Part shown: positions 1 through 64,000 of the stretch, piece after piece
Position numbering within the stretch: the stretch's first letter is position 1
Layout: each line of letters opens with the position of its first letter
Assembly: GCF_023101085.1 (NCBI RefSeq)
Contig: NZ_CP064703.1
Location: 3,348,001-3,412,000, forward strand
Length of the DNA: 64,000 nt
Reading direction: 5' to 3'
From: Bradyrhizobium sp. 170
GTDB lineage: Bacteria > Pseudomonadota > Alphaproteobacteria > Rhizobiales > Xanthobacteraceae
Position numbers and translations under genes: made by a program
The notes under the pieces: generated by a model
Database searches by the model: none
The model's input: only the letters and a program-made list of their open reading frames with translations
Told to the model about the DNA's origin: nothing

Positions 1-498
1 GTCGAACTCATCAACACCATCGCCGGCCAGACCAATCTCCTGGCGCTCAATGCCACCATCGAGGCCGCGCGCGCCGGCGAGGCCGGCCGCGGTTTTGCCG
101 TCGTGGCCTCCGAAGTGAAGGCGCTCGCCGAGCAGACCGCAAAGGCCACCGGCGAGATCGGCCAGCAGATTACCAGTATCCAGGGCGCGACCCAGGAGTC
201 GGTGAACGCGATCCAGGCAATCAGCGGGACCATCGAAAGGCTGTCGGAGATCTCATCGACGATAGCGGCGGCGGTGGAGGAGCAGGGCGCGGCGACGCAG
301 GAGATCTCCCGCAACGTGCAGCAGGCCGCCCAGGGCACCCAGCAGGTCTCCGCCAACATCACCGACGTGCAGCGCGGCGCCAGCGAAACCGGCTCCGCCT
401 CCGCACAGGTGCTTTCGGCGGCGCAGTCGCTGTCGAGCGACTCCAACCGCCTCAAGCTGGAGGTCGGCAAGTTTTTGGATACGGTGCGGGCGGCGTGA
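1..498 (+). CDS. Methyl-accepting chemotaxis protein, C-terminal part (cut by window edge)
   Basis: The frame is open from base 1 and encodes the last 165 residues of a chemoreceptor. The first residues carry the conserved signalling hairpin tip ([20 protein letters not shown], then [22 protein letters not shown]), which contacts CheA and CheW. Long amphipathic heptad-type helices rich in Ala, Gln and Ser follow, to the stop at 498. This is the cytoplasmic half of an MCP. The ligand domain and membrane anchors lie upstream of the window, so the stimulus cannot be inferred. The hairpin resembles that of the full-length receptor at 59040-60746, but the two are separate genes. A terminator-like hairpin follows at 535-565. 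Confidence 0.95.
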
Positions 499-534
499 GC
501 GCCGGTCGAGGCGAGGAAGAAGAAGCAGAATTCT

Positions 535-565
535 CTTCCCCTCTCCCACAAGGAGAGAAGGGAAG
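535..565. terminator. Hairpin between convergent genes
   Basis: CTTCCC plus CTCTCC (535-546) pairs with GGAGAG and GGGAAG (552-557, 560-565) around a CACAA loop, with a 2-base bulge. It lies between the convergent chemoreceptor and thiolase genes and could end transcription from both sides. It lacks a clear T-run. It also resembles one arm of the CTCCC-ACAAGG repeat seen complete at 35973-36096, so it may be a decayed repeat copy. Confidence 0.4.
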
Positions 566-568
566 GCG

Positions 569-2083
569 CTACCCCACTCGCCACTCCAGTACGTCATCGT
601 CCACCGTAACGATATCGCCGACCGATCCCACCGGCGTCTGATCCAGGTTCAGCAAATGCTTCAGCGTTGCCGAGTCATTGGCAGGGATGCGGGCGAGCGC
701 CCGCGCGTCGCCCTCGGTGCGCAGCATCACCACGCCGTGCTCGACCTCGCCCTTGGCCTTGTAGATCACGGTAAAACTCTCGACCTTGCCCTTGCCTGAA
801 GCTTCGGTGACGAAGTCCGGCACCTTGCGGCGGTTGCGGTCGGCTTCGGCCTGCACGCTGGTTTCCTGCGCGAGCGCCTGCTTCGGCGTCTCGCGCGACA
901 GCACCAGCCCGTGATGCTTGGTGACAAAGCCGCCCTGGCCGTAGAGCAGGCCGAGCTTGCCGCGTTCACGCAAGGCTCGTACCATCGCGACCGCTGCATG
1001 CGTCATATAGGTGTTGAGCGGCGCGCCGAAGAAGGTGAGGCCGCCGGTTACGGTCGGCTGCACGTCGGGGCCGAGGCCAAGCGTCCGCCGCGCCATCTTG
1101 GGCACGCAGGGAAAGCAGCTATACAACTCGATGGCGTCGAATTTTTTGCCGTCGCCCTCCGCGAGATCCATCACGGCCTTCAGAACTGCGTTCTGCGGGT
1201 GGCTTTCAAAGAACTGGTCGCGAACAAGATAGTCGCGCGGCTCTTCCGCCGACGCGCCGCCGATCGGATAGATCAGGCGATCTTCGGGCACGCCGGCCGC
1301 GCGGGCTTTTGCGAGCGACGTCAGCAGCACCGCGCCACCCATGTTCACGGTCGGATTGGCTACCATCAGCTTTGTATAGGGCCAGGCGATCAGCCGGTTC
1401 TCAGGTGTCGGCGTGGTGATTTCCTCGGGCGCAAAACGCTTCTTCAGCCACGAATTCGGATTCTCGGACGCGACCTCCGAATAGGTCGACCACAGCGCGC
1501 CGGATTCCGCCAGCGCCTCGCGCGGGGTCTGTCCCCAATGCGCTGACGTGGCGGATTCATACAGCGGATAGACGGTGATCGGGCGGAACACACCGAGCTT
1601 CACCGCCATCGGTTTCTGGAACGCTGCGCCGCGCTTCGGCTCCTCGACGTCATGGGCGAATGGCGTCCACGGCAGCGAGATGCCGCCGCGTTCGGCCTTG
1701 GTTGCGGTCGATTGCGCTTCTGCCCCGCAGACGGCGGCCACGCTGCATTCGCCGCGCGCGATGCGCTTTGCCGCTTCATGGATGTAGCGGATCGGGCTCT
1801 CGCCGCCGACAGGGCCGTAATAGCAATGCGCCGGATCGGCACCGAGCCGCGCCGCAAGCTGCTTCTCGGGATCGCGGTAGCGCCAGCTCAGGAAATTGAC
1901 GACGTCGAGCGAGCCGAGTTCGCCGAGCAGTTTTGCCCCACTGTCAGCCTCCGCACGCCGCACGGCTTGTTCGAGCAGCGCCAGCGGCTCGAGGCCGGCG
2001 GCGATGTCCTTGGGCCGGTCGACGATCTCGCCGACGCCGACAATGACGGGAATGCGGTCTTCGGGGAGGGGGGTGTTCGACAT
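569..2083 (-). CDS. Acetyl-CoA acetyltransferase / SCP-x type thiolase with C-terminal OB-like domain
   Basis: This 504-residue protein has a thiolase fold (residues about 10-390; IPVIVGVGEIVDRP at the start, VAAVCGAEAQST in the first nucleotidyl-like half, and a GQGGFVTKHHGLVLS segment). A C-terminal stretch (about 420-504) matches the extra domain of type-1 thiolase-like proteins. Such enzymes cleave or condense acyl-CoA thioesters in the cytoplasm, usually in beta-oxidation-type breakdown of branched or sterol-like acids. The start at 2083 is preceded by AGAGAAC-AAGAAAA. Upstream lies a palindromic repeat and then the nitronate monooxygenase-like gene on the same strand. The substrate is unknown. 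Classic biosynthetic PhaA-type thiolases are about 390 residues, so the longer form argues against that role. Confidence 0.85.
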   Translation of the reverse strand: MSNTPLPEDRIPVIVGVGEIVDRPKDIAAGLEPLALLEQAVRRAEADSGAKLLGELGSLDVVNFLSWRYRDPEKQLAARLGADPAHCYYGPVGGESPIRYIHEAAKRIARGECSVAAVCGAEAQSTATKAERGGISLPWTPFAHDVEEPKRGAAFQKPMAVKLGVFRPITVYPLYESATSAHWGQTPREALAESGALWSTYSEVASENPNSWLKKRFAPEEITTPTPENRLIAWPYTKLMVANPTVNMGGAVLLTSLAKARAAGVPEDRLIYPIGGASAEEPRDYLVRDQFFESHPQNAVLKAVMDLAEGDGKKFDAIELYSCFPCVPKMARRTLGLGPDVQPTVTGGLTFFGAPLNTYMTHAAVAMVRALRERGKLGLLYGQGGFVTKHHGLVLSRETPKQALAQETSVQAEADRNRRKVPDFVTEASGKGKVESFTVIYKAKGEVEHGVVMLRTEGDARALARIPANDSATLKHLLNLDQTPVGSVGDIVTVDDDVLEWRVG

Positions 2084-2114
2084 TTTTTCTTGTTCTCTTC
2101 TGAAAATTCAGACT

Positions 2115-2205
2115 CGTAGGGTGGGCAAAGGCGCGCCAGCGCCGTGCCCACCATCTAACGTCTTGCTCGAAAATGGTGGGCACGCTTCGCTTTGCCCACC
2201 CTACG
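2115..2205. repeat. Palindromic intergenic repeat, family A, copy 1
   Basis: The two outer arms are CGTAGGGTGGGCAAAG and CTTTGCCCACCCTACG, and the inner arms are GTGCCCACCAT and ATGGTGGGCAC. The unit is about 91 bp and can fold into one long hairpin. Four more copies occur in this window (5255, 8440, 9174, 19616). All are intergenic or touch only gene ends. Confidence 0.9.
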
Positions 2206-2217
2206 AGATTCTCGCAG

Positions 2218-3351
2218 TCACTCCTCCATCAACGCATTCATATGCTCCACCGCATCGGCAAAATCCTCCTTGAATTCCTGCACCACCGCGCCGGCGGACT
2301 TGACGCTGTCGATCAGGCCGACACCCTGGCCGACAAAATACGTCACGAGGTCGCGCGCCTGCGCATTGCCGGCGGCGGCGGCGCGGTCGATCGAGTTGAA
2401 GGCATCGCGGCTGATGATGCTCTGCAGCGGCATCGGCAGTGCGCCGGGGCTGTCCGGCCCGCGGTCCCATGCGTCGGTCCACACCGAACGCAATTGCCGC
2501 GCCGGCTTTCCGGTGCGGCCCCTGGAGCGCACCGCGTCGCGCGAGGACGCCGCGATCATCTTTTCGCGGAAGATTTCGGTCGTCTCGGATTCCACCGTCG
2601 CGAGCCACACCGAGCCGGTCCAGGCGCCGGCGGCGCCCATCGCCATGCACGCCGCCATCTGCCGCCCGGTCATGATGCCGCCCGCGGCCAGCACCGGCAC
2701 GTCGCGGATCGGCTTGATCGCCTTGATCACCTCGGGCACCAGCACCATGGTCGAGACCTCGCCGCAATGGCCGCCGGCCTCGGTGCCTTGCACCACCAGA
2801 ATGTCGACGCCGGCTGCGACCTGTCGCAGCGCATGTTCCTTGGCGCCAACCAGCGCGGCGACCGGGACATTGTGCTTCTTGCCCATGTCGATCATCGCCT
2901 TCGGCGGCACGCCGAGCGCGTTCGCAATCAGCTTGATTGGATGGCGGAACGAAACATCGAGCACCTCAAGCGCGCGCTGCGCGTCGAACGGCTGCGGCTG
3001 GTTGTCGGCGACATTGGTCGTCGTCAGTTCGACGCCGTGTTTCTTCAGGAGGTTGCGGGTGAAGTCGCGATGCTGCGGCGAGATCCGCGCTTCCAGGCTT
3101 TTCCAGGTGACGTCCTTTTCGCCCGCGGTCGAGATGTTTTCCGGGATCAGCACGTCGAGCCCGTAGGGCTTGCCGTCGGTGTGATCGTCGATCCATTTCA
3201 GTTCCTGCTCGATCGTCTCCGGCGAGTGCGCAGTCGCGCCCAGCACGCCAAAGCCGCCGGCGCGACTGACGGCCGCGACCACGTCGCGGCAATGGCTGAA
3301 GGCGAGCAGCGGAAACTCGATACCCAGCATGTCGCAGATCGGCGATTTCAT
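2218..3351 (-). CDS. NAD(P)H-dependent flavin oxidoreductase, nitronate monooxygenase (2-nitropropane dioxygenase) family
   Basis: The protein has 377 residues from the chosen start. That ATG at 3351 has AGGGAG 10 bases upstream, and a further in-frame start 42 bases earlier lacks this. The N-terminus (CDMLGIEFPLLAFSHCRDVV, then SRAGGFGVLGA) is the typical barrel opening of the family. VVQGTEAGGHCGEVSTM and PVLAAGGIMTGRQ-AACMAMGA are the FMN phosphate-binding segments. Family members oxidise nitronates or act as FMN-dependent enoyl reductases, and many are of unknown substrate. The neighbours are acyl-CoA enzymes, so a role in lipid or terpenoid catabolism is possible. This is inference only. 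Confidence 0.85.
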   Translation of the reverse strand: MKSPICDMLGIEFPLLAFSHCRDVVAAVSRAGGFGVLGATAHSPETIEQELKWIDDHTDGKPYGLDVLIPENISTAGEKDVTWKSLEARISPQHRDFTRNLLKKHGVELTTTNVADNQPQPFDAQRALEVLDVSFRHPIKLIANALGVPPKAMIDMGKKHNVPVAALVGAKEHALRQVAAGVDILVVQGTEAGGHCGEVSTMVLVPEVIKAIKPIRDVPVLAAGGIMTGRQMAACMAMGAAGAWTGSVWLATVESETTEIFREKMIAASSRDAVRSRGRTGKPARQLRSVWTDAWDRGPDSPGALPMPLQSIISRDAFNSIDRAAAAGNAQARDLVTYFVGQGVGLIDSVKSAGAVVQEFKEDFADAVEHMNALMEE

Positions 3352-3587
3352 GGCGGTGTCACTCCCTGTGGCGGCCGCGGGCCAGCCGCTCATTGTTGGT
3401 TTTGATTGCGGTGTTGAACGCTAGCCCATCGGGGGTAGGCGTGCCAAGCGGGGCGGCCGTCCCGAGGAGCACGCATTCCACCTCGCAAAATATGCAAGGC
3501 GATGCCGCGGATTTGCGTCTTGCGCTTTGGCGCTACGGAAGGAATGCTGCTTGCCAAATCAAAGAGAATATCAGGGAGCCCGTATTC

Positions 3588-5246
3588 ATGTCCGCAATGC
3601 CATCTGCCGCCGCCAAATCCGCTGAGACCTACGATGTCATCGTGGTCGGCGCGGGCTTCGCCGGTATGTACATGCTGCACCGGTTGCGCGGGCAGGGGAT
3701 GACGGCGCGGGTCTATGAGCAGGGCTCGGGCGCCGGCGGCACCTGGTACTGGAACCGCTATCCCGGCGCGCGCTGCGACGTCGAGAGCATGCAATATTCC
3801 TATTCGTTCTCGGAAGAGCTGCAGCAGGAATGGGACTGGAGCGAGCGCTACGCGCCGCAGCCGGAGATTTTGAAGTACGCCAACCACGTCGCCGATCGAT
3901 TTAACCTGCGCCCTGACATCCAGTTCAACACCCGCGTCGACAGCTCCGCCTTCGACGAAGCGACCGGCGTGTGGTCGGTCTCGACATCCGACGGCAATAC
4001 AGCGACGGCTAAATTCGTCGTGCTCGCCACCGGCTGTCTGTCGAACGCGCGGATGCCCGACATCAAGGGTCTCGATAAGTTCAAGGGCAAGGTCTACCAC
4101 ACCGGCCACTGGCCGCACGAAGAAGTCGATTTCACCGGCCTGCGCGTCGGCGTCATCGGCACGGGATCTTCGGCGATCCAGTCGGTGCCGGTCATTGCCG
4201 AACAGGCGAGCCAGCTCACGGTGTTCCAGCGCACCGCAAACTTCTCCATTCCCGCCCGCAACGCCGCGCTCAGCGAGCAGGAGCGGCAAAAATTCCGCGA
4301 CAATTATCCCGAGATCAGGCGCTTTGCGCGCGAGGTGGCGAAGAACGGCATCTATACCGAGATGCCCGATCGCGGCGCGCTCGATGACGGCGACAACGAG
4401 CGTCGCTCGAAATACGAGGCACGCTGGAATCGCGGCGGGCTCACCTTCATGTCGGTCTACAACAACCTCGGGCTGGATCAGGCGGCCAACGACACCGCCG
4501 CCAACTTCGTCCGCGAGAAGATCGCCGAGATCGTCAGCGATCCCGGCACCGCAAAACTGCTGCAGCCGAACAATCATCCGATCGGTTCAAAACGCATCTG
4601 CATCGATACCGACTACTTCGCGACCTTCAACCGTCCCAACGTGACGCTGGTTGACATCAAGTCTAATCCGATCGAAGAGATCACGGAGAATGCCGTACGC
4701 GTGGCCGGCAAAGACTACGAAGTCGGCGCGCTGGTGCTGGCGACCGGCTTCGACGCCATGACGGGCTCTGTCGCCAAGATCGATATTCGCGGCCGCAACG
4801 GCCAGACGCTGAACCAGAAATGGTCGGCGGGCCCGCGCACCTATCTCGGCCTGATGAGCGCAGGTTTTCCCAACCTCTTCGTCATCACCGGTCCGGGCAG
4901 CCCCTCGGTGCTGTCGAACATGATCGTCTCGATCGAGCAGCATGTCGACTGGATCACCGACTGCATGGCCCGTATGCGCGACCGCGGCCTCGACACCATG
5001 GAAGCGGCTGTCGATGCCGAAGACAAATGGGTCGCCCATGTCAACGAGGTCGCCTACACCACGCTCTATCCGCAGGCCAATTCCTGGTACATGGGCGCCA
5101 ACGTCCCCGGCAAGCCGCGCATCTTCATGCCCTATATCGGCGGCGTCGGTCCCTACCGGCAAATCTGCAACGACGTCGCGGCCAAGGGGTATGAGGGGTT
5201 TGTGATGGAGAAGGCGGAGCAGCCACGGAAGGTAGCGGCGTCGTAA
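3588..5246 (+). CDS. Baeyer-Villiger type flavin-containing monooxygenase (cyclohexanone monooxygenase-like)
   Basis: The protein has 552 residues from the ATG at 3588, which follows AGGGAG by 9 bases. The open frame extends further upstream but without coding character. Near the N-terminus, VVGAGFAGMYMLHRL is the FAD Rossmann motif. FKGKVYHTGHW (about residue 163) fits the Baeyer-Villiger fingerprint FxGxxxHxxxW exactly. GVIGTGSSAIQS is the NADPH Rossmann motif. Such enzymes use O2 and NADPH to turn ketones into esters or lactones. It stands alone, divergent from the nitronate monooxygenase gene. In this setting it may open cyclic or aliphatic ketones before acyl-CoA degradation. The substrate is unknown. 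Confidence 0.92.
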   Translation: MSAMPSAAAKSAETYDVIVVGAGFAGMYMLHRLRGQGMTARVYEQGSGAGGTWYWNRYPGARCDVESMQYSYSFSEELQQEWDWSERYAPQPEILKYANHVADRFNLRPDIQFNTRVDSSAFDEATGVWSVSTSDGNTATAKFVVLATGCLSNARMPDIKGLDKFKGKVYHTGHWPHEEVDFTGLRVGVIGTGSSAIQSVPVIAEQASQLTVFQRTANFSIPARNAALSEQERQKFRDNYPEIRRFAREVAKNGIYTEMPDRGALDDGDNERRSKYEARWNRGGLTFMSVYNNLGLDQAANDTAANFVREKIAEIVSDPGTAKLLQPNNHPIGSKRICIDTDYFATFNRPNVTLVDIKSNPIEEITENAVRVAGKDYEVGALVLATGFDAMTGSVAKIDIRGRNGQTLNQKWSAGPRTYLGLMSAGFPNLFVITGPGSPSVLSNMIVSIEQHVDWITDCMARMRDRGLDTMEAAVDAEDKWVAHVNEVAYTTLYPQANSWYMGANVPGKPRIFMPYIGGVGPYRQICNDVAAKGYEGFVMEKAEQPRKVAAS

Positions 5247-5254
5247 TCCGCTTC

Positions 5255-5345
5255 CGTAGGGTGGGCAAAGCGAAGCGTGCCCACCATATCGAACGCGATC
5301 ATTCGAATGGTGGGCACGGCGCAAGTGCGCCTTTGCCCACCCTAC
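5255..5345. repeat. Palindromic intergenic repeat, family A, copy 2
   Basis: This copy has the same arms as the one at 2115-2205. It separates two convergent genes. The stop codon of the downstream minus-strand gene (TAG at 5342-5344) lies inside the terminal CCTAC arm, so the repeat supplies that stop. Confidence 0.9.
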
Positions 5346-6496
5346 ATGTCTCGCAGCCGCCGGGTCAAAACTTCAACAAACCGATCGACATCAGCTTCGT
5401 CATTATAGACGTGCGGCGACACACGCATCCGTCCCAAACGTGGTGCGACATAGACGCCTTCGCTTGCCAGTCCCTCGACCAATCCCGCCGGCATTCCGCC
5501 CTTGAAGGCGAGGCTCAATATATGCGGCGCCCGCAGACGAGGTTCGGGAACGTGGACGCCGATGTCGCGCACACCCGCCGCGATCCGCTCCGTCAGCATC
5601 GCGAGACGTTGCACAATGGCCGGTGAGCCCCAGTCAGCCATCATCTCCATGCCGATCGAGGCCATCTCCATCGAGATGAAATGATCGCGCTCGCCCATGT
5701 CGAAGCGCCGCGCATCGGGAACGTAACTGACATCTGTGAAATAGACCGCGTTCTCGGCGCGCACATTGCGGCGGCCGGACGCGGTCTGCTCGAGCGGGAC
5801 ACCGCCTTGATGGCGTTTTGCAACATAGAGAAAGGCGCGGCCGTAAGGGCCGAGCAGCCATTTGTAGGTCGGGAAAATCAAGAAATCCGGGTCGAGACGC
5901 TTCACGTCCGTCGCCAGCACGCCGGCGCCTTGCGTCGCGTCGATCAGGAAAGCCGCACCCCGCTGTCTCAGTGCCGCGCCGACCTTGTCGAGATCGATCG
6001 ATCCGCCGTCCGACCAGTGCACCGATGAGATCGAGGCCAGGCTGAGCGGCTGGGCGCGGGATCGCTCGATGCTTTCGAGAACCGCCGATGTCCAGTCGCC
6101 GTCGTCCGGTTGGCGAACCGTCTCGACGGTGAACCCTTCCGCCTCGGCCCGCGTCCGCCATTCGAGCACCGGCGAGGAATGATCGTTCTCCAGCACGATC
6201 ACGCGTGTGCCGCGGGCGATCGGCAGCATCTTCGCGGCGGTCGCAACGCCGTAACTGATCGAGGGAATCAGCGCGACATCGGAGGCTTCGGCATTGATAA
6301 GGCGAGCGGCAGCAAGGCGCGCGCGTTCATGCTGCTGGTTGGCGAAGGAGGCCTCGAGCGTCCACGGCGTGCCCTTGCGGAGAACCGCGGCGCGGCCAGC
6401 CTCCAGCGTTCGAAGCGGCAGTGGGCTGTAAGAGGCGGCATTCAGGTAGCAAATCTGGCGCGGTATCTCGAACAGGGCGCGCTGTGATGGGAGCAT
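5342..6496 (-). CDS. PLP-dependent aminotransferase class V (cysteine desulfurase / isopenicillin epimerase-like)
   Basis: The protein has 384 residues from the ATG at 6496 (MLPSQRALFEIPRQICYLNAAS), where family similarity begins. The frame stays open upstream to 6622 but that part looks non-coding. Class V features are YLNAASYSPLP at the N-terminus, SSVHWSDGGSIDL and LIDATQGAGVL (the Asp that holds the PLP ring nitrogen). FPTYKWLLGPYGRAFLY carries the probable Schiff-base lysine. The family covers desulfurases, epimerases and kynureninase-like enzymes. No IscU-type partner lies nearby and the substrate cannot be named. Its last codon falls in repeat family A. Confidence 0.85.
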   Translation of the reverse strand: MLPSQRALFEIPRQICYLNAASYSPLPLRTLEAGRAAVLRKGTPWTLEASFANQQHERARLAAARLINAEASDVALIPSISYGVATAAKMLPIARGTRVIVLENDHSSPVLEWRTRAEAEGFTVETVRQPDDGDWTSAVLESIERSRAQPLSLASISSVHWSDGGSIDLDKVGAALRQRGAAFLIDATQGAGVLATDVKRLDPDFLIFPTYKWLLGPYGRAFLYVAKRHQGGVPLEQTASGRRNVRAENAVYFTDVSYVPDARRFDMGERDHFISMEMASIGMEMMADWGSPAIVQRLAMLTERIAAGVRDIGVHVPEPRLRAPHILSLAFKGGMPAGLVEGLASEGVYVAPRLGRMRVSPHVYNDEADVDRFVEVLTRRLRDM

Positions 6497-6552
6497 TTGG
6501 ACGGTCTCTTTTGTAGCGACACATCCATTATGGCCGATCTCGACTACGCCAG

Positions 6553-6615
6553 CTACAGGAGCATTGCTCCGAGTACACCTGCCACTCCATGCGGTCTCGG
6601 CAGGGGTCGCAGCAT
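6553..6615 (-). other. Possible 20-residue leader ORF upstream of the class V aminotransferase
   Basis: On the minus strand, the strong ribosome-binding sequence GGGGAGGAAT stands 6 bases before an ATG at 6615. That ATG opens a 20-codon frame (MLRPLPRPHGVAGVLGAMLL) ending at 6553, 56 bases before the aminotransferase start. The same GGGGAGGAAT context precedes real genes here (for example 12610). The reading may be a translated leader, or the remnant of an older start of the aminotransferase gene. Codon evidence is too short to decide. Confidence 0.25.
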
Positions 6616-6753
6616 GGCGCATTCCTCCCCTGATTTTTGCGCGCTTTGTGTCTGGTTGCAGTGCTGATACGAAGCCTTACATGGATTGCGCCGGCCGCCG
6701 CGCGACTGATCACGTAACCGCGAGACGACCGCAGAAGCCTGGAGCCAACCCGA

Positions 6754-7647
6754 ATGACCGATGCCCCCGTCACCGATCCCACCGCTTACGAGCCTCCAAA
6801 GGTCTGGACCTGGAACAAGGAGAGCGGCGGCCGCTTCGCCAGCATCAATCGCCCGGTCGCAGGCCCGACGCATGAGGCCGAGTTGCCGGTCGGCCGCCAT
6901 CCGTTCCAGCTCTATTCGCTGGCGACGCCGAACGGCGTCAAGGTTACGGTGATGTTCGAGGAGCTGCTGGCCGCCGGTCACAGCGGCGCCGAATACGATG
7001 CGTGGCTGATCAGGATCGACGGCAACCAGTTCGGCAGCGGCTTTGTCGCTGTTAATCCGAACTCGAAAATTCCGGCGCTGATGGACCGCAGCGGGCCAAC
7101 ACCGATCCGGCTGTTCGAGTCCGGCGCGATCCTGATGCATCTTGCCGAAAAGTTCGGGGCGTTTCTGCCGGCCGGCGGCGAGGCGCGGGCCGAATGCCTG
7201 TCGTGGCTGTTCTGGCAGATGGGCAGCGCGCCGTTTCTCGGCGGCGGCTTTGGACATTTCTACGCCTACGCGCCGACCAAGATCGAATACGCCATCGACC
7301 GCTACGCCATGGAGGTGAAGCGCCAGCTCGACGTGCTCGACCGCCGCCTCGCCGACAACGAATATCTCGCAGGCAGTGAGTACACGATCGCCGACATGGC
7401 CACCTGGCCGTGGTACGGCGCGCTGGCAAAGGGCCTGGTCTACGGCGCCGGCGAGTTCCTGTCGGTGCACGAATACAAAAACGTGCAGCGCTGGACCGAC
7501 GCGATTGCAAAGCGCCCCGCGGTGAAGCGCGGGCGCATGGTCAACCGTATCTCGGGCGATCCGGCGAGCCAGTTGCACGAGCGGCATGAAGCCAGCGATT
7601 TCGACACAAAAACGCAGGACAAGATCGGCGAGCCCGCCAAGACGTGA
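6754..7647 (+). CDS. yghU: Glutathione S-transferase family protein, YghU type
   Basis: The protein has 297 residues, close to E. coli YghU (288). The long N-terminal extension before the thioredoxin fold (KVWTWNKESGGRFASINRPVAG, then ELPVGRHPFQLYSLATPNGVKV) is typical of this group. In YghU it shapes a site for two glutathiones and gives disulfide reductase activity. NPNSKIPALMD and LFESGAILMHLAEKFG are the thioredoxin-fold GSH-binding segments. LAGSEYTIADMATWPWY is the usual N-capping motif of the C-terminal helical domain. It probably acts in cytoplasmic thiol-disulfide chemistry or detoxification. It is followed after 24 bases by the alpha/beta hydrolase gene, suggesting co-transcription. 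Confidence 0.92.
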   Translation: MTDAPVTDPTAYEPPKVWTWNKESGGRFASINRPVAGPTHEAELPVGRHPFQLYSLATPNGVKVTVMFEELLAAGHSGAEYDAWLIRIDGNQFGSGFVAVNPNSKIPALMDRSGPTPIRLFESGAILMHLAEKFGAFLPAGGEARAECLSWLFWQMGSAPFLGGGFGHFYAYAPTKIEYAIDRYAMEVKRQLDVLDRRLADNEYLAGSEYTIADMATWPWYGALAKGLVYGAGEFLSVHEYKNVQRWTDAIAKRPAVKRGRMVNRISGDPASQLHERHEASDFDTKTQDKIGEPAKT

Positions 7648-7671
7648 GGTGCGGGGCAGGGGAAAACCGTC

Positions 7672-8430
7672 ATGAGCTTTTTCGAAAAGGGCGCCGTTCG
7701 TATCCATTATGAGGAAGCCGGCTCCGGCTTCCCGCTGCTGCTGATCGCCGGCGGCGGATTGAATTCGAACATCTCAGGTATCACCGGCGACTATCCACCC
7801 TTCAACGCCATCAAGGAGTTCGGCGACGAGTACCGCTGCATCACCTTCGACCTGCGCAATGCCCCGCCCGGCCAGTCCTCAGGTCCGCTCGAGATCGATC
7901 GCCCCTGGGATTCCCACACCGACGACCAGCTCGCGCTGATGGATCATCTCGGCATCGAAAAATTCATGGTGCTGGGTTTTTGCATCGGCGGTCCCCTGAT
8001 CTGGAATCTCTTGAAGCGCGCACCGGATCGCATCGTCGCCGGCGTGCTGGCGATGCCTTCGGGTTCGCGCCCCGAGATGCGCGACTGGTTCTACGACAAC
8101 AACATGAAGGGCTGGGCGCCGGAACTGACAAAACGCCGGCCCGACATCACGATGGAGATGGCCAAAAAATTCCTGACGCGGATGTACCGCACCAACCCGG
8201 ATTTCGTCTTCACGGTCACGCGTGATTTCGTGCGTCAATGCCAGACGCCGGTCTTGATCCTGCCCGACGACATCCCGGCGCACCCTTACGCGGTCGCCAT
8301 GGAAAGCGCGATGCTGGCGCCGAACGCGGAAGTGAGTTTGTTTCCGTGGAAGGAGCCGAAGGAGCGTGTGCCGCTCGCGGTGCGCCAGATCCGCTCTTTC
8401 CTGCGCGCGCACCGGCCGGTGGCGAGTTAA
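7672..8430 (+). CDS. Alpha/beta hydrolase with a cysteine in the nucleophile elbow
   Basis: The 252-residue protein has the alpha/beta-hydrolase core: PLLLIAGGGLNSN (oxyanion region), FDLRNAPPGQSSG, and a nucleophile elbow GFCIGG at about residues 102-107. The nucleophile position is Cys rather than Ser, as in dienelactone hydrolases. An acid is likely in LILPDDIPAHP. The C-terminal segment where the catalytic His normally sits reads FPWKEPKERVPLAV and has no His. The His in DDIPAHPY may replace it, or the enzyme may be inactive or non-canonical. The gene follows the GST closely and ends just before repeat A copy 3. The substrate is unknown. Confidence 0.8.
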   Translation: MSFFEKGAVRIHYEEAGSGFPLLLIAGGGLNSNISGITGDYPPFNAIKEFGDEYRCITFDLRNAPPGQSSGPLEIDRPWDSHTDDQLALMDHLGIEKFMVLGFCIGGPLIWNLLKRAPDRIVAGVLAMPSGSRPEMRDWFYDNNMKGWAPELTKRRPDITMEMAKKFLTRMYRTNPDFVFTVTRDFVRQCQTPVLILPDDIPAHPYAVAMESAMLAPNAEVSLFPWKEPKERVPLAVRQIRSFLRAHRPVAS

Positions 8431-8439
8431 CCGCGACTG

Positions 8440-8534
8440 CGTAGGGTGGGCAAAGCGAAGCGTGCCCACCATCTAACGACGTTCACGGATGGAGATGGTG
8501 GGCACGGCGCAAGTGCGCCTTTGCCCACCCTACG
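8440..8534. repeat. Palindromic intergenic repeat, family A, copy 3
   Basis: The arms are CGTAGGGTGGGCAAAGCG and GCCTTTGCCCACCCTACG, with inner GTGCCCACCAT and ATGGTGGGCAC. It lies between two convergent genes. Confidence 0.9.
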
Positions 8535-8541
8535 AAACTGG

Positions 8542-9159
8542 CTAGCCCGTCTTCGCCCCCTCGGCCGGCGGAAACACCACGCGGTCGTCGGTGCGGCAAT
8601 AGCGATCCGCGAACATGCGGCCGATCGGGTGATAGCGCTCCATGTGCACGCGCATCGCGGCGTGGTCCCACAATTCGTCGCGGATGTGGAAATGGATGCC
8701 TTCGCCCATGATCAGCAGCCGGTCGCCGTTGACGTCGATTTCCTTCCAGATCCTGCATTCCATCGCAAACGGTGCATCCGCCAGCCGCGGCACGGCGATT
8801 TTGGTCGAGGGCGCCAGTTTGAGATTGAGGTAATCCGGCTCGCCGATCTCGGGCGGAAAGTCGCCGCTGCTCTCGTGCATCGCGAGCGCCAGCGCCTCGT
8901 CGGTCATGTTGACCACGAATTCGTTCGTTGCGCGGATGTTGATCACCGTGTCCTTGACGCGGCCGTCGGGACGCAGATTGGCGGCGAACATGCAGAGCGG
9001 CGGATCCTCGCAGAACACATTGAAGAAACTGAACGGCGCCGCGTTGACCACGCCGGCAGGCCCGATCGACGTCACCCACGCGATCGGCCGCGGCAGCACG
9101 AACGACGTCAGCACCTTGTAGCGCTCGCGGGGTTTGAGATCGCTGGGGTCGTATTGCAT
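8542..9159 (-). CDS. Flavin reductase-like (FMN-binding split barrel) protein
   Basis: The protein has 205 residues from the ATG at 9159 (MQYDPSDLKPRERYKVLTS). The frame continues upstream through repeat A copy 4, which is not coding. LPRPIAWVTSIGPAGVVNAAPFSFFNVF is characteristic of the DIM6/NTAB flavin reductase group, which binds FMN in a split barrel. RVKDTVINIRATNEFVVNM and the HESSGDFPPE segment are also family-typical. Members reduce FMN with NAD(P)H or act as flavoredoxins for partner monooxygenases. No oxygenase component is adjacent. It is flanked by family A repeats on both sides. Confidence 0.85.
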   Translation of the reverse strand: MQYDPSDLKPRERYKVLTSFVLPRPIAWVTSIGPAGVVNAAPFSFFNVFCEDPPLCMFAANLRPDGRVKDTVINIRATNEFVVNMTDEALALAMHESSGDFPPEIGEPDYLNLKLAPSTKIAVPRLADAPFAMECRIWKEIDVNGDRLLIMGEGIHFHIRDELWDHAAMRVHMERYHPIGRMFADRYCRTDDRVVFPPAEGAKTG

Positions 9160-9173
9160 GCAAGAGGGCTCCG

Positions 9174-9264
9174 CGTAGGGTGGGCAAAGCGCAGCGTGCC
9201 CACCATTCAGCGCCGGTGCAAGGTGTGGTGGGCACGGCGCTTGCGCGCCTTTGCCCACCCTACG
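9174..9264. repeat. Palindromic intergenic repeat, family A, copy 4
   Basis: This copy has the same paired arms as the other family A copies. It lies 14 bases upstream of the flavin reductase start and 10 bases after the stop of the acyl-CoA dehydrogenase gene, both on the minus strand. It would therefore be transcribed if the two genes share a message. Confidence 0.9.
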
Positions 9265-9274
9265 GCAGTGCAGC

Positions 9275-10549
9275 CTACGGCATGCTTAGCTCATGCCTTC
9301 CGACCACCATCCAGTGCACTTCATCGGGACCGTCGGCGAAGCGCAGATGGCGCACATCCTGGTACATTTCGCCGAGCGAGCTCCATTGCGAAATGCCGGT
9401 GGCGCCGTGCATCTGGATTGCCTGGTCGATGATCTTGCAGGTGCGCTCCGGCACCATGGCCTTCACCATGCTGACCCAAATCCGCGCTTCCTTGTTGCCG
9501 AGCACGTCCATCGCCTTGGCCGCCTTCAGCACCATCAGCCGCATCGCCTCGATCTCGCAGCGCGCCTGGGCAATGATCTGCAGGTTGCCGCCGAGATGGG
9601 CGATCTTCTTGCCGAAGGCTTCGCGGGTCAGGCCGCGCGACACCATCAGGTCGAGCGCCTTTTCGGCCTTTCCGATCGTGCGCATGCAGTGATGGATGCG
9701 GCCCGGTCCGAGCCGGACCTGCGAGATTTCAAAGCCGCGGCCTTCGCCAAGCAGCATGTTTTCCTTCGGCACCCGGCAATTGTTGAAGCGCAAATGCATA
9801 TGGCCGCGCGGCGCGTGGTCATGGCCGAACACGTGCATCGGGCCCAAAATCTCGACGCCGGGGGTGTCGATCGGCACCAGGATCTGCGACTGCTGCTTGC
9901 TCGGCGGCGCGTCGGGATTGGTCTTCACCATCACGATCATGATCTTGCAGCGCGGATCGCCGGCGCCGGAGATGTAGTATTTCTCGCCGTTGATCACCCA
10001 TTCGTCGCCGACCAGTTTTGCCGTGGTCGAGATGTTCTTGGCGTCCGACGAGGCGACGTTCGGTTCGGTCATCGCGTAGGCCGAACGGATTTCGCCGGCG
10101 AGCAGCGGCTTCAGCCACTTCTCCTTCTGCGCCTTGGTGCCGACGCGCTCAAGCACCTCCATGTTGCCGGTGTCGGGCGCCGAGCAGTTCATGGTTTCCG
10201 AGGCCAGCGGATTCTTCGCGAGCTCCACCGCGATATAGGCGTAATCGAGGTTCTTCAGGCCCTGGCCGGTCTCGTCGTCAGGCAGGAAGAAGTTCCACAG
10301 CCCCTCTTCCTTGGCCTTGTCCTTGGCCTTCTGCAGCACCGCGAGCTGCTCCGGCGTAAAGCTCCAGCGGTCCTTCTTGGCCTCGCCAAGCCGCACGAAC
10401 TCGACCGACATCGGATCGACGGTTTCGCGAATGAACTTCTTAACGTGCTCGTACAGCGGACGGACCTCGTCCGACATGCGCAGATCGTTGAGTTCTTCGC
10501 CCGGATTGAGGTTGTAGGTCGTCGTTCGCGGGATATAGGCGTGTTTCAT
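9275..10549 (-). CDS. Acyl-CoA dehydrogenase, ACAD10/11-like
   Basis: The 424-residue flavoenzyme is preceded by GGGAGGAAATAATCC, a strong ribosome-binding site. YAMTEPNVASSDAKNIST and WVINGEKYYISGAGDPRCK are the FAD/acyl-CoA motifs. LGEGRGFEISQVRLGPGRIHHCMR and LRFADGPDEVHWMVVGRHEL are diagnostic of the ACAD10/11 subgroup. In human ACAD11 this domain is fused to an APH-like kinase, and together they convert 4-hydroxyacyl-CoA to enoyl-CoA through a phosphorylated intermediate. Here a separate APH-fold kinase lies 5.3 kb away (15874-16860). A plain alpha,beta-dehydrogenase role is the alternative. Confidence 0.88.
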   Translation of the reverse strand: MKHAYIPRTTTYNLNPGEELNDLRMSDEVRPLYEHVKKFIRETVDPMSVEFVRLGEAKKDRWSFTPEQLAVLQKAKDKAKEEGLWNFFLPDDETGQGLKNLDYAYIAVELAKNPLASETMNCSAPDTGNMEVLERVGTKAQKEKWLKPLLAGEIRSAYAMTEPNVASSDAKNISTTAKLVGDEWVINGEKYYISGAGDPRCKIMIVMVKTNPDAPPSKQQSQILVPIDTPGVEILGPMHVFGHDHAPRGHMHLRFNNCRVPKENMLLGEGRGFEISQVRLGPGRIHHCMRTIGKAEKALDLMVSRGLTREAFGKKIAHLGGNLQIIAQARCEIEAMRLMVLKAAKAMDVLGNKEARIWVSMVKAMVPERTCKIIDQAIQMHGATGISQWSSLGEMYQDVRHLRFADGPDEVHWMVVGRHELSMP

Positions 10550-10612
10550 GGATTATTTCCTCCCAATTGCGCAAGAACGTTGATCTTGCGGGCGCGCACT
10601 CGGCTCGTTGGC

Positions 10613-10647
10613 CGGCAATGTAGACGGCGGGGAGGGGCTTGCACAAG
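10613..10647 (-). promoter_or_regulatory. Predicted promoter of the ACAD10/11-like gene (shared block, copy 1)
   Basis: On the minus strand, CTTGTGCAA is followed after 14 bases by CGTCTACATTG. This can be read as a -35 TTGTGC and a -10 TCTACA or TACATT. The same arrangement with identical spacing stands upstream of the VOC gene at 12701-12735, although the middle bases differ. Conserved ends with a variable spacer are what a promoter would show. Confidence 0.45.
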
Positions 10648-10687
10648 CGCGGGCGAATGGGCGCGATTTTCCGCCGCGTGGTAAGTG

Positions 10688-10770
10688 CGTAGGATGGGTG
10701 GAGCGAAGCGATACCCCTCGATCCTCTCTCGCGCGACGTGATGGGTTTCGCTGCGCTCTACCCATCCTAC
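10688..10770. repeat. Palindromic intergenic repeat, family B, copy 1
   Basis: CGTAGGATGGGTGGAGCGAAGCG at the left pairs with CGCTGCGCTCTACCCATCCTAC at the right. Other copies are at 12143 and 17232. This one lies just after the M20 peptidase stop codon. Confidence 0.9.
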
Positions 10771-10773
10771 AAT

Positions 10774-12111
10774 TCATTTGCGCCGGGCCTTCTGCTCGAA
10801 GACGCCGAGCACGGCGAGCGTCATCGCGGTGATGCCGGTTTCGATGGTCGGCTTCGGCACCGGCGCGAACAGCGGCGAATGATTGGACGGGATTGGCGGG
10901 CCAGTGCCATTGCGTGCTGCGTCGATACGTTCCTGGTCATAGACGCCGATGTTGAACATCATCGACGGCACACCTGCGCCGGCGAATTCGGAGAAATCCT
11001 CGCTGGCGGTCCCCGGCGGCGAAACCCTGAACTTGTCGCCGAGTGCCGCCTTCAATACATCGGCGACGGCCGCGACCACATCGGGATCGTTCATGACGGG
11101 CTTGGCGCCCTCGGCGATCCGGATATCGGGCGCAGGTGCGCCTGACATGGCGGCAGCGGCCTTTGCCGTTCGTTCGATCCCGGCATGCAGTTTGGCGCGA
11201 ACCTCGGGCTTGAAGGAGCGAATGGTGCCGGAGAGTTGCACGGAGTCGGGAATGATGTTTCCAGCGGTGCCTCCGTGAATGGCGCCGATGGTCACGACGC
11301 CGAATTCAGTTGGATCCTTTTCGCGGCTGATCACGCCTTGTACGTCGACGATGAACCGCGCCGCAATCGCGACGGGATCGACGGTCGTGTGCGGCGCCGA
11401 ACCGTGACCGCCGCGGCCATGGAATGTCACCTCGAGACCGTCGGCGGCGGACGAGCCAACCCCGGTACGATAGAAGACCGTGCCATGAGGGAATGGGCCG
11501 TCATGCAGGGCAAGCGCGATGTCGGGCTTGGGAAAGCGCGTGAACAGGCCATGCGCAATCATGGCACGGGCGCCGGCCACAATCTCCTCCGCCGGCTGGG
11601 CGATGAACATCAGCGTGCCGCGCCATTGGTCCTTCAGGCCCAGCAGCGTCTTCGCCGTTCCGACCCAGCTCGCCATGTGGATGTCGTGGCCGCAGCTATG
11701 GGCGACGAATACCTCCCGCCCGTTCCAGGTGGTCTTGTCGCGGCTCGCATAATCGAGGCCGGTCTTCTCTTCCATCGGCAGCCCGTCGAGTTCGGTGCGC
11801 ACCATGATGGTGGGCCCGTCGCCGTTCTTGTAGATGGCAACCAGCCCGGTCTTGCCGACATTCTCGGTGACCTCGAAGCCGAGCGCGCGCATCTCGGCTG
11901 CGAGCCTGGCTGCGGTCTTCACTTCCTGAAAGGCCAGCTCCGGATGGGCGTGGAGTTCTTTGTAGAGCGCGTCGAGCTTTGGGTAATCGCTTGCGATCGA
12001 CGTCTCGATCGCTTTCTTGAGATTGATAACATCGAGCTCTGCGTGGGCCGGCAGCAGGCTGGCTGCAAACAATGCGGCTGATACCGCCAGGGATCTGGCA
12101 CATGGATTCAT
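10774..12111 (-). CDS. Exported M20-family amidohydrolase / metallopeptidase
   Basis: The protein has 445 residues. A signal peptide is evident ([20 protein letters not shown], cleavage probably after AHA), so it should act in the periplasm. [34 protein letters not shown] and [17 protein letters not shown] contain the metal-binding and catalytic Asp, His and Glu residues of the M20D hippurate/aminoacyl-amide hydrolase group. [21 protein letters not shown] is the dimerisation-domain motif, and [11 protein letters not shown] near the end carries a further ligand region. It probably hydrolyses N-acyl amino acids or peptides. It lies between family B repeats, so it is likely monocistronic. Confidence 0.9.
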
Positions 12112-12142
12112 GACGCGGCTCCCTTTGATTGTGTCGCAGTAT

Positions 12143-12227
12143 GTAGGATGGGTAGAGCGAAGCGAAACCCATCATTACAGCCACTGGTCGCGGCTGATGG
12201 GTATCGCTTCGCTCCACCCATCCTACG
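12143..12227. repeat. Palindromic intergenic repeat, family B, copy 2
   Basis: The arms are GTAGGATGGGTAGAGCGAAG and CTTCGCTCCACCCATCCTACG. It lies between the VOC gene stop and the M20 gene start, both on the minus strand. Confidence 0.9.
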
Positions 12228-12229
12228 AA

Positions 12230-12610
12230 CTACGTCGGCATCCGATGCATCGCGCAGATCTTGTTGCCGTCGAGATCGCGCAAATAGGCGAGGTACATTT
12301 TGCCCGCAGAGCCTTCGCGAATGCCCGGCGGATTCTCGCAGGTCTTGCCGCCATTGGCGAGGCCCGCCGCGTGCCATGCATCGGCCTGCTCGGGAGATTC
12401 TGCCGCAAAGCCGATGGTGCCGCCATTCGCCGGCGTCGCCGCCTGGCCGTTGATCGGCTTCGACACCGAGAACACACCGGTCTTGGTGAAGTAGAAAATA
12501 CGGTGGCCATCGACCTTGGCCGGCCGCACCCCGAGCGTGCCGAGCAACGCGTCGTAGAACGCCTTGGCCTTTTCGAGGTCGTTGGTGCCGATCATTACGT
12601 GCGAAAACAT
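12230..12610 (-). CDS. VOC (glyoxalase / bleomycin-resistance) superfamily protein
   Basis: This is a 126-residue single-domain protein. The ATG at 12610 follows GGGGAGGAATTGAAGAA and matches the family N-terminus ([24 protein letters not shown]). [20 protein letters not shown] central strands and the C-terminal [16 protein letters not shown] segment fit the paired beta-alpha-beta-beta-beta motifs of the VOC fold. Likely metal ligands are the early His (SHVMIG) and residues near the DLDGNK strand. The usual terminal Glu is not obvious (KICAMHR), so its chemistry is uncertain. It could be a lyase, a dioxygenase-like protein or a binding protein. The upstream promoter block is shared with the ACAD10/11-like gene. 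Confidence 0.8.
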
Positions 12611-12700
12611 TTCTTCAATTCCTCCCCAGTTTTTCTGACGAACAGCCGCAATTGCTGCTGCGCTTTCGCAAGGAACAACCCCGCGTGCTGCCCGTTGCCG

Positions 12701-12735
12701 GCCAATGTAGACGGCGCCCTCGGCGTTGCACAAGC
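12701..12735 (-). promoter_or_regulatory. Predicted promoter of the VOC gene (shared block, copy 2)
   Basis: On the minus strand, GCTTGTGCAA, 14 bases, then CGTCTACATTGGC mirrors the block at 10613-10647 with identical spacing. It would start a transcript with a leader of roughly 80 bases. The rest of this 321-base gap up to htpX (12736-12931) holds the htpX upstream region. Apart from the AGGAG ribosome-binding site before 12932, no repeat or small gene is visible in it. Confidence 0.45.
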
Positions 12736-12931
12736 AGGCGGGCTACCGGCGGGAGGTCCGGGAGCCCCCGTTGGCGGCAGATTACAGTTCGGTAATCCCG
12801 TCCGAGAGGGTGGTTTCCACCGGCAAACGCGGCGCCTCGACGCACCCGGGCATCTTGAAGCGCGGCTGGGGGAATTCTTACCTCTGGGATGCCAGTCCCG
12901 GCGTCCAGCCGCAGGCGGCAAGGAGACGACA

Positions 12932-13873
12932 ATGAGCTATCTGAAGACTGCCATTCTTCTGGCCGGTCTCACCGGCCTCTTCATGGGTGTCGGCTATCTG
13001 ATCGGCGGCGCCGGCGGTGCCCTGATCGCGCTCGTGGTCGCGGCTGCGACCAACCTGTTCGCCTACTGGAATTCGGACCGCATGGTGCTGTCGATGTACG
13101 GCGCCCATGAGGTCGACCGGAACAGCGCGCCCGACCTCTTCAATCTCGTGGCCGAGCTGGCCGGCCGCGCCGGCCTGCCGATGCCGCGCGTGTTCGTGAT
13201 GGACGAGGCGCAGCCGAATGCATTTGCTACCGGCCGCAATCCGCAGAACGCCGCGGTCGCCGTGACCACGGGCCTGATGCAGTCGCTAAGCCGCGAGGAG
13301 CTCGCCGGCGTCATCGCGCACGAGCTTGCGCATATCAAGAACCACGACACGCTGCTGATGACCATCACCGCGACGATCGCCGGTGCGATTTCGATGGTTG
13401 CGCAGTTCGGCATGTTCTTCGGCGGCAACCGCGACAACAATCACGGACCCGGCATCATCGGCTCGATCGCGATGATGATCCTGGCCCCGCTCGGCGCCAT
13501 GCTGGTGCAGATGGCGATCAGCCGTACCCGCGAATACGCCGCCGACGATCTCGGCGCGCGCATCTGCGGCCAGCCGATGTGGCTGGCGTCGGCGCTGTCC
13601 AAGATCGCGAATGCCGCGCATGTGGTGCCGAACCCGGAAGCCGAGCGCAATCCGGCGACCGCGCACATGTTCATCATCAACCCGCTATCGGGTCACGGCA
13701 TGGACAATCTGTTCACGACGCACCCGTCCACGGAGAACCGCATCGCCGCGCTGCAGCAGCTCGCGGCGGAGATGGGCGCGAGCGGCGGAACACTTTCCGT
13801 CAACACCCGCGGCAGCTATCCGCGCCGCGGCCCGTGGGGCCGGACTTCCGCCTCACGCGGACCGTGGGGATAA
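12932..13873 (+). CDS. htpX: Membrane zinc metalloprotease HtpX
   Basis: The protein has 313 residues from the ATG at 12932, 8 bases after AGGAG. The open frame upstream is non-coding. N-terminal hydrophobic helices (about 4-50), the zinc-binding HELAH at about residue 130 ([19 protein letters not shown]), and two more hydrophobic segments (about 145-195) are present. [15 protein letters not shown] provides the third zinc-ligand Glu. [13 protein letters not shown] is the conserved C-terminal peptidase M48 motif. HtpX degrades misfolded inner-membrane proteins, with its active site on the cytoplasmic side. The Arg-, Gly- and Trp-rich tail after residue 295 is unusual in composition. It has no obvious operon partner. 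Confidence 0.95.
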
Positions 13874-13884
13874 AGAATAAGCCC

Positions 13885-14030
13885 GTCGTCATTCCGGGCC
13901 GTGCGCAAGCTCGGCCCGGAATTCATTACACCTGACGTCATTGCGAGCACAGCGAAGCAATCCACGTCTCCACTTGCGGCGCACTTGATGCCCTGCCTTC
14001 GCGAGGCACGACGACCTTCTGCGTGATGAC
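13885..14030. repeat. Two abutting dispersed repeat remnants
   Basis: Bases 13885-13923 pair CGTCATTCCGGGCCG with CGGCCCGGAATT (family E). Then GACGTCATTGCGAGC-CAGCGAAGCAATCCA (13934 on) and GCCTTCGCGAGGCACGACG form part of another repeat type. Both lie between the convergent htpX and SDR genes. Confidence 0.7.
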
Positions 14031-14053
14031 GTTCTGCGTCCAACCACGAACCG

Positions 14054-14833
14054 TCAAAACGCCGTGTACCCGCCATCGATCACAAAACAATCCGCCGTAT
14101 GATACGACGACGCCTTGCTCATGATGTACACGGCGATGCCGCCAAAATCCGTAGGCTCGCCGAAGCGGCGCACCGGGATGCGCGGCATCACGTTGGCGAC
14201 GAATTTGTCGTTGCCCATGAGGCCGACGGTCATGTCGCTCTTGATCCAGCCAGGCAAGATCGCGTTCGCGGTGACACCGTGGCGCGCCAGTTCGACCGCA
14301 AGCGCGCGGCACAGCGCGTTCAGCGCCGCTTTGGTGCCGGCGTAATGCTCGTTGCGGGCGGTGCCGAACAGCGACGCGAGGCTCGAGGTTGCAACCAGCC
14401 GGCCGAACTTGTCGCCGGCCTCGGCGCGTTCGGTCATGTGGCGGGCGGCAACCTGAAACACGTGGAAGACGCCGTCGAGATTGGTCGCAAACATGCGTCG
14501 CCATTCCTCCTCGGTGCGGTCGATGAAGGCCCGCCGTCCGCCGCCGCCGATGCCGGCATTCGCAAAACAGCCGTCGACCCGGCCGAACGTATCGAGGGTT
14601 GCCTGCATCGCGGCCTTGACAGAAGCGGGATCGGAGACGTCGCAGATTTGGGTATGCACCTTGCCGGGACCGGCCGACATGGTTGCCGCCGCACTCCTGT
14701 TCTTCTCGGCGTTGCGTCCCCAGATCGAGACGTTGCAGCCTTGCGCGTTCAACGCCTGCGCGATGCCAAGGCCGATGCCGCCATTGCCACCAGTGATGAC
14801 CGCCGTGCGGCCGGTGAGGTCAAAGATGCTCAT
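14054..14833 (-). CDS. Short-chain dehydrogenase/reductase (SDR)
   Basis: This is a 259-residue classical SDR. TGGNGGIGLGIA (residues about 14-25) binds the nicotinamide cofactor. CFANAGIGGG is the NAG motif. VATSSLASLFGTARNEHYAGTKAA contains the catalytic Ser and the Tyr-x-x-x-Lys pair. FVIDGGYTAF is the usual C-terminus. It has an alanine-rich variable loop, and the substrate cannot be read off. It is divergent from the crotonase-kinase-DUF6285 operon starting at 15086. An SDR (LvaD) accompanies the kinase in the levulinate pathway, so a 3-hydroxyacyl-CoA or hydroxy-acid role is conceivable but unproven. Confidence 0.88.
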   Translation of the reverse strand: MSIFDLTGRTAVITGGNGGIGLGIAQALNAQGCNVSIWGRNAEKNRSAAATMSAGPGKVHTQICDVSDPASVKAAMQATLDTFGRVDGCFANAGIGGGGRRAFIDRTEEEWRRMFATNLDGVFHVFQVAARHMTERAEAGDKFGRLVATSSLASLFGTARNEHYAGTKAALNALCRALAVELARHGVTANAILPGWIKSDMTVGLMGNDKFVANVMPRIPVRRFGEPTDFGGIAVYIMSKASSYHTADCFVIDGGYTAF

Positions 14834-14864
14834 TGGGTGTTTCCATTTTGTTTGGGGCTAGCTA

Positions 14865-14940
14865 GAGCATGATCCGGAAAAGTGGGTACCGGTTTTCCCT
14901 CGCGACAAACCCGGAACGGGTTTGCGCGGAGATCATGCTC
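14865..14940. repeat. Palindromic repeat (GAGCATGATC ... GATCATGCTC)
   Basis: The ten-base terminal arms are perfect complements, enclosing ATCCGGAAAAGTGGGTACCGG and AAACCCGG-ACGGGTTTG. It occurs once here, in the intergenic region between the divergent SDR and crotonase genes. The composition is like dispersed rhizobial palindromes. Confidence 0.8.
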
Positions 14941-15085
14941 AAACAATAACAGGTTTGCGCCCGGTGGCGGGCAGATGTTCTGTTGCAAGCATGGACAAGC
15001 GCGTCCGGAAAATCAAATATGGGCGAGACATCATCCGATCTTCCGCGCAGCGAAATAGCGCGTAAACACAAGTCATGAGGAAGCA

Positions 15086-15877
15086 ATGCAGTTCAAGCAC
15101 GTCACGCTCGATTTCGATGGCCCGGTCGCCATTCTCAAGCTCGACCATCAGGAGGTCATGAACGCGGTCTCGATGGACATGCTGGGCGGTCTCGGCGAGG
15201 CGCTCGATGCGATCGAGGACAAGCGGGATGAGGTGCGCTGCCTCGTGCTGACCGGTGCCGGACGCGCATTCTGCACCGGCGCCAATTTGCAGGGCCGCAA
15301 CAACCAGAAGGCCGGCAAGAGCAATGCCGGGCAATCGCTGGAAATCGGCTTTCATCCGTTCCTGCGGCGGCTGCGCCGGCTGCATTGCCCGATCGTGTCG
15401 GCGGTCAATGGCCCCGCCGCCGGCGCCGGGATGAGCTTTGCATTGATGGGCGACATGATCGTGTGCGCGCGCTCATCCTATTTCCTGCAGGCGTTCCGCC
15501 GCATCGGCCTGGTGCCGGATTGCGGCTCGACCTGGCTGTTGCCGCGCATGATCGGCAAGGCGCGCTCGGTCGAATTGTCCTTGATGGGCGAGCGGCTGCC
15601 GGCGGAGAAGGCGCTGGAATGGGGCCTCGTCAACCGCGTCTATGACGATGCTGTCTTGATGGAAGAGGCGATGAAGCTCGCGCATGACCTCGCCAACGGA
15701 CCGACGATCGCGCTGTCCTTGATCCGAAAGCTCTATTGGGACAGCCCGGAAAATTCCTTTGAGGAACAGCTCAATCTCGAATTCGAATCGCAACGCATCG
15801 CGGGCGCGGCGGAAGATTTCAAGGAAGGCGTCACCGCGTTCCTCGAAAAGCGCCCCGCCAAGTTCAGGGGCAAATGA
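15086..15877 (+). CDS. Enoyl-CoA hydratase/isomerase (crotonase family)
   Basis: The 263-residue protein has GAGGA in front of its ATG. Crotonase oxyanion-hole segments are GAGRAFCTGANLQG (residues about 56-69) and NGPAAGAGMSFALMGD (about 108-123). SYFLQAFRRIGLVPDCGSTWLLPR carries the Asp at the site where PaaG-type isomerases have their single catalytic Asp, while hydratases have Glu pairs. It may therefore be an isomerase or another crotonase variant. Its last four bases overlap the start of the kinase gene (ATGA), implying translational coupling. It may handle the enoyl-CoA released by the kinase/ACAD step proposed for this cluster. Confidence 0.88.
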   Translation: MQFKHVTLDFDGPVAILKLDHQEVMNAVSMDMLGGLGEALDAIEDKRDEVRCLVLTGAGRAFCTGANLQGRNNQKAGKSNAGQSLEIGFHPFLRRLRRLHCPIVSAVNGPAAGAGMSFALMGDMIVCARSSYFLQAFRRIGLVPDCGSTWLLPRMIGKARSVELSLMGERLPAEKALEWGLVNRVYDDAVLMEEAMKLAHDLANGPTIALSLIRKLYWDSPENSFEEQLNLEFESQRIAGAAEDFKEGVTAFLEKRPAKFRGK

Positions 15878-16860
15878 TCGAGCAGCAACTCGGACGCTGC
15901 GTCGCCTCCTGGTATGAGGGCGCGACCGGCGTTACCGGGGCCGCCAAGCTTTCCGGCGGCGCCAGCCAGGAAACCTGGACGTTCGACATCGTGCATGCGG
16001 ACGGCAATGTCGGCGCGATCCTGCGCCGGGCGCCGCCGGGCTATGGCGCGTCGCCAGGACGGGCCGCCGGGCTCGATGCCGAGGCGACGCTGATGCAGCT
16101 CGCGCACGACGCCGGCCTGCCATCGCCGCGGGTGATGCATGTGCTGAAGCCGGAGGACGAACTCGGCACCGGCTTCATCATGCAGCGTATCGAGGGCGAG
16201 ACCATCGCGCGCAAGATTCTTCGCGATGAGCAATTTGCAAAAGCGCGGCCGATTCTCGCGCGGCAGCTTGGCCGCGTGATCGCCGGCATTCACGGCCTGC
16301 CGGCTTTGAGGCTGCCAAAACTGCGCGAGATGAGCGCGACAAAGGAAATCGCCGATCTCGAACGAGAATACCGCAGTTTCAACTGGCCGCGTCCGGTGTT
16401 CGAATTGGCGCTGCGCTGGCTGCGCGAGCACGATCCCGGGCCGTCGAAAGAGGTGACGCTGGTGCACGGTGATTTCCGCCACGGCAACCTCATCATCGGG
16501 CCTGATGGCGTGCGCGCGGTGCTGGATTGGGAGCTGGCGCATTTGGGCGATCCGATGGAAGATCTCGGGTGGATCTGCGTCAACTCCTGGCGGTTCGGGG
16601 AGATCGACAAGCCGGTCGGCGGCTTCGGCTCCCGCGAAGATTTGTTCGCCGGCTATGAAGAAGCCGGCCGCAAGGTCGACCCCGACCGCGTGATGTTCTG
16701 GGAGGTGATGGGCACGCTGCGCTGGGGCATCATGTGCTGCGGCATGATGCAGCGCTTCCGCTCCGGGCCGGATCATTCGATGGAGCGTGCGATGATCGGG
16801 CGGCGCTCGTCGGAGACCGAAATCGATTTGCTGAGATTGCTTGCTCCGAGAGGAGGGTAA
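15874..16860 (+). CDS. APH-fold phosphotransferase (LvaA / ACAD11 kinase-like)
   Basis: The protein has 328 residues. ASQETWTFDI leads into AILRRAPPGYG (ATP-site strand and Lys/Arg region), and GFIMQRIEGETIARKI is the hinge. VHGDFRHGNLIIGPDGVRAVLDWELAHLGDPMEDLGW contains the Brenner-type catalytic Asp, the Asn and the metal-binding DWE. These are features of the acyl-CoA-associated aminoglycoside phosphotransferase-like kinases, not of antibiotic-resistance enzymes. In Pseudomonas putida LvaA and human ACAD10/11, such domains phosphorylate 4-hydroxyacyl-CoA. The gene overlaps the crotonase by 4 bases and is followed after 1 base by the DUF6285 gene. Assigning a 4-hydroxyacyl-CoA substrate is inference from context. 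Confidence 0.85.
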   Translation: MIEQQLGRCVASWYEGATGVTGAAKLSGGASQETWTFDIVHADGNVGAILRRAPPGYGASPGRAAGLDAEATLMQLAHDAGLPSPRVMHVLKPEDELGTGFIMQRIEGETIARKILRDEQFAKARPILARQLGRVIAGIHGLPALRLPKLREMSATKEIADLEREYRSFNWPRPVFELALRWLREHDPGPSKEVTLVHGDFRHGNLIIGPDGVRAVLDWELAHLGDPMEDLGWICVNSWRFGEIDKPVGGFGSREDLFAGYEEAGRKVDPDRVMFWEVMGTLRWGIMCCGMMQRFRSGPDHSMERAMIGRRSSETEIDLLRLLAPRGG

Positions 16861-16861
16861 G

Positions 16862-17236
16862 ATGCAGGACGAACCGACACCCACCGAACTGATCAAGGCG
16901 GTCGCGGAGTTCCTCCGCAACGAGATCGCGCCCGTCATCACGGGCCACAACGCCTTCAAGCTTCGCGTCGGCATCAATGCGCTGGATCTTGTCACGCGAC
17001 AATTGGCGTTGGAGCAGGGGAACGATGCCGCGGAGTCCGCGCGGCTGAAGCAGTTGCTCGGCTCGGATGGTTCGTTGATCGAATTGAATCGCGCGCTGTC
17101 GGACAAGATTGCAGAAGGCGAGGTCGATCTGCAGACGCCGGGATTGGCCGAGCATCTCTGGCAGACCACGATGGACAAGCTCGCCGTCGACCAGCCGAAT
17201 TATGCGTCGTACAAAAGGGAGCTGGGGGGATCGTAG
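16862..17236 (+). CDS. DUF6285 protein, probable partner of the upstream kinase (LvaB-like position)
   Basis: The protein has 124 residues, all helical in appearance. Its ATG at 16862 follows GAGGAGGGTAAG, an excellent ribosome-binding site that overlaps the end of the kinase gene. IKAVAEFLRNEIAPVITGHNAFKLRVGINALDLVTRQL is the conserved N-terminal block of this family. There are no catalytic motifs. In the P. putida lva operon, a small protein encoded directly after the kinase gene is needed for kinase activity. Position and size here match that arrangement, so a regulatory or structural subunit is the best guess. Its stop codon TAG is formed by the first bases of repeat B copy 3. Confidence 0.75.
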   Translation: MQDEPTPTELIKAVAEFLRNEIAPVITGHNAFKLRVGINALDLVTRQLALEQGNDAAESARLKQLLGSDGSLIELNRALSDKIAEGEVDLQTPGLAEHLWQTTMDKLAVDQPNYASYKRELGGS

Positions 17237-17315
17237 GATGGGTAGAGCGCAGCGAAACCCATCAAGAGCATCGACGCCGTCGGCGATGGGTTTCGCTTCG
17301 CTCTACCCATCCTAC
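17232..17315. repeat. Palindromic intergenic repeat, family B, copy 3
   Basis: CGTAGGATGGGTAGAGCGCAG pairs with CTTCGCTCTACCCATCCTAC, and AAACCCATC pairs with GATGGGTTT inside. It overlaps the last codons of the DUF6285 gene and separates it from a convergent crotonase gene. Confidence 0.9.
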
Positions 17316-17324
17316 AAGGGATCC

Positions 17325-18104
17325 TTATTTCCCCAACCATTTCGGCGGGCGCTTCTCCGCAAACGCCTTTGGTCCCTCGATGTAATCCTGCGAGGCCGCC
17401 ATCGCCTTCACCGCCGGGTACTCCCGCTGCTCGGCGATCGCCTGTTCCAGCGATCCGTCGAGCCCGCGCTGGATCGCCTGCTTCGACGCGCGGATCGACA
17501 TCGGCGAATTCTTGCAGATCGTCTCCGCCCATCGCTCGGCCGCCGCCAGCGCTTCGCCGGCGGGAACCACCTCATTCACAAAACCCAGTTCAAGACCCTC
17601 CTTGGCCGAGACGTGGCGCGCGGTGAGGATCATGCCCATGGCGCGCTTCAGCCCGATCTGCCGCGGCAGCCGGTGCACGCCGCCGGCGAGGGCTGCGAGG
17701 CCGACGCGGGGCTCGGGCAGCGCGAAGGTCGCATTCTCCGCGGCGATGATGAGGTCGCAGGCCAGCGCGATCTCGAAACCGCCGCCCATCGCCACGCCGT
17801 TGACAGCGGCGATGATCGGCTTGTCGCAGTCGAACCGCGAGGTGAGGCCGGCGAAGCCGCCCTTGTCCCAGCCGCGCTTGCCGCCTGCGGCCTGCCATTT
17901 CAGATCATTGCCGGCGCAGAACGCCTTGTCGCCGGCGCCGGTGACGATCGCGACCCATTGCGCAGGGTCGGCGGAGAAATCGTCGAACACCTTGTTGAGT
18001 TCGAAATGCGCGTCGATATGCAACGCGTTGTACACTTCGGGCCGCGACAGCGTGATGATCGTGATCGGTCCCTTGCGCGTTACCTTGGAGAATTTCAGGT
18101 CCAT
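17325..18104 (-). CDS. Enoyl-CoA hydratase (crotonase family)
   Basis: The protein has 259 residues from the ATG at 18104, preceded by GGGAGC. The frame extends non-coding to 18311. GAGDKAFCAGNDLKW and NGVAMGGGFEIALACDLIIAAE are the oxyanion-hole loops. FALPEPRVGLAALAGGVHRLPRQIG provides the Glu-containing catalytic helix (EPRVG), with a hydratase-like Glu. GPKAFAEKRPPKWLGK is the usual C-terminal trimer helix. It hydrates 2-enoyl-CoA esters. It is divergent from the acyl-CoA dehydrogenase at 18329, a natural pair for successive beta-oxidation steps. Confidence 0.9.
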   Translation of the reverse strand: MDLKFSKVTRKGPITIITLSRPEVYNALHIDAHFELNKVFDDFSADPAQWVAIVTGAGDKAFCAGNDLKWQAAGGKRGWDKGGFAGLTSRFDCDKPIIAAVNGVAMGGGFEIALACDLIIAAENATFALPEPRVGLAALAGGVHRLPRQIGLKRAMGMILTARHVSAKEGLELGFVNEVVPAGEALAAAERWAETICKNSPMSIRASKQAIQRGLDGSLEQAIAEQREYPAVKAMAASQDYIEGPKAFAEKRPPKWLGK

Positions 18105-18225
18105 GTTTGCTCCCGTTTCGATTTTCTGCGGCGAAGAATATTGGCCACGATCATAGCGCCGGCGCGGCGTTCGATACCATCCAATTACGCAAGGCGCCTG
18201 CGCGTGCCAAGCTCGATTCCGTTGC

Positions 18226-18256
18226 TTGACTTGGACCGGGTCTTCCAACCTAAATC
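18226..18256 (+). promoter_or_regulatory. Candidate promoter of the acyl-CoA dehydrogenase gene
   Basis: TTGACT (18226-18231) is followed by 17-19 bases and CCTAAATC, about 75 bases before the TTG start at 18329. The -35 is near consensus, and the -10 is weak or at non-optimal spacing. Confidence 0.35.
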
Positions 18257-18328
18257 GGTCCGAGCAGGAGCGCTCGCGTAGCGCCTGAACGCAAATCAAA
18301 ACAAACGACATTTCCGGGAGAGACCGCC

Positions 18329-19603
18329 TTGGATTTCAACCTGCCTGCCGACCTCACGGCCTATCTCGACGAGCTCGACCGCTTCATCGCGCGCGAGATC
18401 AAGCCGCTGGAGGAAGCCGACGACAACATCCGCTTCTTCGATCACCGCCGCGAATGGGCGCGCACCGATTTCGAAAACGGCGGCCTGCCGCGTCACGAAT
18501 GGGAAGCGCTGCTCCGCAAGGCCAAGAATCGTGCCGACGCCGCCGGCCATTTGCGCTTCGCGATCCCGAAGCGCTACGGCGGCAAGGATGGTTCCAACCT
18601 CTGGATGGCCGTGATCCGCGAGCACTTTGCGTCAAAGGGCCTCGGCCTGCACAATGATTTGCAGAACGAACATTCGATCGTCGGCAATTTGCCCATCGTT
18701 ACCATGCTCGACCGCTACGGCACCGACGATCAGAAGGCGATGATCGACGGCTCGATCACGGGAAAATATCGTATCACGTTCGGCCTCACCGAGCCCGAGC
18801 ACGGCTCGGATGCGACCCATATGGAAACCAGGGCGGTGCAGGCGACCCGCGACAACGTCAAGGGCTGGATCATCAACGGCCAGAAGATGTGGACGACGGG
18901 CATGCATGTCGCCACCCATTGCGCGCTGTTCGCCCGCACCTCAGGTAATGACGGCGATGCGCGTGGCATCACCTGTTTGCTGGTGCCGGCCAAGAGCGAA
19001 GGCGTGAAAGTCGAGGAGTATATGTGGACCTTCAACATGCCGACGGACCATCCGCGCGTCAGCTTCACGGATGTGTTTGTCCCTGAGGATGCGCTGTTCG
19101 GCGAAATCGGCCGCGGCCTGTCGCTGGCGCAATGTTTTGTGCACGAGAACCGGATTCGCCAGGCGGCGAGTTCGCTGGGCGCGGCCGTCTACTGCATTAA
19201 CGAGAGCGTCAAATATGCGCGCGAGCGAAAACCGTTCGGCAAGGCGCTGGCCGAGAACCAGGCGATCCAGTGGCCGCTGGTGGAACTGGCGACGCAGGCC
19301 GAGATGCTCAGGCTGTTGATCCGCAAGACCGCATGGGAGATGGACCAGCTCACGCAAGCGCAGGTCGAGCACACGCTATCCGACCGGGTGTCGATGTGTA
19401 ATTTTTGGGCCAACCGCCTGTGCTGCGAGGCCGCCGACCGCGCCATGCAGGTGCACGGCGGCATGGGCTATTCGCGCCACAAGCCGTTCGAACACATCTA
19501 CCGTCACCACCGCCGCTACCGCATCACCGAGGGGAGCGAGGAAATCCAGAAGCGCAAGGTCGCGGGATTCCTGTTCGGGTATATGGGGGCGGGGAAGCAT
19601 TAG
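18329..19603 (+). CDS. Acyl-CoA dehydrogenase (TTG start)
   Basis: The protein has 424 residues. No ATG fits the N-terminus. A TTG at 18329 lies 8 bases after CGGGAGAG and starts the conserved sequence (DFNLPADLTAYLDELDRFI). RITFGLTEPEHGSDATHM is the FAD/acyl-binding loop, and GWIINGQKMWTTGMHVATH and FTDVFVPEDALFGE follow. MQVHGGMGYSRHKPFEHIYRHHRRYRITEGSEEIQ is the C-terminal FAD-binding helix region, containing the catalytic Glu (EGSEE). It oxidises an acyl-CoA and passes electrons to ETF. The subgroup has an N-terminal extension with several charged residues. Within the proposed 4-hydroxy-acid cluster it could equally serve the ordinary beta-oxidation step. Confidence 0.9.
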   Translation: MDFNLPADLTAYLDELDRFIAREIKPLEEADDNIRFFDHRREWARTDFENGGLPRHEWEALLRKAKNRADAAGHLRFAIPKRYGGKDGSNLWMAVIREHFASKGLGLHNDLQNEHSIVGNLPIVTMLDRYGTDDQKAMIDGSITGKYRITFGLTEPEHGSDATHMETRAVQATRDNVKGWIINGQKMWTTGMHVATHCALFARTSGNDGDARGITCLLVPAKSEGVKVEEYMWTFNMPTDHPRVSFTDVFVPEDALFGEIGRGLSLAQCFVHENRIRQAASSLGAAVYCINESVKYARERKPFGKALAENQAIQWPLVELATQAEMLRLLIRKTAWEMDQLTQAQVEHTLSDRVSMCNFWANRLCCEAADRAMQVHGGMGYSRHKPFEHIYRHHRRYRITEGSEEIQKRKVAGFLFGYMGAGKH

Positions 19604-19615
19604 CGATTTCGGAAT

Positions 19616-19709
19616 CGTAGGGTGGGAAAAGGCGCACTTGCGCCGTGCCCACCATCTATCCCGATCACAACAGCGGCTGGTGGGCACGCTTCGCTTTGCC
19701 CACCCTACG
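19616..19709. repeat. Palindromic intergenic repeat, family A, copy 5
   Basis: CGTAGGGTGGGAAAAGGCGC and CTTCGCTTTGCCCACCCTACG are the arms; the left arm carries one base change relative to the other copies (GGGAAAAG). It separates convergent genes. Confidence 0.9.
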
Positions 19710-19717
19710 AAGCGAGA

Positions 19718-21298
19718 TCAATTCACCTGCCGGTCCTTGCCCGCCCAATACGGATCACGCAAATTCCGCCGCAGAATCTTTCCCGACGGATTGCGCGGCA
19801 GCGCCTGCAGAAAGTCGACCGACTTCGGCGCCTTGAATCCCGCGATGCGCTCACGGGTGAAATTGATGATGTCGGTGGCGGTCGCCTGCTTGCCGGGCTT
19901 CATCACAACGATCGCCTTGACCGCTTCGCCCCACTTGTCGTCGGGGATGCCGATCACGGCGGCTTCGGCCACATCAGGGTGATCGCAGATCGCGCTTTCG
20001 ACTTCGGCCGGGTAAATGTTTTCGCCGCCGGAGATGATCATGTCCTTGATGCGGTCGTGGATATAGAGGTAGCCGTCCTCGTCCATGTAGCCGGCATCGC
20101 CGGTGCGCAGCCAACCGTCGCTGCCGAGCGTCCTGGCGGTTGCCTCGGGCAGGTTCCAGTAGCCGGCCATGTTGGAGCCGGAGCGGGTGGCAATTTCGCC
20201 GACCTGGCGTGGCGGCAATCGCTTGCCATCAGGGTCGAGGATCGCAAGCTCGATGCCGGGCAGCGCCTTGCCGGCGGAGCGCATCCGCTCCAGCCCCTCG
20301 ACGTGGTCCTCGGGCGGAAGGGCTACGATGGTGCCCGTCGTCTCGGTCATGCCGTACAGCTGCACGAAGCCGCATTTGAAAACCTCGATGCACTCCTTCA
20401 AGAGCGCAGCAGGAATCGGCGAGGCGCCGTAGAGCATATATTTCAGGCGGGAGAAATCCACCTGCCGCGCCCGCGGCTGTCGCACCACAAACTGCATCGC
20501 GGCCGGCACCATGAACAGTTTTGTAATTCCGGACTGTTCGAAGAAATCCAAAATCCGGGTCGGATCGAACTCGCGCGCGATCACGCCCTTGGCGCCGTGA
20601 TAGAGGCCCATCACGCCCCAGCCGGAGCCGCCGATATGGAAGATCGGCATCGCCACCAGCGATACGTCGTCGCTGGTCCATTTGTTCCACTCGGGCTTCT
20701 CGGCCTCGTCGCCGGCGTTCACCAGATTGAGGAAGTTGGCATGCGACAGCATCGCGCCCTTGGGCTTGCCCGTGGTGCCCGACGTATAGAGCTGGATCGC
20801 GATGTCCTTCGGACTGATCGGCACCTTTGGGTCGTCGCCGCTTGCGGCGTCGCGCCAAGCAGCAAAATCCTGCCATTCCGGTGCGCCGCCCTCGGTGGTG
20901 ATCACGTGGCGCACGTCAGGCAGTTGCGCCCTGATGTTGCGAACCTGGGTGATGAATTCAGGGCCTACGAACAGCACTGGCGCCTTGCAGTCGGTGACGA
21001 TGAACGCAACCTCTGGGCCCGCGAGGCGCCAGTTGACCGGTGCCATCACCACATTGGCCTTCATCGCGCCCATCAACAATTCGAAATAGAAGTCGCTGTT
21101 CTTGCCGATATAGGCGATCCGCTCACCCGGCTTGACGCCGAGCGCAATCAGCGCATTCGCAACGCGGTTGGTGTTGATGTCGAATTCGGCGAAGCTGGTC
21201 TGGCGTCCCTCGAACTCATAGGCCGGCGCGTTCCCAAGTGTCCTGGCGCGGTCGCGCACCATGTCGGCAAGGTTCGTCAGTTGCTGCGAAACGGACAT
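19718..21298 (-). CDS. AMP-forming acyl-CoA synthetase (long-chain fatty-acid-CoA ligase type)
   Basis: The protein has 526 residues from the ATG at 21298, which follows GGGAGAG. The frame extends upstream through a repeat, which is not coding. IQLYTSGTTGKPKGAML is the P-loop, QLYGMTETTGT the adenylate motif, GWLRTGDAGYMDEDGYLYIHDRIKDMIISGGENIYPAEVE the hinge region, and PRNPSGKILRRNLRD carries the C-terminal catalytic Lys. It activates a carboxylic acid to its CoA ester via acyl-AMP. LvaE in the levulinate pathway belongs to this superfamily, so the enzyme could supply substrate to the nearby kinase. The specificity is unknown. Confidence 0.92.
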   Translation of the reverse strand: MSVSQQLTNLADMVRDRARTLGNAPAYEFEGRQTSFAEFDINTNRVANALIALGVKPGERIAYIGKNSDFYFELLMGAMKANVVMAPVNWRLAGPEVAFIVTDCKAPVLFVGPEFITQVRNIRAQLPDVRHVITTEGGAPEWQDFAAWRDAASGDDPKVPISPKDIAIQLYTSGTTGKPKGAMLSHANFLNLVNAGDEAEKPEWNKWTSDDVSLVAMPIFHIGGSGWGVMGLYHGAKGVIAREFDPTRILDFFEQSGITKLFMVPAAMQFVVRQPRARQVDFSRLKYMLYGASPIPAALLKECIEVFKCGFVQLYGMTETTGTIVALPPEDHVEGLERMRSAGKALPGIELAILDPDGKRLPPRQVGEIATRSGSNMAGYWNLPEATARTLGSDGWLRTGDAGYMDEDGYLYIHDRIKDMIISGGENIYPAEVESAICDHPDVAEAAVIGIPDDKWGEAVKAIVVMKPGKQATATDIINFTRERIAGFKAPKSVDFLQALPRNPSGKILRRNLRDPYWAGKDRQVN

Positions 21299-21390
21299 GT
21301 CTCTCCCGTAGCGTCTTGTTTTCGTTGCGCGGAGTTTGGCGTCATCCGGCAACAAAGACAATACGGGGTGGAGGCCGGGATGCTTCAACA

Positions 21391-21512
21391 TGTCGTCCCC
21401 GCGGACGCGGGGACCCATACGCTGCGGCCTATCGGTGAGACGACAGAGCTAGTTGTCTTCGCAAAAACGGGCGACGGTGGTGGCTATCGCCCCCTGCGTT
21501 CGCAGGAACGAC
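21391..21512. repeat. Palindromic intergenic repeat, family D, copy 1
   Basis: The left hairpin GTCGTCCCCGCGGACGCGGGGACCC and the right hairpin CCCCCTGCGTTCGCAGGAACGAC enclose about 75 bases. The family consists of two inward-facing short hairpins with a less conserved middle. Other copies are at 25018, 28045, 34380 and 48237. Confidence 0.8.
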
Positions 21513-21520
21513 AGCGGAGA

Positions 21521-22393
21521 TCACCCCCTTGCCGCGCGGTCCTTTTCGTTTTGCGCCTTGATCGAGTCGCGCGCCGCGTTCCAGTCGTCGTCGCTCCAGT
21601 CGCGCAGCTGATAGAAATTGCCGCCCATCGCGAGCGCCTGCGCGCCGTCCATGGCGATGGTTTCGCCGTTGATCCAGTCGCAGCCACCGGAGATCAGGAA
21701 CACCGCGAGGTTCTGCAACTCCTCCATGGTGCCGACCCGGCCCATCGGGTTCTGCGCCCGGGTGCGCGCGCCGGCCTCGTCGCCGGGCTTGATGCGCTTG
21801 CTCATGCCCTCGGTCGGGATTTCACCGGGTGCAATCGTGTTGAGGCGGATGCCGTGTTTGCCCCATTCGACCGCCAGCGACATCGTCATGGCGTGGATCG
21901 CCGATTTGCTCATCGCCGACGGCACCACATAGGGCGAGCCGTTGCGCACCCAGGTCACGGTGATCGACACCACATTGCCGGGCAGCTTGGCGGCGATCCA
22001 GCGCCGTCCGACCGCATGCGTCACATAGAAAGTGCCATGCATCACGATGTTGGCGACGGCATCGAAGCCGCGCGGCGAGAGCTCTTCCGACCGCGAGATG
22101 AAATTTCCGGCAGCGTTGTTGATGAGATCGGTGAGGGGACCTTCGGTCCAGATCGCTTCGATCATTTCGTCGACGGCCATCGCATTGCGGATGTCGACGC
22201 CGTGGCTGATCACACGCCCGCCATGAAGGTCCATCAATTCGGTCGCGGTCTCATCGCACACGATTTTGCGGCGACCGCAGATGTGGACCTCGGCTCCCAG
22301 TTGGAGAAATCGTGCGGCCATGGACTTGCCGAGGCCGGTGCCGCCTCCGGTCACGAGAATGCGCCGCCCGGCGAGAAGCTGATCGTTGAACAT
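21521..22393 (-). CDS. SDR oxidoreductase of the 2,4-dienoyl-CoA reductase-like group
   Basis: The protein has 290 residues from the ATG at 22393; the long frame upstream is antisense to the crotonase gene. TGGGTGLGKSMAARF binds NADPH, and NNAAGNFISRSEELSPRGF is the NAG-type motif typical of dienoyl-CoA reductases. The segment SITVTWVRNGSPYVVPSAMSKSA lacks the usual Tyr four residues before the Lys, as in mitochondrial 2,4-dienoyl-CoA reductase. MSLAVEWGKHGIRLNTIAPGEIPTEG is also typical of that group. It would reduce 2,4-dienoyl-CoA from unsaturated fatty acids. It is divergent from the crotonase at 22497, sharing a 103-base control region. Confidence 0.82.
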   Translation of the reverse strand: MFNDQLLAGRRILVTGGGTGLGKSMAARFLQLGAEVHICGRRKIVCDETATELMDLHGGRVISHGVDIRNAMAVDEMIEAIWTEGPLTDLINNAAGNFISRSEELSPRGFDAVANIVMHGTFYVTHAVGRRWIAAKLPGNVVSITVTWVRNGSPYVVPSAMSKSAIHAMTMSLAVEWGKHGIRLNTIAPGEIPTEGMSKRIKPGDEAGARTRAQNPMGRVGTMEELQNLAVFLISGGCDWINGETIAMDGAQALAMGGNFYQLRDWSDDDWNAARDSIKAQNEKDRAARG

Positions 22394-22422
22394 CGTTTCC
22401 ACCCACGGGGATTGTCTGTTAA

Positions 22423-22438
22423 TTGGTCGATTGACTAA
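22423..22438. promoter_or_regulatory. Imperfect inverted repeat in a divergent promoter region
   Basis: TTGGTC-GATT-GACTAA forms an inverted repeat with one mismatch, placed between the divergent SDR and crotonase starts. Its size and form suit a TetR-type or GntR-type regulator of fatty-acid genes. No such regulator gene lies nearby. Confidence 0.35.
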
Positions 22439-22496
22439 AACCGGACAACACCGTTCTGTAAAGCCGCAACTGAAGATATCAGCGAGGAGATTTTTC

Positions 22497-23309
22497 ATGG
22501 AGCAACGCGTTTCGATCTCGATTTCGGACGGCATTGCCGATGTCCGGCTGGTGCGGGCCGACAAGATGAACGCGCTCGATGCCGCGATGTTTGAGGCGCT
22601 GGTGGCCGCAACCGAGCGGCTTGCCCATGAAAAAGGCGTTCGAGCGGTAGTATTGTCCGGGGAGGGGCGGGCGTTTTGCGCCGGTCTTGATATGGGACGC
22701 TTCGCCGCGATGAAGGAAAACGGCGGTAACGGGATCGCCGGTGGCGAGAAACGGGACCTGTCTGCACGCACGCATGGGCTTGCGAACTTTCCGCAACAGG
22801 CGGTCTGGGGCTGGCGGCAGCTTCCGGTGCCTGTCATCGCCGCGATCCAGGGCGTGGCGTTCGGTGGCGGGTTCCAGCTCGCGCTCGGTGCCGACATGCG
22901 CTTCCTCACGCCGGACGCGCGGATGTCAATCATGGAGATCAAATGGGGCCTGGTGCCCGACATGGCCGGCACGCCCATTCTCGCGAGCCTCGTCCGTGAC
23001 GATATCCTGCGCGACCTCACCTATACCGGCCGCATCTTCTCGGCGCAGGAAGCCATGAGCTATGGCCTCGCGACGCGGATCTGCGACGATCCGCTTGCAG
23101 CGGCCCTCGAGGTCGCGCGTGAAATCGCCGGCAAGAGCCCGGATGCGATCCGCGCCGCCAAGCGCATGTTGAACAATTTGTCCGTCGATCCCGGTCCGGC
23201 GCTGCTTGCCGAATCCATCGAGCAGCAGAAGTTGCTGGGCAGCCCCAACCAGACCGAGGCGGTGCGTGCCAACATGGAAAAACGCGCGCCGCGGTTTGCG
23301 GAAGCTTAA
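22497..23309 (+). CDS. Enoyl-CoA hydratase/isomerase (crotonase family)
   Basis: The protein has 270 residues from the ATG at 22497 (GAGGAG 8 bases upstream). LSGEGRAFCAGLDMGRF and IQGVAFGGGFQLALGADMRFL are the oxyanion-hole loops. MSIMEIKWGLVPDMAGTPILASL has Asp at the second acid position, so isomerase or dienoyl-CoA isomerase chemistry is possible. An insert between the loops (KENGGNGIAGGEKRDLSART) is longer than in canonical hydratases. ANMEKRAPRFAEA is the C-terminus. With the divergent dienoyl-reductase-like SDR it could form an unsaturated-fatty-acid processing pair. Confidence 0.88.
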   Translation: MEQRVSISISDGIADVRLVRADKMNALDAAMFEALVAATERLAHEKGVRAVVLSGEGRAFCAGLDMGRFAAMKENGGNGIAGGEKRDLSARTHGLANFPQQAVWGWRQLPVPVIAAIQGVAFGGGFQLALGADMRFLTPDARMSIMEIKWGLVPDMAGTPILASLVRDDILRDLTYTGRIFSAQEAMSYGLATRICDDPLAAALEVAREIAGKSPDAIRAAKRMLNNLSVDPGPALLAESIEQQKLLGSPNQTEAVRANMEKRAPRFAEA

Positions 23310-23312
23310 CCA

Positions 23313-23430
23313 CGTTCCGTCATGGCCGGGCTTGTCCCGGCCAGCCACGTCTTCTTGTCCGACAACAGAAGTAAGACGCGGATCACCGGGGCATCTAGCG
23401 CGAAGACGCACTTCTGCCCGGTGATGACGA
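23313..23430. repeat. Dispersed palindromic repeat (CATGGCCGGGCTTGTCCCGGCCA type)
   Basis: TGGCCGGG-CTTGT-CCCGGCCA forms a perfect hairpin at the left. GATCACCGGG and CCCGGTGATGACG pair further right. It lies between two same-strand genes, crotonase and acyl-CoA synthetase. Confidence 0.7.
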
Positions 23431-23466
23431 TAGTAAGAGCGTCTTTCAATAAAGAAGAACAAGGCA

Positions 23467-25011
23467 ATGACCGACTCCTCTCCCTTCCTCGGCATCATCA
23501 GCGGCCCGCGCAGGCGCGGCCACGACGAGATTGCCGATCGCGCCGACCGCATTGCCAGCGGCTTGCAAAAACTCGGCGTCAAGCAGGGTGACAGCGTCGC
23601 CACGCTGATGCGCAATGATATCGCCTTCATCGAGGCGGCCTATGCCGCGATGCGGCTCGGTGCCTATGGCGTGCCGGTCAACTGGCACTTCAAGCCGGAA
23701 GAGATCAATTATGTGCTGAAGGATTCCGGCACTTCGGTGCTGATTGCGCATGCCGACATGCTGCACCAGTTGCGCGAGGCGATCCCGCAAGGCGTCACTG
23801 CGCTCAGCGTGCCGACGCCACCGGAAATCCTCGCCAACTACAAGATCAACCCCGATCACCTCACCACGCCCGACTTTGCGATCAATTTCGAATCCTGGCT
23901 GAAGCAGCACCCGCGCTATGACGGGCCGGCGGTGCCGCAGCCGCAGAACATGATCTACACTTCGGGCACGACAGGCCATCCCAAGGGCGTGCGCCGCTTT
24001 GCCCCGACACCGGAACAGAGCGCCAACGCCGAACGTATGCGCAGCCTGATCTACGGCCTCAAGCCGGGCGCCCGCGCGCTGCTTCCGGGGCCGTTGTATC
24101 ATTCCGCGCCGAACTCGTTCGGCCTGCGCGCCGGCCGCCTCGGCGGCGCGCTGGCGATCATGCCGCGCTTCGATGCGGAAGAATTTTTGCGCGTGGTCGA
24201 GACCGAGAAGATCGACACCATCTTCATGGTGCCGACCATGTTCATCCGCCTGATGAAGCTGCCGGTGGAGGTCCGCAAGAAATACGACATGTCCTCGCTA
24301 CGCCACATCATCCATGCCGCTGCGCCCTGTCCGGCCGACGTCAAGCGCGCGATGATCGAATGGTGGGGGCCGATCATTTACGAGTTCTACGGTTCGACCG
24401 AATCGGGTGCCGTCACCTTTGCCACTTCCGAAGATGCGCTGAAAAAGCCCGGCACCGTCGGCAAGATTTCGCCCGGCGCGGAATTACGCTTCATCGGCGA
24501 CGACGGCAAGGAACTGCCACAGGGCGAGATCGGCGAAATCTATTCGCGCATATCAGGCAACCCTGATTTCACCTATCACAACAAGCCGGAAAAGCGCGCC
24601 GAGATCGATCGCGACGGCTTCATCACCTCGGGCGATGTCGGCTACATCGACGCCGACGGCTACGTCTTCATCTGCGACCGCAAGCGCGACATGGTGATTT
24701 CGGGCGGCGTCAACATCTATCCGGCCGAGATCGAAGCCGCGTTGCATGCAATCCCTGGCGTGCATGACTGCGCAGTGTTCGGTATTCCCGACGCGGAGTT
24801 CGGCGAGGCGCTGATGGCCGTGGTGGAGCCGCAGCCGGGCGTGACGCTCGACATCGCCTCCGTCCGCGCCCAGCTCAAGATATCGCTGGCTGACTACAAG
24901 GTGCCGAAACACATCGAAATCCAGGCCAACCTGCCGCGGGAAGATTCCGGCAAGATCTTCAAGCGCCGCCTGCGCGATCCCTATTGGGAGCGGGCGGGGC
25001 GGAGGATTTAG
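23467..25011 (+). CDS. AMP-forming acyl-CoA synthetase
   Basis: The 514-residue adenylate-forming enzyme has MIYTSGTTGHPKGVRR (P-loop), PGPLYHSAPNSFGLRAG, and EFYGSTESGAVTFA (adenylate motif). GFITSGDVGYIDADGYVFICDRKRDMVISGGVNIYPAEIE is the hinge, and LPREDSGKIFKRRLRD carries the terminal Lys. The N-terminus is shorter than in most relatives, beginning SSPFLGIISGPRRRGHDEI. Genes of this type often sit in steroid, bile-acid or isoprenoid acid degradation clusters, but the substrate cannot be read from sequence. The upstream crotonase is on the same strand, separated by a repeat. Confidence 0.9.
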   Translation: MTDSSPFLGIISGPRRRGHDEIADRADRIASGLQKLGVKQGDSVATLMRNDIAFIEAAYAAMRLGAYGVPVNWHFKPEEINYVLKDSGTSVLIAHADMLHQLREAIPQGVTALSVPTPPEILANYKINPDHLTTPDFAINFESWLKQHPRYDGPAVPQPQNMIYTSGTTGHPKGVRRFAPTPEQSANAERMRSLIYGLKPGARALLPGPLYHSAPNSFGLRAGRLGGALAIMPRFDAEEFLRVVETEKIDTIFMVPTMFIRLMKLPVEVRKKYDMSSLRHIIHAAAPCPADVKRAMIEWWGPIIYEFYGSTESGAVTFATSEDALKKPGTVGKISPGAELRFIGDDGKELPQGEIGEIYSRISGNPDFTYHNKPEKRAEIDRDGFITSGDVGYIDADGYVFICDRKRDMVISGGVNIYPAEIEAALHAIPGVHDCAVFGIPDAEFGEALMAVVEPQPGVTLDIASVRAQLKISLADYKVPKHIEIQANLPREDSGKIFKRRLRDPYWERAGRRI

Positions 25012-25017
25012 GTATCT

Positions 25018-25144
25018 CGTCGTCCCTGCGAACGAACGCAGGGATCCATAACCACAGGCTGCGGCGCTCGCGAAAGGTCTCGCCCAGCGTGCCCTAAAGA
25101 GACGACATGGAGTATGGGTCCCTGCGAACGTTCGCAGGGACGAC
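25018..25144. repeat. Palindromic intergenic repeat, family D, copy 2
   Basis: CGTCGTCCCTGCGAACG-AACGCAGGGA at the left and GTCCCTGCGAACGTTCGCAGGGACGACG at the right flank a middle region of about 70 bases. Each end is a hairpin. Confidence 0.8.
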
Positions 25145-25232
25145 GCCAGGCAAGCCGCCAATCTTTATCTTGCACTGCGGCAAAAAAATTGCACACTCGG
25201 AATTGCCGGGCAATTTCTGAGGTGGCCAGCCA

Positions 25233-28025
25233 ATGTCTTCCCAGACCATGCCTCCCGAGATCGAGGTCCGGTTCAACCGTACCGAGGAAACGCTGGCGCT
25301 GGAGGAGGATGCCCGGCTGCGGACCGATATCCGCCTGCTCGGGCGGATTCTCGGCGACACCGTGCGGGACCAGGAAGGCGCCGAGGTGTTCGACCTTGTC
25401 GAACGCATCCGGCAGACCTCGATCCGGTTCCATCGCGACGAGGACAAGCTGGCGCGGCGGGAGCTGGAGACGATCCTCGACAGCATGTCGACCAGCGATA
25501 CCGTGCGCATCGTCCGCGCCTTCAGCTATTTCTCTCATCTCGCCAACATCGCCGAAGATCAGAACAACATCCGTCAAATGCGCGGGCGTGGCGCCGGCGG
25601 GCCGCGGCCGAGCACGCTGACGCAGACCCTGGCCCACGCAAAGACGGCCGGCTTCAGCGCCGCCGACCTGCGCCGCTTCTTTGGGGAGGCCCAGGTCAGT
25701 CCGGTGCTGACCGCGCACCCCACCGAAGTTCGCCGCAAGAGCACGATCGACCGCGAGATGGAAATCGCCGGATTGCTCGACCGTCGCGAGCGGGTGCAGC
25801 TCACGCCGGAAGAGGTTGAGGCCAGCGCCGAGCAGTTGCGCCGTGCCGTGCTGACGCTGTGGCAGACCAATCTGCTGCGCAGGACCAAGCTGACCGTGCT
25901 CGACGAAGTCGCCAACGGCCTGTCATTCTACGACTACACCTTCCTGCACGAGGTGCCGCGGCTGCACTGCGCACTGGAAGACCGGCTGAACCAGGAGGAG
26001 GGCGGCACGCCCGGCGAGCTGGCGTCGTTCCTGACCATGGGAAGCTGGATCGGCGGCGACCGCGACGGCAATCCGTTCGTCACCGCCGACGTCATGCGCG
26101 GTACCTTGCGGCTGCAGTCGAGCCGGGTGATGAACTTCTATCTGGAGGAGTTGCACGTCCTCGGCTCGGAACTGTCGCTGGCGGCGCATCTTGCCGACGT
26201 CTCCGACGAATTGCGCGCGCTGGCCGGGCGCTCGCCCGACAAATCGCCGCATCGGAGCGGCGAACCGTATCGGCTGGCGGTGTCCGGCATCTATGCCCGG
26301 CTGACTGCGACCGCGGTGCGGCTGGAGGTTGAAACCACGCGCCGGCCGGTCGGCGAGGCCGCGCCCTATGCAAGCGTGAAGGAATTCAAGGCCGATCTCG
26401 ACGTGCTCGAGCGTTCATTGATTGCGAACAATTCCGGCGTCATCGCGCGCGGACGGCTGCGGTCGTTGCGCCGGGCCGTGGATTGTTTCGGCTTCCATCT
26501 CGCCCGGCTCGACATCCGGCAGAATTCCGCGGTGCATGAACGCACGGTGGCGGAGTTGCTCGACGCCGCGACTCCCGGCACGTCCTACCTCGCGCTCGGC
26601 GAAGAGGCCCGCGTTGCGCTGTTGGCGGGCGAATTGCGCAACCCGCGGCCGCTGGCGTCGTCCTTTGTCAAATACAGCGAGGAGACGCTGGGCGAACTCG
26701 CGGTGTTTCACGCCGCAGCCGAGGCGCACGCCAAGTTCGGCGCCGACGTGATCCACCAATGCATCATCTCCATGTGCAAGGGGATGTCCGACATGCTGGA
26801 GGTGGCGCTGTTGCTGAAGGAGGTCGGCCTCGTCAATCCCTCCGGTCGCAGCGCCATCAATATCGTGCCGCTGTTCGAGACCATCGAGGATTTGCAGGCG
26901 TCATCCGGCATCATGGACCAGATGCTGTCGCTGCACGATTATCGCCGGCTGGTGGACAGCCGCGGCGGCATCCAGGAAGTGATGCTCGGCTATTCCGACA
27001 GCAACAAGGATGGCGGCTTCGTCACCTCGGGCTGGGAGCTCTACAAGGCCGAAATCGAGCTTGTCGAGGTGTTCGAACGCCACCATGTGCGCTTGCGGTT
27101 ATTTCACGGCCGTGGCGGATCGGTCGGCCGCGGCGGCGGCCCGAGCTATGACGCCATCATCGCGCAGCCCGGCGGCGCCGTGAACGGCCAGATCCGCATC
27201 ACCGAGCAGGGCGAAATCATCTCGAGCAAATATTCCAACCCCGAGGTCGGCCGCAGCAATCTGGAAATCCTGGCCGCTGCCACGCTGGAGGCAAGCCTGC
27301 TGCATCCGCGGCAGAGCGCGCCGCGCAAGGAATATCTGACCGCGATGGAGCAATTGTCCGCCTTGGCATTCAAGGCGTATCGCGGGCTGGTCTACGAGAC
27401 CGACGGCTTTGCCGATTATTTCTGGGGCTCGACCGTCATCACCGAAATCTCGACGCTCAACATCGGCAGCCGCCCGGCGTCGCGCAAGAAGACCCGCGAG
27501 ATCGAGGACCTCCGCGCGATTCCCTGGGTGTTCAGCTGGGCGCAGTGCCGGCTGATGCTGCCGGGTTGGTACGGGTTCGGCTCCGCAGTCGAGACCTGGA
27601 TTGCGGAACATCCGGAGCAGGGCATGCCACTCCTGCAGGAACTCTATCGCGAATGGCCGTTCTTCCGCACGCTGTTGTCGAACATGGACATGGTGCTGGC
27701 GAAAAGCTCGATCGCGATCGCCTCGCGTTACGCCGAACTGGTGCCCGACGTGAAATTGCGCGAAAGCATTTTTGGGCGCATCCGGCGCGAATGGCATTCG
27801 TCGATCGAGACGCTGCTCGACATCATGGGGCACGAACGGCTGCTGCAGGGCAACCCGCTGCTGGAACGATCGATCCGCAACCGCTTCCCCTATCTCGACC
27901 CGCTCAACCACGTGCAGGTGGAATTGCTGAAGGAGCACCGCGCGCAGAACCCGGACGAGCAGGTGCTGCGCGGGATTCAGCTCACGATCAACGGGATTTC
28001 GGCAGGGTTGCGGAATAGCGGGTGA
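25233..28025 (+). CDS. ppc: Phosphoenolpyruvate carboxylase
   Basis: The protein has 930 residues, the normal length. It forms oxaloacetate from PEP and bicarbonate, replenishing the TCA cycle. This matters when acetyl-CoA-yielding substrates are degraded. [13 protein letters not shown] (about residue 160) holds the first catalytic His, [10 protein letters not shown] follows, and [14 protein letters not shown] (about 623) is the active-site glycine loop. [21 protein letters not shown] and the C-terminal [15 protein letters not shown] complete the picture; the last residues are NSG where most enzymes have NTG. The start at 25233 is the first ATG in the family-like N-terminus. It is flanked by family D repeats on both sides and so is likely monocistronic. 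Confidence 0.98.
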
Positions 28026-28044
28026 GGGACGCCACTCGCTCCAC

Positions 28045-28164
28045 CGTCGTCCCGGCGAACGCCGGGACCCATACCGCGTGATCTATCAGTAAGGCAGGAT
28101 GGGAGAGACCATCCTCCAACAACAGGACCCTGTGGTTATGGGTCCCCGCGTGCGCGGGGACGAC
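28045..28164. repeat. Palindromic intergenic repeat, family D, copy 3
   Basis: CGTCGTCCCGGCGAACGCCGGGACCCATA and TATGGGTCCCCGCGTGCGCGGGGACGAC are the hairpin ends (TATGGGTCC is partly altered). It lies between the convergent ppc and SMP-30 genes. Confidence 0.8.
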
Positions 28165-28212
28165 TCGTGGTGAGGTCGCAGGTTCAAAAATTATTCGCGC
28201 CCTCAGAGCTTC

Positions 28213-29379
28213 TCACGGCTTCATCGCGCCCTGCGCACTCGTATAAACCGCATACAGCGATGACGAGCCGCAGATATAAAGTCTGTTTCGCTGCTGACCG
28301 CCGAAGCACAAATTGGCGACAGTTTCCGGGATGTGGATCTTGCCGAGGAGATCGCCGTCAGGCGTGTAGCAGCGCACGCCGTCCTCATTCGGATCGCCCC
28401 AACCTACGGAGCACCAAAGACGCCCGGCGGTGTCGCAGCGCAGCCCGTCGGTAATGCTGGGCTTGGGCATGTCCGCAAAGACCTTGCTGTTCGAAAGCCT
28501 TCCGGCCGCGAGATCCACGTCGAACACGCGGATATGCGACGGGTTGTCCGGCCCGTCGGTGAAGCCGGTATCGCAGATATAGAGCTTCTTCTCGTCAGGC
28601 GAGAAGCAAAGGCCGTTCGGCTGCACGAAGTCATCGACCACCATCTTGATGTCGCCGGATTTCGGATCCACCCGGTAGACGTTTTTCTTTTCCTGCTCGG
28701 CGTCGGCCTTGATGCCCTCGTAAAAGCCGCCGATACCGTAGGCTGGGTCGCAGAACCAGATCGAACCGTCGGCCGCGACGACCGCGTCGTTCGGCGAGTT
28801 CAGCTTCTTGCCATTGTATTTGTCGGCGATGATCGTGATCGAGCCGTCGAGTTCGGTCCGGGTGACCCGTCGGCCGCTATGCTCGCAGGTGATCAGGCGT
28901 CCTTCCCGATCAATGGTATTGCCGTTCGAGTTCATCGACGGCTGACGGTAAACGCTGAGATGACCGTCATCCTCCGAGAAGCGCATGATGCGGTTATTGG
29001 GAATGTCGCTAAACAGAACATATCGCCCAGCCGGAAAGTAGACCGGACCTTCGGCCCAGCGGAATCCGGTGGCGACGCGCTCGACCGCCATGGTGCCGGC
29101 GAAGGCCGGAAAGCCTGTCGGCCCGAACGAAACCTTCGGCTTCTTCATCGACTCCAGGCGAGAGTCCGGATAGCGGGCGCCGGGAAGCGGGCCGAGCGGC
29201 AGGGGCGGCGATGCCGTTGTTGGCGCGCCGGTCTGGCCGAGCGGCGCGACGGAAGCCGCAGAAGCCGTCTTCATCGTTACCGCGGAGGCGGCGAATGCTG
29301 CTGCGCCGGTCAATATCTTGCGACGGTCGAAACCGCCGCGCTGTTGTTGGGGATCGGGAAAGGTCAGCGAGGTTGTCAT
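28213..29379 (-). CDS. Tat-exported SMP-30/gluconolactonase-family protein
   Basis: The protein has 388 residues from the ATG at 29379, preceded by GGGAGGAAATC. The upstream open frame is non-coding. A twin-arginine signal is present (GGFDRRKILTGAAAFAASA, cleavage near ASA), so the folded protein goes to the periplasm. FRWAEGPVYFPAGRYVLFSDIPNNRIMRF contains the metal-ligand Glu of the six-blade propeller. NSPNDAVVAADGSIWFCDPAYG and QPNGLCFSPDEKKLYICDTG hold the Asn and Asp ligands, and ITDGLRCDTAGRLWCS follows. Family members hydrolyse sugar lactones. The lactone is unknown here. A lactone produced by the Baeyer-Villiger enzyme is possible but speculative. Confidence 0.9.
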   Translation of the reverse strand: MTTSLTFPDPQQQRGGFDRRKILTGAAAFAASAVTMKTASAASVAPLGQTGAPTTASPPLPLGPLPGARYPDSRLESMKKPKVSFGPTGFPAFAGTMAVERVATGFRWAEGPVYFPAGRYVLFSDIPNNRIMRFSEDDGHLSVYRQPSMNSNGNTIDREGRLITCEHSGRRVTRTELDGSITIIADKYNGKKLNSPNDAVVAADGSIWFCDPAYGIGGFYEGIKADAEQEKKNVYRVDPKSGDIKMVVDDFVQPNGLCFSPDEKKLYICDTGFTDGPDNPSHIRVFDVDLAAGRLSNSKVFADMPKPSITDGLRCDTAGRLWCSVGWGDPNEDGVRCYTPDGDLLGKIHIPETVANLCFGGQQRNRLYICGSSSLYAVYTSAQGAMKP

Positions 29380-29485
29380 GATTTCCTCCCAAGTTTTTTT
29401 GTTGGAAGGACAACATCGGCCCGCAATCCGGCATAAAGCGGGCGGGCTGTGGTGGAATAATTGGGGTGACGGCGTGCGGCATGGC

Positions 29486-29566
29486 CGTAGCCCGGATGGA
29501 GCGAAGCGCAATCCGGGGCCGACGTTCCCAAATTCCCGGGTTTCGCTGCGCTCCACCCGGGCTACG
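29486..29566. repeat. Palindromic intergenic repeat, family C
   Basis: CGTAGCCCGGATGGAGCGAAG pairs with GCTGCGCTCCACCCGGGCTACG. It has the same architecture as families A and B but with a GCCCGG core. One copy is seen here. Confidence 0.85.
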
Positions 29567-29572
29567 TATTCC

Positions 29573-30487
29573 TCAGATCGGATCCCAGGGGAAAATGTCC
29601 GCGGAGCGATCGAGCTTGTAGAACGATCCCTTGAGCGCGGGCATGCCATGCTCGGCGATGGTTTGCGGCGTCCAGCCTTCACTCCGCTGCACGGAGCGCA
29701 GCGGACGATTCTGGCTGAACAGGAAGATCTCGTTCATCCGTACCCCGAAGATCTGTCCGGTGACGTCCTTGGCGGCGTCGCTGAGCAGATAGGCGCAGAC
29801 CGGCGCGATCTTCTCCGGCCCCATCTGCTGGATTTTCGCCACGCGTGCCTTCTCCGCCTCGGTCTCGGTCGGGATGGTGCCGATCATGCGGGTCCAGGCG
29901 AATGGCGAGACGCAGTTCGAGCGCACGTTGAAGCGGCCCATGTCGAGCGCGATCGACTTCGACAGGCCTACGATGCCGAGCTTGGCGGCGGCGTAGTTGG
30001 CTTGGCCGAAATTGCCGATCAGGCCCGAGGTCGAGGTGAAGTGCACGAAGGAGCCGCTCTCCTGTTCGCGGTAAATCCGCGCCGCGGCGTGAGAGACGTA
30101 GAACGAGCCCATCAGGTGCACCTTGATGACGGCCTCGAACGCTTCCACGCTCATCTTGTGGAAGATCATGTCGCGCAAAATGCCGGCATTGTTGACCACG
30201 CCGTCGAGCCGGCCGAAATGATCGGTCGCGGTCTTCACGATCTTGCTCGCGGGGATCGCTTCCGCCACCGACTCGAAATTGGCGACCGCAGTCCCGCCGC
30301 GCTTTTTGATCTCCTCGACCACTTCCTCGGCGGGTGCCGCGCTCGATCCGGCGCCGTCGGCGGCAACGCCGGGATCGTTGACGACGACTTTTGCTCCCTC
30401 CGCAGCGCAGAGCAGCGCAATCTCGCGTCCGATGCCGCGGCCTGCGCCGGTGACGATGATGACCTTGTCTTGCAGTGATTTTGCCAT
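29573..30487 (-). CDS. SDR of the peroxisomal-type 17beta-HSD4 / (3R)-hydroxyacyl-CoA dehydrogenase group
   Basis: The protein has 304 residues from the ATG at 30487 (GGAGAG just upstream). VTGAGRGIGREIALLCAAEGAKVVVNDPG and the following GSSAAPAEEVVEEIKKRGG are hallmarks of the HSD17B4-type subgroup. NNAGILRDMIFHKM, FTSTSGLIGNFGQANYAAAKLG (catalytic Ser, Tyr, Lys) and an extended C-terminus support this. Such enzymes oxidise 3-hydroxyacyl-CoA. It is the last gene of a minus-strand set with the thiolase (30588-31727) and DUF35 protein (31733-32146). Together they could carry out the final steps of a side-chain beta-oxidation or retro-aldol route. Confidence 0.88.
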   Translation of the reverse strand: MAKSLQDKVIIVTGAGRGIGREIALLCAAEGAKVVVNDPGVAADGAGSSAAPAEEVVEEIKKRGGTAVANFESVAEAIPASKIVKTATDHFGRLDGVVNNAGILRDMIFHKMSVEAFEAVIKVHLMGSFYVSHAAARIYREQESGSFVHFTSTSGLIGNFGQANYAAAKLGIVGLSKSIALDMGRFNVRSNCVSPFAWTRMIGTIPTETEAEKARVAKIQQMGPEKIAPVCAYLLSDAAKDVTGQIFGVRMNEIFLFSQNRPLRSVQRSEGWTPQTIAEHGMPALKGSFYKLDRSADIFPWDPI

Positions 30488-30507
30488 TGGACTCTCCTGT
30501 TGTCCTC

Positions 30508-30580
30508 CGTCATTCCGGGGCGCGCGGAGCTGGAATCTCGAGATTCCGGGTCTGGTCCTTCGGACCATCCCGGAATGACG
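30508..30580. repeat. Palindromic intergenic repeat, family E
   Basis: CGTCATTCCGGGGCGCG pairs with ATCCCGGAATGACG, and inner GGAATCTCGAGATTCC is self-complementary. It lies between the SDR and thiolase genes of the same minus-strand set. Confidence 0.8.
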
Positions 30581-30587
30581 AAGGTGA

Positions 30588-31727
30588 TTACTTCTCGTTC
30601 GTAAAGATAATCGTGCCCGATGCCGCGAACATGCCGCCGACACCGTGACAGACCGAGACTTTCGCGTCCTTGACCTGTGCCGGCGCGATGCCGCGCATCT
30701 GCCGCACGCTCTCCTGCAGCGCGTACATGCCGTACATGCCGGAATGCATATAGCTCAATCCGCCGCCATTGGTGTTGAGCGGCAGCTTGCCGCCGGAGCG
30801 GGTATTGCCGTCGGCGATGAACTTGCCGGTCTCCTCGTGCGGCATGAAGCCGAGATCGCCCAGACCAAAAAGCGGCAGATGCGCAAAGGCGTCGTAGATC
30901 ATCAGATGATCGACGTCCTTGTGGGCGATGCCGGCTTCGCGGAAGGCGGTCGGGCCTGCGACCTTGAAGGCGCGCGAAGAGTTGAACGTCTCCATCTGGC
31001 TGACCATCGGCGTTTCTACGCTTTCGCCGGTGCCAAGGATATACACCGGTTTGTTCGGAAAGTCCTTGGCGCGGTCGGCGGAGGTAAGGATCAGCGCGCC
31101 GCCGCCGTCGGTGACGAGGCAGCATTGCAGGATGCGAAATGGATAGGCGATCATCTTCGAATTCAGGACGTCCTCGACCGTGATCGGCGCCTTCATGGTC
31201 GCGCGTGGATTCTTCGCGGCCCATTCCCGCTGCGCCACCGCGACCATGGCGATCTGCTCGTGGGTGATGCCGTAGGTCTTCATGTAGCGCAGCACGGGGA
31301 TCGGGAACATGCTGGGCGGGCCGTAGACGCCGAACGGCGACTCGAACTGGCCGTTCAAACTGTCAGGCGGCGTCGAGCGGGGCAGTTTGCCGATCATCGA
31401 CTTGCCGCTTTCTGCATGCGTGATCAGCACGGTCTTGCAGAGCCCGGCCTCGATCGCGGCCGCCGCATGGCGGACATGCAGCATGAACGAGCAGCCGCCG
31501 ACAGACGTGCCGTCGACCCAGGTCGGCGTGATGCCGAGGTAATGGGCGATCTGCTGCGGGGTTTCGACCGCGGTGGCAATGCCGTCGATATCGGACAGTT
31601 TCAGCCCGGCATCGGCGATGGCGTTGAGCGCCGCATCGGCGTGCAACTGGATCTGCGACATGTTGGGGATGACGCCGAGCTCGGTGGTTTCGGCTGCGCC
31701 GACGACGGCGACGGCATTTTTGCGCAT
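30588..31727 (-). CDS. SCP2-type thiolase-like protein
   Basis: The protein has 379 residues from the ATG at 31727. VAVVGAAETTELG is the N-terminal thiolase strand, and DGTSVGGCSFMLHVRHAAAAIEAG covers the nucleophile region (the Cys in GGCS). LMIYDAFAHLPLFGLGDLGF and LNTNGGGLSYMHSGMYGMY are typical of the SCP2/Ltp group. VCHGVGGMFAASGTIIF near the end has the second active-site region (CHGVGG). It starts 5 bases after the stop of the DUF35 gene. SCP2-type thiolases with a DUF35 partner can act as retro-aldolases (Ltp2/ChsH2 in steroid side-chain degradation). Normal thiolysis is the alternative. Confidence 0.85.
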   Translation of the reverse strand: MRKNAVAVVGAAETTELGVIPNMSQIQLHADAALNAIADAGLKLSDIDGIATAVETPQQIAHYLGITPTWVDGTSVGGCSFMLHVRHAAAAIEAGLCKTVLITHAESGKSMIGKLPRSTPPDSLNGQFESPFGVYGPPSMFPIPVLRYMKTYGITHEQIAMVAVAQREWAAKNPRATMKAPITVEDVLNSKMIAYPFRILQCCLVTDGGGALILTSADRAKDFPNKPVYILGTGESVETPMVSQMETFNSSRAFKVAGPTAFREAGIAHKDVDHLMIYDAFAHLPLFGLGDLGFMPHEETGKFIADGNTRSGGKLPLNTNGGGLSYMHSGMYGMYALQESVRQMRGIAPAQVKDAKVSVCHGVGGMFAASGTIIFTNEK

Positions 31728-31732
31728 GGTGC

Positions 31733-32146
31733 TTAACCCTTCGCCGGACGGAACAGGGGAAGAGTGATCTTGTCGTCGAGTTTTTCGAACGCGACTTCGA
31801 GCTTCATGTCGAGTTCGAGCGCCTCGGGCGTCTGCGGGCAATCGATGATGTTGCTCATCATGCGCGGACCTTCGTCGAGTTCGACGACCGCGATCGCATA
31901 AGGCGGGGTGAAGCCGGGCGCTGCCGGACGGTGGTTGATGACGTAGCTGTAGAGCGTGCCCTTGCCGCTCGCCTTGAAGATCGAGACCTTGCGCGAGGCG
32001 CAGGAGGGGCAGAACGGGCGCGGCGGGAAATAGACATTGGCGCAGGCATCGCAACGCTGCAGGCGCAACTCGCCGGCCCGCGTTCCATCCCAGAAATGCT
32101 GCGTTTCAGGCGTGGGTTTTGGTTTGGCGCGCGCGGGCTCCGCCAT
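31733..32146 (-). CDS. OB-fold / zinc-ribbon DUF35 protein (thiolase partner)
   Basis: The protein has 137 residues from the ATG at 32146, which follows AAGGAGAAT. The N-terminal rubredoxin-like zinc ribbon LQRCDACANVYFPPRPFCPSCAS has two CxxC pairs (about residues 38-55). It is followed by an OB fold (GKGTLYSYVINHRPAAPGFTPPYAIAVVELDEGPRMMSNI). In known systems these proteins bind the acyl group and form a complex with an SCP2-type thiolase, and the thiolase gene follows here after 5 bases. A substrate-channelling or retro-aldol subunit is therefore likely. The frame extends upstream to 32326 without coding character. Confidence 0.88.
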   Translation of the reverse strand: MAEPARAKPKPTPETQHFWDGTRAGELRLQRCDACANVYFPPRPFCPSCASRKVSIFKASGKGTLYSYVINHRPAAPGFTPPYAIAVVELDEGPRMMSNIIDCPQTPEALELDMKLEVAFEKLDDKITLPLFRPAKG

Positions 32147-32346
32147 ATCGGCTATTCTCCTTGGGGCGCGGGCGTCGGCCCGCATGTTGCGGTCTTGATG
32201 CGACATTGACCGATCTCCGTCAACGGTCCCAGCAGCGGTGCTGTCGCATGGCCGCATTCCCTGCGCGTGAGAGCGCTTGTATGCCAGCCCGTCATCGGAG
32301 ATAGTCCGCGCCACGGTAAATCGCACAGGAAGTAATCAAGAACACC

Positions 32347-33696
32347 ATGCCGAACCATCCGACACTCGCCAGCCTGGCCGCCGACCTCGACACTGGGCGC
32401 ACCACCGCGCGCAAACTGGTCGAGGCATGTCTCGCAAGGATTGCCGATCCGGCAGGCGAGGGTGCGCGGACCTTCATACACGTCGACAAGGATGCGGCGC
32501 TCGCCGCTGCGGATGCGATGGATCATCTGCGGAAAGCCAACGCCGCACTGTCGCCCTATGCCGGCATTCCCGTGTCGATCAAGGACCTCTACGACATCAA
32601 GGGGCAGGTGACCCGCGCCGGCTCCCGCGCGCTGGAGGATTCAGCGCCGGCTGAGGCCGATGCGCCTGTGGTGGCGCGGCTGCGCCGGGCGGGCTTCATC
32701 GTCATTGGCCGCACCAACATGACCGAATTCGCCTATTCCGGCATCGGCATCAATCCGCATTACGGCACGCCGAAAAGCATCTGGAGTCGCAGCGTCGGCC
32801 ACGTGCCCGGCGGCTCGTCCTCGGGCGCTGCGGTCTCGATCGCCGATCGCATGGCCCATGGCGCGCTCGGCACCGATACCGGCGGCTCCTGCCGGATTCC
32901 GGCGGCTTATAATGGCATCGTTGGCTTCAAGCCGACGCAACGCCGCGTGCCGCTCGACGGCGGCGTGCCGCTGTCTTTCTCGCTCGACAGCTTTGGGCCG
33001 CTGGCGCGCAGTGTCAATTGCTGCGCAGTGCTTGACGCCATGCTTGCGGATGAAGCCGTGCAGCCGTTGCAGCCGCGCCCGGTCAAGGGCATGCGGCTGG
33101 CGGTGCCGACCACGATCGCGCTGGACGACCTCGACGAAGAGGTCGCAAAGACTTTCGAACGTGCGCTTGAGACGCTGTCGCGGCAGGGCGCGTCGATCGA
33201 GCGGATCGAGGTGCCGGAATTTCACGATATCGGCGTCATGAACAGCAAGGGAGGTTTTGCCGCCGCTGAGAGCTACGCCTGGCACCGCTACCTGCTCACC
33301 AGCAAAGGCGACGTCTACGACCCCCGCGTGCGCGTCCGCATCCTGCGCGGCGAAGGCATCAGCGCGGCGGACTATATCGACATCCTCAAGGCGCGCCGTT
33401 CGTTCATTGCGCGAACGGAACAGCGCATCGCGCCCTATGACGCGCTGGTGCTGCCGACGACGGCAAATGCGCCACCCAGGATAGCCGATCTTGCCGATGA
33501 CCAGGCCTTCGCCACGCAGAATCTGCGCGCTTTGCGCAACTGCACGCTGATCAACATGCTCGACGGCTGCGCGATCTCGCTGCCGGCACATCGCGAAGGC
33601 GAGGTGCCGGTCGGGCTGATGCTGGCCGCCGCGGGCGGATCGGATCGCCGCATCTTCGAACTCGCCGCCGGAATGGAGAACATCATCCGTGTTTGA
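32347..33696 (+). CDS. Amidase (amidase signature family)
   Basis: The protein has 449 residues. The signature Ser-cisSer-Lys triad is visible: Lys in IPVSIKDLYDIKG (about residue 80), the cis-Ser in VPGGSSSGAAVSI (about 157), and the nucleophile in GALGTDTGGSCRIPAAYNGIVGFKPT (about 181). It hydrolyses a C-N amide bond in the cytoplasm. It overlaps the DUF2848 gene by 8 bases, so the two are translated together. It is divergent from the DUF35/thiolase set. The substrate is unknown, and no transporter is adjacent. Confidence 0.92.
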   Translation: MPNHPTLASLAADLDTGRTTARKLVEACLARIADPAGEGARTFIHVDKDAALAAADAMDHLRKANAALSPYAGIPVSIKDLYDIKGQVTRAGSRALEDSAPAEADAPVVARLRRAGFIVIGRTNMTEFAYSGIGINPHYGTPKSIWSRSVGHVPGGSSSGAAVSIADRMAHGALGTDTGGSCRIPAAYNGIVGFKPTQRRVPLDGGVPLSFSLDSFGPLARSVNCCAVLDAMLADEAVQPLQPRPVKGMRLAVPTTIALDDLDEEVAKTFERALETLSRQGASIERIEVPEFHDIGVMNSKGGFAAAESYAWHRYLLTSKGDVYDPRVRVRILRGEGISAADYIDILKARRSFIARTEQRIAPYDALVLPTTANAPPRIADLADDQAFATQNLRALRNCTLINMLDGCAISLPAHREGEVPVGLMLAAAGGSDRRIFELAAGMENIIRV

Positions 33697-34375
33697 TTTG
33701 ACCTTCAATGTCGACGACAAGGGTATGTTGACGCCGCTGACGCTTGCGATCGATCAGGCCGTCATCGCCGGCTGGACCGGCCGCGATCCGGTGGCGCGCG
33801 ACAAGCACATCGCCGAACTCGAAGCGATCGGCATCGCGCGGCCAGCTTCGACGCCGATCTATTACCGCTGCTCGGCGCGGCGGATTACGCAGGCCGACCG
33901 CATCGAGGTTTCGGGCGGGGACTCCAGCGGCGAGGTCGAGTTCGTGCTGATCGGCTGGCAAGGCCGGATCTTCGTCGGCTGCGGCTCCGACCATACCGAC
34001 CGCAAGGTGGAAGCCTACAGCGTCACGGTCTCCAAACAGATGTGCGACAAGCCGGTGGCTTCGGTACTATGGGAGCTCGAGGACGTCATCGCTCACTGGG
34101 ACAAGATGATCCTGCGATCCTGGGCCGTCATCGACGGCGCGCGCGTGCTGTATCAGGAGGGCACGCTGGACGCCATGCTGCCGGTGAAGGATCTGATCGA
34201 CCGCGGCTTCGGCGGAAAGGGCCTGCCCGACGGCTGCGCCATGTTCGGCGGCACGTTTGCCGCCAAGGGCGGCATCCGCCCGGCTGATCGCTTCGAGTTC
34301 GAACTGGAGGATCCCGTGCTGAAGCGGAAGATCAGTCACGGCTATGACGTGATCACGATGCCGGTGCTGGGTTGA
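33689..34375 (+). CDS. DUF2848 protein, coupled to the amidase
   Basis: The protein has 228 residues, with a GTG start at 33689 inside the end of the amidase gene. PIYYRCSARRITQADRIEVSGGDSSGEVEFVLIGWQGRIFVGCGSDHTDRKVEAY and KQMCDKPVASVLWELEDV are the conserved blocks. DHTDRKVE suggests a metal- or substrate-binding site reminiscent of FAH-like folds. DUF2848 genes are often found beside amidases, and the reaction is unknown. A hydrolase or hydratase acting on the carboxylate released by the amidase is a guess. A family D repeat follows directly. Confidence 0.75.
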   Translation: MFDLTFNVDDKGMLTPLTLAIDQAVIAGWTGRDPVARDKHIAELEAIGIARPASTPIYYRCSARRITQADRIEVSGGDSSGEVEFVLIGWQGRIFVGCGSDHTDRKVEAYSVTVSKQMCDKPVASVLWELEDVIAHWDKMILRSWAVIDGARVLYQEGTLDAMLPVKDLIDRGFGGKGLPDGCAMFGGTFAAKGGIRPADRFEFELEDPVLKRKISHGYDVITMPVLG

Positions 34376-34379
34376 TCCT

Positions 34380-34498
34380 GTCGTCCCTGCGAACGCAGGG
34401 ACCCATACACCGCGGCACCAATTGTTTTTGAAGACGTTAGCCGTCTCGCTTTATCGATAGGACAACGCGGTATGGGTCCCTGCGTTCGCAGGGACGAC
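34380..34498. repeat. Palindromic intergenic repeat, family D, copy 4
   Basis: GTCGTCCCTGCGAACGCAGGGACCCATA at the left, TATGGGTCCCTGCGTTCGCAGGGACGACG at the right, and a less conserved middle that includes a TATCGATA-like stretch. The right end is identical to the uninterrupted form of the copy that carries the insertion sequences at 48237-51309. Confidence 0.85.
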
Positions 34499-34559
34499 GT
34501 GGTGAGGGCCTGCCGGAAATCGGGTGGCGAAAGTCCGGGTGGTTTGCGAGACTGCCAGC

Positions 34560-35300
34560 ATGAAAGCAACCGCAAGAAATATCGACCGTTCCCCCGACAT
34601 CGCCTCCCGCGTCGCTGCCATCGACTGGGCGCAGGCGACCACCGACCTCGACGCGCAGGGCTGCGCCGTCCTGAAGGAATTGCTGTCGCCTGATGAATGC
34701 GCTGCACTGGCCGCGCTCTATCCCGATGACAAGAATTTTCGTAGCCGGATCGTGATGGGGCGCCACGGCTTTGGCCGCGGCGAATACAAATATTTTGCCT
34801 ATCCGCTGCCCGACCTGATCGCGCAGTTGCGGCCCGCGCTCTATGCGCGGCTTTGCGGAACGGCCAATCGCTGGAACGAGACCATGGGGATCGACATCCG
34901 TTATCCCGACCGGCACGAAGTGTTTCTGAAGCGCTGCCACGACGCCGGGCAGACGCGGCCGACGCCGCTGCTGCTGCAATATGGCGAGGGCGACTACAAT
35001 TGCCTGCATCAGGACCTCTATGGCGAGCACGTGTTTCCGCTGCAGGTCGCGATCCTGCTGTCGGAACCGGGGCGAGATTTCGAAGGTGGCGAGTTCGTGC
35101 TGACGGAGCAGCGGCCGCGGATGCAGTCGCGGCCCGAGGTGGTTCCGCTCAGGCAGGGCGATGCGGTGGCCTTTGCTGTGCATCATCGGCCGGTGCAGGG
35201 GACGCGCGGGCCCTACCGCGTTAATCTGCGCCATGGCGTCAGCCGGATCCGCTCCGGCCACCGCCATACCGTTGGTGTGATCTTCCACGATGCCAAATGA
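34560..35300 (+). CDS. 2-oxoglutarate/Fe(II)-dependent oxygenase
   Basis: The protein has 246 residues from the ATG at 34560; a GTG at 34524 is an alternative start. YGEGDYNCLHQDLYGEHVFPLQV contains the HxD iron-binding motif (about residue 151). GDAVAFAVHHRPVQGTRGPYRVNLRHGVSRIRSG supplies the distal His and the Arg that binds 2-oxoglutarate. These are features of the double-stranded beta-helix oxygenases. The stop codon touches the GTG start of alkB, so both are one transcription unit. A shared role in nucleic-acid or lipid repair is possible, but the substrate is unknown. Confidence 0.85.
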   Translation: MKATARNIDRSPDIASRVAAIDWAQATTDLDAQGCAVLKELLSPDECAALAALYPDDKNFRSRIVMGRHGFGRGEYKYFAYPLPDLIAQLRPALYARLCGTANRWNETMGIDIRYPDRHEVFLKRCHDAGQTRPTPLLLQYGEGDYNCLHQDLYGEHVFPLQVAILLSEPGRDFEGGEFVLTEQRPRMQSRPEVVPLRQGDAVAFAVHHRPVQGTRGPYRVNLRHGVSRIRSGHRHTVGVIFHDAK

Positions 35301-35966
35301 GTGCGGACTGAGTTGACTGCGGATTTGTTCGAGGCCGTTCCGGATGCGCGCCCGTCGCGTGAAGCGATGACGGAGGGCGCTGTCTTGCTGCGCGGATTTG
35401 CACGGCCGTTTGAGGGCGAAGTCGTCGCAGCGCTCCGCGAGATCATCGCGCAAGCGCCGTTCCGGCGCATGTTCACGCCCGGCGGTCACCAGATGTCGGT
35501 GGCGATGACCAATTGCGGCACCGCAGGCTGGGTCACCGATCACAGCGGGTATCGCTACGACGGTACCGATCCCAATTCCGGGCAGCCTTGGCCGGCGATG
35601 CCTGCCGTGTTTTGTCAACTGGCGGAGCAGGCGGCCGCCGCGGGCGGCTTCGACGGCTTTGCGCCGGATGCCTGCCTCGTCAACCGCTACGAGCCCGGCG
35701 CTCGCATGTCGCTGCATCAGGACAAGGACGAGCAGGATTTTGCCGCGCCGATCGTCTCGGTATCGCTCGGGTTGCCTGCGATCTTCCTGTTCGGCGGCCT
35801 GAAGCGCGCCGACAAGCCGCGCCGCTACCGGCTGGAGCACGGCGACGTCGTGGTCTGGGGCGGCTCGTCGCGGCTGTTCTTTCACGGCGTGGCGCCGCTA
35901 GCCGATGGCGAACATGCTGTCATGGGCCGCCATCGCATCAACCTGACTTTTCGAAAAGCGCGATGA
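35301..35966 (+). CDS. alkB: DNA oxidative demethylase AlkB
   Basis: The protein has 221 residues with a GTG start immediately after the preceding stop. MTNCGTAGWVTDHSGYRYD and WPAMPAVF match E. coli AlkB. NRYEPGARMSLHQDKDEQDF has the HxD iron ligands. GDVVVWGGSSRLFFHGV carries the third His, and MGRHRINLTFRKA the Arg-x5-Arg 2-oxoglutarate site. AlkB removes methyl groups from 1-methyladenine and 3-methylcytosine. No ada gene or other adaptive-response gene is nearby. The adjacent partner is another 2OG oxygenase. Confidence 0.95.
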   Translation: MRTELTADLFEAVPDARPSREAMTEGAVLLRGFARPFEGEVVAALREIIAQAPFRRMFTPGGHQMSVAMTNCGTAGWVTDHSGYRYDGTDPNSGQPWPAMPAVFCQLAEQAAAAGGFDGFAPDACLVNRYEPGARMSLHQDKDEQDFAAPIVSVSLGLPAIFLFGGLKRADKPRRYRLEHGDVVVWGGSSRLFFHGVAPLADGEHAVMGRHRINLTFRKAR

Positions 35967-35972
35967 TCTTTC

Positions 35973-36096
35973 CTTCTCCCCTTGTGGGAGAAGGTGGCGC
36001 GTAGCGCCGGATGAGGGGTTCTCTCCGTGGAGGCAGACCCCTCATCCGTCTCGCATCTGACGATGCGAGCCACCTTCTCCCACAAGGGGAGAAGGC
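35973..36096. repeat. Long palindromic repeat (CCTTCTCCCCTTGTGGGAGAAGG type)
   Basis: The left end CCTTCTCCCCTTGTGGGAGAAGG is itself a hairpin, and its complement occurs at the right end (36074-36096). Inner CCGGATGAGGGGT pairs with CCCCTCATCCG. The whole 124 bases can form one long stem. It lies between alkB and the MFS gene. Confidence 0.85.
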
Positions 36097-36153
36097 AAGA
36101 GGCGTTCCATCGCGGGTTACCTTGGTCTATGCTCCCTCCGCCGGGGGGCTGAC

Positions 36154-37392
36154 ATGACCACATCAGAGGTAACGTCCGAGACCAATTCCACCGCCAACAG
36201 CACCGGCGTCTATCTCGCCGTGCTGCAGTTCGTGTTCACGCTGGGCTGGACCACTTACGTCATCTACCTGCCAAAGCTGTGCGCAGAGGTCGGGATCGCG
36301 CCATCAGCCGTGATCCTCATCCTGATGCTGGATCAGGCGATCTTCACCATCACCGACACCGCAATGGGGATTGCCGCCGACAGGATCGCGCCGTTCGTCG
36401 GCAAGCTCGGCGTCTTCGTCGGCGTCCTGACCGCGATCTCCTGCGCGGCCTTTGTCGCGCTGCCGTTTGTGGCCGGCACGGGTCCGGGCGCGCAGGTCTG
36501 GTTCATCGGACTGATCCTGATCTGGGTCGTGACGTCATCGGCGCTGCGCGCGCCGCCGCTGACGTTACTCGGCAAATACGGCGCGCGGCCGGCGATCCCG
36601 TTTCTGTCGGCGCTGGCGATGCTCGGCTACGGTCTGGCGGGCGCGGTATCGCCCTATCTGGGCGTGGTGCTGCGCAATCACGACCCGCGGCTGCCTTTTG
36701 TGATCTCAGGCGCCGTGCTGCTGATCACGACGCTCGCTCTGTCGAAGGTCGAACGTGATCTGGCGCAGGCGCCTCTTGCCGCGAAACCACCGGCGGTGCC
36801 CGCCAAATCGCTCGGTCAGGTGCCGATGTTCTTCATCGCCTCGATGGTCATTCTCTCGCTGGGCTATCAACTGCATTTTTCCATCAACAGCACGCCGTTC
36901 TTCCTGCGCTTCGCCAAGCCGGATGAGCTGCCATGGCTGATGCCGGTGTTCTGGATCGGCTTCAACATCGCGATGTTTCCGGCCAGCGTGGTGGTCAAGC
37001 ACCGCGGCGGGCTGATCGTGATGGGAGCGGCCGCATTGTTCGGCGCACTGGCCGTTCTCGGCGCGGAGTACGCCGGTAACCTCAATATGCTGATCGCAGC
37101 GCAATTCGTTGCGGGCGCGGCGTGGGGCTGCATGCTGATGGCCGCGGTTTCGGCGGCGCTGGCGATCGGGGAGACCGGCGCCGAGGGCAAGGTGGTGGGG
37201 CTCGTCTTCTCCGCGCTGGCGCTCGCGACCTTTGCGCGGATGGCGGCGGTCGCCGGCGGGCTGCAAAAGCTGCCGGAATACGCGCCGCTGCTGCACTGGG
37301 CGCCGGTGGCGTGCTGGTCGGTCGCCGGCGCGGGGCTACTGGTGATCGCGGCGTCGCGGATGCAGCGGAGTATGCAAGCCCGGCGGGTCTAG
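36154..37392 (+). CDS. Major facilitator superfamily transporter
   Basis: The protein has 412 residues with about 12 hydrophobic segments. The first half contains ITDTAMGIAADRIAPFVGKLG, the loop between segments 2 and 3 with the MFS-A-like D-R pattern. The central cytoplasmic loop (KVERDLAQAPLAAKPPAVPAKSLG) separates the two six-helix halves. The second half ends in ASRMQRSMQARRV. The transported compound is unknown. Its end overlaps by 4 bases the end of the convergent TPP-dependent enzyme gene, the last gene of the hpa cluster. It is therefore next to, but not in, that operon. Confidence 0.85.
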   Translation: MTTSEVTSETNSTANSTGVYLAVLQFVFTLGWTTYVIYLPKLCAEVGIAPSAVILILMLDQAIFTITDTAMGIAADRIAPFVGKLGVFVGVLTAISCAAFVALPFVAGTGPGAQVWFIGLILIWVVTSSALRAPPLTLLGKYGARPAIPFLSALAMLGYGLAGAVSPYLGVVLRNHDPRLPFVISGAVLLITTLALSKVERDLAQAPLAAKPPAVPAKSLGQVPMFFIASMVILSLGYQLHFSINSTPFFLRFAKPDELPWLMPVFWIGFNIAMFPASVVVKHRGGLIVMGAAALFGALAVLGAEYAGNLNMLIAAQFVAGAAWGCMLMAAVSAALAIGETGAEGKVVGLVFSALALATFARMAAVAGGLQKLPEYAPLLHWAPVACWSVAGAGLLVIAASRMQRSMQARRV

Positions 37393-39017
37393 ACGTTCTT
37401 CGCCGGGTGAATGAACGCCCACGGCGAGACTTCCGAATCAGTCGGCACCTCCACCGAGATAACGTAAGGCCCGCCGTCGGTCAGCGCCTTTTCCAGCGCG
37501 GGGCGGAAGTGATCGGGTGACGTCACGCGTGCCGCGCCAACGCCGAAGGATTCTGCGAGCTTGACGAAATCCGGATTGACGAGGTCGGACGCCACCACGC
37601 GGCCATCGAAGCGTTCACGCTGGTCGCGGCGCACGTTGCCGTAGGCGTTATTGTTGAACACCAGCGTCACCACGCCGATCTTGAATTGCACGGCGGTCGA
37701 CAGTTCCTGCACGCCGAACATGAAGCCGCCGTCGCCTGTGATCGCGACCACTGGCCGGTCCGGATTGGCGACCTTGGCGCCGAGCGCGGTCGGGAAGCCA
37801 GAGCCGAGCGTGCCCTGATAGCCCGAGGTGATGAAGGTGCGCGGCTCGTAGATCGGAAAGCCGTACCAGGAAGCGAAGCCGACCTGCGACAGCTCGTCGG
37901 TGACGATCGCATTGGCCGGCAGCACGTCGCGCAGGATGTTCAGATACGCCATTTGCGGCTGCACCTTCTGGATCTCCTGATGCGCCGCCGCGGTCGCCTC
38001 ACGGATCTCGCCACGCCGGCCGCTGCTCTTGCTGTAGCCGGCCTTCTTCACCGCCGCCGCCAGATCGGCGGTGCCGGCCCTGGCATCCGCGATCACGGCT
38101 GCGTCCGGCGTGAACCGCCGCATCTCGACGGGATCGATATCGATACGAACCGATTTCAGGCCGTCGGGTTGGTAGGGCCAGCGCGACATCGTCGGCAGCT
38201 CCAGCCGCGTGCCGATCCCGATCATCAGATCGGTGGTCGGCCACAGCCTGTACGCCGCCGCCATGGTCAGCCCGAGTTCGTGGGCGTTGGAGACGATGCC
38301 GCGCCCGCTGCGGAACGCCACCACGGGCGCATCGATCATTTCAGCCAGTTCGAGGATTTCCTCGCGCGCATGGATCGCGCCGCTGCCGACGAAGATCATC
38401 GGCCGCTTGCTGGCCTTGATGAGGTCAGCGGCGGCCTTGATACGGTCAGGGTCGGGCTGCGGGGCGGGCAGGGTGTCGAACACCTTTGAAGGGCCGACCT
38501 CCGCGCGCTGCGTGAATACGTCCCACGGCATTTCCAGCGATACCGGACCGCGGCGTCCCGACATCATTTCCTGAAACGCGCGCGAGACCATCGCGGGCGC
38601 GACGTCGGGATATTCGATGCGGTCGGCCCATTTTACAAACGTGCGCAGCGTCGCGATCTGGTCGGGCATCTCGTGCAGATGGCCGCGGCCCTTGCCGAGA
38701 AACGCCGTCGGGACCTGACCGGTCAGGCACAGCACCGGTTCGTTGCAGCCGAATGCAGTGAGCAGGGCCGCGCCCGCATTGAGCACGCCGGGGCCGGGCA
38801 CCACGCTGAATACGCCGGGGCGCCCCGAGGACCGCGCATAACCAAAGGCCATGTAGCCGCAAGCCTGCTCGTGCCGCGCGCCGATCACCTTCAATTGCGC
38901 CTGATGGAAGGCATCGAACAGGCCGTAGGTTTGCGCGCCGGGCAGGCCGAACACCGTATCGACGCCATGCGCGACGAGGCCATTGACGATCGCTTCGCCG
39001 CCGGAGGTTGATTTCAT
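37389..39017 (-). CDS. Thiamine-pyrophosphate-dependent enzyme, acetolactate synthase/decarboxylase-like
   Basis: The protein has 542 residues from the ATG at 39017 (a GTG at 39029 is possible). GLPGAQTYGLFDAF and VIGARHEQACGYMAFGYAR include the Glu that activates TPP. PVVAITGDGGFMFGVQELSTAVQFKIGVVTLVFNNNAYGNV is the GDG-to-NN TPP-binding motif. It lies 29 bases downstream of hpaG and probably in the same operon. Candidate reactions are 2-oxoacid decarboxylation (for example a phenylpyruvate-type acid feeding phenylacetate formation) or carboligation. Standard acetolactate synthase is less likely because no small regulatory subunit follows. Confidence 0.82.
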   Translation of the reverse strand: MKSTSGGEAIVNGLVAHGVDTVFGLPGAQTYGLFDAFHQAQLKVIGARHEQACGYMAFGYARSSGRPGVFSVVPGPGVLNAGAALLTAFGCNEPVLCLTGQVPTAFLGKGRGHLHEMPDQIATLRTFVKWADRIEYPDVAPAMVSRAFQEMMSGRRGPVSLEMPWDVFTQRAEVGPSKVFDTLPAPQPDPDRIKAAADLIKASKRPMIFVGSGAIHAREEILELAEMIDAPVVAFRSGRGIVSNAHELGLTMAAAYRLWPTTDLMIGIGTRLELPTMSRWPYQPDGLKSVRIDIDPVEMRRFTPDAAVIADARAGTADLAAAVKKAGYSKSSGRRGEIREATAAAHQEIQKVQPQMAYLNILRDVLPANAIVTDELSQVGFASWYGFPIYEPRTFITSGYQGTLGSGFPTALGAKVANPDRPVVAITGDGGFMFGVQELSTAVQFKIGVVTLVFNNNAYGNVRRDQRERFDGRVVASDLVNPDFVKLAESFGVGAARVTSPDHFRPALEKALTDGGPYVISVEVPTDSEVSPWAFIHPAKNV

Positions 39018-39046
39018 CGTTCGGTCCACTCGCTTCTCAGGATTGA

Positions 39047-39916
39047 TCAGGCTTCGTCGGCCACGCCGTTCTTCAGCACGCCGACGCCATCGGCTTCAAC
39101 CTCGATGACGTCGCCGGGCTTGAGATAGCGCGGCGGGTCGAACCGCGCGCCGGCCCCCGTCGGCGTTCCCGTCACGATGACGTCACCGGGTACCAGCGTG
39201 GTGAAGGTCGAGAGATAGTTGATGAGGTAACGGAAGCCGAAGATCAACCGCCCGGTGCGGTCGTCCTGCCGCGTCTCGCCATTGACCCGCGTGGTGAGGC
39301 GGATGTCGGCGATCTGGCTTTCGTCTGTGTAGGGCACGATCCACGGGCCGAGGCTGCCGGTGGAATCGAAATTCTTGCCCTGGGTGACATTGAACTTGGC
39401 GTGGCGCACCCAGTCGCGGATGGTGCCTTCGTTGCAGAGCGTGACCGCGGCGATATGGTCAAGCGCGTCGCGCTCCTTGATATGCCGTCCGGCCTTGCCG
39501 ATGACCAGCACCAGCTCCCCCTCGTAATCGAGCTGCGCGGAGGCGCGCGGGCGCACCAGCGGCGTGTTGTGGCCAACAAACGAACGCGGCGTCCGCATGA
39601 ACATGCTCGGATATTTCGGCGCGTCCTGGCCATCCTTGTACTCGGCGTTGCGGTCCGGATAGTTCACGCCGATACAGATGATCTTTTCCGGCGAGGGGAT
39701 CGGCGGCTGCCATGTGATCGCATCGAGCGCATGGTCCGGCGTGCGCTTCGCGGCATCTTCGGCAAGTTTCATCAGCGCGCCATCAGCGATGGCTTCGCGC
39801 AGTGTGGGATACTCCTTTCCGAAACGCGCAGAGAGATCGACGATGCCGGCATCGGTCACGACGCCGTATTTCTGCGCGCCGTTGACGGTGTAAGTGGCGA
39901 GGCGGGGAGGGGCCAT
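39047..39916 (-). CDS. hpaG: Fumarylacetoacetate hydrolase-family protein, probable HpaG-type decarboxylase/isomerase
   Basis: The 289-residue protein carries one FAH domain (EKIICIGVNYPDRNAEY, then SAQLDYEGELVLVIGKAGRHI with the metal-binding Glu pair). GKNFDSTGSLGPWIVPYTD and VPGDVIVTGTPTGAGARFDPPRYLKPGDVIEVEADGVG complete it. In the homoprotocatechuate pathway HpaG decarboxylates 5-oxo-pent-3-ene-1,2,5-tricarboxylate and isomerises the product. The E. coli enzyme has two fused FAH repeats, whereas this one is a single unit. It starts 11 bases after the end of hpaD, fitting one message. A different FAH-family hydrolase activity cannot be excluded. Confidence 0.8.
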   Translation of the reverse strand: MAPPRLATYTVNGAQKYGVVTDAGIVDLSARFGKEYPTLREAIADGALMKLAEDAAKRTPDHALDAITWQPPIPSPEKIICIGVNYPDRNAEYKDGQDAPKYPSMFMRTPRSFVGHNTPLVRPRASAQLDYEGELVLVIGKAGRHIKERDALDHIAAVTLCNEGTIRDWVRHAKFNVTQGKNFDSTGSLGPWIVPYTDESQIADIRLTTRVNGETRQDDRTGRLIFGFRYLINYLSTFTTLVPGDVIVTGTPTGAGARFDPPRYLKPGDVIEVEADGVGVLKNGVADEA

Positions 39917-39927
39917 TCTCTATCCGA

Positions 39928-40911
39928 TCAATCCGCAATCGTGACATCGGCGACGAAGGCCGGCTCGCGCACGGCCTGGCCGGCGAAGGGCGTACCTTCC
40001 TCGAACCAGGAGCGCGGCGCGGGCGCGCCCCACAGCGTCTGCCGGCGCGGGTCCTTCAGTGACCAGCGCAGCGGCTCGTGGTCGTGATCGCCGGTGAAGT
40101 AATCGCTGGTGTAGAGTTCGAGCCGGTGGCCGTCGGGATCGCGGACATACAGAAAGAACGCGTTCGAGATGCCGTGGCGGCCGGGGCCGCGCTCGATGTT
40201 CTTCAGGTAACCGCTGGATGCCATCACGTCGCACAGATGCAGGATGTTCATCGCTGTCGGCGTCCAATAGGCCATGTGATGCAGGCGAGGGCCGCGGCCG
40301 TTGGTGATGGCGAAGTCATGGACATTGCCCTTGCGGTGCATCCAGGCCGCCGCGATGCGCCCGTTCGGCCCGTCTTCCTCGCCATATTCGGTCAGGCGGA
40401 AGCCGAGCCGGGCGTAGAAGTCGACGGTGTTTTGCACTTCAGGCGCGAAGACGTTGAAATGGTCGAGCCGCTGCGGATGGCAGCCCTTGTAGAGGTCGTA
40501 GCGCCGCAGCAGATGCGGGCGCTTGTCCATCGTCGCGTAAAGTTCGAGCTGGAAGCCAGCGGGATCGGTGAATTGCAGCGTGCGGCCCTGGAACGGCTGC
40601 TCGACGAAGGCGTAGGTGATGCTGTTCTCGGAAAAGAAGCTGGCGGCCTTGTCGAGATCGCCGTCATTGCCGACCTTGAAGCCAAGGCGGTTGCAGGCCG
40701 CGACCGGGGCCTTCCGCAGCACCAGCGAGTGATGCTGATGCTCCTCGCTGCCGCGCAGGTACACCGCCATGGCGTCGCTGTCCTCGACATGGAGGCCGAC
40801 GGTGTTCTCGTAGAACGCGCGGCTCTTGTTGAGGTCGACGACATCGAGCACGGCATGGCTGCAGCGGATGATGTTGAACGGCGGGTCGAAGATGTGTGTC
40901 GGAACGGGCAT
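39928..40911 (-). CDS. hpaD: 3,4-Dihydroxyphenylacetate 2,3-dioxygenase (extradiol, VOC type)
   Basis: The protein has 327 residues with two VOC modules, the N-terminal SHAVLDVVDLNKSRAFYENTVGL and the catalytic C-terminal one. Iron or manganese ligands are probably His in RLDHFNVFAPE, His in RLHHMAYWTPT and Glu in HRLELYTSDYF. The tail (DHDHEPLRWSLKDPRRQTLWGAPAPRSWFEEGTPF) is characteristic of homoprotocatechuate 2,3-dioxygenases. It opens the ring of 3,4-dihydroxyphenylacetate using O2. It lies between hpaE and hpaG in a minus-strand operon, separated from hpaE by a family E repeat. Confidence 0.92.
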   Translation of the reverse strand: MPVPTHIFDPPFNIIRCSHAVLDVVDLNKSRAFYENTVGLHVEDSDAMAVYLRGSEEHQHHSLVLRKAPVAACNRLGFKVGNDGDLDKAASFFSENSITYAFVEQPFQGRTLQFTDPAGFQLELYATMDKRPHLLRRYDLYKGCHPQRLDHFNVFAPEVQNTVDFYARLGFRLTEYGEEDGPNGRIAAAWMHRKGNVHDFAITNGRGPRLHHMAYWTPTAMNILHLCDVMASSGYLKNIERGPGRHGISNAFFLYVRDPDGHRLELYTSDYFTGDHDHEPLRWSLKDPRRQTLWGAPAPRSWFEEGTPFAGQAVREPAFVADVTIAD

Positions 40912-40931
40912 GCGGTTTCCTCAATCTGGCT

Positions 40932-41027
40932 CGTCATTCCGGGGCAGCCCGCAGGGCTGAGCCCGGAATCCATTTTCCCGGTGGCGATGGATTCCGGGCT
41001 CGACGCTGCGCGTCGCCCCGGAATGAC
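40932..41027. repeat. Palindromic repeat, family E, inside the hpa operon
   Basis: TCGTCATTCCGGGGC at the left pairs with GCCCCGGAATGAC at the right; inner GAGCCCGGAATCCAT and ATGGATTCCGGGCTC also pair. It sits between hpaE and hpaD and would be transcribed. It could stabilise or attenuate the message for the downstream genes. Confidence 0.85.
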
Positions 41028-41035
41028 CACTGTTG

Positions 41036-42571
41036 TTAGATTCCCAGCTTCTGAATCTTGTGCGTCCCGCGCGCGAGCGAGACGTGCTTGGTCTCCATGT
41101 AGAAGTCGAACGAGTAATCGCCGCCATCGCGACCGATACCTGAGGCCTTCATGCCGCCAAACGGCGTCGGCAGATGGCGGACGTTTTCGGAGTTGAGCCA
41201 GATCATGCCGGCCTCCAGCGCATCCGCCACCCGCAGCGCCCGGCCCATGTCGCCGGTCCAGACATAGCCGGTGAGGCCGTATTGCACGCCGTTGGCGATC
41301 TCGATCGCGTCCTTCTCGTCCTTGAAGGGGATCACGGTGAGGAACGGTCCGAACACTTCCTCCTGCGCCACCCGCATTTTCGAATTTGCGCCGGTGACCA
41401 GCGTCGGCTGCACGTAATGTCCACCGCCCGGACCGTCATACGGCTTTCCGCCGACCGCAATAGTGGCGCCGTCCTTTTTGGCGACATCGAAATAGCTGCA
41501 GACCTTTGCGAGATGCCGCTCATGGATCAGCGGCCCGATTTCGGTGGCGGGATCGAGGGGGTGCCCGACCTTCAGCGCCTTGACCCGGGCGGTCAGCTTT
41601 TCGATGAATTTTCCGGCGATGCCTTGCTGAACCAGCAGCCGGCTCGACGAGGTACAGCGCTCGCCGTTCAGCGAGTAGATCATGAAGACGACCGCATCCA
41701 GCGCCCGGTCGAGGTCGGCGTCATCAAACACGATCACCGGGTTCTTGCCGCCGAGCTCGAAATGGACGCGCTTCAGGGTGGGGGCGCCCTGGGCCATAAT
41801 GGCCGAGCCGGTCGAGCTCTCGCCGACAAAGCCGATTGCCTTGATCGCGGGATGCTCGGTCAGCGCCTTGCCGGCTTCCTCGCCCATGCCGTGGACGGTG
41901 TTGAGCACGCCGTCGGGGAGGCCGGCCTGTTTCGCAAGCTTTGACAGGAGGTCGGCGGTCACCGGCGACCACTCGGCCGGCTTGTGCACGACGGTGCAGC
42001 CGGCGGCCAGGGCAGGGGCGATCTTCCAGGTCGACAGCATGAACGGGGTGTTCCACGGCGTGATCACGCCGACCGGGCCGATCGGCACCCGGGTCGAGAT
42101 GTTCCAGTGCTCCTCGCTCGGCGTGTTGAGGCCGTCGCGGGCCTCGGCGCATTTGTCAGCGAAGAAACGGAAGTTCTCGGCCGCCCGGATCGCGGCCTTG
42201 GCCATGAAGCGATGCGCCTGGCCGGTGTCAATGCATTCCAGCACCGCGATGTCGTCAGCATGGTCCTCGATCGCATCGGCCACGCGATGCAGTAATTTCT
42301 TCCGCGCCGCCGCGGACATCTCGCGCCAGGATTTGAAGGCGGTTGCGGCTGCGGTTGCGGCACGGTCGATGTCTTCGGCGTTACCGCGGGCCGCCGACGC
42401 CAGCACCGCGCCATCCACCGGGGACTTCGTCTCAAAGGTCTGGCCGGAGATCGACGGCACGGTCTTGCCGTCGATCATGTGCCCGATGCCTTCGCTCTTT
42501 AACTTGGCGAGCAGGGGCGCTGCGCGGTCGCGGTTGGCCTGAAACAGGTCCTTGGGTGTCGCCTTATCCAT
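41036..42571 (-). CDS. hpaE: 5-Carboxymethyl-2-hydroxymuconate semialdehyde dehydrogenase
   Basis: The 511-residue aldehyde dehydrogenase has [35 protein letters not shown] (NAD site, with Asn and Lys), [27 protein letters not shown] (catalytic Glu), and [14 protein letters not shown] (catalytic Cys). [29 protein letters not shown] follows. It oxidises the semialdehyde from the HpaD reaction, with NAD. Its start overlaps the end of hpaF by 8 bases. The context (hpaD, hpaF, hpaH, hpaR) supports the specific assignment over a general aldehyde dehydrogenase. Confidence 0.92.
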
Positions 42572-42962
42572 GGATAGTCTCCACTTTCAGTGCTTCGTGG
42601 ATGTTGTTGCGTTTCCAGCTTGTTTCCTTGTCGTTGATCTGCATGTCGAACGACAGCGCGAACTTTTGGTTCGCGAACACCGGGTCAAGGTGGGCCGACA
42701 AGGCCTTGAAAATATGTTCGCCGGCCTTCTTGCGGGTGGCGAGGTCGCGGCCCTCGCCGAGGCGAAGCACCATGTCGAGAAAGCTGTAATCCTGGCGGCC
42801 GTCGGCGATGGCATAGTGCTCGCATCTGACGGCGCGGACGCGAATACCTCCGAGCGGGAAGATGCCGGTCTCGACGGCGGCCTTGCGAACCTGCTCCACG
42901 ACCGCGCCCATGTCGACGTGGCGATCGAGATTGCCTGAATATTCAATCGTGAAGTGCGGCAT
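42564..42962 (-). CDS. hpaF: 5-Carboxymethyl-2-hydroxymuconate isomerase
   Basis: The protein has 132 residues and is tautomerase-like. It begins MPHFTIEYSGNLDRHVDM, and after Met removal the N-terminal Pro is the expected catalytic base. GIRVRAVRCEHYAIADGRQDYSFLDMVLRLGEGRDLATRKKAGEHIF is typical of the CHMI family. It isomerises 5-carboxymethyl-2-hydroxymuconate before decarboxylation by HpaG. It overlaps hpaE by 8 bases and begins 29 bases after the hpaH stop. Confidence 0.93.
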   Translation of the reverse strand: MPHFTIEYSGNLDRHVDMGAVVEQVRKAAVETGIFPLGGIRVRAVRCEHYAIADGRQDYSFLDMVLRLGEGRDLATRKKAGEHIFKALSAHLDPVFANQKFALSFDMQINDKETSWKRNNIHEALKVETIHG

Positions 42963-42991
42963 GTTGCGATGACTCCAGCTCTCTTAACGCG

Positions 42992-43798
42992 TCAGGCGAA
43001 GTAACAGCTCACGGAACCGTAGGGACCGTAGTCCGCCTGGATCGTGTCGCCCTTGCGGGTCTCGATCGGGCGGATGAACGAGCCCGCCAGCACCACTTGC
43101 CCCGCTTCCAGCGCCAGCCCGTTCGGCGCGATCTTGTTGGCAAGCCAGGCCACGGATGTAGCGGGATGGTTGAGAACGCCGGCCGCAAGCCCGGTTTCCT
43201 CGAGCTGGCCGTTACGGAAGCAGAGTGCACCGATCCAGCGCAGGTCGGCGTCCATCGGCCGGATCGGGCGGCCGCCGAGTACGATGCCGGCATTCGCGGC
43301 GTTGTCGGCGATGGTGTCGAAGATCTTGCGGGTGGATTTGGTTTGCGGATCGACGCGTTCAACCCGCGTATCGAGAATCTCCAGCGCCGGCACCACAAAA
43401 TCGGTGGCGTTGAGCACGTCGAACATCGTGCAGTCCGGGCCCTCCAGCCGCGACTTCATCACGAAGGCGAGCTCGGCCTCGACGCGGGTGGCGATGAAGC
43501 GGTCTGACGGCACCAGCCCGCCATCGGCAAAGAACATGTCGTCGAGCAGGATGCCGGAGTCAGGCTCGTCGATATTGAGCGCGCTCTGCATCGCCTTCGA
43601 GGTCAGGCCGATCTTGTGGCCCTTCACGACACGCCCCCCGGCGACTTTCATATCGACCCAGGCCTTTTGAATAGCGTAGGCGTCTTCGATGCTTATGCCG
43701 GGATGTTCGAGCGAAAGCTGCCGGATCTGTTTCCGGGTCTTTTCGGCGCGATCGAGCCTTTCGGCGGCGCTGCGGATGTCGTCTCTGGAAAGGGCCAT
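42992..43798 (-). CDS. hpaH: 2-Oxo-hept-4-ene-1,7-dioate hydratase
   Basis: The protein has 268 residues. [44 protein letters not shown] is the shared N-terminus of HpaH and MhpD hydratases. [19 protein letters not shown] holds the metal-ligand Glu residues. [33 protein letters not shown]-like sequence and [18 protein letters not shown] form the end. It adds water to the pathway dienoate before aldol cleavage. It is the first gene of the minus-strand operon, with its start 32-40 bases from the predicted promoter/operator. Confidence 0.93.
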   Translation of the reverse strand: [268 protein letters not shown]

Positions 43799-43837
43799 GG
43801 GCGTCCGGCTGCTCTACAAAAAGCGCGTGCTGAAATT

Positions 43838-43866
43838 TGTTTAACATGTTAAGTTATATTGCGCAA
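43838..43866 (-). promoter_or_regulatory. Predicted hpa operon promoter with overlapping HpaR-type operator
   Basis: On the minus strand a -35 TTGCGC (43861-43866) and a -10 TAAACA (43838-43843) are separated by exactly 17 bases. A perfect 12-bp palindrome TTAACATGTTAA (43841-43852) overlaps the -10 and spacer. HpaR is a MarR-family repressor, and such proteins bind short palindromes over promoters. The placement predicts repression by HpaR, relieved by the aromatic substrate. Confidence 0.6.
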
Positions 43867-43872
43867 ACTGAT

Positions 43873-43927
43873 TTGATGCTTGTTGCGCCGCAAAACTTTA
43901 TCCTTTCCGGAATCGACGATTCCGGAA
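43873..43927 (+). promoter_or_regulatory. Predicted hpaR promoter and 23-bp perfect palindrome
   Basis: TTGATG (43873-43878), 18 bases, then TTTATC (43897-43902) form a plausible promoter toward hpaR. Directly after it, bases 43905-43927 are a perfect palindrome, TTCCGGAATCG and its complement around a single A. It would cover the transcription start. It is either an autoregulatory operator or a hairpin at the 5' end of the hpaR message. Confidence 0.5.
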
Positions 43928-43943
43928 TAGTGGACCGCTGAAG

Positions 43944-44480
43944 ATGGCAGGCAAGAAATCGCCGAACGGATCGCGTTCGGACCCGGCGGGAACGACGGAG
44001 ACCCGCCGCGCGCCGATGCGCGAGTTCTCGCGTTCGTTGCCGATGTCGCTATTGCGCGCCCGTGAAGCGGTGATGCGCCAGTTCCGTCCGTCCTTGCGCA
44101 ATCACGGGCTGACCGAGCAGCAGTGGCGGATCCTGCGCGCGCTGACAGCGGTTGATACCATCGAGGTGACCGAGCTGGCGCGCGTCGCGTTTTTGCTGGG
44201 TCCGAGCCTGTCGCGAATCCTGCGCGACCTCGAAGCACGCGATCTGATCGAGCGGCGGACCGCCAAGGCCGATCTGCGCCGCGGCGAGGTGTCGATCTCG
44301 TCCAAGGGGTTGAAATTGATCGAGGCCGTGGCGCCGACCTCGGAGGCGATCTACGCCGAAATCACCAGCCGCTATGGCGCCCGCAAGCTTGCCGAATTGC
44401 AGGACATGCTGGGCGAGCTGGAACGAAACCTTGCGGAGATGGAAGTGGCTGACGAACCAGACACCGAGGCCGATGAGTAA
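43944..44480 (+). CDS. hpaR: Homoprotocatechuate degradation repressor HpaR (MarR family)
   Basis: The protein has 178 residues. PMSLLRAREAVMRQFRPSLRNHGLTEQQWRILRAL closely matches E. coli HpaR. TELARVAFLLGPSLSRILRDLEARDLIERR is the recognition helix-turn-helix, and TAKADLRRGEVSISSKGLKLIE is the wing. The first 25-30 residues (GKKSPNGSRSDPAGTTETRR) are extra compared with E. coli. A start at Met25 (44016) is possible. It is divergent from the hpaH-F-E-D-G operon and is the only recognisable transcription factor in the window. It should repress the operon in the absence of 4-hydroxyphenylacetate or homoprotocatechuate. Confidence 0.93.
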   Translation: MAGKKSPNGSRSDPAGTTETRRAPMREFSRSLPMSLLRAREAVMRQFRPSLRNHGLTEQQWRILRALTAVDTIEVTELARVAFLLGPSLSRILRDLEARDLIERRTAKADLRRGEVSISSKGLKLIEAVAPTSEAIYAEITSRYGARKLAELQDMLGELERNLAEMEVADEPDTEADE

Positions 44481-44525
44481 TCACAAATTTGCATGATGCT
44501 ACGGGCCCGATGCATAGCGGCCCGG

Positions 44526-44545
44526 CAAATGATTGCGATCATTTG
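44526..44545. promoter_or_regulatory. Perfect inverted repeat upstream of the Ldh-family gene
   Basis: CAAATGAT-TGCG-ATCATTTG is an 8-bp perfect inverted repeat with a 4-base centre, 148 bases before the dehydrogenase start. It is unrelated to the HpaR-type palindrome, so a different regulator may control the downstream three-gene set. The rest of the gap (44481-44692) shows nothing else. Confidence 0.45.
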
Positions 44546-44692
44546 GCTAATGCGACTGTGGCGGTAGACACAAGCGGGATTTTTCGCTCAAAGTGCCGAC
44601 CAAGCCGGTCATGAAAACCGGTGCGGGAGTCTTTGGGTTCGCCGCTGAAAACGCAAGGCTTCCCCATACAAGGACAGGGCTGAAATCCGGAT

Positions 44693-45778
44693 ATGGTCAC
44701 CATACAAGTCAACAATCTCATCGATTTTGTCGCCGAGGTTTTTTCTCATTCGGAATCCTCGCCCGAGGAAGCCAGGCGCATCGCGACCTACCTCACCACC
44801 GCCAATCTCACCGGACATGACAGCCACGGCGTGATCCGGGTTCCGGTCTACATCCGATGGAAGAAGACGGGTAACGTCGTTCCAAACCAGACCCCCGAGA
44901 TTGTCGTCGATACGCCGTCGCTCGCCGTGGTCGATGGCAAGTTCGGCTATGGCCAGACCGTGACGCCGTTCGCCGTGCGGACCGGCATCGAGAAGTGCAA
45001 GAAGGCGGGGCTGTCAGCAGTTGCGCTGCGCAATGCCGGGCATATCGGCCGGGTCGGCGACTGGGCGGAAATGGCCGCTGCCGAAGGGCTGGTGTCGGTT
45101 CACTTCGTCAATGCGGCGGGCTCGCTGCTGGTGGCGCCTTATGGCGGGGTTCAGAAACGGCTCTCGACCGCGCCCTATTGCGTCGGCATTCCGCGCCAGG
45201 GGCAGGATCCGATCGTGCTCGATTTCGCCACCTCGATCGTGGCCGAAGGCAAGGTGCTGGTTGCCAGCCGCGGCGGCAAGAAGCTGCCGACCGGTGCGCT
45301 GGTCGATGCCGACGGCACGCTGAGCGAGGAGCCGTCCGTGCTCTATGGTCCCTACACCCCGGATGGACCTCGTGACCACACCAAGGGCACCGGTGCGATC
45401 CGTGCCTTCGGTGAGCACAAGGGATCGGGGCTGGCCTTCATCTGCGAGCTGCTCGGCGGCGCGCTCACCGGCACCGGCGCGACGTCAGGCGGCCGGCAAT
45501 TCGCCAACGGGATGCTCGCCTTCTATGTCGATCCCAAGGTGATCGACACCAGCAATTATTTCGACGAGGAAATCTCGCGCTACACCGACTTCATCCGGGA
45601 AACCAAGCCGATCGCCGGCGTCGAGTCCGTGCTGGTTCCCGGAGACCCCGAACGCAAGATGCGCGCCGAACGCACCAAAAACGGCGTGCCGCTGCCGGAC
45701 GATACCTGGGCTGCGATCATCAACACCGCCCGCGAGGTCGGTGTCAGCGAGGCCAGCATCCAGCGCGCCACCAGCTAA
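44693..45778 (+). CDS. Ldh-family (malate/L-lactate dehydrogenase type 2) oxidoreductase
   Basis: The protein has 361 residues. LTGHDSHGVIRVPVYIRW and ALRNAGHIGRVGDWAEMAAAEG are signature blocks of the LDH2/MDH2 family, with the catalytic His in DSHG. PYCVGIPRQGQDPIVLDFATS and GEHKGSGLAFICELLGGALTG are also typical. These NAD(P)-dependent enzymes reduce or oxidise 2-hydroxy acids such as ureidoglycolate, 2,3-diketogulonate or sulfolactate. It is followed by an aldolase and a UxaA-family dehydratase on the same strand, suggesting a sugar-acid or hydroxy-acid pathway. The exact substrate is unknown. Confidence 0.88.
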   Translation: MVTIQVNNLIDFVAEVFSHSESSPEEARRIATYLTTANLTGHDSHGVIRVPVYIRWKKTGNVVPNQTPEIVVDTPSLAVVDGKFGYGQTVTPFAVRTGIEKCKKAGLSAVALRNAGHIGRVGDWAEMAAAEGLVSVHFVNAAGSLLVAPYGGVQKRLSTAPYCVGIPRQGQDPIVLDFATSIVAEGKVLVASRGGKKLPTGALVDADGTLSEEPSVLYGPYTPDGPRDHTKGTGAIRAFGEHKGSGLAFICELLGGALTGTGATSGGRQFANGMLAFYVDPKVIDTSNYFDEEISRYTDFIRETKPIAGVESVLVPGDPERKMRAERTKNGVPLPDDTWAAIINTAREVGVSEASIQRATS

Positions 45779-45829
45779 TCAACTCCGCGAACTCCAACTA
45801 TCCTAACGATCACAAAGGGAAAGCGATCA

Positions 45830-46609
45830 ATGGCAACCAACAACGTCAAGAAAGTATGGGCCTCCGGCAAGGCCGTGGTGAACGCGTGGCTCGCGATTCC
45901 GTCCGGCTTCTCCGCCGAAGTGATCGCGCAATGCGGCTTCGACAGCGTCACCGTCGACATGCAGCACGGCGTGCAGGATTACCTTTCGATGGTGCAATGC
46001 TTTCAGGCGATGAACGGCCACCCGGTGACCCCCATGGTCCGCGTGCCCTGGAACGAGCCCGGCATTATCGGCAAGGTGCTCGACGGCGGCGCCTATGGCG
46101 TGATCTGCCCGATGATCAATACCGCGCAGGAAGCCAAGAACCTGGTCCAGTACGCCAAATATCCGCCGAAGGGCACGCGCTCGAACGGCCCGATCCGCTC
46201 CGGCATGTACGGTTCGGCCGGCAGCTACCAGCAGACGGCGAACGACGAGATCGTGCTGCTGCCGATGATGGAGACCAGGACCGCGGTCGAGAACATGGAA
46301 TCGATCCTCGACGTCGAGGGCATCGACGGCGTCTATATCGGCCCGTCCGACCTCGGCTTCTCCTACGGCCTGGTGCCGAAGCTCGACCGCGACGAGCCGG
46401 AAATCCTCAAGATCTACGAGAAGATCGTCAAGGAATGCGGCAAGCGCGGCCTCCATCCCGGTATTCACTGCTCGGGCGCCGAGGGCGCGGTGCGCGCCAT
46501 CAACATGGGCTTCAAGCTCGTGACGCTCTCGAACGAGAGCGGGTTGATGATGACCTACGCCAAGATGCAGGTGAACCAGACCCGGAAAGATTCCGCCGGT
46601 AAGGCGTAA
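45830..46609 (+). CDS. HpcH/HpaI-family class II aldolase
   Basis: The protein has 259 residues. SVTVDMQHGVQDY contains the catalytic His (usual form EHG, here QHG). GGAYGVICPMINTAQEAKN, VLLPMMETRTAVENMESIL (metal-ligand Glu) and GPSDLGFSYGL (metal-ligand Asp) are the family motifs. It cleaves a 4-hydroxy-2-oxo acid to pyruvate plus an aldehyde. It could be the last enzyme of the homoprotocatechuate route (yielding pyruvate and succinate semialdehyde), because no other hpaI is seen. Its position between an Ldh-family gene and a UxaA-type gene equally suggests a sugar-acid pathway, so no gene symbol is assigned. Confidence 0.85.
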   Translation: MATNNVKKVWASGKAVVNAWLAIPSGFSAEVIAQCGFDSVTVDMQHGVQDYLSMVQCFQAMNGHPVTPMVRVPWNEPGIIGKVLDGGAYGVICPMINTAQEAKNLVQYAKYPPKGTRSNGPIRSGMYGSAGSYQQTANDEIVLLPMMETRTAVENMESILDVEGIDGVYIGPSDLGFSYGLVPKLDRDEPEILKIYEKIVKECGKRGLHPGIHCSGAEGAVRAINMGFKLVTLSNESGLMMTYAKMQVNQTRKDSAGKA

Positions 46610-46626
46610 GTAGCAAAGACGCAAAT

Positions 46627-46675
46627 AGGGAGTGGCGAGTAGGGGATCGCTCAATTCGCCACTCGCTACTCGCCA
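46627..46675. repeat. Short imperfect inverted repeat (GGAGTGGCGAGTAG / CTACTCGCC)
   Basis: GAGTGGCGAGTAG on the left and CCACTCGCTACTCGCC on the right give a stem in the 85-base spacer between the aldolase and UxaA genes. It is followed by the GAGGAGG ribosome-binding site. Confidence 0.55.
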
Positions 46676-46694
46676 GCCCTGAGGAGGTACCCAC

Positions 46695-48218
46695 ATGACC
46701 CCGGCACCCGTGATCCGCCTGCACCCTGACGACGGCGTGCTGATCGCGCGCGCGAGTCTGCCGCCCGGCATGGTGGTGGCCGACGGCGTCACCACGGTCG
46801 AGCGGATCCCGGCGGGCCACAAGGTCGCGATCAGGCCGATTGCCGTCGGTGAGCCGGTACGCCGCTACGGCCAGATCATCGGTTTTGCCACCGCCCCGAT
46901 TGCGCCGGGCCAGCATGTGCATACCCAAAACTGCGGCATGGGCGATTTCGCCAAGGACTATGCCTTTGGCGTCGACGTCAAGCCGGTGCCGAATTTCGAT
47001 CTGCCCGCGACCTTCGAGGGCATCCGCCGCGCCGACGGCCGCGTGGCGACGCGCAACTATATCGGCATCCTCACCTCGGTGAACTGCAGCGCCCATGTCG
47101 CCGGCATCGTCGCCGACATGTTCAAGAAGAATCCATTTACCGGCGATAACCCGCTGGCGGACTTCCCGAATGTCGACGGCGTGGTGGCGCTGACCCACAA
47201 GACCGGCTGCGGCATGACGCAGGACGAGCCGTTGGCGCTGCTGCGACGGACGCTCGGCGGCTATGCGCGGCATGTGAATTTCTCCGCCGTCGTGGTGCTG
47301 GGTCTGGGCTGCGAGGTCAACCAGATCGGCGGCCTGATGCAGGAGCAGAAGCTGGCCGGCCGCTTGCGCGCGATGGACATCCAGGAAGTCGGCGGCACCC
47401 GCAAGACGGTGGAAGCCGGCATCGCCTTCGTGAAGGAGGCGCTGACGGACGCCAATAAAGTAAAGCGGGAACCGGTGCCGGCCAGCGAACTGACGGTGGC
47501 GCTCCAATGCGGCGGCTCCGATGGTTACTCGGGCGTGTCAGCCAATCCGGCGCTGGGCGCGGCGAGCGATCTCCTGGTTGCCCACGGCGGCACGGTGATC
47601 CTCTCGGAGACGCCTGAAACCTACGGCGCCGAACATCTGCTGACCCGGCGCGCGGTCAGCCGCGAAGTAGGCGAAAAGCTGGTCGGACTGATGCGCTGGT
47701 GGGAAGAGTACACCAGGCGCGAGGGCGCGGAGATGAACGCCAACCCGAGTCCCGGCAACAAGGCCGGCGGCCTCACCACCATCCTCGAGAAATCATTGGG
47801 CGCGATGGCCAAGGCCGGCAGCACCAATCTGGTCGACGTGCTCAACTACGCCGAGCCCATCACCAAGAAGGGTTTTGTCTTCATGGACACGCCCGGCTAC
47901 GACCCGGTCGCGGCCACGGGGCAGGTGGCCGGCGGCGCCAACATGGTCTGCTTCACCACGGGGCGCGGCAGCGTGTTCGGCTGCAAGCCCGCGCCGTCGA
48001 TCAAGCTCGCGACCAACACGCCGATGTACAAGCGCATGGAAGACGACATGGACGTCAATTGCGGCACCATCCTCGACGGCGAGGAAACCGTGCAGCAATG
48101 CGGCCAGCGCATTTTCGAGCTGATGCTGAAAACGGCATCCGGCCAGCCGACCAAGAGCGAGAGCTTTGATTTCGGCGGCGCGGAGTTTGCGCCGTGGGTG
48201 CTTGGGGCGACGATGTAA
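46695..48218 (+). CDS. UxaA-family (altronate dehydratase-like) hydrolyase
   Basis: The protein has 507 residues. The N-terminal SAF domain is residues 1-90 (VIRLHPDDGVLIARASLPPG, HKVAIRPIAVGEPVRRYGQIIG). The two catalytic domains follow: RVATRNYIGILTSVNCSAHVA, ALTHKTGCGMTQDEP (Cys) and LGCEVNQIGGLM. ALQCGGSDGYSGVSANPALGAASD, ETYGAEHLLTRRA and FTTGRGSVFGCKPAPSIKLATNTPMY complete it. Conserved Cys residues fit an iron-dependent sugar-acid dehydratase such as altronate or galactarate dehydratase. GAGGAGG lies 8-14 bases upstream. It probably works with the aldolase and Ldh-family enzyme. The sugar acid is not determinable. Confidence 0.9.
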   Translation: MTPAPVIRLHPDDGVLIARASLPPGMVVADGVTTVERIPAGHKVAIRPIAVGEPVRRYGQIIGFATAPIAPGQHVHTQNCGMGDFAKDYAFGVDVKPVPNFDLPATFEGIRRADGRVATRNYIGILTSVNCSAHVAGIVADMFKKNPFTGDNPLADFPNVDGVVALTHKTGCGMTQDEPLALLRRTLGGYARHVNFSAVVVLGLGCEVNQIGGLMQEQKLAGRLRAMDIQEVGGTRKTVEAGIAFVKEALTDANKVKREPVPASELTVALQCGGSDGYSGVSANPALGAASDLLVAHGGTVILSETPETYGAEHLLTRRAVSREVGEKLVGLMRWWEEYTRREGAEMNANPSPGNKAGGLTTILEKSLGAMAKAGSTNLVDVLNYAEPITKKGFVFMDTPGYDPVAATGQVAGGANMVCFTTGRGSVFGCKPAPSIKLATNTPMYKRMEDDMDVNCGTILDGEETVQQCGQRIFELMLKTASGQPTKSESFDFGGAEFAPWVLGATM

Positions 48219-48236
48219 GCTCTCGCAACACTCTCG

Positions 48237-48348
48237 CGTCGCCCCTGCGAACGCAGGGGCCCATAGCCACCGGCCTTCGTTATTGCGGGAAAGTGTCGAT
48301 CAAACTGCCTTCCCGATAGATCACGCGGTATGGGTCCCTGCGTTCGCA
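48237..48348. repeat. Palindromic intergenic repeat, family D, copy 5, left part (interrupted)
   Basis: It starts CGTCGCCCCTGCGAACGCAGGGGCCCATA and reaches GTATGGGTCCCTGCGTTCGCA. There it is broken by the insertion sequences, and the sequence resumes at 51292. The last ten bases (48339-48348) are the left target-site duplication. Confidence 0.9.
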
Positions 48349-49832
48349 CTAGGGCATGCACACTTCTGGTGCGACGGATTGACTCGGGTCGGGGGATTCC
48401 AGAATCAGGAATCTGTGTGATTTGTATTGCGGCACTTCAGCTTTGGCAGGGGTGTCGGGATGCTGTCACAGATCGATTGGTCACTGGGTCGGTTCGGGGA
48501 TCGTCGCCTCGATAAAGGGGGGCGGCGCTTGTCGAATGCATGGTCGCGGGCAAAGATGTCTGCCTGCGCCGGCTTTCGAAAGGCAACCGCGCCCGGGAGG
48601 TTCGGTTCAACCGGCTTCTCGGCAATGCCAAGGTGACGACAGAGCGCATCATCGAAAGCTGGAGCGAGGGCACGGTTGCCGCGGCAGAGGGCCGCCACGT
48701 GCTGGCGATCCAGGACACCAGTGAGATCAACTTCACCACCACGGCAGAGCGCCGACGCGGGCTCGGAGAGACCGCCAAGGGCAATGTCCACGGGTTGCTG
48801 CTGCACCCGATGCTGGCGGTAGACGCCGACAACGGCACCTGCCTCGGTCTGTTGAGCGGTCAGATATGGACGCGCAAGGGCCGCCGTACCGTCTCGCACG
48901 ACCGGCGCGAGCTGTCGGACAAGGAATCGCAGCGCTGGATCGCCACGGCGCTGGCGGCCAAGCCGCTGCTGGCTGGGGCCGCCATGGTGACCGCGCTCGG
49001 TGACCGCGAGAGCGACATCTTCGCGCTTTATGCCAGCGCCGCCGAGCAGCACTTCCACGTGATCGCCCGCAGCATGCATGATCGCAAGCTGGCGGACGAT
49101 AGCGGCCTGTACGCGAGCAGTGAGGCCATGGCGGCCGTGGACCAGCGCACCATCGTGCTGCCTGCGCGGGCACAGCGGGCCGAGCGGGTCGTGCCTCTCG
49201 AACTGCGCTTCGGCGCGGTGAACCTGGCCCGGCCACAAAGCAAGTTCCTGCGCCATCTGCCAGAAAGCCTGCCGCTGACCCTGGTCGATGTGCGTGAGGT
49301 TGATCCTCAAGCCGGTACCGAGCCGCTGCACTGGCGGCTTCTCACCACCCATTCGGTGACGAATGCAGAACAGGCCTGGCGTATCGTCGATTGGTACAAG
49401 CAGCGCTGGCTGATCGAGCAGTTCTTCCGCGTCCTCAAGACCCAAGGCTTCAAGCTCGAAGACAGCCAGCTCTCCACCGCCGATCGGCTCCTCAAGCTGG
49501 TCGCCATCGCGGCCAAAGCCGCGGTCATTACCATCCAACTCTTGCAGGCGCGCGATGGCCGCGGCCAACAGCCGATCCATCTCGCCTTCAAAGCGAACGA
49601 GGTCGCGGCGCTCACTGCCCTCAATCAAGATATCGAAGCCAAAAGCAAACGGCTCAACAATCCGTATCCGCCCGACAGCCTTGCCTGGGCTGCCTGGATC
49701 ATCGGCCGTCTCGGCGGCTGGGACGGCTATCCCTCGTCCAAGCCGCCCGGTCCAATCACCATGAAACACGGTCTCGAGTACTTCCACGCCGTCGCGGTCG
49801 GATGGAGCCTCAGAAATGTGTGCATGCCCTAG
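48349..49832 (+). mobile_element. IS4-family insertion sequence (1,484 bp), inserted in a repeat hairpin tip
   Basis: Terminal inverted repeats CTAGGGCATGCACAC (48349-48363) and its complement (49818-49832) bound the element. The ten-base target duplication TGCGTTCGCA is at 48339-48348 and, beyond the second element, at 51292-51301. The original site is the hairpin tip of repeat family D (CCC-TGCGTTCGCA-GGG). The transposase stop codon TAG lies in the right terminal repeat. The second element sits in the CTAG at the right end, so this one arrived first. Confidence 0.93.
48460..49832 (+). pseudogene. IS4-family transposase with frame break in a G-run
   Basis: The N-terminus starts at ATG 48460 (MLSQIDWSLGRFGDRRLDKGG) and the rest is in a different frame (ECMVAGKDVCLRRL onward). 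The two frames join by a -1 step at the GGGGGG run, 48517-48522. Downstream the protein is complete to 49832: HVLAIQDTSEINF (first Asp), LGDRESDIFALYA (second Asp), and YKQRWLIEQFFRVLK, which fits the IS4 signature Y-2-R-3-E-6-K exactly. The break could be a lost G, a sequencing error, or programmed -1 frameshifting. If translation starts at 48540 instead, the first 26 residues are missing. Confidence 0.85.
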
Positions 49833-51287
49833 CACTACTTTGGCAGATTTTTGCGATTGATCGGCGCAATTGGATTCCCGAATCAGATTTTCAATGATTC
49901 ATGGGTGGTCGGCTTTTGGAGGGCCGACCATGGTGGACACGAGGTCGAAGTGGGAAGACGAGCTTGGACGCTGGCTCAAGCCATTCCTGGATCGTTTAGG
50001 TCACAAGGCACGGCGGCGGATGTGTCCGCTGTATGTTTCGGGACTGATTGGACCGGGTGATCGCAAGAGCGTCCAGCCGATGGCGGCGCGGCTGGCACCG
50101 AACGACTATGATCAGTTGCACCATTTCATCGCTGATGGCGTCTGGGATGCGGCGCCATTGGAGTCAGAATTGCTCGTTCAGGCCGATCGCCTCGTCGGCG
50201 GCAAAGATGCGGTGCTGGTCATCGACGACACAGCGATGCCGAAGAAGGGCGATCGTTCGGTTGGTGTCGCTCCGCAATATGCCTCGTCTCTCGGCAAGAC
50301 GGCCAATTGCCAAACATTGGTGTCGCTGACGCTTGCGCGGGGTGAAGTGCCGGTAATGGTGGCATTACGTCTCTTCATTCCAGAGAGTTGGACGAGCAAC
50401 CCGGTGCGTTTGAAGCGTGCGGGCGTTCCAGTCGAGCACCGCGCAGCGCGGACCAAGCCAGAGATCGCCTTGGCGGAGATCGATCGCGTGATGGCAGCCG
50501 GTATGCGCTTCGGCTGTGTGCTGGCGGATGCCGGTTACGGCCTCAGCGCGCCGTTCCGTCAGGGGCTCACGACACGCGGCCTGGCCTGGGCCGTCGGTAT
50601 CCCTCGTCACCTGAAGGTGTATCCGGTCGAGGTTAAACTGATCTGGCCGGTTGCCGGTCGGGGCCGTCCCCGCAAGCGGCACATTCCGGATATCCTATCG
50701 AGGGCGGCCGAAGATATGCTGGCCAATGCCAAGTGGCAAAATGTGAGTTGGCGAAACGGTACCAAGGGCCGGCTGGAAGCTCGCTTCGCCGCTGTTCGCG
50801 TGCGAACCGCCGATGGGCCACCTCAGCGGATCAAGGACATGGGCCAGCAGCATCTTCCGGGGGACGAAGCCTGGCTCATCGGCGAACACAGGACGTCGGG
50901 AGAGAAGAAATATTATCTCGCCAATCTGCCGGCCAAGACGAATCTGCGCACGTTAGCTGCCACGATCAAAGCCCGATGGATTTGCGAACAGGCCCATCAG
51001 CAGTTGAAAGAGGAACTCGGGCTTGATCACTTCGAGGGAAGATCCTGGCAAGGCCTCCATCGTCACGCGCTCATGACCATGATCGCTTACGCATTCCTCC
51101 AGCATCGGCGTCTCGCACAAGCGGGGCGGAAAAAAAAGAATCAATGGTCCACCGCCTCAGCCGAGCCTGCCGGCCGTACGCCAGGCCATCGTCGATCTCA
51201 TCGTTCAACCACGACCTCAGCGATGCCCGTACTGCAGAAGACAAATCGGCGAAAAGCAGCGGCGTGAATAAATCTGCCAAAGTAGTG
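49833..51287 (+). mobile_element. IS701-family insertion sequence (1,455 bp), nested in the IS4 right end
   Basis: The inverted ends CACTACTTTGGCAGATTT (49833-49850) and AATCTGCCAAAGTAGTG (51271-51287) bound it. It is flanked by CTAG at 49829-49832 and at 51288-51291, the 4-bp duplication typical of IS701. The CTAG belongs to the terminal repeat of the IS4-family element, which dates this insertion as the later one. Confidence 0.93.
49930..51271 (+). pseudogene. IS701-family transposase with frame change in an A-run near the C-terminus
   Basis: It starts at ATG 49930 (MVDTRSKWEDELGRWLKPFLDRLGHKARRRMCPLYVSGL). DAVLVIDDTAMPKKG, CVLADAGYGLS and WICEQAHQQLKEELGLDHFEGRSW carry the catalytic Asp-Asp-Glu. 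In the continuous frame the last residues after RRLAQAGRKKK are unlike the family, ending at 51267. One base later the alternative frame (51140-51271) reads INGPPPQPSLPAVRQAIVDL and on to a CPYC motif, ending QRRE at 51271, which looks like the real tail. The switch lies at the eight-A run, 51130-51137. It may be a mutation, a sequencing error, or slippage. Confidence 0.8.
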
Positions 51288-51291
51288 CTAG

Positions 51292-51309
51292 TGCGTTCGC
51301 AGGGACGAC
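51292..51309. repeat. Family D repeat, copy 5, right part
   Basis: TGCGTTCGCAGGGACGAC continues the palindrome broken at 48348, and its first ten bases are the right target duplication of the IS4-family element. The 101 bases from here to the next gene show no other feature. Confidence 0.9.
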
Positions 51310-51410
51310 AGCCTTCCGCACTTCCCATAGGCAACCGTTGCCCGTTGTTAATGCTTGATCCCACCCGGAACCAGTGTTCTGCTTAAAAAAGCCGCTGGAG
51401 TCTCCGGTCC

Positions 51411-54400
51411 GTGTCGATCTACGTCGCACTACATCACGTCACGCACTACAAATACGACCGACCGATCGATCTCGGCCCGCAAACCGTTCGCCTGCGCCCG
51501 GCGCCGCATACGCGCACGCCGATCCTGAGCTATTCGCTTAAAGTTACGCCAACAAATCATTTCGTGAACTGGCAGCAGGACCCGCAAGGCAACTGGCTGG
51601 CGCGCTTCGTGTTTCCGGAGAAGGCGTCTGAGCTGAAGATCGAAGTCGACTTCACCGCGCAGATGACGGTCGTCAATCCCTTCGACTTCTTTGTCGAGAG
51701 TTACGCCACTTCTTTTCCGTTTCAGTACACCAAGGATCTGAAGACCGAGCTCGCGCCGTATCTCGCCACGTCAGAGCAGGGGCCGCTGTTTGCGGCGTAC
51801 TTGAAGGAGATTCCGCGCGAGGCCGACAGCACCGTCAATTTCCTGGTCGAACTCAACGCGCAACTGCAGAAAAAGATCAGCTACGTCATCCGGATGGAGC
51901 CGGGCATTCAGACGCCGGAGGAGACGCTGGCTTCCGGCTCCGGCTCGTGCCGCGACTCGGCGTGGCTGTTGATCCATATCTTCCGTCACCTCGGCCTCGC
52001 GGCGCGCTTCGTCTCCGGCTATCTCATGCAGTTGCGGCCCGACATCGATCCGGTCGAGGGCCCGCGCGAGGTCGAGAGCGATTTTACCGACCTGCACGCC
52101 TGGGCCGAAGTCTATCTTCCGGGCGCGGGCTGGATCGGCTTCGACGTCACCTCAGGCATGTTGACCGGCGAGGGGCACATCCCCGTCGCCGCCACGCCGC
52201 ATTATCGCTCAGCGGCGCCGATCTCGGGCAGCGCCGGCTTCGCCAATGTCGAATTCGGTTTTGAGATGAGCGTCAGGCGCATTCGCGAGGCGCCGCGGAT
52301 CACGCGGCCGTTCTCCGACGAATCCTGGGCGCGTCTCGATAGTCTCGGCGAACAGGTCGATGCCGATCTCCGGGCGGGTGATGTGCGCCTCACCATGGGC
52401 GGCGAGCCGACCTTCGTCTCCATCGACGATCTGGAATCGCCGGAATGGAACATCGCCGCCATCGGCCCGACCAAGCAGGCGCTGGCCGATGAACTGATCC
52501 GCAAGCTGCACGCCCGCTTTGCGCCGGGTGGGCTGCTGCATTACGGGCAGGGCAAATGGTATCCGGGCGAAAGCCTGCCGCGCTGGGCGTTTGGGCTGTA
52601 TTGGCGCAAGGACGGCGTGCCGATCTGGAAGAATGCCGACCTGATCGCGAAGATCGAGAGCCCGCGCAAGGCGATAATCGAAGACGCTCAACAATTCATG
52701 GAAGGCACCGCGAAGCGGCTCGGGCTGGATGCCGGCTATGTCATGCCGGCGTATGAAGATCCTGCGCACTGGTTGCAGAAGGAAGCCGCGCTGCCGGTCA
52801 ATGTCGATCCCAGCGACTCCAGGCTGGCCGACGCGGAAGAGCGCTCGCGCATGGCGCGGGTGTTCGATGAGGGGCTCAATAGACCCAAGGGGTTCGTGCT
52901 GCCGATCCAGCACGCGGGCGAGGACGCCCAAGGATCGGTGCAGGGCTGGATGAGCGAGTGCTGGCAACTTCGGCGCGGCCATCTGTTCCTGATCCCAGGC
53001 GATTCCCCGCTCGGTCTGCGGTTGCCGATGGCATCGTTGCCGCATGTCCCGCCGGAAGAATACCCTTATCTCGTCGAGCAGGATCCGATGGAGCCGCGTC
53101 TCGAATTGGCCGTCGAGGACAAGGACGTTGCGGCAGAAGGCGTGCCTTCAAAAGTGGCGCTGAAGCCGAAACCCAAGCCCAAGCCGGTGCGCACGGCGAC
53201 GTCGGTCGAAATCCGCGATGGCGTGTTGTGCGCGTTCATGCCGCCAGTGGAAAAGCTTGAAGACTATCTCGAACTGATCGCGGCGGTGGAAGCGACCGCC
53301 GAGGAAATGCAGATCCAGGTTCATGTCGAGGGCTACGGGCCGCCCTACGATCCGCGCGTCGAGGTCATCAAGGTGACGCCCGATCCCGGCGTCATCGAAA
53401 TCAACGTCCAGCCGGCGCAAAGCTGGCGCGAGGCGGTCGATATCACCTTCGGCCTGTATGAGGACGCCGCCAAAGTCCGGCTCGGTGCCAACCGCTTTCT
53501 CGTCGATGGCCGCCACACCGGCACCGGTGGCGGCAATCATGTCGTGGTCGGTGGCTCTACGCCGCAGGATTCGCCGTTCCTGCGCCGCCCCGATTTGCTC
53601 AAGAGCCTCGTCCTGTACTGGCAGCGTCATCCCTCGCTGTCCTACTTGTTCTCCGGCATGTTCATCGGCCCGACCAGCCAGGCGCCGCGCATCGACGAGG
53701 CGCGGCACGACGGGCTTTATGAACTGGAAGTCGCGCTCGCCCACGTGCCGCCGCCGGATATCGAGGCCCCGCTGTGGCTGGTCGACCGACTGTTCCGGCA
53801 TATCCTTGTCGATATCACCGGCAATACCCATCGCGCCGAAATCTGCATCGACAAGCTCTATTCGCCGGATGGGCCGACCGGCCGCCTCGGGCTGGTCGAA
53901 TTCCGCGCGCTCGAAATGCCGCCTGATCCCAGGATGTCGCTGGCGCAGCAACTCCTGATCCGCGCGCTGATCGCAAAGCTCTGGCGCGAGCCGCAGCAGG
54001 GCAAGTTCGTCCGCTGGGGCACGGCGCTGCACGATCGCTTCATGCTGCCGCATTTCCTCTGGGAGGATTTTCTGGGCGTGCTCGAAGAGCTCCGGCAATC
54101 CGGCTACGAATTCTCGCCGGAATGGTACTCGGCCCAGCTCGAGTTTCGTTTTCCGGTGTTCGGCCGTGTCCACCATGGCGGCGTCGCGCTGGAATTGCGT
54201 CAGGCGCTGGAGCCCTGGCACGTGCTCGGCGAGGAGGGTTCGGCCGGCGGCACCGTGCGCTATGTCGACTCTTCCGTCGAGCGCCTGCAGGTCAAGGCGA
54301 CGGGCTTCGTCGAAGGCCGTCATGTCGTGACCTGCAACGGCAGGCGGATGCCGATGACGGCGACCGGCCGCGCCAGTGAGGCCGTCGCCGCGGTCCGCTT

Positions 54401-54698
54401 CAAGGCCTGGCAGCCGGCGTCGGGGCTGCATCCGACCATCCCGGTCCACGCCCCCCTGACATTTGACCTGATTGATACCTGGAACGGCCGCTCGCTCGGC
54501 GGCTGCGTGTACCATGTCGCCCATCCCGGCGGCCGCAGCTACGATACCAAGCCGGTCAATTCCTATGAGGCGGAAGCAAGGCGGCTGGCCCGGTTTCAGG
54601 ATCACGGCCACACCCCGGGCAGGATCGACCCGCCGCCCGAGGAACGCACAATTGAATTCCCTTTGACGCTCGACTTGAGGACGCCGCTCCTGATCTAA
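51411..54698 (+). CDS. Transglutaminase-like plus DUF2126 (predicted amidoligase) protein
   Basis: The protein has 1,095 residues with a GTG start, preceded by GGAG. The N-terminal bacterial transglutaminase domain (about 1-290) has [30 protein letters not shown] (Cys), [23 protein letters not shown] (His, Asp). Residues about 310-1090 form DUF2126, including [33 protein letters not shown] and [38 protein letters not shown] Lys-Pro linker (PKPKPKP) lies near residue 585. DUF2126 is predicted to be a glutamine-synthetase-like amidoligase. It is the first gene of a three-gene operon with an ATP-grasp protein and a second transglutaminase. The product is unknown. Confidence 0.9.
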
Positions 54699-54726
54699 TC
54701 GGGAGCGACGCTCTCGGGGAATCGGA

Positions 54727-57237
54727 ATGGCCGGCCAGGGTAACAATCAGGAGAGCAAAGCCCGTCCGGGCCAGCGCCGGATGGCGCAATGGACGCGGGA
54801 CTATGCGCGGCTGCCCGGCATCCCCGACGAATATATCGGACCGGACGGCGCGCCCCGCGCTGCCTGGAGCCGGTTTTTCGATGCCTTTGCCGCGCTTTCG
54901 CCTGTTGATATCGAGCGGCGCTTTGCCTCCGCCGACCGGCATCTGCGCGAAGCCGGCGTCACCTACCGCGCCCCCGGCGAGACCGCCGACCGGCTGTGGC
55001 CGCTGAGCCATTTGCCGCTCATCATCGACGAGGCCGATTGGCAGCAATTGAGCACCGGCATCGCGCAACGCGCGCAATTGCTCGAAATGGTGCTGCGCGA
55101 TCTCTATGGCGAGGGTCGGCTGATCGCCGATGGCGCCGTGCCTGCCGCCGCCATCGCCGGCAGCAACGAATATCTGCGGGCGGTTTGCGGGGTCAAACCG
55201 CCGGGCGGCCGCTATTTGCATTTTTATGCGGCCGACGTCGGTCGTGGTCCCGACGGGCGCTGGTGGGTGCTGAACGACCGCACCCAGGCGCCGTCAGGCG
55301 CCGGCTATGCATTGGAAAATCGGCTGGTGCTGTCGCGCGCTTTTTCCAATCTCTACAAGTCGATGAATGTCGAGCGCGTGGCGCCGTTCTTCGAGGCATT
55401 CCGTGACTCGCTCCGCGCCAGCGCCGATCGCGACGAGCCGCGGATCGGCCTGCTCACGCCGGGCGCCTTCAGCGAAACCTTTTTCGAACACGCGACACTG
55501 GCGCGCTATCTCGGCTTTCTTCTGGTCGAGGGCGACGATCTCGCCGTCAGCGGCGACCGCATCCACATCCGCACCGTCGCAGGCTTGAAGCGGCTCGACG
55601 TGCTGCTGCGCCGGGTCGATTCCAATTTTCTCGATCCGCTGGAGCTCGATGCGTCGTCGCATCTCGGCGTGCCCGGCCTGATCGACGTGCTGCGCAAGGA
55701 CGGCGTCGTCGTCGCCAACATGCCGGGTTCCGGCGTGCTGGAAGCGCGGGCGCTGCTCGGCTTCCTGCCCAGCCTGTGCCGGCGCTTGCTCAGCGAGAAT
55801 TTGATCATGCCGCACATCGCGACATGGTGGTGCGGGCAGAAATCCGCGCGCGAGGAAGTGTTGTCGCGGCTGGAAGACTTTGCGATCGAGGGCGCCTATG
55901 GCCGGGCCGTTCCTGGCTTTTCCCGCCATGGGCCCGTGCTCGCCGGCGAGCTGTCGCCGGCCGATCGCGACCGGCTCCGGCAGGCGATCACCGATCGCGG
56001 CATCGACTATGTCGGCCAGGAGCTGGTGCGGCTGTCGACGACGCCGGTGTGGGAGCAGGGCCGGATCACGCCGCGCCCGTTCGTGCTGCGGGTGTTTGCT
56101 GCCGCAACTCCCCAGGGCTGGACCATACTCCCCGGTGGCTTCTGCAGAATTGCCGAACAACCCGATGCCCGCGCCGTCTCGATGGGCGACGGCGCGCGGT
56201 CGGCCGATGTCTGGATTGTCTCCGACAAGGCGGTCTCGGCTTCGACGCTGCTGCCGGCCGCCGAAGCCGTGCGCATCCGGCGCATCGCCGGCGTGGTGCC
56301 GAGCCGCGCTGCGGACAATCTGTTCTGGCTCGGCCGCTATCTCGAGCGCGCCGAGGCAACGCTGCGGCTGATCCGCGCGCTCGGCACGCCGATGCGCGAC
56401 CCCGTCAAGGGATCGTCGACCGCGCTGCCTTCGGTCGAGCGCATCCAGCGGCTTCTGGTGACCTGGGGCGCGACCTCGCAGGCGACGCGGACCAATCCCG
56501 CGAGGGTCGTCGCCGAGGCGCTGCAGAGCCCAGACAAATTCGGCTCGGCTTTGTCATTGGCAAAATCGGCGCAGCGCACGGCAAGTTCGTTGCGCGAGCG
56601 GCTTTCGCCCGACGCCTGGCAGATCATCACCGAGATGGTGGAGCGTCTCGCCTTGCAGGTCGACGACGACGACAGCGTCGTCAGCGCCGCCGAACTGACG
56701 TTGCAGGAACTGGCAAGCCTTGCAGGTTTGGCGCAGGAAAACATGAACCGCGCCGCCGGCTGGCGCTTCCTCGACATGGGCCGCCGTGTCGAGCGCGCCA
56801 TCAACACCGCGCGGTTCGCGCGGCAGTTCGCCTATGACGAAGCGGGCGAGGAAGATCTCGATGTGCTGCTGACGCTGGTCGATTGCCAGATCACCTACCG
56901 CTCGCGCTATCTGGTCGGCCCGGCGCTGGCGCCGGTGCGCGATCTCGCGGTGCTCGATCCCTATAATCCGCGCTCGGTTGCGTTTCAGGTGGCGACGCTG
57001 AATGATCACATCGCCGCACTCCCGAGCCTGAAGGAGCACGGCCTGATCGAGCGGCCGCAGCGGCTGACGGTGGCCTTGCAGGCGACGCTGACGACGGCCG
57101 AGGCCGCGACGCTGGACGTCAAAACCCTGTTCGCGCTGGAGCAGGATCTGCTCAATCTCGCCGACGCCATCGGCCTGCATTACTTCCCGCACGGGCCCAA
57201 TGCGAGCCGGCCGGAGAAGCTGACGGGCCTCGCGTGA
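54727..57237 (+). CDS. Circularly permuted ATP-grasp plus alpha-E domain protein
   Basis: The protein has 836 residues. The circularly permuted ATP-grasp domain is about residues 70-470: YLHFYAADVGRGPDGRWWVLNDRTQAPSGAGYALENR, VERVAPFFEAFRDSL, GLLTPGAFSETFFEHATLARYLGFLLVEGDDL, then TWWCGQKSAREEVL and PFVLRVFAAATPQGWTILPGGFCRIA. The alpha-E (DUF403) helical domain is about 510-830 (VPSRAADNLFWLGRYLERAEATLRLIRAL, NMNRAAGWRFLDMGRRVERAI). The fold suggests ATP-dependent carboxylate-amine ligation. In many genomes the two halves are separate genes; here they are fused. It starts 28 bases after the DUF2126 gene and overlaps the next by 4 bases. Confidence 0.9.
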   Translation: MAGQGNNQESKARPGQRRMAQWTRDYARLPGIPDEYIGPDGAPRAAWSRFFDAFAALSPVDIERRFASADRHLREAGVTYRAPGETADRLWPLSHLPLIIDEADWQQLSTGIAQRAQLLEMVLRDLYGEGRLIADGAVPAAAIAGSNEYLRAVCGVKPPGGRYLHFYAADVGRGPDGRWWVLNDRTQAPSGAGYALENRLVLSRAFSNLYKSMNVERVAPFFEAFRDSLRASADRDEPRIGLLTPGAFSETFFEHATLARYLGFLLVEGDDLAVSGDRIHIRTVAGLKRLDVLLRRVDSNFLDPLELDASSHLGVPGLIDVLRKDGVVVANMPGSGVLEARALLGFLPSLCRRLLSENLIMPHIATWWCGQKSAREEVLSRLEDFAIEGAYGRAVPGFSRHGPVLAGELSPADRDRLRQAITDRGIDYVGQELVRLSTTPVWEQGRITPRPFVLRVFAAATPQGWTILPGGFCRIAEQPDARAVSMGDGARSADVWIVSDKAVSASTLLPAAEAVRIRRIAGVVPSRAADNLFWLGRYLERAEATLRLIRALGTPMRDPVKGSSTALPSVERIQRLLVTWGATSQATRTNPARVVAEALQSPDKFGSALSLAKSAQRTASSLRERLSPDAWQIITEMVERLALQVDDDDSVVSAAELTLQELASLAGLAQENMNRAAGWRFLDMGRRVERAINTARFARQFAYDEAGEEDLDVLLTLVDCQITYRSRYLVGPALAPVRDLAVLDPYNPRSVAFQVATLNDHIAALPSLKEHGLIERPQRLTVALQATLTTAEAATLDVKTLFALEQDLLNLADAIGLHYFPHGPNASRPEKLTGLA

Positions 57238-58112
57238 TCTACGACATCCGTCACGTCACGACCTACGCTTACGAAAGCCCGGTGAGTTTTGCGCGGTGCT
57301 CGCTGCGGCTGGAGCCGCGCAGCGGCGACGGGCAGCAATTGATTTCCCATTCGGTCGAGATCCGGCCGCGGCCGACCGAACGCGCCGTGCGTCGCGATTT
57401 TTTCGGCACCCATACCGAGAGCATCCTAATCGAAACCGCGCATCGCAATTTGCGGATCGATTCCCGCTCGCGCGTTTCGGTGTCGCGTAAGGCGCTCGAC
57501 CGCGCCGCGCCGAGCCCGTCATGGGATGATATCCGCGACGTGGCGTTCGAGGCCTCTAGTCTCGGCCCCGCTTCGCCGGTCGGCTACGTCTTTGCGAGTT
57601 CGCTGGTGCCGGTGCTGGCGCCGCTCACCGCCTATGCCGCGGCGAGTTTCCCGCCGGGCGGTGGCATTCTTTCAGGCGCCGCCGATTTGATGCGCCGCAT
57701 CCGCAACGATTTCAGGTACGACCCGAAGGCCACGGTGATCTCAACGCCGCTCCGCGAGGTGTTCGAGAAGCGCCACGGCGTGTGCCAGGATTTTGCCCAT
57801 GTGATGATTGCGGGTTTGCGCGGGCTGGGTCTGCCCGCGGCCTATGTCAGCGGATATTTGCGCACCATTCCGCCGCCCGGGAAGCCGCGCCTGCAGGGCG
57901 CCGACGCCACCCATGCCTGGGTGTCAGTGTGGTGCGGCGCAGAGCTCGGCTGGGTCGGGTTCGATCCGACCAACGACATCATGATCGAGAACGATCACAT
58001 CATCCTGGCAATCGGGCGCGACTTCTCCGATGTCTCGCCGGTCGACGGCATCATCGTCGGATCACGCAAGCAGAAGCTTGGCGTGGCCGTGGACGTGATC
58101 CCGGTGGGGTGA
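57234..58112 (+). CDS. Transglutaminase-like cysteine peptidase/transferase
   Basis: The protein has 292 residues with a GTG start overlapping the previous TGA (GTGA). The N-terminal beta domain begins MIYDIRHVTTYAYESPVSFARCSLRLEPR. The catalytic core has KRHGVCQDFAHVMIAGLRGLGLPAAYVSGYLRT (Cys), DATHAWVSVWCGAELGWVGFDPTND (His, Asp). There is no signal peptide or membrane segment, so it is cytoplasmic. It may hydrolyse or transfer the amide-linked product made by the two upstream proteins. It ends 120 bases before a terminator-like hairpin. Confidence 0.92.
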   Translation: MIYDIRHVTTYAYESPVSFARCSLRLEPRSGDGQQLISHSVEIRPRPTERAVRRDFFGTHTESILIETAHRNLRIDSRSRVSVSRKALDRAAPSPSWDDIRDVAFEASSLGPASPVGYVFASSLVPVLAPLTAYAAASFPPGGGILSGAADLMRRIRNDFRYDPKATVISTPLREVFEKRHGVCQDFAHVMIAGLRGLGLPAAYVSGYLRTIPPPGKPRLQGADATHAWVSVWCGAELGWVGFDPTNDIMIENDHIILAIGRDFSDVSPVDGIIVGSRKQKLGVAVDVIPVG

Positions 58113-58231
58113 GGCGGATGCTGCCCGGTCTTGCCGGGTCCTCCTCACGAGGTGGCTGGCGCTCCGTCGCATGCGCGCCGCTCAAGCGATGGCGTTTCGC
58201 ATGAGAGTGCATGACCGCCTCAAACAAATCA

Positions 58232-58270
58232 GCAGGGACGTTGGTTGGCGTCCCTGCCGACGGGAGTTTT
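58232..58270 (+). terminator. Probable intrinsic terminator of the transglutaminase/ATP-grasp operon
   Basis: GCAGGGACG (58232-58240) pairs perfectly with CGTCCCTGC (58249-58257) around TTGGTTGG, followed by CGACGGGAGTTTT. It lies downstream of the last operon gene and just before the convergent cupin gene stop. The T-run is short and offset, so strength is uncertain. Confidence 0.5.
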
Positions 58271-58272
58271 AG

Positions 58273-58743
58273 TCACTGCGCTTTCTGTCGGGGGTCGTCT
58301 TTGGGATTTACGTAATTGATACCCCACGGCCCAGTGCTGTTGATCTGAACGACGGTTTCTTCATCCGTGAAGGCATAGTGCTCCATGCCGGGCGCGAACG
58401 CGAAGAAGCTTCCAGCCGGCAGCGGTTTGGCGCTGCTTTTATCCGCAACCTTGCCCATGCCGAGCGTAAACGTGCCAGAGATAACGGTCACGATTTCAGG
58501 CTTGGGGTGGGAGTGCGGGGGAACGGCATAGCCCTTGGGGAGCTTGAGCCGAAGCACGAACAAGCCGTCTTTCCCGGGGTCGCCGTAGAGTACGCTCGCT
58601 TCAGCCCCCGGCGGAACAGATGGCGGCGCCTTCGACCATTTTACATCCTGCGGCCCAAGCATCGTATCATCCATGCCTTGGGCTGACGTGGGACCGGCCA
58701 AGGCGATCAAGCCAGAGACGATGGCAACTTGAAGCATTTTCAT
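58273..58743 (-). CDS. Secreted single-domain cupin protein
   Basis: The protein has 156 residues from the ATG at 58743, preceded by GGGAGGATC. A signal peptide (MKMLQVAIVSGLIALAGPTS, cleavage near SAQG) directs it to the periplasm. The cupin motif 1 is PKGYAVPPHSHPKPEIVTVISG (two His and Glu ligands), and motif 2 is LPAGSFFAFAPGMEHYAFTDEET (His). A single beta-barrel is predicted. Cupins of this size may bind metals or small molecules, and no enzyme activity can be assigned. It is convergent with the transglutaminase operon. The 296 bases between it and the chemoreceptor gene (58744-59039) show no gene. Confidence 0.88.
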   Translation of the reverse strand: MKMLQVAIVSGLIALAGPTSAQGMDDTMLGPQDVKWSKAPPSVPPGAEASVLYGDPGKDGLFVLRLKLPKGYAVPPHSHPKPEIVTVISGTFTLGMGKVADKSSAKPLPAGSFFAFAPGMEHYAFTDEETVVQINSTGPWGINYVNPKDDPRQKAQ

Positions 58744-59039
58744 GCGATCCTCCCATGTCTGAGACCAAACCCAACTTATGAAAGTGCTACCGAATTCTAC
58801 CCCCAAAACTCGCGCCGCGCTCCCCCTCACAAATCGTCACGGCGTGCTCCAATGTCGCAGTCGGGTCACGGCTTTGAGTGGACTGCGTGGTTCCCGAACA
58901 AGTCCCGCGGCGTGCCGAGGGTCAATGATCGGCGTGTCGGCGGATTCAGTGTCAATCCGAAGCCTTGGCGAACTTTGCGGGGCCCGATTTCGTGGGCTCC
59001 TTCGGTCACACTCTGGCGCGAACCGGAGATGCTGTTCGC

Positions 59040-60746
59040 TTACGTGCCGGTCTTGCGCACCTGCTCGGACGAATCCGCGCGCAAATTGCGGAAGAACTTC
59101 TCGACTTCGCGGGAGAGCGTCTCGGCGGTAGCCGTCAGTTCGCTGGATGCGGTGAGAACGGACGCTGCGGCCGTGTTCGTCGTGCCAATCGCGTCGCTGA
59201 GCGAGCTGATATTGAGCACCAGCGTTCCATTGCCCTGTGCCGCCAGTTGCGCATTCGACGATATCTCGCGGGTTGCCGCATCCTGCTGCTCGATTGCGCT
59301 CGCGATGATGGAAGTCACCTCGTTGATCTCGCGGACCGCGTTGCCGATCTCGCGAACGGCTTCGACGGAGGTTTTGGTCGACGTCTGGATCAGGCCGACA
59401 TTCTGGCCGATCTCGGCGGTCGCCTTGGCGGTCTGCTCGGCGAGTGCCTTGACCTCGTGGGCGACGACCGCAAAGCCGCGGCCGGCGTCGCCGGCACGCG
59501 CGGCTTCGATCGTCGCGTTCAGCGCCAGCAGATTGGTCTGCTCGGCGATCGCCTGAATCAGGGTGAGCACGCCGTCGATGCGCTGGGTGGCGGCTGCAAG
59601 CCCTTCGATTTCGGCGACCGATCTCTCGGTGCGCTGGCCGGCCTGCTCGACGGCGCTGGCCGATTGGCGCACCTGGCGGCCGATTTCCTCGACCGAGGCT
59701 GAGAGCTCCTCGGCCGCGCTGGCGACGGCGGAAACGTTGCTGGAAGCCTGCTCGGTCGCGCCGGAGGCAGCCACCGCGCGTCCGCTGGCATCCGACGAGA
59801 CGCTGGCGATGGTCTGGGCGGTGCCGCGCATCGAGGTCGCATTGTCGGTGACGGCGCGCAGCACGCCACTGATCGCTTCGCGGAAGGCGTCGACCGAGGC
59901 TTCGATGTGACGGGTACGCTCGTCGCGTGCTTTCGAATCGTCCAGCACCTGCGAATTGAGGTTGCGGTTGCCCTCCATCGCTTCCTGGAAGATCTTGATG
60001 GCACGGGCGAGCGCGCCGATCTCGTCGGCGCGGCCGGTATGCGGCACCTCGACGCCCTCGGCGCCGTCGGCGACCTGCTTGATGGTTGCGGTGATGACCG
60101 AAAGCGGGCGGGCGATGGAACGGGCGATGATCAGCACGCCGATGACGACCACCACCAGCGCCATGACGCCGAGGCAGGTCAGCACAAAGGCCATCGTGTG
60201 GTTGGTGTCGGTCTGTTGCGCCAGTCTCTTGCTGCGCTCGGCATAGACCTTGGACAGGGCTTCCAGATCCTTGTTCAGCGCCGTCCGCACTTCGCGGTTG
60301 GCGTCATTGTCGCCCCATTCGCGGCCTGCCGCCGCATTGATCTCGACACCGCGGCGAACGAGCTCCTTGCGGAAATCGACGAACTGCTGGATGCGCTTCT
60401 TGAAGGTGGCAAACTGCTGGGCGTCGTCAGCCTGGACCAGCGCCTCCCAGTTCTTGACGACGTCAAGAATACGTTCGTTGAACTTGAGCAGGCCGTCGCC
60501 GTATTTTTTCACCACCGCCGGATCAGTCGACATGTAGACGCCGCGCGATTCCATCACGACGGCATAGACCAGCGAATTGATGCGCTCGACGTTGAGCGCG
60601 GCGCGGCTGGCGGTCGAGACCGCTTCGGTAAGTTGGGCATTCTGGCGGGTGTTGTAGTCGGACAAGGCCGTGATGGCGGCGACGAGCAGGGCGAACAGCG
60701 CGAAGATTGAGTACAACTTGGCTGCAAGCGAAAACCGGGATGCCAT
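59040..60746 (-). CDS. Methyl-accepting chemotaxis protein
   Basis: This is a complete 568-residue receptor. Its first transmembrane helix is near residues 8-28 ([18 protein letters not shown]). A periplasmic helical-bundle sensor (about 30-185) is rich in charged helices and resembles four-helix-bundle sensors. The second membrane helix is at about 185-207 ([22 protein letters not shown]), then a HAMP domain ([20 protein letters not shown]). The signalling domain follows, with tip [20 protein letters not shown]. The C-terminus ends [13 protein letters not shown], without a CheR-binding pentapeptide. The ligand is unknown. A related but distinct receptor end lies at bases 1-498. Confidence 0.96.
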
Positions 60747-61270
60747 GGCGTCACCAAAAACGAGTACGGGATTTACAATTCAGCCATATCGGCAAGCCTG
60801 AGCGGATCCAGTGAATGCCGTCGGTATAGGCAAAGTGTGCTGAATTTTGGTGGAGAATGTCTTAACGGGCGAAATTAATAGAACTGCAACTAATTGGAAA
60901 TAACCAAGCGTTTTCAATCGATTGCAAGGTTGTGACAGGCTACGTCACTGGGAAAATTCGGCAGCCTTACGCGACTGCAGCGGGCTCTCGTATACCAGCG
61001 CAATTGGAGGTGGCTGTTCTGATAGCCGACGCGCGAGGGCCACGCGTCCGCCTGACGCAAGCATGCGGGAATGTGCCTCTGAAGGACGTTCGCATCGGCA
61101 AACATCTGTCGCGCGAATCAAGCTAGACAGCGAGCACGGCGACGGAAATTGATTGAACTCGTCTTGCCCGGGCGGCAGGCGCGCAATCCTTGGGGCCATC
61201 GCCCGAATCGTCACGTGACGCCTGTCGAAGGCGCCGCGCTGGTTCGATGATGCGCGAGAACGGGGACTTA
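60747..61270. other. Intergenic region between divergent genes, no gene recognised
   Basis: These 524 bases hold the upstream regions of the chemoreceptor and the membrane protein. Bases about 60865-60940 are AT-richer than the surroundings (GAAATTAATAG, CTAATTGGAAATAACC), which suits a promoter zone. Several short frames exist on both strands but none has a convincing start site or family resemblance. No repeat of families A-E is present. Confidence 0.6.
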
Positions 61271-61870
61271 ATGGTTCAAAGTGCTGCCTTGCCGGCCAAC
61301 GTCGATCTCTATCTTCACGTGCGAGTGCTGATCGGCATCATCCTCGGGCTCAGCGTCACGCGTCTGGTCAGCGGCATCGCGGCATTGGTTGCGCATCCCG
61401 GTCGCTACCGGATCTGGCCCGTTCATTTGGGTTGGGTCGCTTGGGCGCTCGTGAACGTGGTCACATTCTGGTGGTGGGAATTTCGGCTGAGCCTCATTCC
61501 GCACTGGACGTTTGGCCTCTATTTCTTCGTTTGCGTGTACGCATCGATGTACTACTTCCTGAGCGTCCTGCTTTTCCCCCAGGATCTGGAAGAATATACG
61601 GGTTATCAGGACTACTTTCTCTCACGTCGCCGCTGGTTCTTTGGATTTGCGGCCCTTACTGAAGCGCTCGATGTGGTCGACAGTTTGATAAAGGGCGAAG
61701 ACCACCTGCGATCGCTGGGACTGGAGTATCTCTTGGCGAACGCCGCATTCATACTGGTATGCGGCGTAGCCACGACGACGCGCAATTTGAGATTCCATAT
61801 GCTGTTTGCATTCGGCGCGGTCATCTATGAGATATGTTTCTTCGCCCGCTATTACGCTACGCTGAACTAG
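61271..61870 (+). CDS. Integral membrane protein of unknown function
   Basis: The protein has 199 residues from the ATG at 61271, with GGGGA 5 bases before it; starts at 61247 and 61250 are alternatives. It has about six hydrophobic segments: VLIGIILGLSVTRLVSGIAAL, HLGWVAWALVNVVTFWWW, FGLYFFVCVYASMYYFLSVL, RWFFGFAALTEALDVV, LLANAAFILVCGVAT, and FAFGAVIYEICFFAR. Charged loops include FPQDLEEYTGYQDYFLSRRR. I do not recognise the family. The base composition is lower in GC than the neighbours, which may indicate acquisition. It is followed after 109 bases by eutB on the same strand. Confidence 0.75.
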   Translation: MVQSAALPANVDLYLHVRVLIGIILGLSVTRLVSGIAALVAHPGRYRIWPVHLGWVAWALVNVVTFWWWEFRLSLIPHWTFGLYFFVCVYASMYYFLSVLLFPQDLEEYTGYQDYFLSRRRWFFGFAALTEALDVVDSLIKGEDHLRSLGLEYLLANAAFILVCGVATTTRNLRFHMLFAFGAVIYEICFFARYYATLN

Positions 61871-61979
61871 CCGAATTGAAGTCGGGGCTACCTCGACGAT
61901 CTCGGCTGTGGCGTTGGCTGTCCGCCCGGCATAAGGTAGCTCCGCAATGGAGCGCGGGTAGGGGCGCAGGAAAGTCAGC

Positions 61980-63362
61980 ATGGTCTATCGCCAGATCATC
62001 GGTGCCACCTCCTATGTCTTCGCCGATTTGCGCGAGCTGCTCGCCAAGGCGACGCCGCCGCGGTCCGGCGACCGTCTTGCCGGCGTCGCGGCCGAAAGCG
62101 CGGAACAAATGATCGCGGCGCGGATGGCGCTCGCCAACGTGCCGCTCAAGCAATTCCTCAACGAGGCGGTGATCCCCTACGAGGACGACGAGGTCACCCG
62201 GCTGATCCTCGATAGCCATGCGGCGCAGGCCTTTGCGCCCATTTCCGCGCTGACCGTCGGCGGCTTCCGCGACTGGCTGTTGTCCGATGCCGCAACCAGC
62301 GAAACGCTGGCGAAGGTCTCGCGCGGGGTCACGCCGGAAATGGCCGCCGGCGTCTGCAAGCTGATGCGCAACCAGGATCTGATTTTGGTGGCGAAGAAGT
62401 GCGCCGTGATGTCGGCGTTTCGCAACACCATAGGCCTGAAGGGCCGGATGAGCGTGCGGCTGCAGCCCAATCATCCCTTCGACGACGCCAAGGGCATTAC
62501 CGCCTCGATCCTCGACGGCATCTTGCTTGGATCGGGCGACGCCTGCATCGGCATCAACCCCGCCAGCGACGATCCGGCTGTCATCGGCGAGTTGTTGCGG
62601 CTGCTCGACGGCATCATCGCGCGGCTGCAGATACCAACGCAGGGCTGCGTGCTCACCCACGTGACCACGACGCTCGGATTGATCGGGCAGGGCGCCCCGG
62701 TCGATCTGGTATTCCAGTCGATCGCGGGAACGGAGGCTGCCAACCGCAGCTTTGGCGTCGATCTCGCGCTGTTGCGCGAGGCGCGTGAGGCCGGGCTGTC
62801 GCTCCGCCGCGGCACGGTGGGCGACAATGTGATGTATTTCGAGACCGGGCAGGGCTCGGCGCTGTCGGCCAACGCCCATCACAATGTCGATCAGCAGACC
62901 TGCGAGGCGCGGGCCTATGCGGTGGCGCGCGCGTTCGATCCGCTTCTGGTCAACAGCGTGGTCGGTTTTATCGGTCCGGAATATCTCTATGACGGCAAGG
63001 AAATCATCCGCGCCGGCCTCGAGGATCACTTTTGCGGCAAGCTGCTCGGCCTGCCGCTCGGGGTCGACGTCTGCTACACCAACCATGCCGAAGCCGACCA
63101 GGACGACATGGACAATCTGCTGACGCTATTGGCCGCCGCCGGCGTCACCTTCATCATGGGTGTGCCGGGCGCCGACGACGTCATGCTGAACTACCAGTCG
63201 ACCTCGTTCCACGACGCGCTGTATATCCGCGACCTCTTCGGATTGAAGCGGGCGCCGGAATTTGACGATTGGCTGGTTCGTTCAGGCCTCGCGGATGGCG
63301 ATTTCCGGCTTGCGGGCAGCCCGGGGCTGCTGCCCGAATTTGCCGCGCGGCTGATCGCCTGA
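61980..63362 (+). CDS. eutB: Ethanolamine ammonia-lyase large subunit
   Basis: The protein has 460 residues, the usual length (E. coli 453). GNSASTELYR-like start (YRQIIGATSYVFADLRELLAKATP), LPNHPFDDAKGITASILDGILLGSGDACIGINPASDD, and TTTLGLIGQGAPVDLVFQSIAGTEAANRSFG are typical. MYFETGQGSALSANAHHNVDQQTCEARAYAVARAF and GVDVCYTNHAEADQDDMDNLLTLLAAAGVTFIMGVPGADDVMLNYQSTSFHD complete the barrel and subunit contacts. The enzyme uses adenosylcobalamin to split ethanolamine into acetaldehyde and ammonia. It normally needs the small subunit EutC, but no eutC follows; the next gene is a radical SAM protein. The start has AGGAAAG upstream. Confidence 0.95.
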   Translation: MVYRQIIGATSYVFADLRELLAKATPPRSGDRLAGVAAESAEQMIAARMALANVPLKQFLNEAVIPYEDDEVTRLILDSHAAQAFAPISALTVGGFRDWLLSDAATSETLAKVSRGVTPEMAAGVCKLMRNQDLILVAKKCAVMSAFRNTIGLKGRMSVRLQPNHPFDDAKGITASILDGILLGSGDACIGINPASDDPAVIGELLRLLDGIIARLQIPTQGCVLTHVTTTLGLIGQGAPVDLVFQSIAGTEAANRSFGVDLALLREAREAGLSLRRGTVGDNVMYFETGQGSALSANAHHNVDQQTCEARAYAVARAFDPLLVNSVVGFIGPEYLYDGKEIIRAGLEDHFCGKLLGLPLGVDVCYTNHAEADQDDMDNLLTLLAAAGVTFIMGVPGADDVMLNYQSTSFHDALYIRDLFGLKRAPEFDDWLVRSGLADGDFRLAGSPGLLPEFAARLIA

Positions 63363-63522
63363 ACGGCCCCCACGAGGCCTTTGGGCCATACCCAGCGGCC
63401 TGCAGATTTTCGTGCAACCAATTGAACCCACAACGAGTTAGAGTTGACTGTCACAATGTTGAAGAATTTCTGGCCCAACTTTCAATGTCGTGCTTAAATC
63501 CATGTGAGCCTTGAGGAAATTT

Positions 63523-64000
63523 GATGAGAGCTGAAGGCATCGGAACGGTACGGCGTATCCTGTGCGTCTTCCCGCGCTATACCTCCTCTTTTGGTACATT
63601 CGAATACGCCTATCCCCTGACCGACGGCGTCCAGGCGTTCATGCCGCCGCAGGGCCTGTTGCTGATCGCGGCCTATCTCCCGGCGAACTGGCCGGTCCGC
63701 TTCATCGACGAGAACATTCGCCCCGCCACCAAGGAGGACTTCGAATGGGCGGAGGCGGTGTTCGTCAGCGGCATGCACATCCAGCGCCAGCAGATGAACG
63801 ACATCTGCCGCCGCGCGCATGCCTTCGATCTCGCCGTTGCGATCGGCGGGCCGTCAGTGAGCGCGTGCCCGGATTACTATCCCTCGTTCGATTATCTCCA
63901 TGTCGGCGAACTCGGCGACGCCACCAATGAGCTGATCGCGCGGCTGGAGCGCGACCCGTCGCGCCCCGCGCAGCAGGTGGTATTGACGACCAAGGATCGT
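63523..64000 (+). CDS. B12-binding-domain radical SAM protein, N-terminal part (HpnP-like; cut by window edge)
   Basis: The visible 159 residues begin MRAEGIGTVRRILCVFPRYT, then GTFEYAYPLTDGVQAFMPPQGLLLIAAYLPANWPVRFIDENI. This is the cobalamin-binding Rossmann-like domain of class B radical SAM enzymes, with FVSGMHIQRQQM and AIGGPSVSACPDYYPSFDYLHVGELGD. The radical SAM CxxxCxxC motif lies beyond the window. The MPPQGLLLIAAYLP and FIDENIRPAT segments resemble the hopanoid 2-methylase HpnP group, and Bradyrhizobium is known to make 2-methylhopanoids. The assignment to HpnP is likely but not proven. A GAGGAAATTTG sequence precedes the ATG. Confidence 0.75.

Follow-up and report, generated by a model that had tools for sequence, protein, structure and literature searches.

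Which flavoenzyme processes the product of a levulinate-type kinase encoded in the genome of Bradyrhizobium sp. 170 is the question raised by this locus, which lies in a 64,000-nucleotide stretch of DNA (the window). Phosphorylation of a hydroxyl group followed by expulsion of the phosphate was recently found to be a β-oxidation entry for hydroxylated fatty acids in bacteria and mammals (ACAD10/11; available text of PMC12440821 and PMC11342911). The first-pass annotation read the region as a catabolic island for levulinate-type 4-hydroxy acids with an unfused, rearranged version of ACAD10/11. The LvaA/LvaB-type pair and the lyase residues of the acyl-CoA dehydrogenase ACAD_A were upheld from this reading; the unfused ACAD10/11 and levulinate were not. 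From sequence comparison we propose, with evenly divided confidence, that 15874–19603 encodes a kinase-DUF6285-ACAD_B module acting on a hydroxyacyl-CoA.

ORFs and protein families were found as first annotated, including the HGDFRHGN kinase, DUF6285, the coupled crotonase, ACAD_A, the SDR and the synthetase. The window-type (W-type) kinase (15874–16860, plus strand, 328 aa) has an APH fold (PF01636, 120.8 bits), and its HGDFRHGN Brenner motif and DWE supply the catalytic HGD...N and DWE residues of APH-fold kinases. Its start and the stop of the crotonase gene ECH1 (15086–15877, plus strand; NF004635, 489 bits vs a cut-off of 351) share ATGA, an overlap of 4 bases. The LvaB-like DUF6285 subunit (16862–17236, plus strand, 124 aa; PF19802, 110.4 bits in a scan from an upstream start at 16841) starts one base past the kinase stop codon, with a GGAGG site ahead of the start, and is present as a single copy in the host genome. 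A second crotonase gene on the opposite strand, ECH2 (17325–18107, minus strand, 260 aa counted from an inner start; PF00378, 211 bits), lies between DUF6285 and the gene for ACAD_B, an acyl-CoA dehydrogenase family protein (18329–19603, plus strand, 424 aa, TTG start). Further along are the acyl-CoA synthetase ACS1 (19718–21298, minus strand, 526 aa; NF004837, 658.6 bits), SDR2 (21521–22357, minus strand), for which the closest model was 2,4-dienoyl-CoA reductase NF005811 (233 bits, under the cut-off of 318), the crotonase ECH3 (22494–23309, plus strand), a neighbour at genus level, and an ORF for the acyl-CoA synthetase ACS2 (23467–25011, plus strand). SDR1 (14054–14833, minus strand; PF13561) is divergent from ECH1. 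ACAD_A (9275–10549, minus strand), an ACAD10/11-like phospho-lyase-type ACAD containing RLGPGRIHHCMR and FADGPDEVH, showed ACAD11 as its best PDB match (8v3u, 384.5 bits).

Gene conservation around the kinase exceeds chance. Kinase, DUF6285 and ACAD_B were found in all 29 same-genus 20-kb regions, which had been chosen for DUF6285. SDR1 was also found in the kinase cluster of the same-family genome G383 (86%, locus L101), and in the Sulfitobacter pontiacus cluster (L066) the synthetase immediately upstream of the kinase showed 49% identity to ACS1, and a synthetase showed 43% identity to ACS2. Clustering of neighbours at 45% identity, leaving out several families whose ORFs run antisense to, or in another frame of, genes already counted, placed the ECH1 family near the kinase in four genera and the ECH2 family in five; beyond kinase, DUF6285 and ACAD_B it gave no real family in more than five genera that could serve as a clue to the substrate.

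The annotation of kinase and DUF6285 as an LvaA/LvaB-type pair was borne out by several lines of evidence. LvaB of an annotated lva operon scored 85.3 bits with PF19802, i.e. it is a DUF6285 protein, and an LvaA-LvaB pull-down by Rand et al. is recounted in the part of PMC6692424 available to us. In the kinase tree, kinases beside or fused with DUF6285 formed one clade, separate from the ACAD10/11-type kinases (support 100/100), in which the window kinase fell on the sister side to LvaA; the split between W-type and LvaA-type kinases had moderate support only (83/81). The window kinase showed 33.6% identity to LvaA vs 26.9% to the ACAD10/11-type kinase of the host. The surmised relation between DUF6285 and the kinase was confirmed, as the two were adjacent or fused in 128 of 129 loci, many of them from one genus and some fetched twice, and in Sphingomonadales the fused kinase-DUF6285 gene was found upstream of ACAD_B. 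From homology, we infer that the kinase and the DUF6285 protein are the two subunits of a hydroxyacyl-CoA kinase of the LvaA/LvaB type.

An Arg beside the αC Glu was present in 7/7 ACAD10/11-type kinases, 0/15 LvaA-type and 1/27 W-type kinases, the window kinase having Ala at this position, and at another of the compared positions Arg was found in 4 of 27 W-type and 1 of 15 LvaA-type rows. Because both DUF6285-associated groups thus mostly lack the ACAD10/11-type arginines, DUF6285 is proposed as the source of acyl-CoA contacts. The DUF6285 family is large (7771 relatives at E ≤ 0.001), and a comparison with solved structures gave a single match (E 1.3), which was disregarded.

ACAD_B (E ≤ 1e-100) was present in 30 of 398 genomes of the window's phylum, and in each of the 30 DUF6285 either adjoins a kinase gene or is fused to it. 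Twenty-nine of them fall among the 39 genomes with DUF6285 by Pfam search; the remaining one (G395), with a kinase-DUF6285 fusion next to ACAD_B, escaped this search. Ten genomes have DUF6285 but no ACAD_B; the kinases of nine belong to the LvaA group, and the kinase of the tenth (G233) was not placed in the tree. Within the genus, four of 98 genomes were without both DUF6285 and ACAD_B; the exceptions were an 89% complete genome (G016) with ACAD_B in which no DUF6285 or W-type kinase was found, and one (G090) with a partial DUF6285 in which no ACAD_B was found. Kinase and ACAD_B were at most 3 kb apart in 17 of 27 W-type rows and far apart or on separate contigs in 10 genomes. Eighty named ACAD_B loci (flank of at most 8 kb) comprised 22 with fused kinase-DUF6285, 45 with the unfused pair and 13 with neither, and in 19 of the 22 the fused gene ends less than 100 bases from ACAD_B or overlaps its open frame. 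Foreign-type copies of all three genes were detected at three loci (L129, L247, and L252), the first of them beside a native copy (L130) in the same genome. Kinase and ACAD_B distances were correlated (r 0.64, 0/2000 shuffles, 36 pairs). Judged by these comparisons, the steady partner of the kinase is ACAD_B, not ACAD_A.

The ACAD_B family is large, and the members listed are named only as general acyl-CoA dehydrogenases; the first-pass annotation did not pick out ACAD_B as the steady partner of the kinase. ACAD_B retains the normal catalytic Glu (Glu401), where the lyase type has Asp. It does not contain the ACAD11-type phosphate clamp, having F/Q/S for Arg/His/Arg and E for Asp, identically in every orthologue typed. 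In these residues ACAD_B does not match the LvaC/ACAD11 type of phospho-acyl-CoA lyase. The stretch N274-R275-I276-R277-Q278 is invariant, and the positions corresponding to ACAD11 630, 633, and 634 are N, R, and Q in 52/52 ACAD_B sequences. Further conserved blocks are RFFDHRRE, NDLQ.E, WTFNMP, H.NRIRQ, and YRHHRRYRITEG; in the predicted model 20 residues have pLDDT < 50, some of them within these signature blocks.

For the proposed module, the kinase-DUF6285 pair would phosphorylate a hydroxyacyl-CoA, with DUF6285 contributing acyl-CoA contacts to the kinase. The phosphorylated product would pass to ACAD_B, the occupant of LvaC's operon place, whose active site differs: Glu instead of Asp would be the base, and an invariant helix face of Asn, Arg and Gln would stand in for the Arg/His/Arg clamp. 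The enzyme might then dehydrogenate this product or eliminate the phosphate, which would not be at C4, and the resulting enoyl- or dienoyl-CoA would go to the neighbouring crotonases. More tentatively, ACAD_B could be a second kind of phospho-acyl-CoA-processing flavoenzyme that evolved separately from LvaC and ACAD10/11 and relies on Glu as its base and on an Asn-Arg-Gln pocket instead of the Arg/His/Arg clamp, the hydroxyl being elsewhere than at C4 (e.g., at C5, giving a 2,4-dienoyl-CoA) and DUF6285 being the acyl-CoA-binding subunit of the kinase.

Since ACAD_B retains the normal catalytic Glu, its part could be that of an ordinary dehydrogenase, producing or using up an acyl-CoA of the pathway. 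In that case the substrate of kinase-DUF6285 would be a 4-hydroxyacyl-CoA, and dephosphorylation would fall to a lyase-type ACAD, which is ACAD_A in the window and a different one in other genomes. This is a substantial possibility, short of even; the substrate may be some 4-hydroxyacyl-CoA, with ACAD_A as lyase in Bradyrhizobium. ACAD_A was correctly annotated as ACAD10/11-like, as it holds all four residues (equivalents of R626, H634, R637, and D753) that ACAD11 requires for phosphate removal (available text of PMC12440821). At least one lyase-type ACAD was found by profile in 30/30 W-type genomes vs 107/368 others, so the kinase could feed it. ACAD_A itself (E ≤ 1e-150) was enriched (18/30 vs 4/368) and was present in 27 of the 29 genus regions. 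The distance of a lyase-type ACAD to the kinase was about 5 kb in Bradyrhizobium and 7 kb in Sulfitobacter, and about 12, 15, and 30 kb in G473, G242, and G285; the 80 named loci included 25 with such an ACAD near the kinase. However, ACAD_A was missing in 12/30 W-type genomes, including G383 with its otherwise similar kinase cluster, which rules it out as an obligate partner; it is an optional, not constant, companion of the kinase module. Six genomes (G183, G234, G308, G445, G447, and G474) have a single ACAD above the lyase profile (E ≤ 1e-110), G308 having an additional match just below this cut-off (3.0e-104), and in G447, G474, and G308 this sole ACAD adjoins, or lies close to, an ACAD10/11-type kinase. 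Finally, no lyase-type motif was found in the 22 fused-kinase loci (flank of at most 8 kb).

It is unlikely that the kinase acts on a substrate other than an acyl-CoA, e.g., an isoprenoid chain that bears a tertiary or secondary hydroxyl group, in the manner of 25-hydroxysteroid kinase (25-HSK). This enzyme (9fsg, 9ft5) was among the top fold matches of the fused kinase-DUF6285 model and matched the window kinase by sequence (42.5 bits), but higher sequence scores were reached by ACAD11 (50.2 bits) and by 3dxp (59.3 bits), which is closely related to the host's ACAD10/11-type kinase (412 bits), and VIA-align also put 3dxp first, with only residues 1–321 of the model spanned by at least one fifth of rows and the DUF6285 part barely covered. 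A fold match proves no substrate; moreover, DUF6285 is common with LvaAB, an acyl-CoA-acting kinase, and the adjoining genes encode acyl-CoA enzymes.

A lack of any functional tie between ACAD_B and the kinase, the two only occurring together in lineages rich in lipid-degrading genes, is hardly credible, for although 29 of the 30 W-type genomes belong to the window's class and ACAD_A and lyase-type ACADs are enriched in these genomes as well, the association is 30/30 vs 0/368 with G395 counted, DUF6285 and ACAD_B are absent together within the genus and in relatives that share a family or even a genus with carriers (G405 beside G353), foreign-type copies are joint, and the genes are adjacent in many genera though unlinked in others. 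G405 nonetheless has a 33% identical kinase.

We found no paper on DUF6285 in the open-access literature, and none on the kinase-DUF6285-ACAD_B module by titles and abstract openings. If the proposed module is real, pairing of the kinase with a different flavoenzyme would make the strategy broader than 4-hydroxy acids, DUF6285 would gain a testable role and the large ACAD_B family a function. The steady companion of a levulinate-type kinase being a different kind of ACAD points to a new version of "phosphorylate, then process".

Compared to the lva operon of Pseudomonas (LvaA, LvaB, LvaC, LvaD, and LvaE), the kinase-DUF6285 pair is common to both and, where linked, the ACAD follows or neighbours the pair, as in the window module. 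Of the likeness to LvaA, LvaB, and LvaC, that of the kinase, which groups with LvaA, and of DUF6285, to which LvaB belongs, was confirmed; LvaC's place is taken by ACAD_B, which is 26–27% identical to it and is without equivalents of R626/H634/R637/D753. ACAD_B is the ACAD nearest to the kinase, the lyase-type ACAD_A being about 5 kb off on the opposite strand, whereas a lyase-type ACAD was within 3 kb in 11 of 15 LvaA-type rows. The SDRs of the window are not close to LvaD (29–30% identity), nor its synthetases to LvaE (28–33%). With this weak likeness and no lyase adjoining the kinase, a levulinate operon in the window was rejected, and levulinate is probably not the substrate of the module.

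ACAD10/ACAD11 and the unfused bacterial pair at 6.18 Mb in the host genome (L003) have the same four lyase residues as ACAD_A, which is 53% identical to ACAD_C of the host genome. The window kinase differs in belonging to the other kinase clade and in having a DUF6285 partner. A fused or adjacent ACAD10/11-clade kinase is present at 6.18 Mb and absent beside ACAD_A, and the portion of the window that was covered contains no ACAD10/11-type kinase. Both the adjacent ACAD10/11-type pair already in the host genome and the clade of the window kinase speak against the unfused ACAD10/11 of the first annotation, as does the patchy occurrence of ACAD_A.

The 25-HSK of Sterolibacterium (PMC8449060) has an APH-like fold in common with the window kinase; as of 2021, the lyase of its pathway was not known according to the available text of that paper. 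Phosphorylation preceding elimination is a strategy in common, but its substrate is a free steroid alcohol, unlike the acyl-CoA proposed here. 25-HSK is not known to have a DUF6285 partner. In comparison with ordinary ACADs (CarC, MCAD, and SCAD), the ACAD_B model has the same fold, catalytic Glu and conserved Arg, with 22–29% identity to solved structures among the matches listed, and ACAD_B sets itself apart by its conserved sequence blocks.

The genes named in the first-pass annotation were found in the window as described. The end of the crotonase gene (15086-15877) overlaps the start of the kinase gene (15874-16860) by 4 bases, and the DUF6285 gene (PF19802; 16862-17236) starts at 16862, after the kinase stop at 16860. 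The window corresponds to G000:C1:3348001-3412000. In the source genome, a single contig of 9.2 Mb, this was the only copy of DUF6285, and the genome search (E <= 0.001) showed one further match to the window kinase, at 6.178 Mb with 29% identity. The adjoining acyl-CoA dehydrogenase (ACAD) gene was 54% identical to ACAD_A (9275-10549), the ACAD10/11-like lyase-type ACAD of the window, and this kinase and ACAD pair contained the motifs HGDYRLDN and RLGPGRIHHCMR with LADGPDEVH. In PDB the 6.18-Mb kinase matched 3dxp with 412 bits and ACAD11 with 255 bits, compared to 59 and 50 bits for the window kinase; the genome search found no DUF6285 at the 6.18-Mb pair. Because of the ACAD_A-like neighbour, the motifs and the far higher 3dxp and ACAD11 scores, it is the 6.18-Mb locus and not, as had been proposed, the window that holds this organism's unfused ACAD10/11-type pair. 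The earlier finding mixes two systems.

The protein named LvaB in the annotated lva operon of a Pseudomonas aeruginosa plasmid (L071) matched PF19802 with 85.3 bits. The same profile also recognised, above its cut-off, the small kinase-neighbouring proteins of Azotobacter, Azospirillum, Variovorax, Cupriavidus pinatubonensis, Thermus and Sulfitobacter. By profile similarity, DUF6285 is LvaB. According to Rand et al. (2017), as told in PMC6692424, LvaB pulls down with LvaA, and mutants in lvaA, lvaB and lvaC do not grow on levulinate. Among 129 kinase/DUF6285 loci, many of them from one genus and some sites included twice, 117 had the two side by side and 11 had them fused; in one they were separated. 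In G052 (G052:C1:2583909-2584183), the DUF6285 match was split into two overlapping pieces (profile positions 1-64 and 62-91), as a frameshift would cause; a kinase and ACAD_B adjoin it. Operons of Thermus, Azospirillum and Azoarcus (L067, L072, L135) have a histidine-phosphatase-family gene directly 3' of DUF6285; PMC6692424 describes such a gene adjoining the lvaA homologue of Pseudomonas citronellolis.

A kinase tree of 56 rows retained from 81 kinases, with the genus reduced to five rows, separated the clade of the 6.18-Mb kinase (eight rows, seven distinct, without DUF6285; 100/100) from 48 others. All but one of these 48 had DUF6285 beside or inside them, the exception being a Nonomuraea locus (L134) with DUF6285 about 5 kb off. 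Among the 48, LvaA-type kinases split from window-type ones at 83/81, and the Thermus kinase fell outside both. Besides, a third context was seen, in which kinase-DUF6285 lies near an acyl-CoA synthetase and an ACAD pair resembling Sulfitobacter ACAD2/ACAD3: Cupriavidus metallidurans (L068, 3.1-8.3 kb), Variovorax paradoxus (L073, 3.1-9.3 kb) and L121 (G473), whose kinases formed their own three-row clade (100/100). In three genera (L096, L099, L145), an ACAD10/11-type kinase was located 3-9 kb from a window-type kinase or ACAD_B.

ACADs near kinases were typed by residues R626, H634, R637 and D753, which ACAD11 is reported to require for 4-phosphoacyl-CoA (PMC12440821). Of 15 LvaA-type kinases, 11 had a lyase-type ACAD no more than 3 kb away; of 27 window-type kinases, 17 had an orthologue of ACAD_B (18329-19603), the proposed kinase partner, at this range. 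Judged by ACAD_B, the closest named relatives were Bradyrhizobium records, that of Bradyrhizobium sp. SRL28 being 99% identical to ACAD_B of the window, and the source is therefore treated as Bradyrhizobium-like. In Sulfitobacter, DUF6285 is directly followed by a 70% identical orthologue. At the four positions, the residues of ACAD_B are F, Q, S and E. All 52 ACAD_B collected had F/H/N/R/R/Q/S/E at 626/628/630/631/633/634/637/753 and all 76 lyase-type ACADs had R626, R631, H634, R637 and D753, but since the groups are partly defined by these columns, only 628, 630 and 633 for ACAD_B and 628, 630, 631 and 633 for the lyase type count as independent. The remaining 17 ACADs showed mixed residues. 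A separate alignment of 42 ACAD_B showed no variation at F270, N274, R275, R277, Q278 and E401, and almost none at S281. In place of N274, R277 and Q278, the five top-scoring PDB ACADs carry Gly/Thr, Gly/Pro and Val/Ile. A further ACAD of the source genome (G000:C1:7885306-7886358; L007, L149) has R, H and D at ACAD11 626, 634 and 753, with R637 replaced by His and C635 by Gly (RRHGHDH), and is perhaps another lyase variant, judged from these residues.

In a phylum sample of 398 genomes, PF19802 was present in 39 and ACAD_B (E <= 1e-100) in 30, of which 29 had both. The genome with ACAD_B and no Pfam match (G395) was yet shown with our own profile to carry a fused kinase-DUF6285 beside ACAD_B. 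The ten genomes with DUF6285 and no ACAD_B were G105, G113, G374, G409, G142, G166, G233, G268, G448 and G481; nine of their kinases belonged to the LvaA group, that of G233 being outside the tree placement. A Fisher test on 30/0/0/368 gave 8e-46, with kinship ignored and relatives not independent; the 30 ACAD_B genomes represent 17 genera, ten being from one genus. In ten genomes the kinase and ACAD_B were distant or on separate contigs. Within the genus, 5 of 98 genomes were without DUF6285. ACAD_B was likewise missing in G031, G040, G047 and G050; the kinase search (E <= 1e-10) was negative in these four apart from matches of 27-29% identity in G031 and G050. G016, a fragmented assembly, had ACAD_B alone, and G090 had a partial DUF6285 and no match in the ACAD_B search. 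Genus member G021 contained a native set (L130) and a foreign-type kinase/DUF6285/ACAD_B set (L129), to which sets in two named Bradyrhizobium records (L247, L252), looked at for the foreign-type set alone, were closely similar. Kinase and ACAD_B distances were correlated over 36 pairs (r 0.64; 0/2000 shuffles), as is also expected from the shared ancestry of the genomes alone.

Of at least 584 named ACAD_B loci, the 80 top-ranking ones were analysed with flanks up to 8 kb. In these, kinase and DUF6285 formed one protein in 22 and two proteins in 45, and neither was in reach in 13. The 22 fused loci were titled Sphingopyxis, Novosphingobium, Erythrobacter, Porphyrobacter or relatives; the fused gene ended less than 100 bases from ACAD_B or overlapped its open frame in 19 and lay 1.4-2.0 kb away in three. 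Fusions of LvaA type were also found (L112, L113, L115). A model of the Sphingopyxis fusion had a mean pLDDT of 89.9, its kinase part resembling 3dxp, 25-hydroxysteroid kinase and Rv3168.

That kinase, DUF6285 and ACAD_B work as one module is a reading we consider evenly poised. The kinase product might instead be taken by a lyase-type ACAD, which we regard as possible and rather doubtful, because such ACADs are widespread in window-type genomes, yet ACAD_A is missing in 12 of these and six have a single match to the lyase profile. At E <= 1e-110 the profile matched in 30/30 window-type genomes and 107/368 others. For 20 window-type genomes the four residues were read in the top match, and all were present; the count of 107 rests on the profile. 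Lyase-type ACADs were also found in 10/10 LvaA-type genomes. ACAD_A orthologues (E <= 1e-150) occurred in 18/30 window-type genomes compared to 4/368 others and in 27/29 genus regions. The lyase-type motif was present in 25 of the 80 top-ranking named loci, and in Sulfitobacter, G473, G242 and G285 the kinase had lyase-type ACADs no farther than about 30 kb away. The genomes with a single match were G183, G234, G308, G445, G447 and G474 (in G308 another fell just under the threshold), and in G447, G474 and G308 that match lies beside or near an ACAD10/11-type kinase.

In PMC12440821, the modelled CoA contacts of the ACAD11 kinase are R176, placed only approximately in our comparison, and R86, the neighbour of the alphaC Glu. 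An Arg beside this Glu was present in 7/7 ACAD10/11-type, 0/15 LvaA-type and 1/27 window-type kinases. Of two further arginines in the ACAD10/11-type ARQxxRW stretch, the first was found in 0/42 LvaA-type and window-type rows and the second in 1/15 and 4/27, respectively. Catalytic residues were retained in all kinases compared. Because DUF6285-associated kinases mostly are without these arginines, DUF6285 may supply substrate contacts.

LvaC of the lva operon (L071, 9355-10527) shared just 31% identity with the ACAD11-like proteins of this study, and its best ACAD11 match in PDB scored 198.5 bits compared to 384.5 bits for the window ACAD_A; PMC11342911 gives 62% and 56% identity between ACAD10/11 and LvaC. 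We take kinase, DUF6285 and ACAD_B for a new version of the LvaAB-type kinase system in which the partner flavoenzyme differs; the proposed mechanism of this version is an inference.
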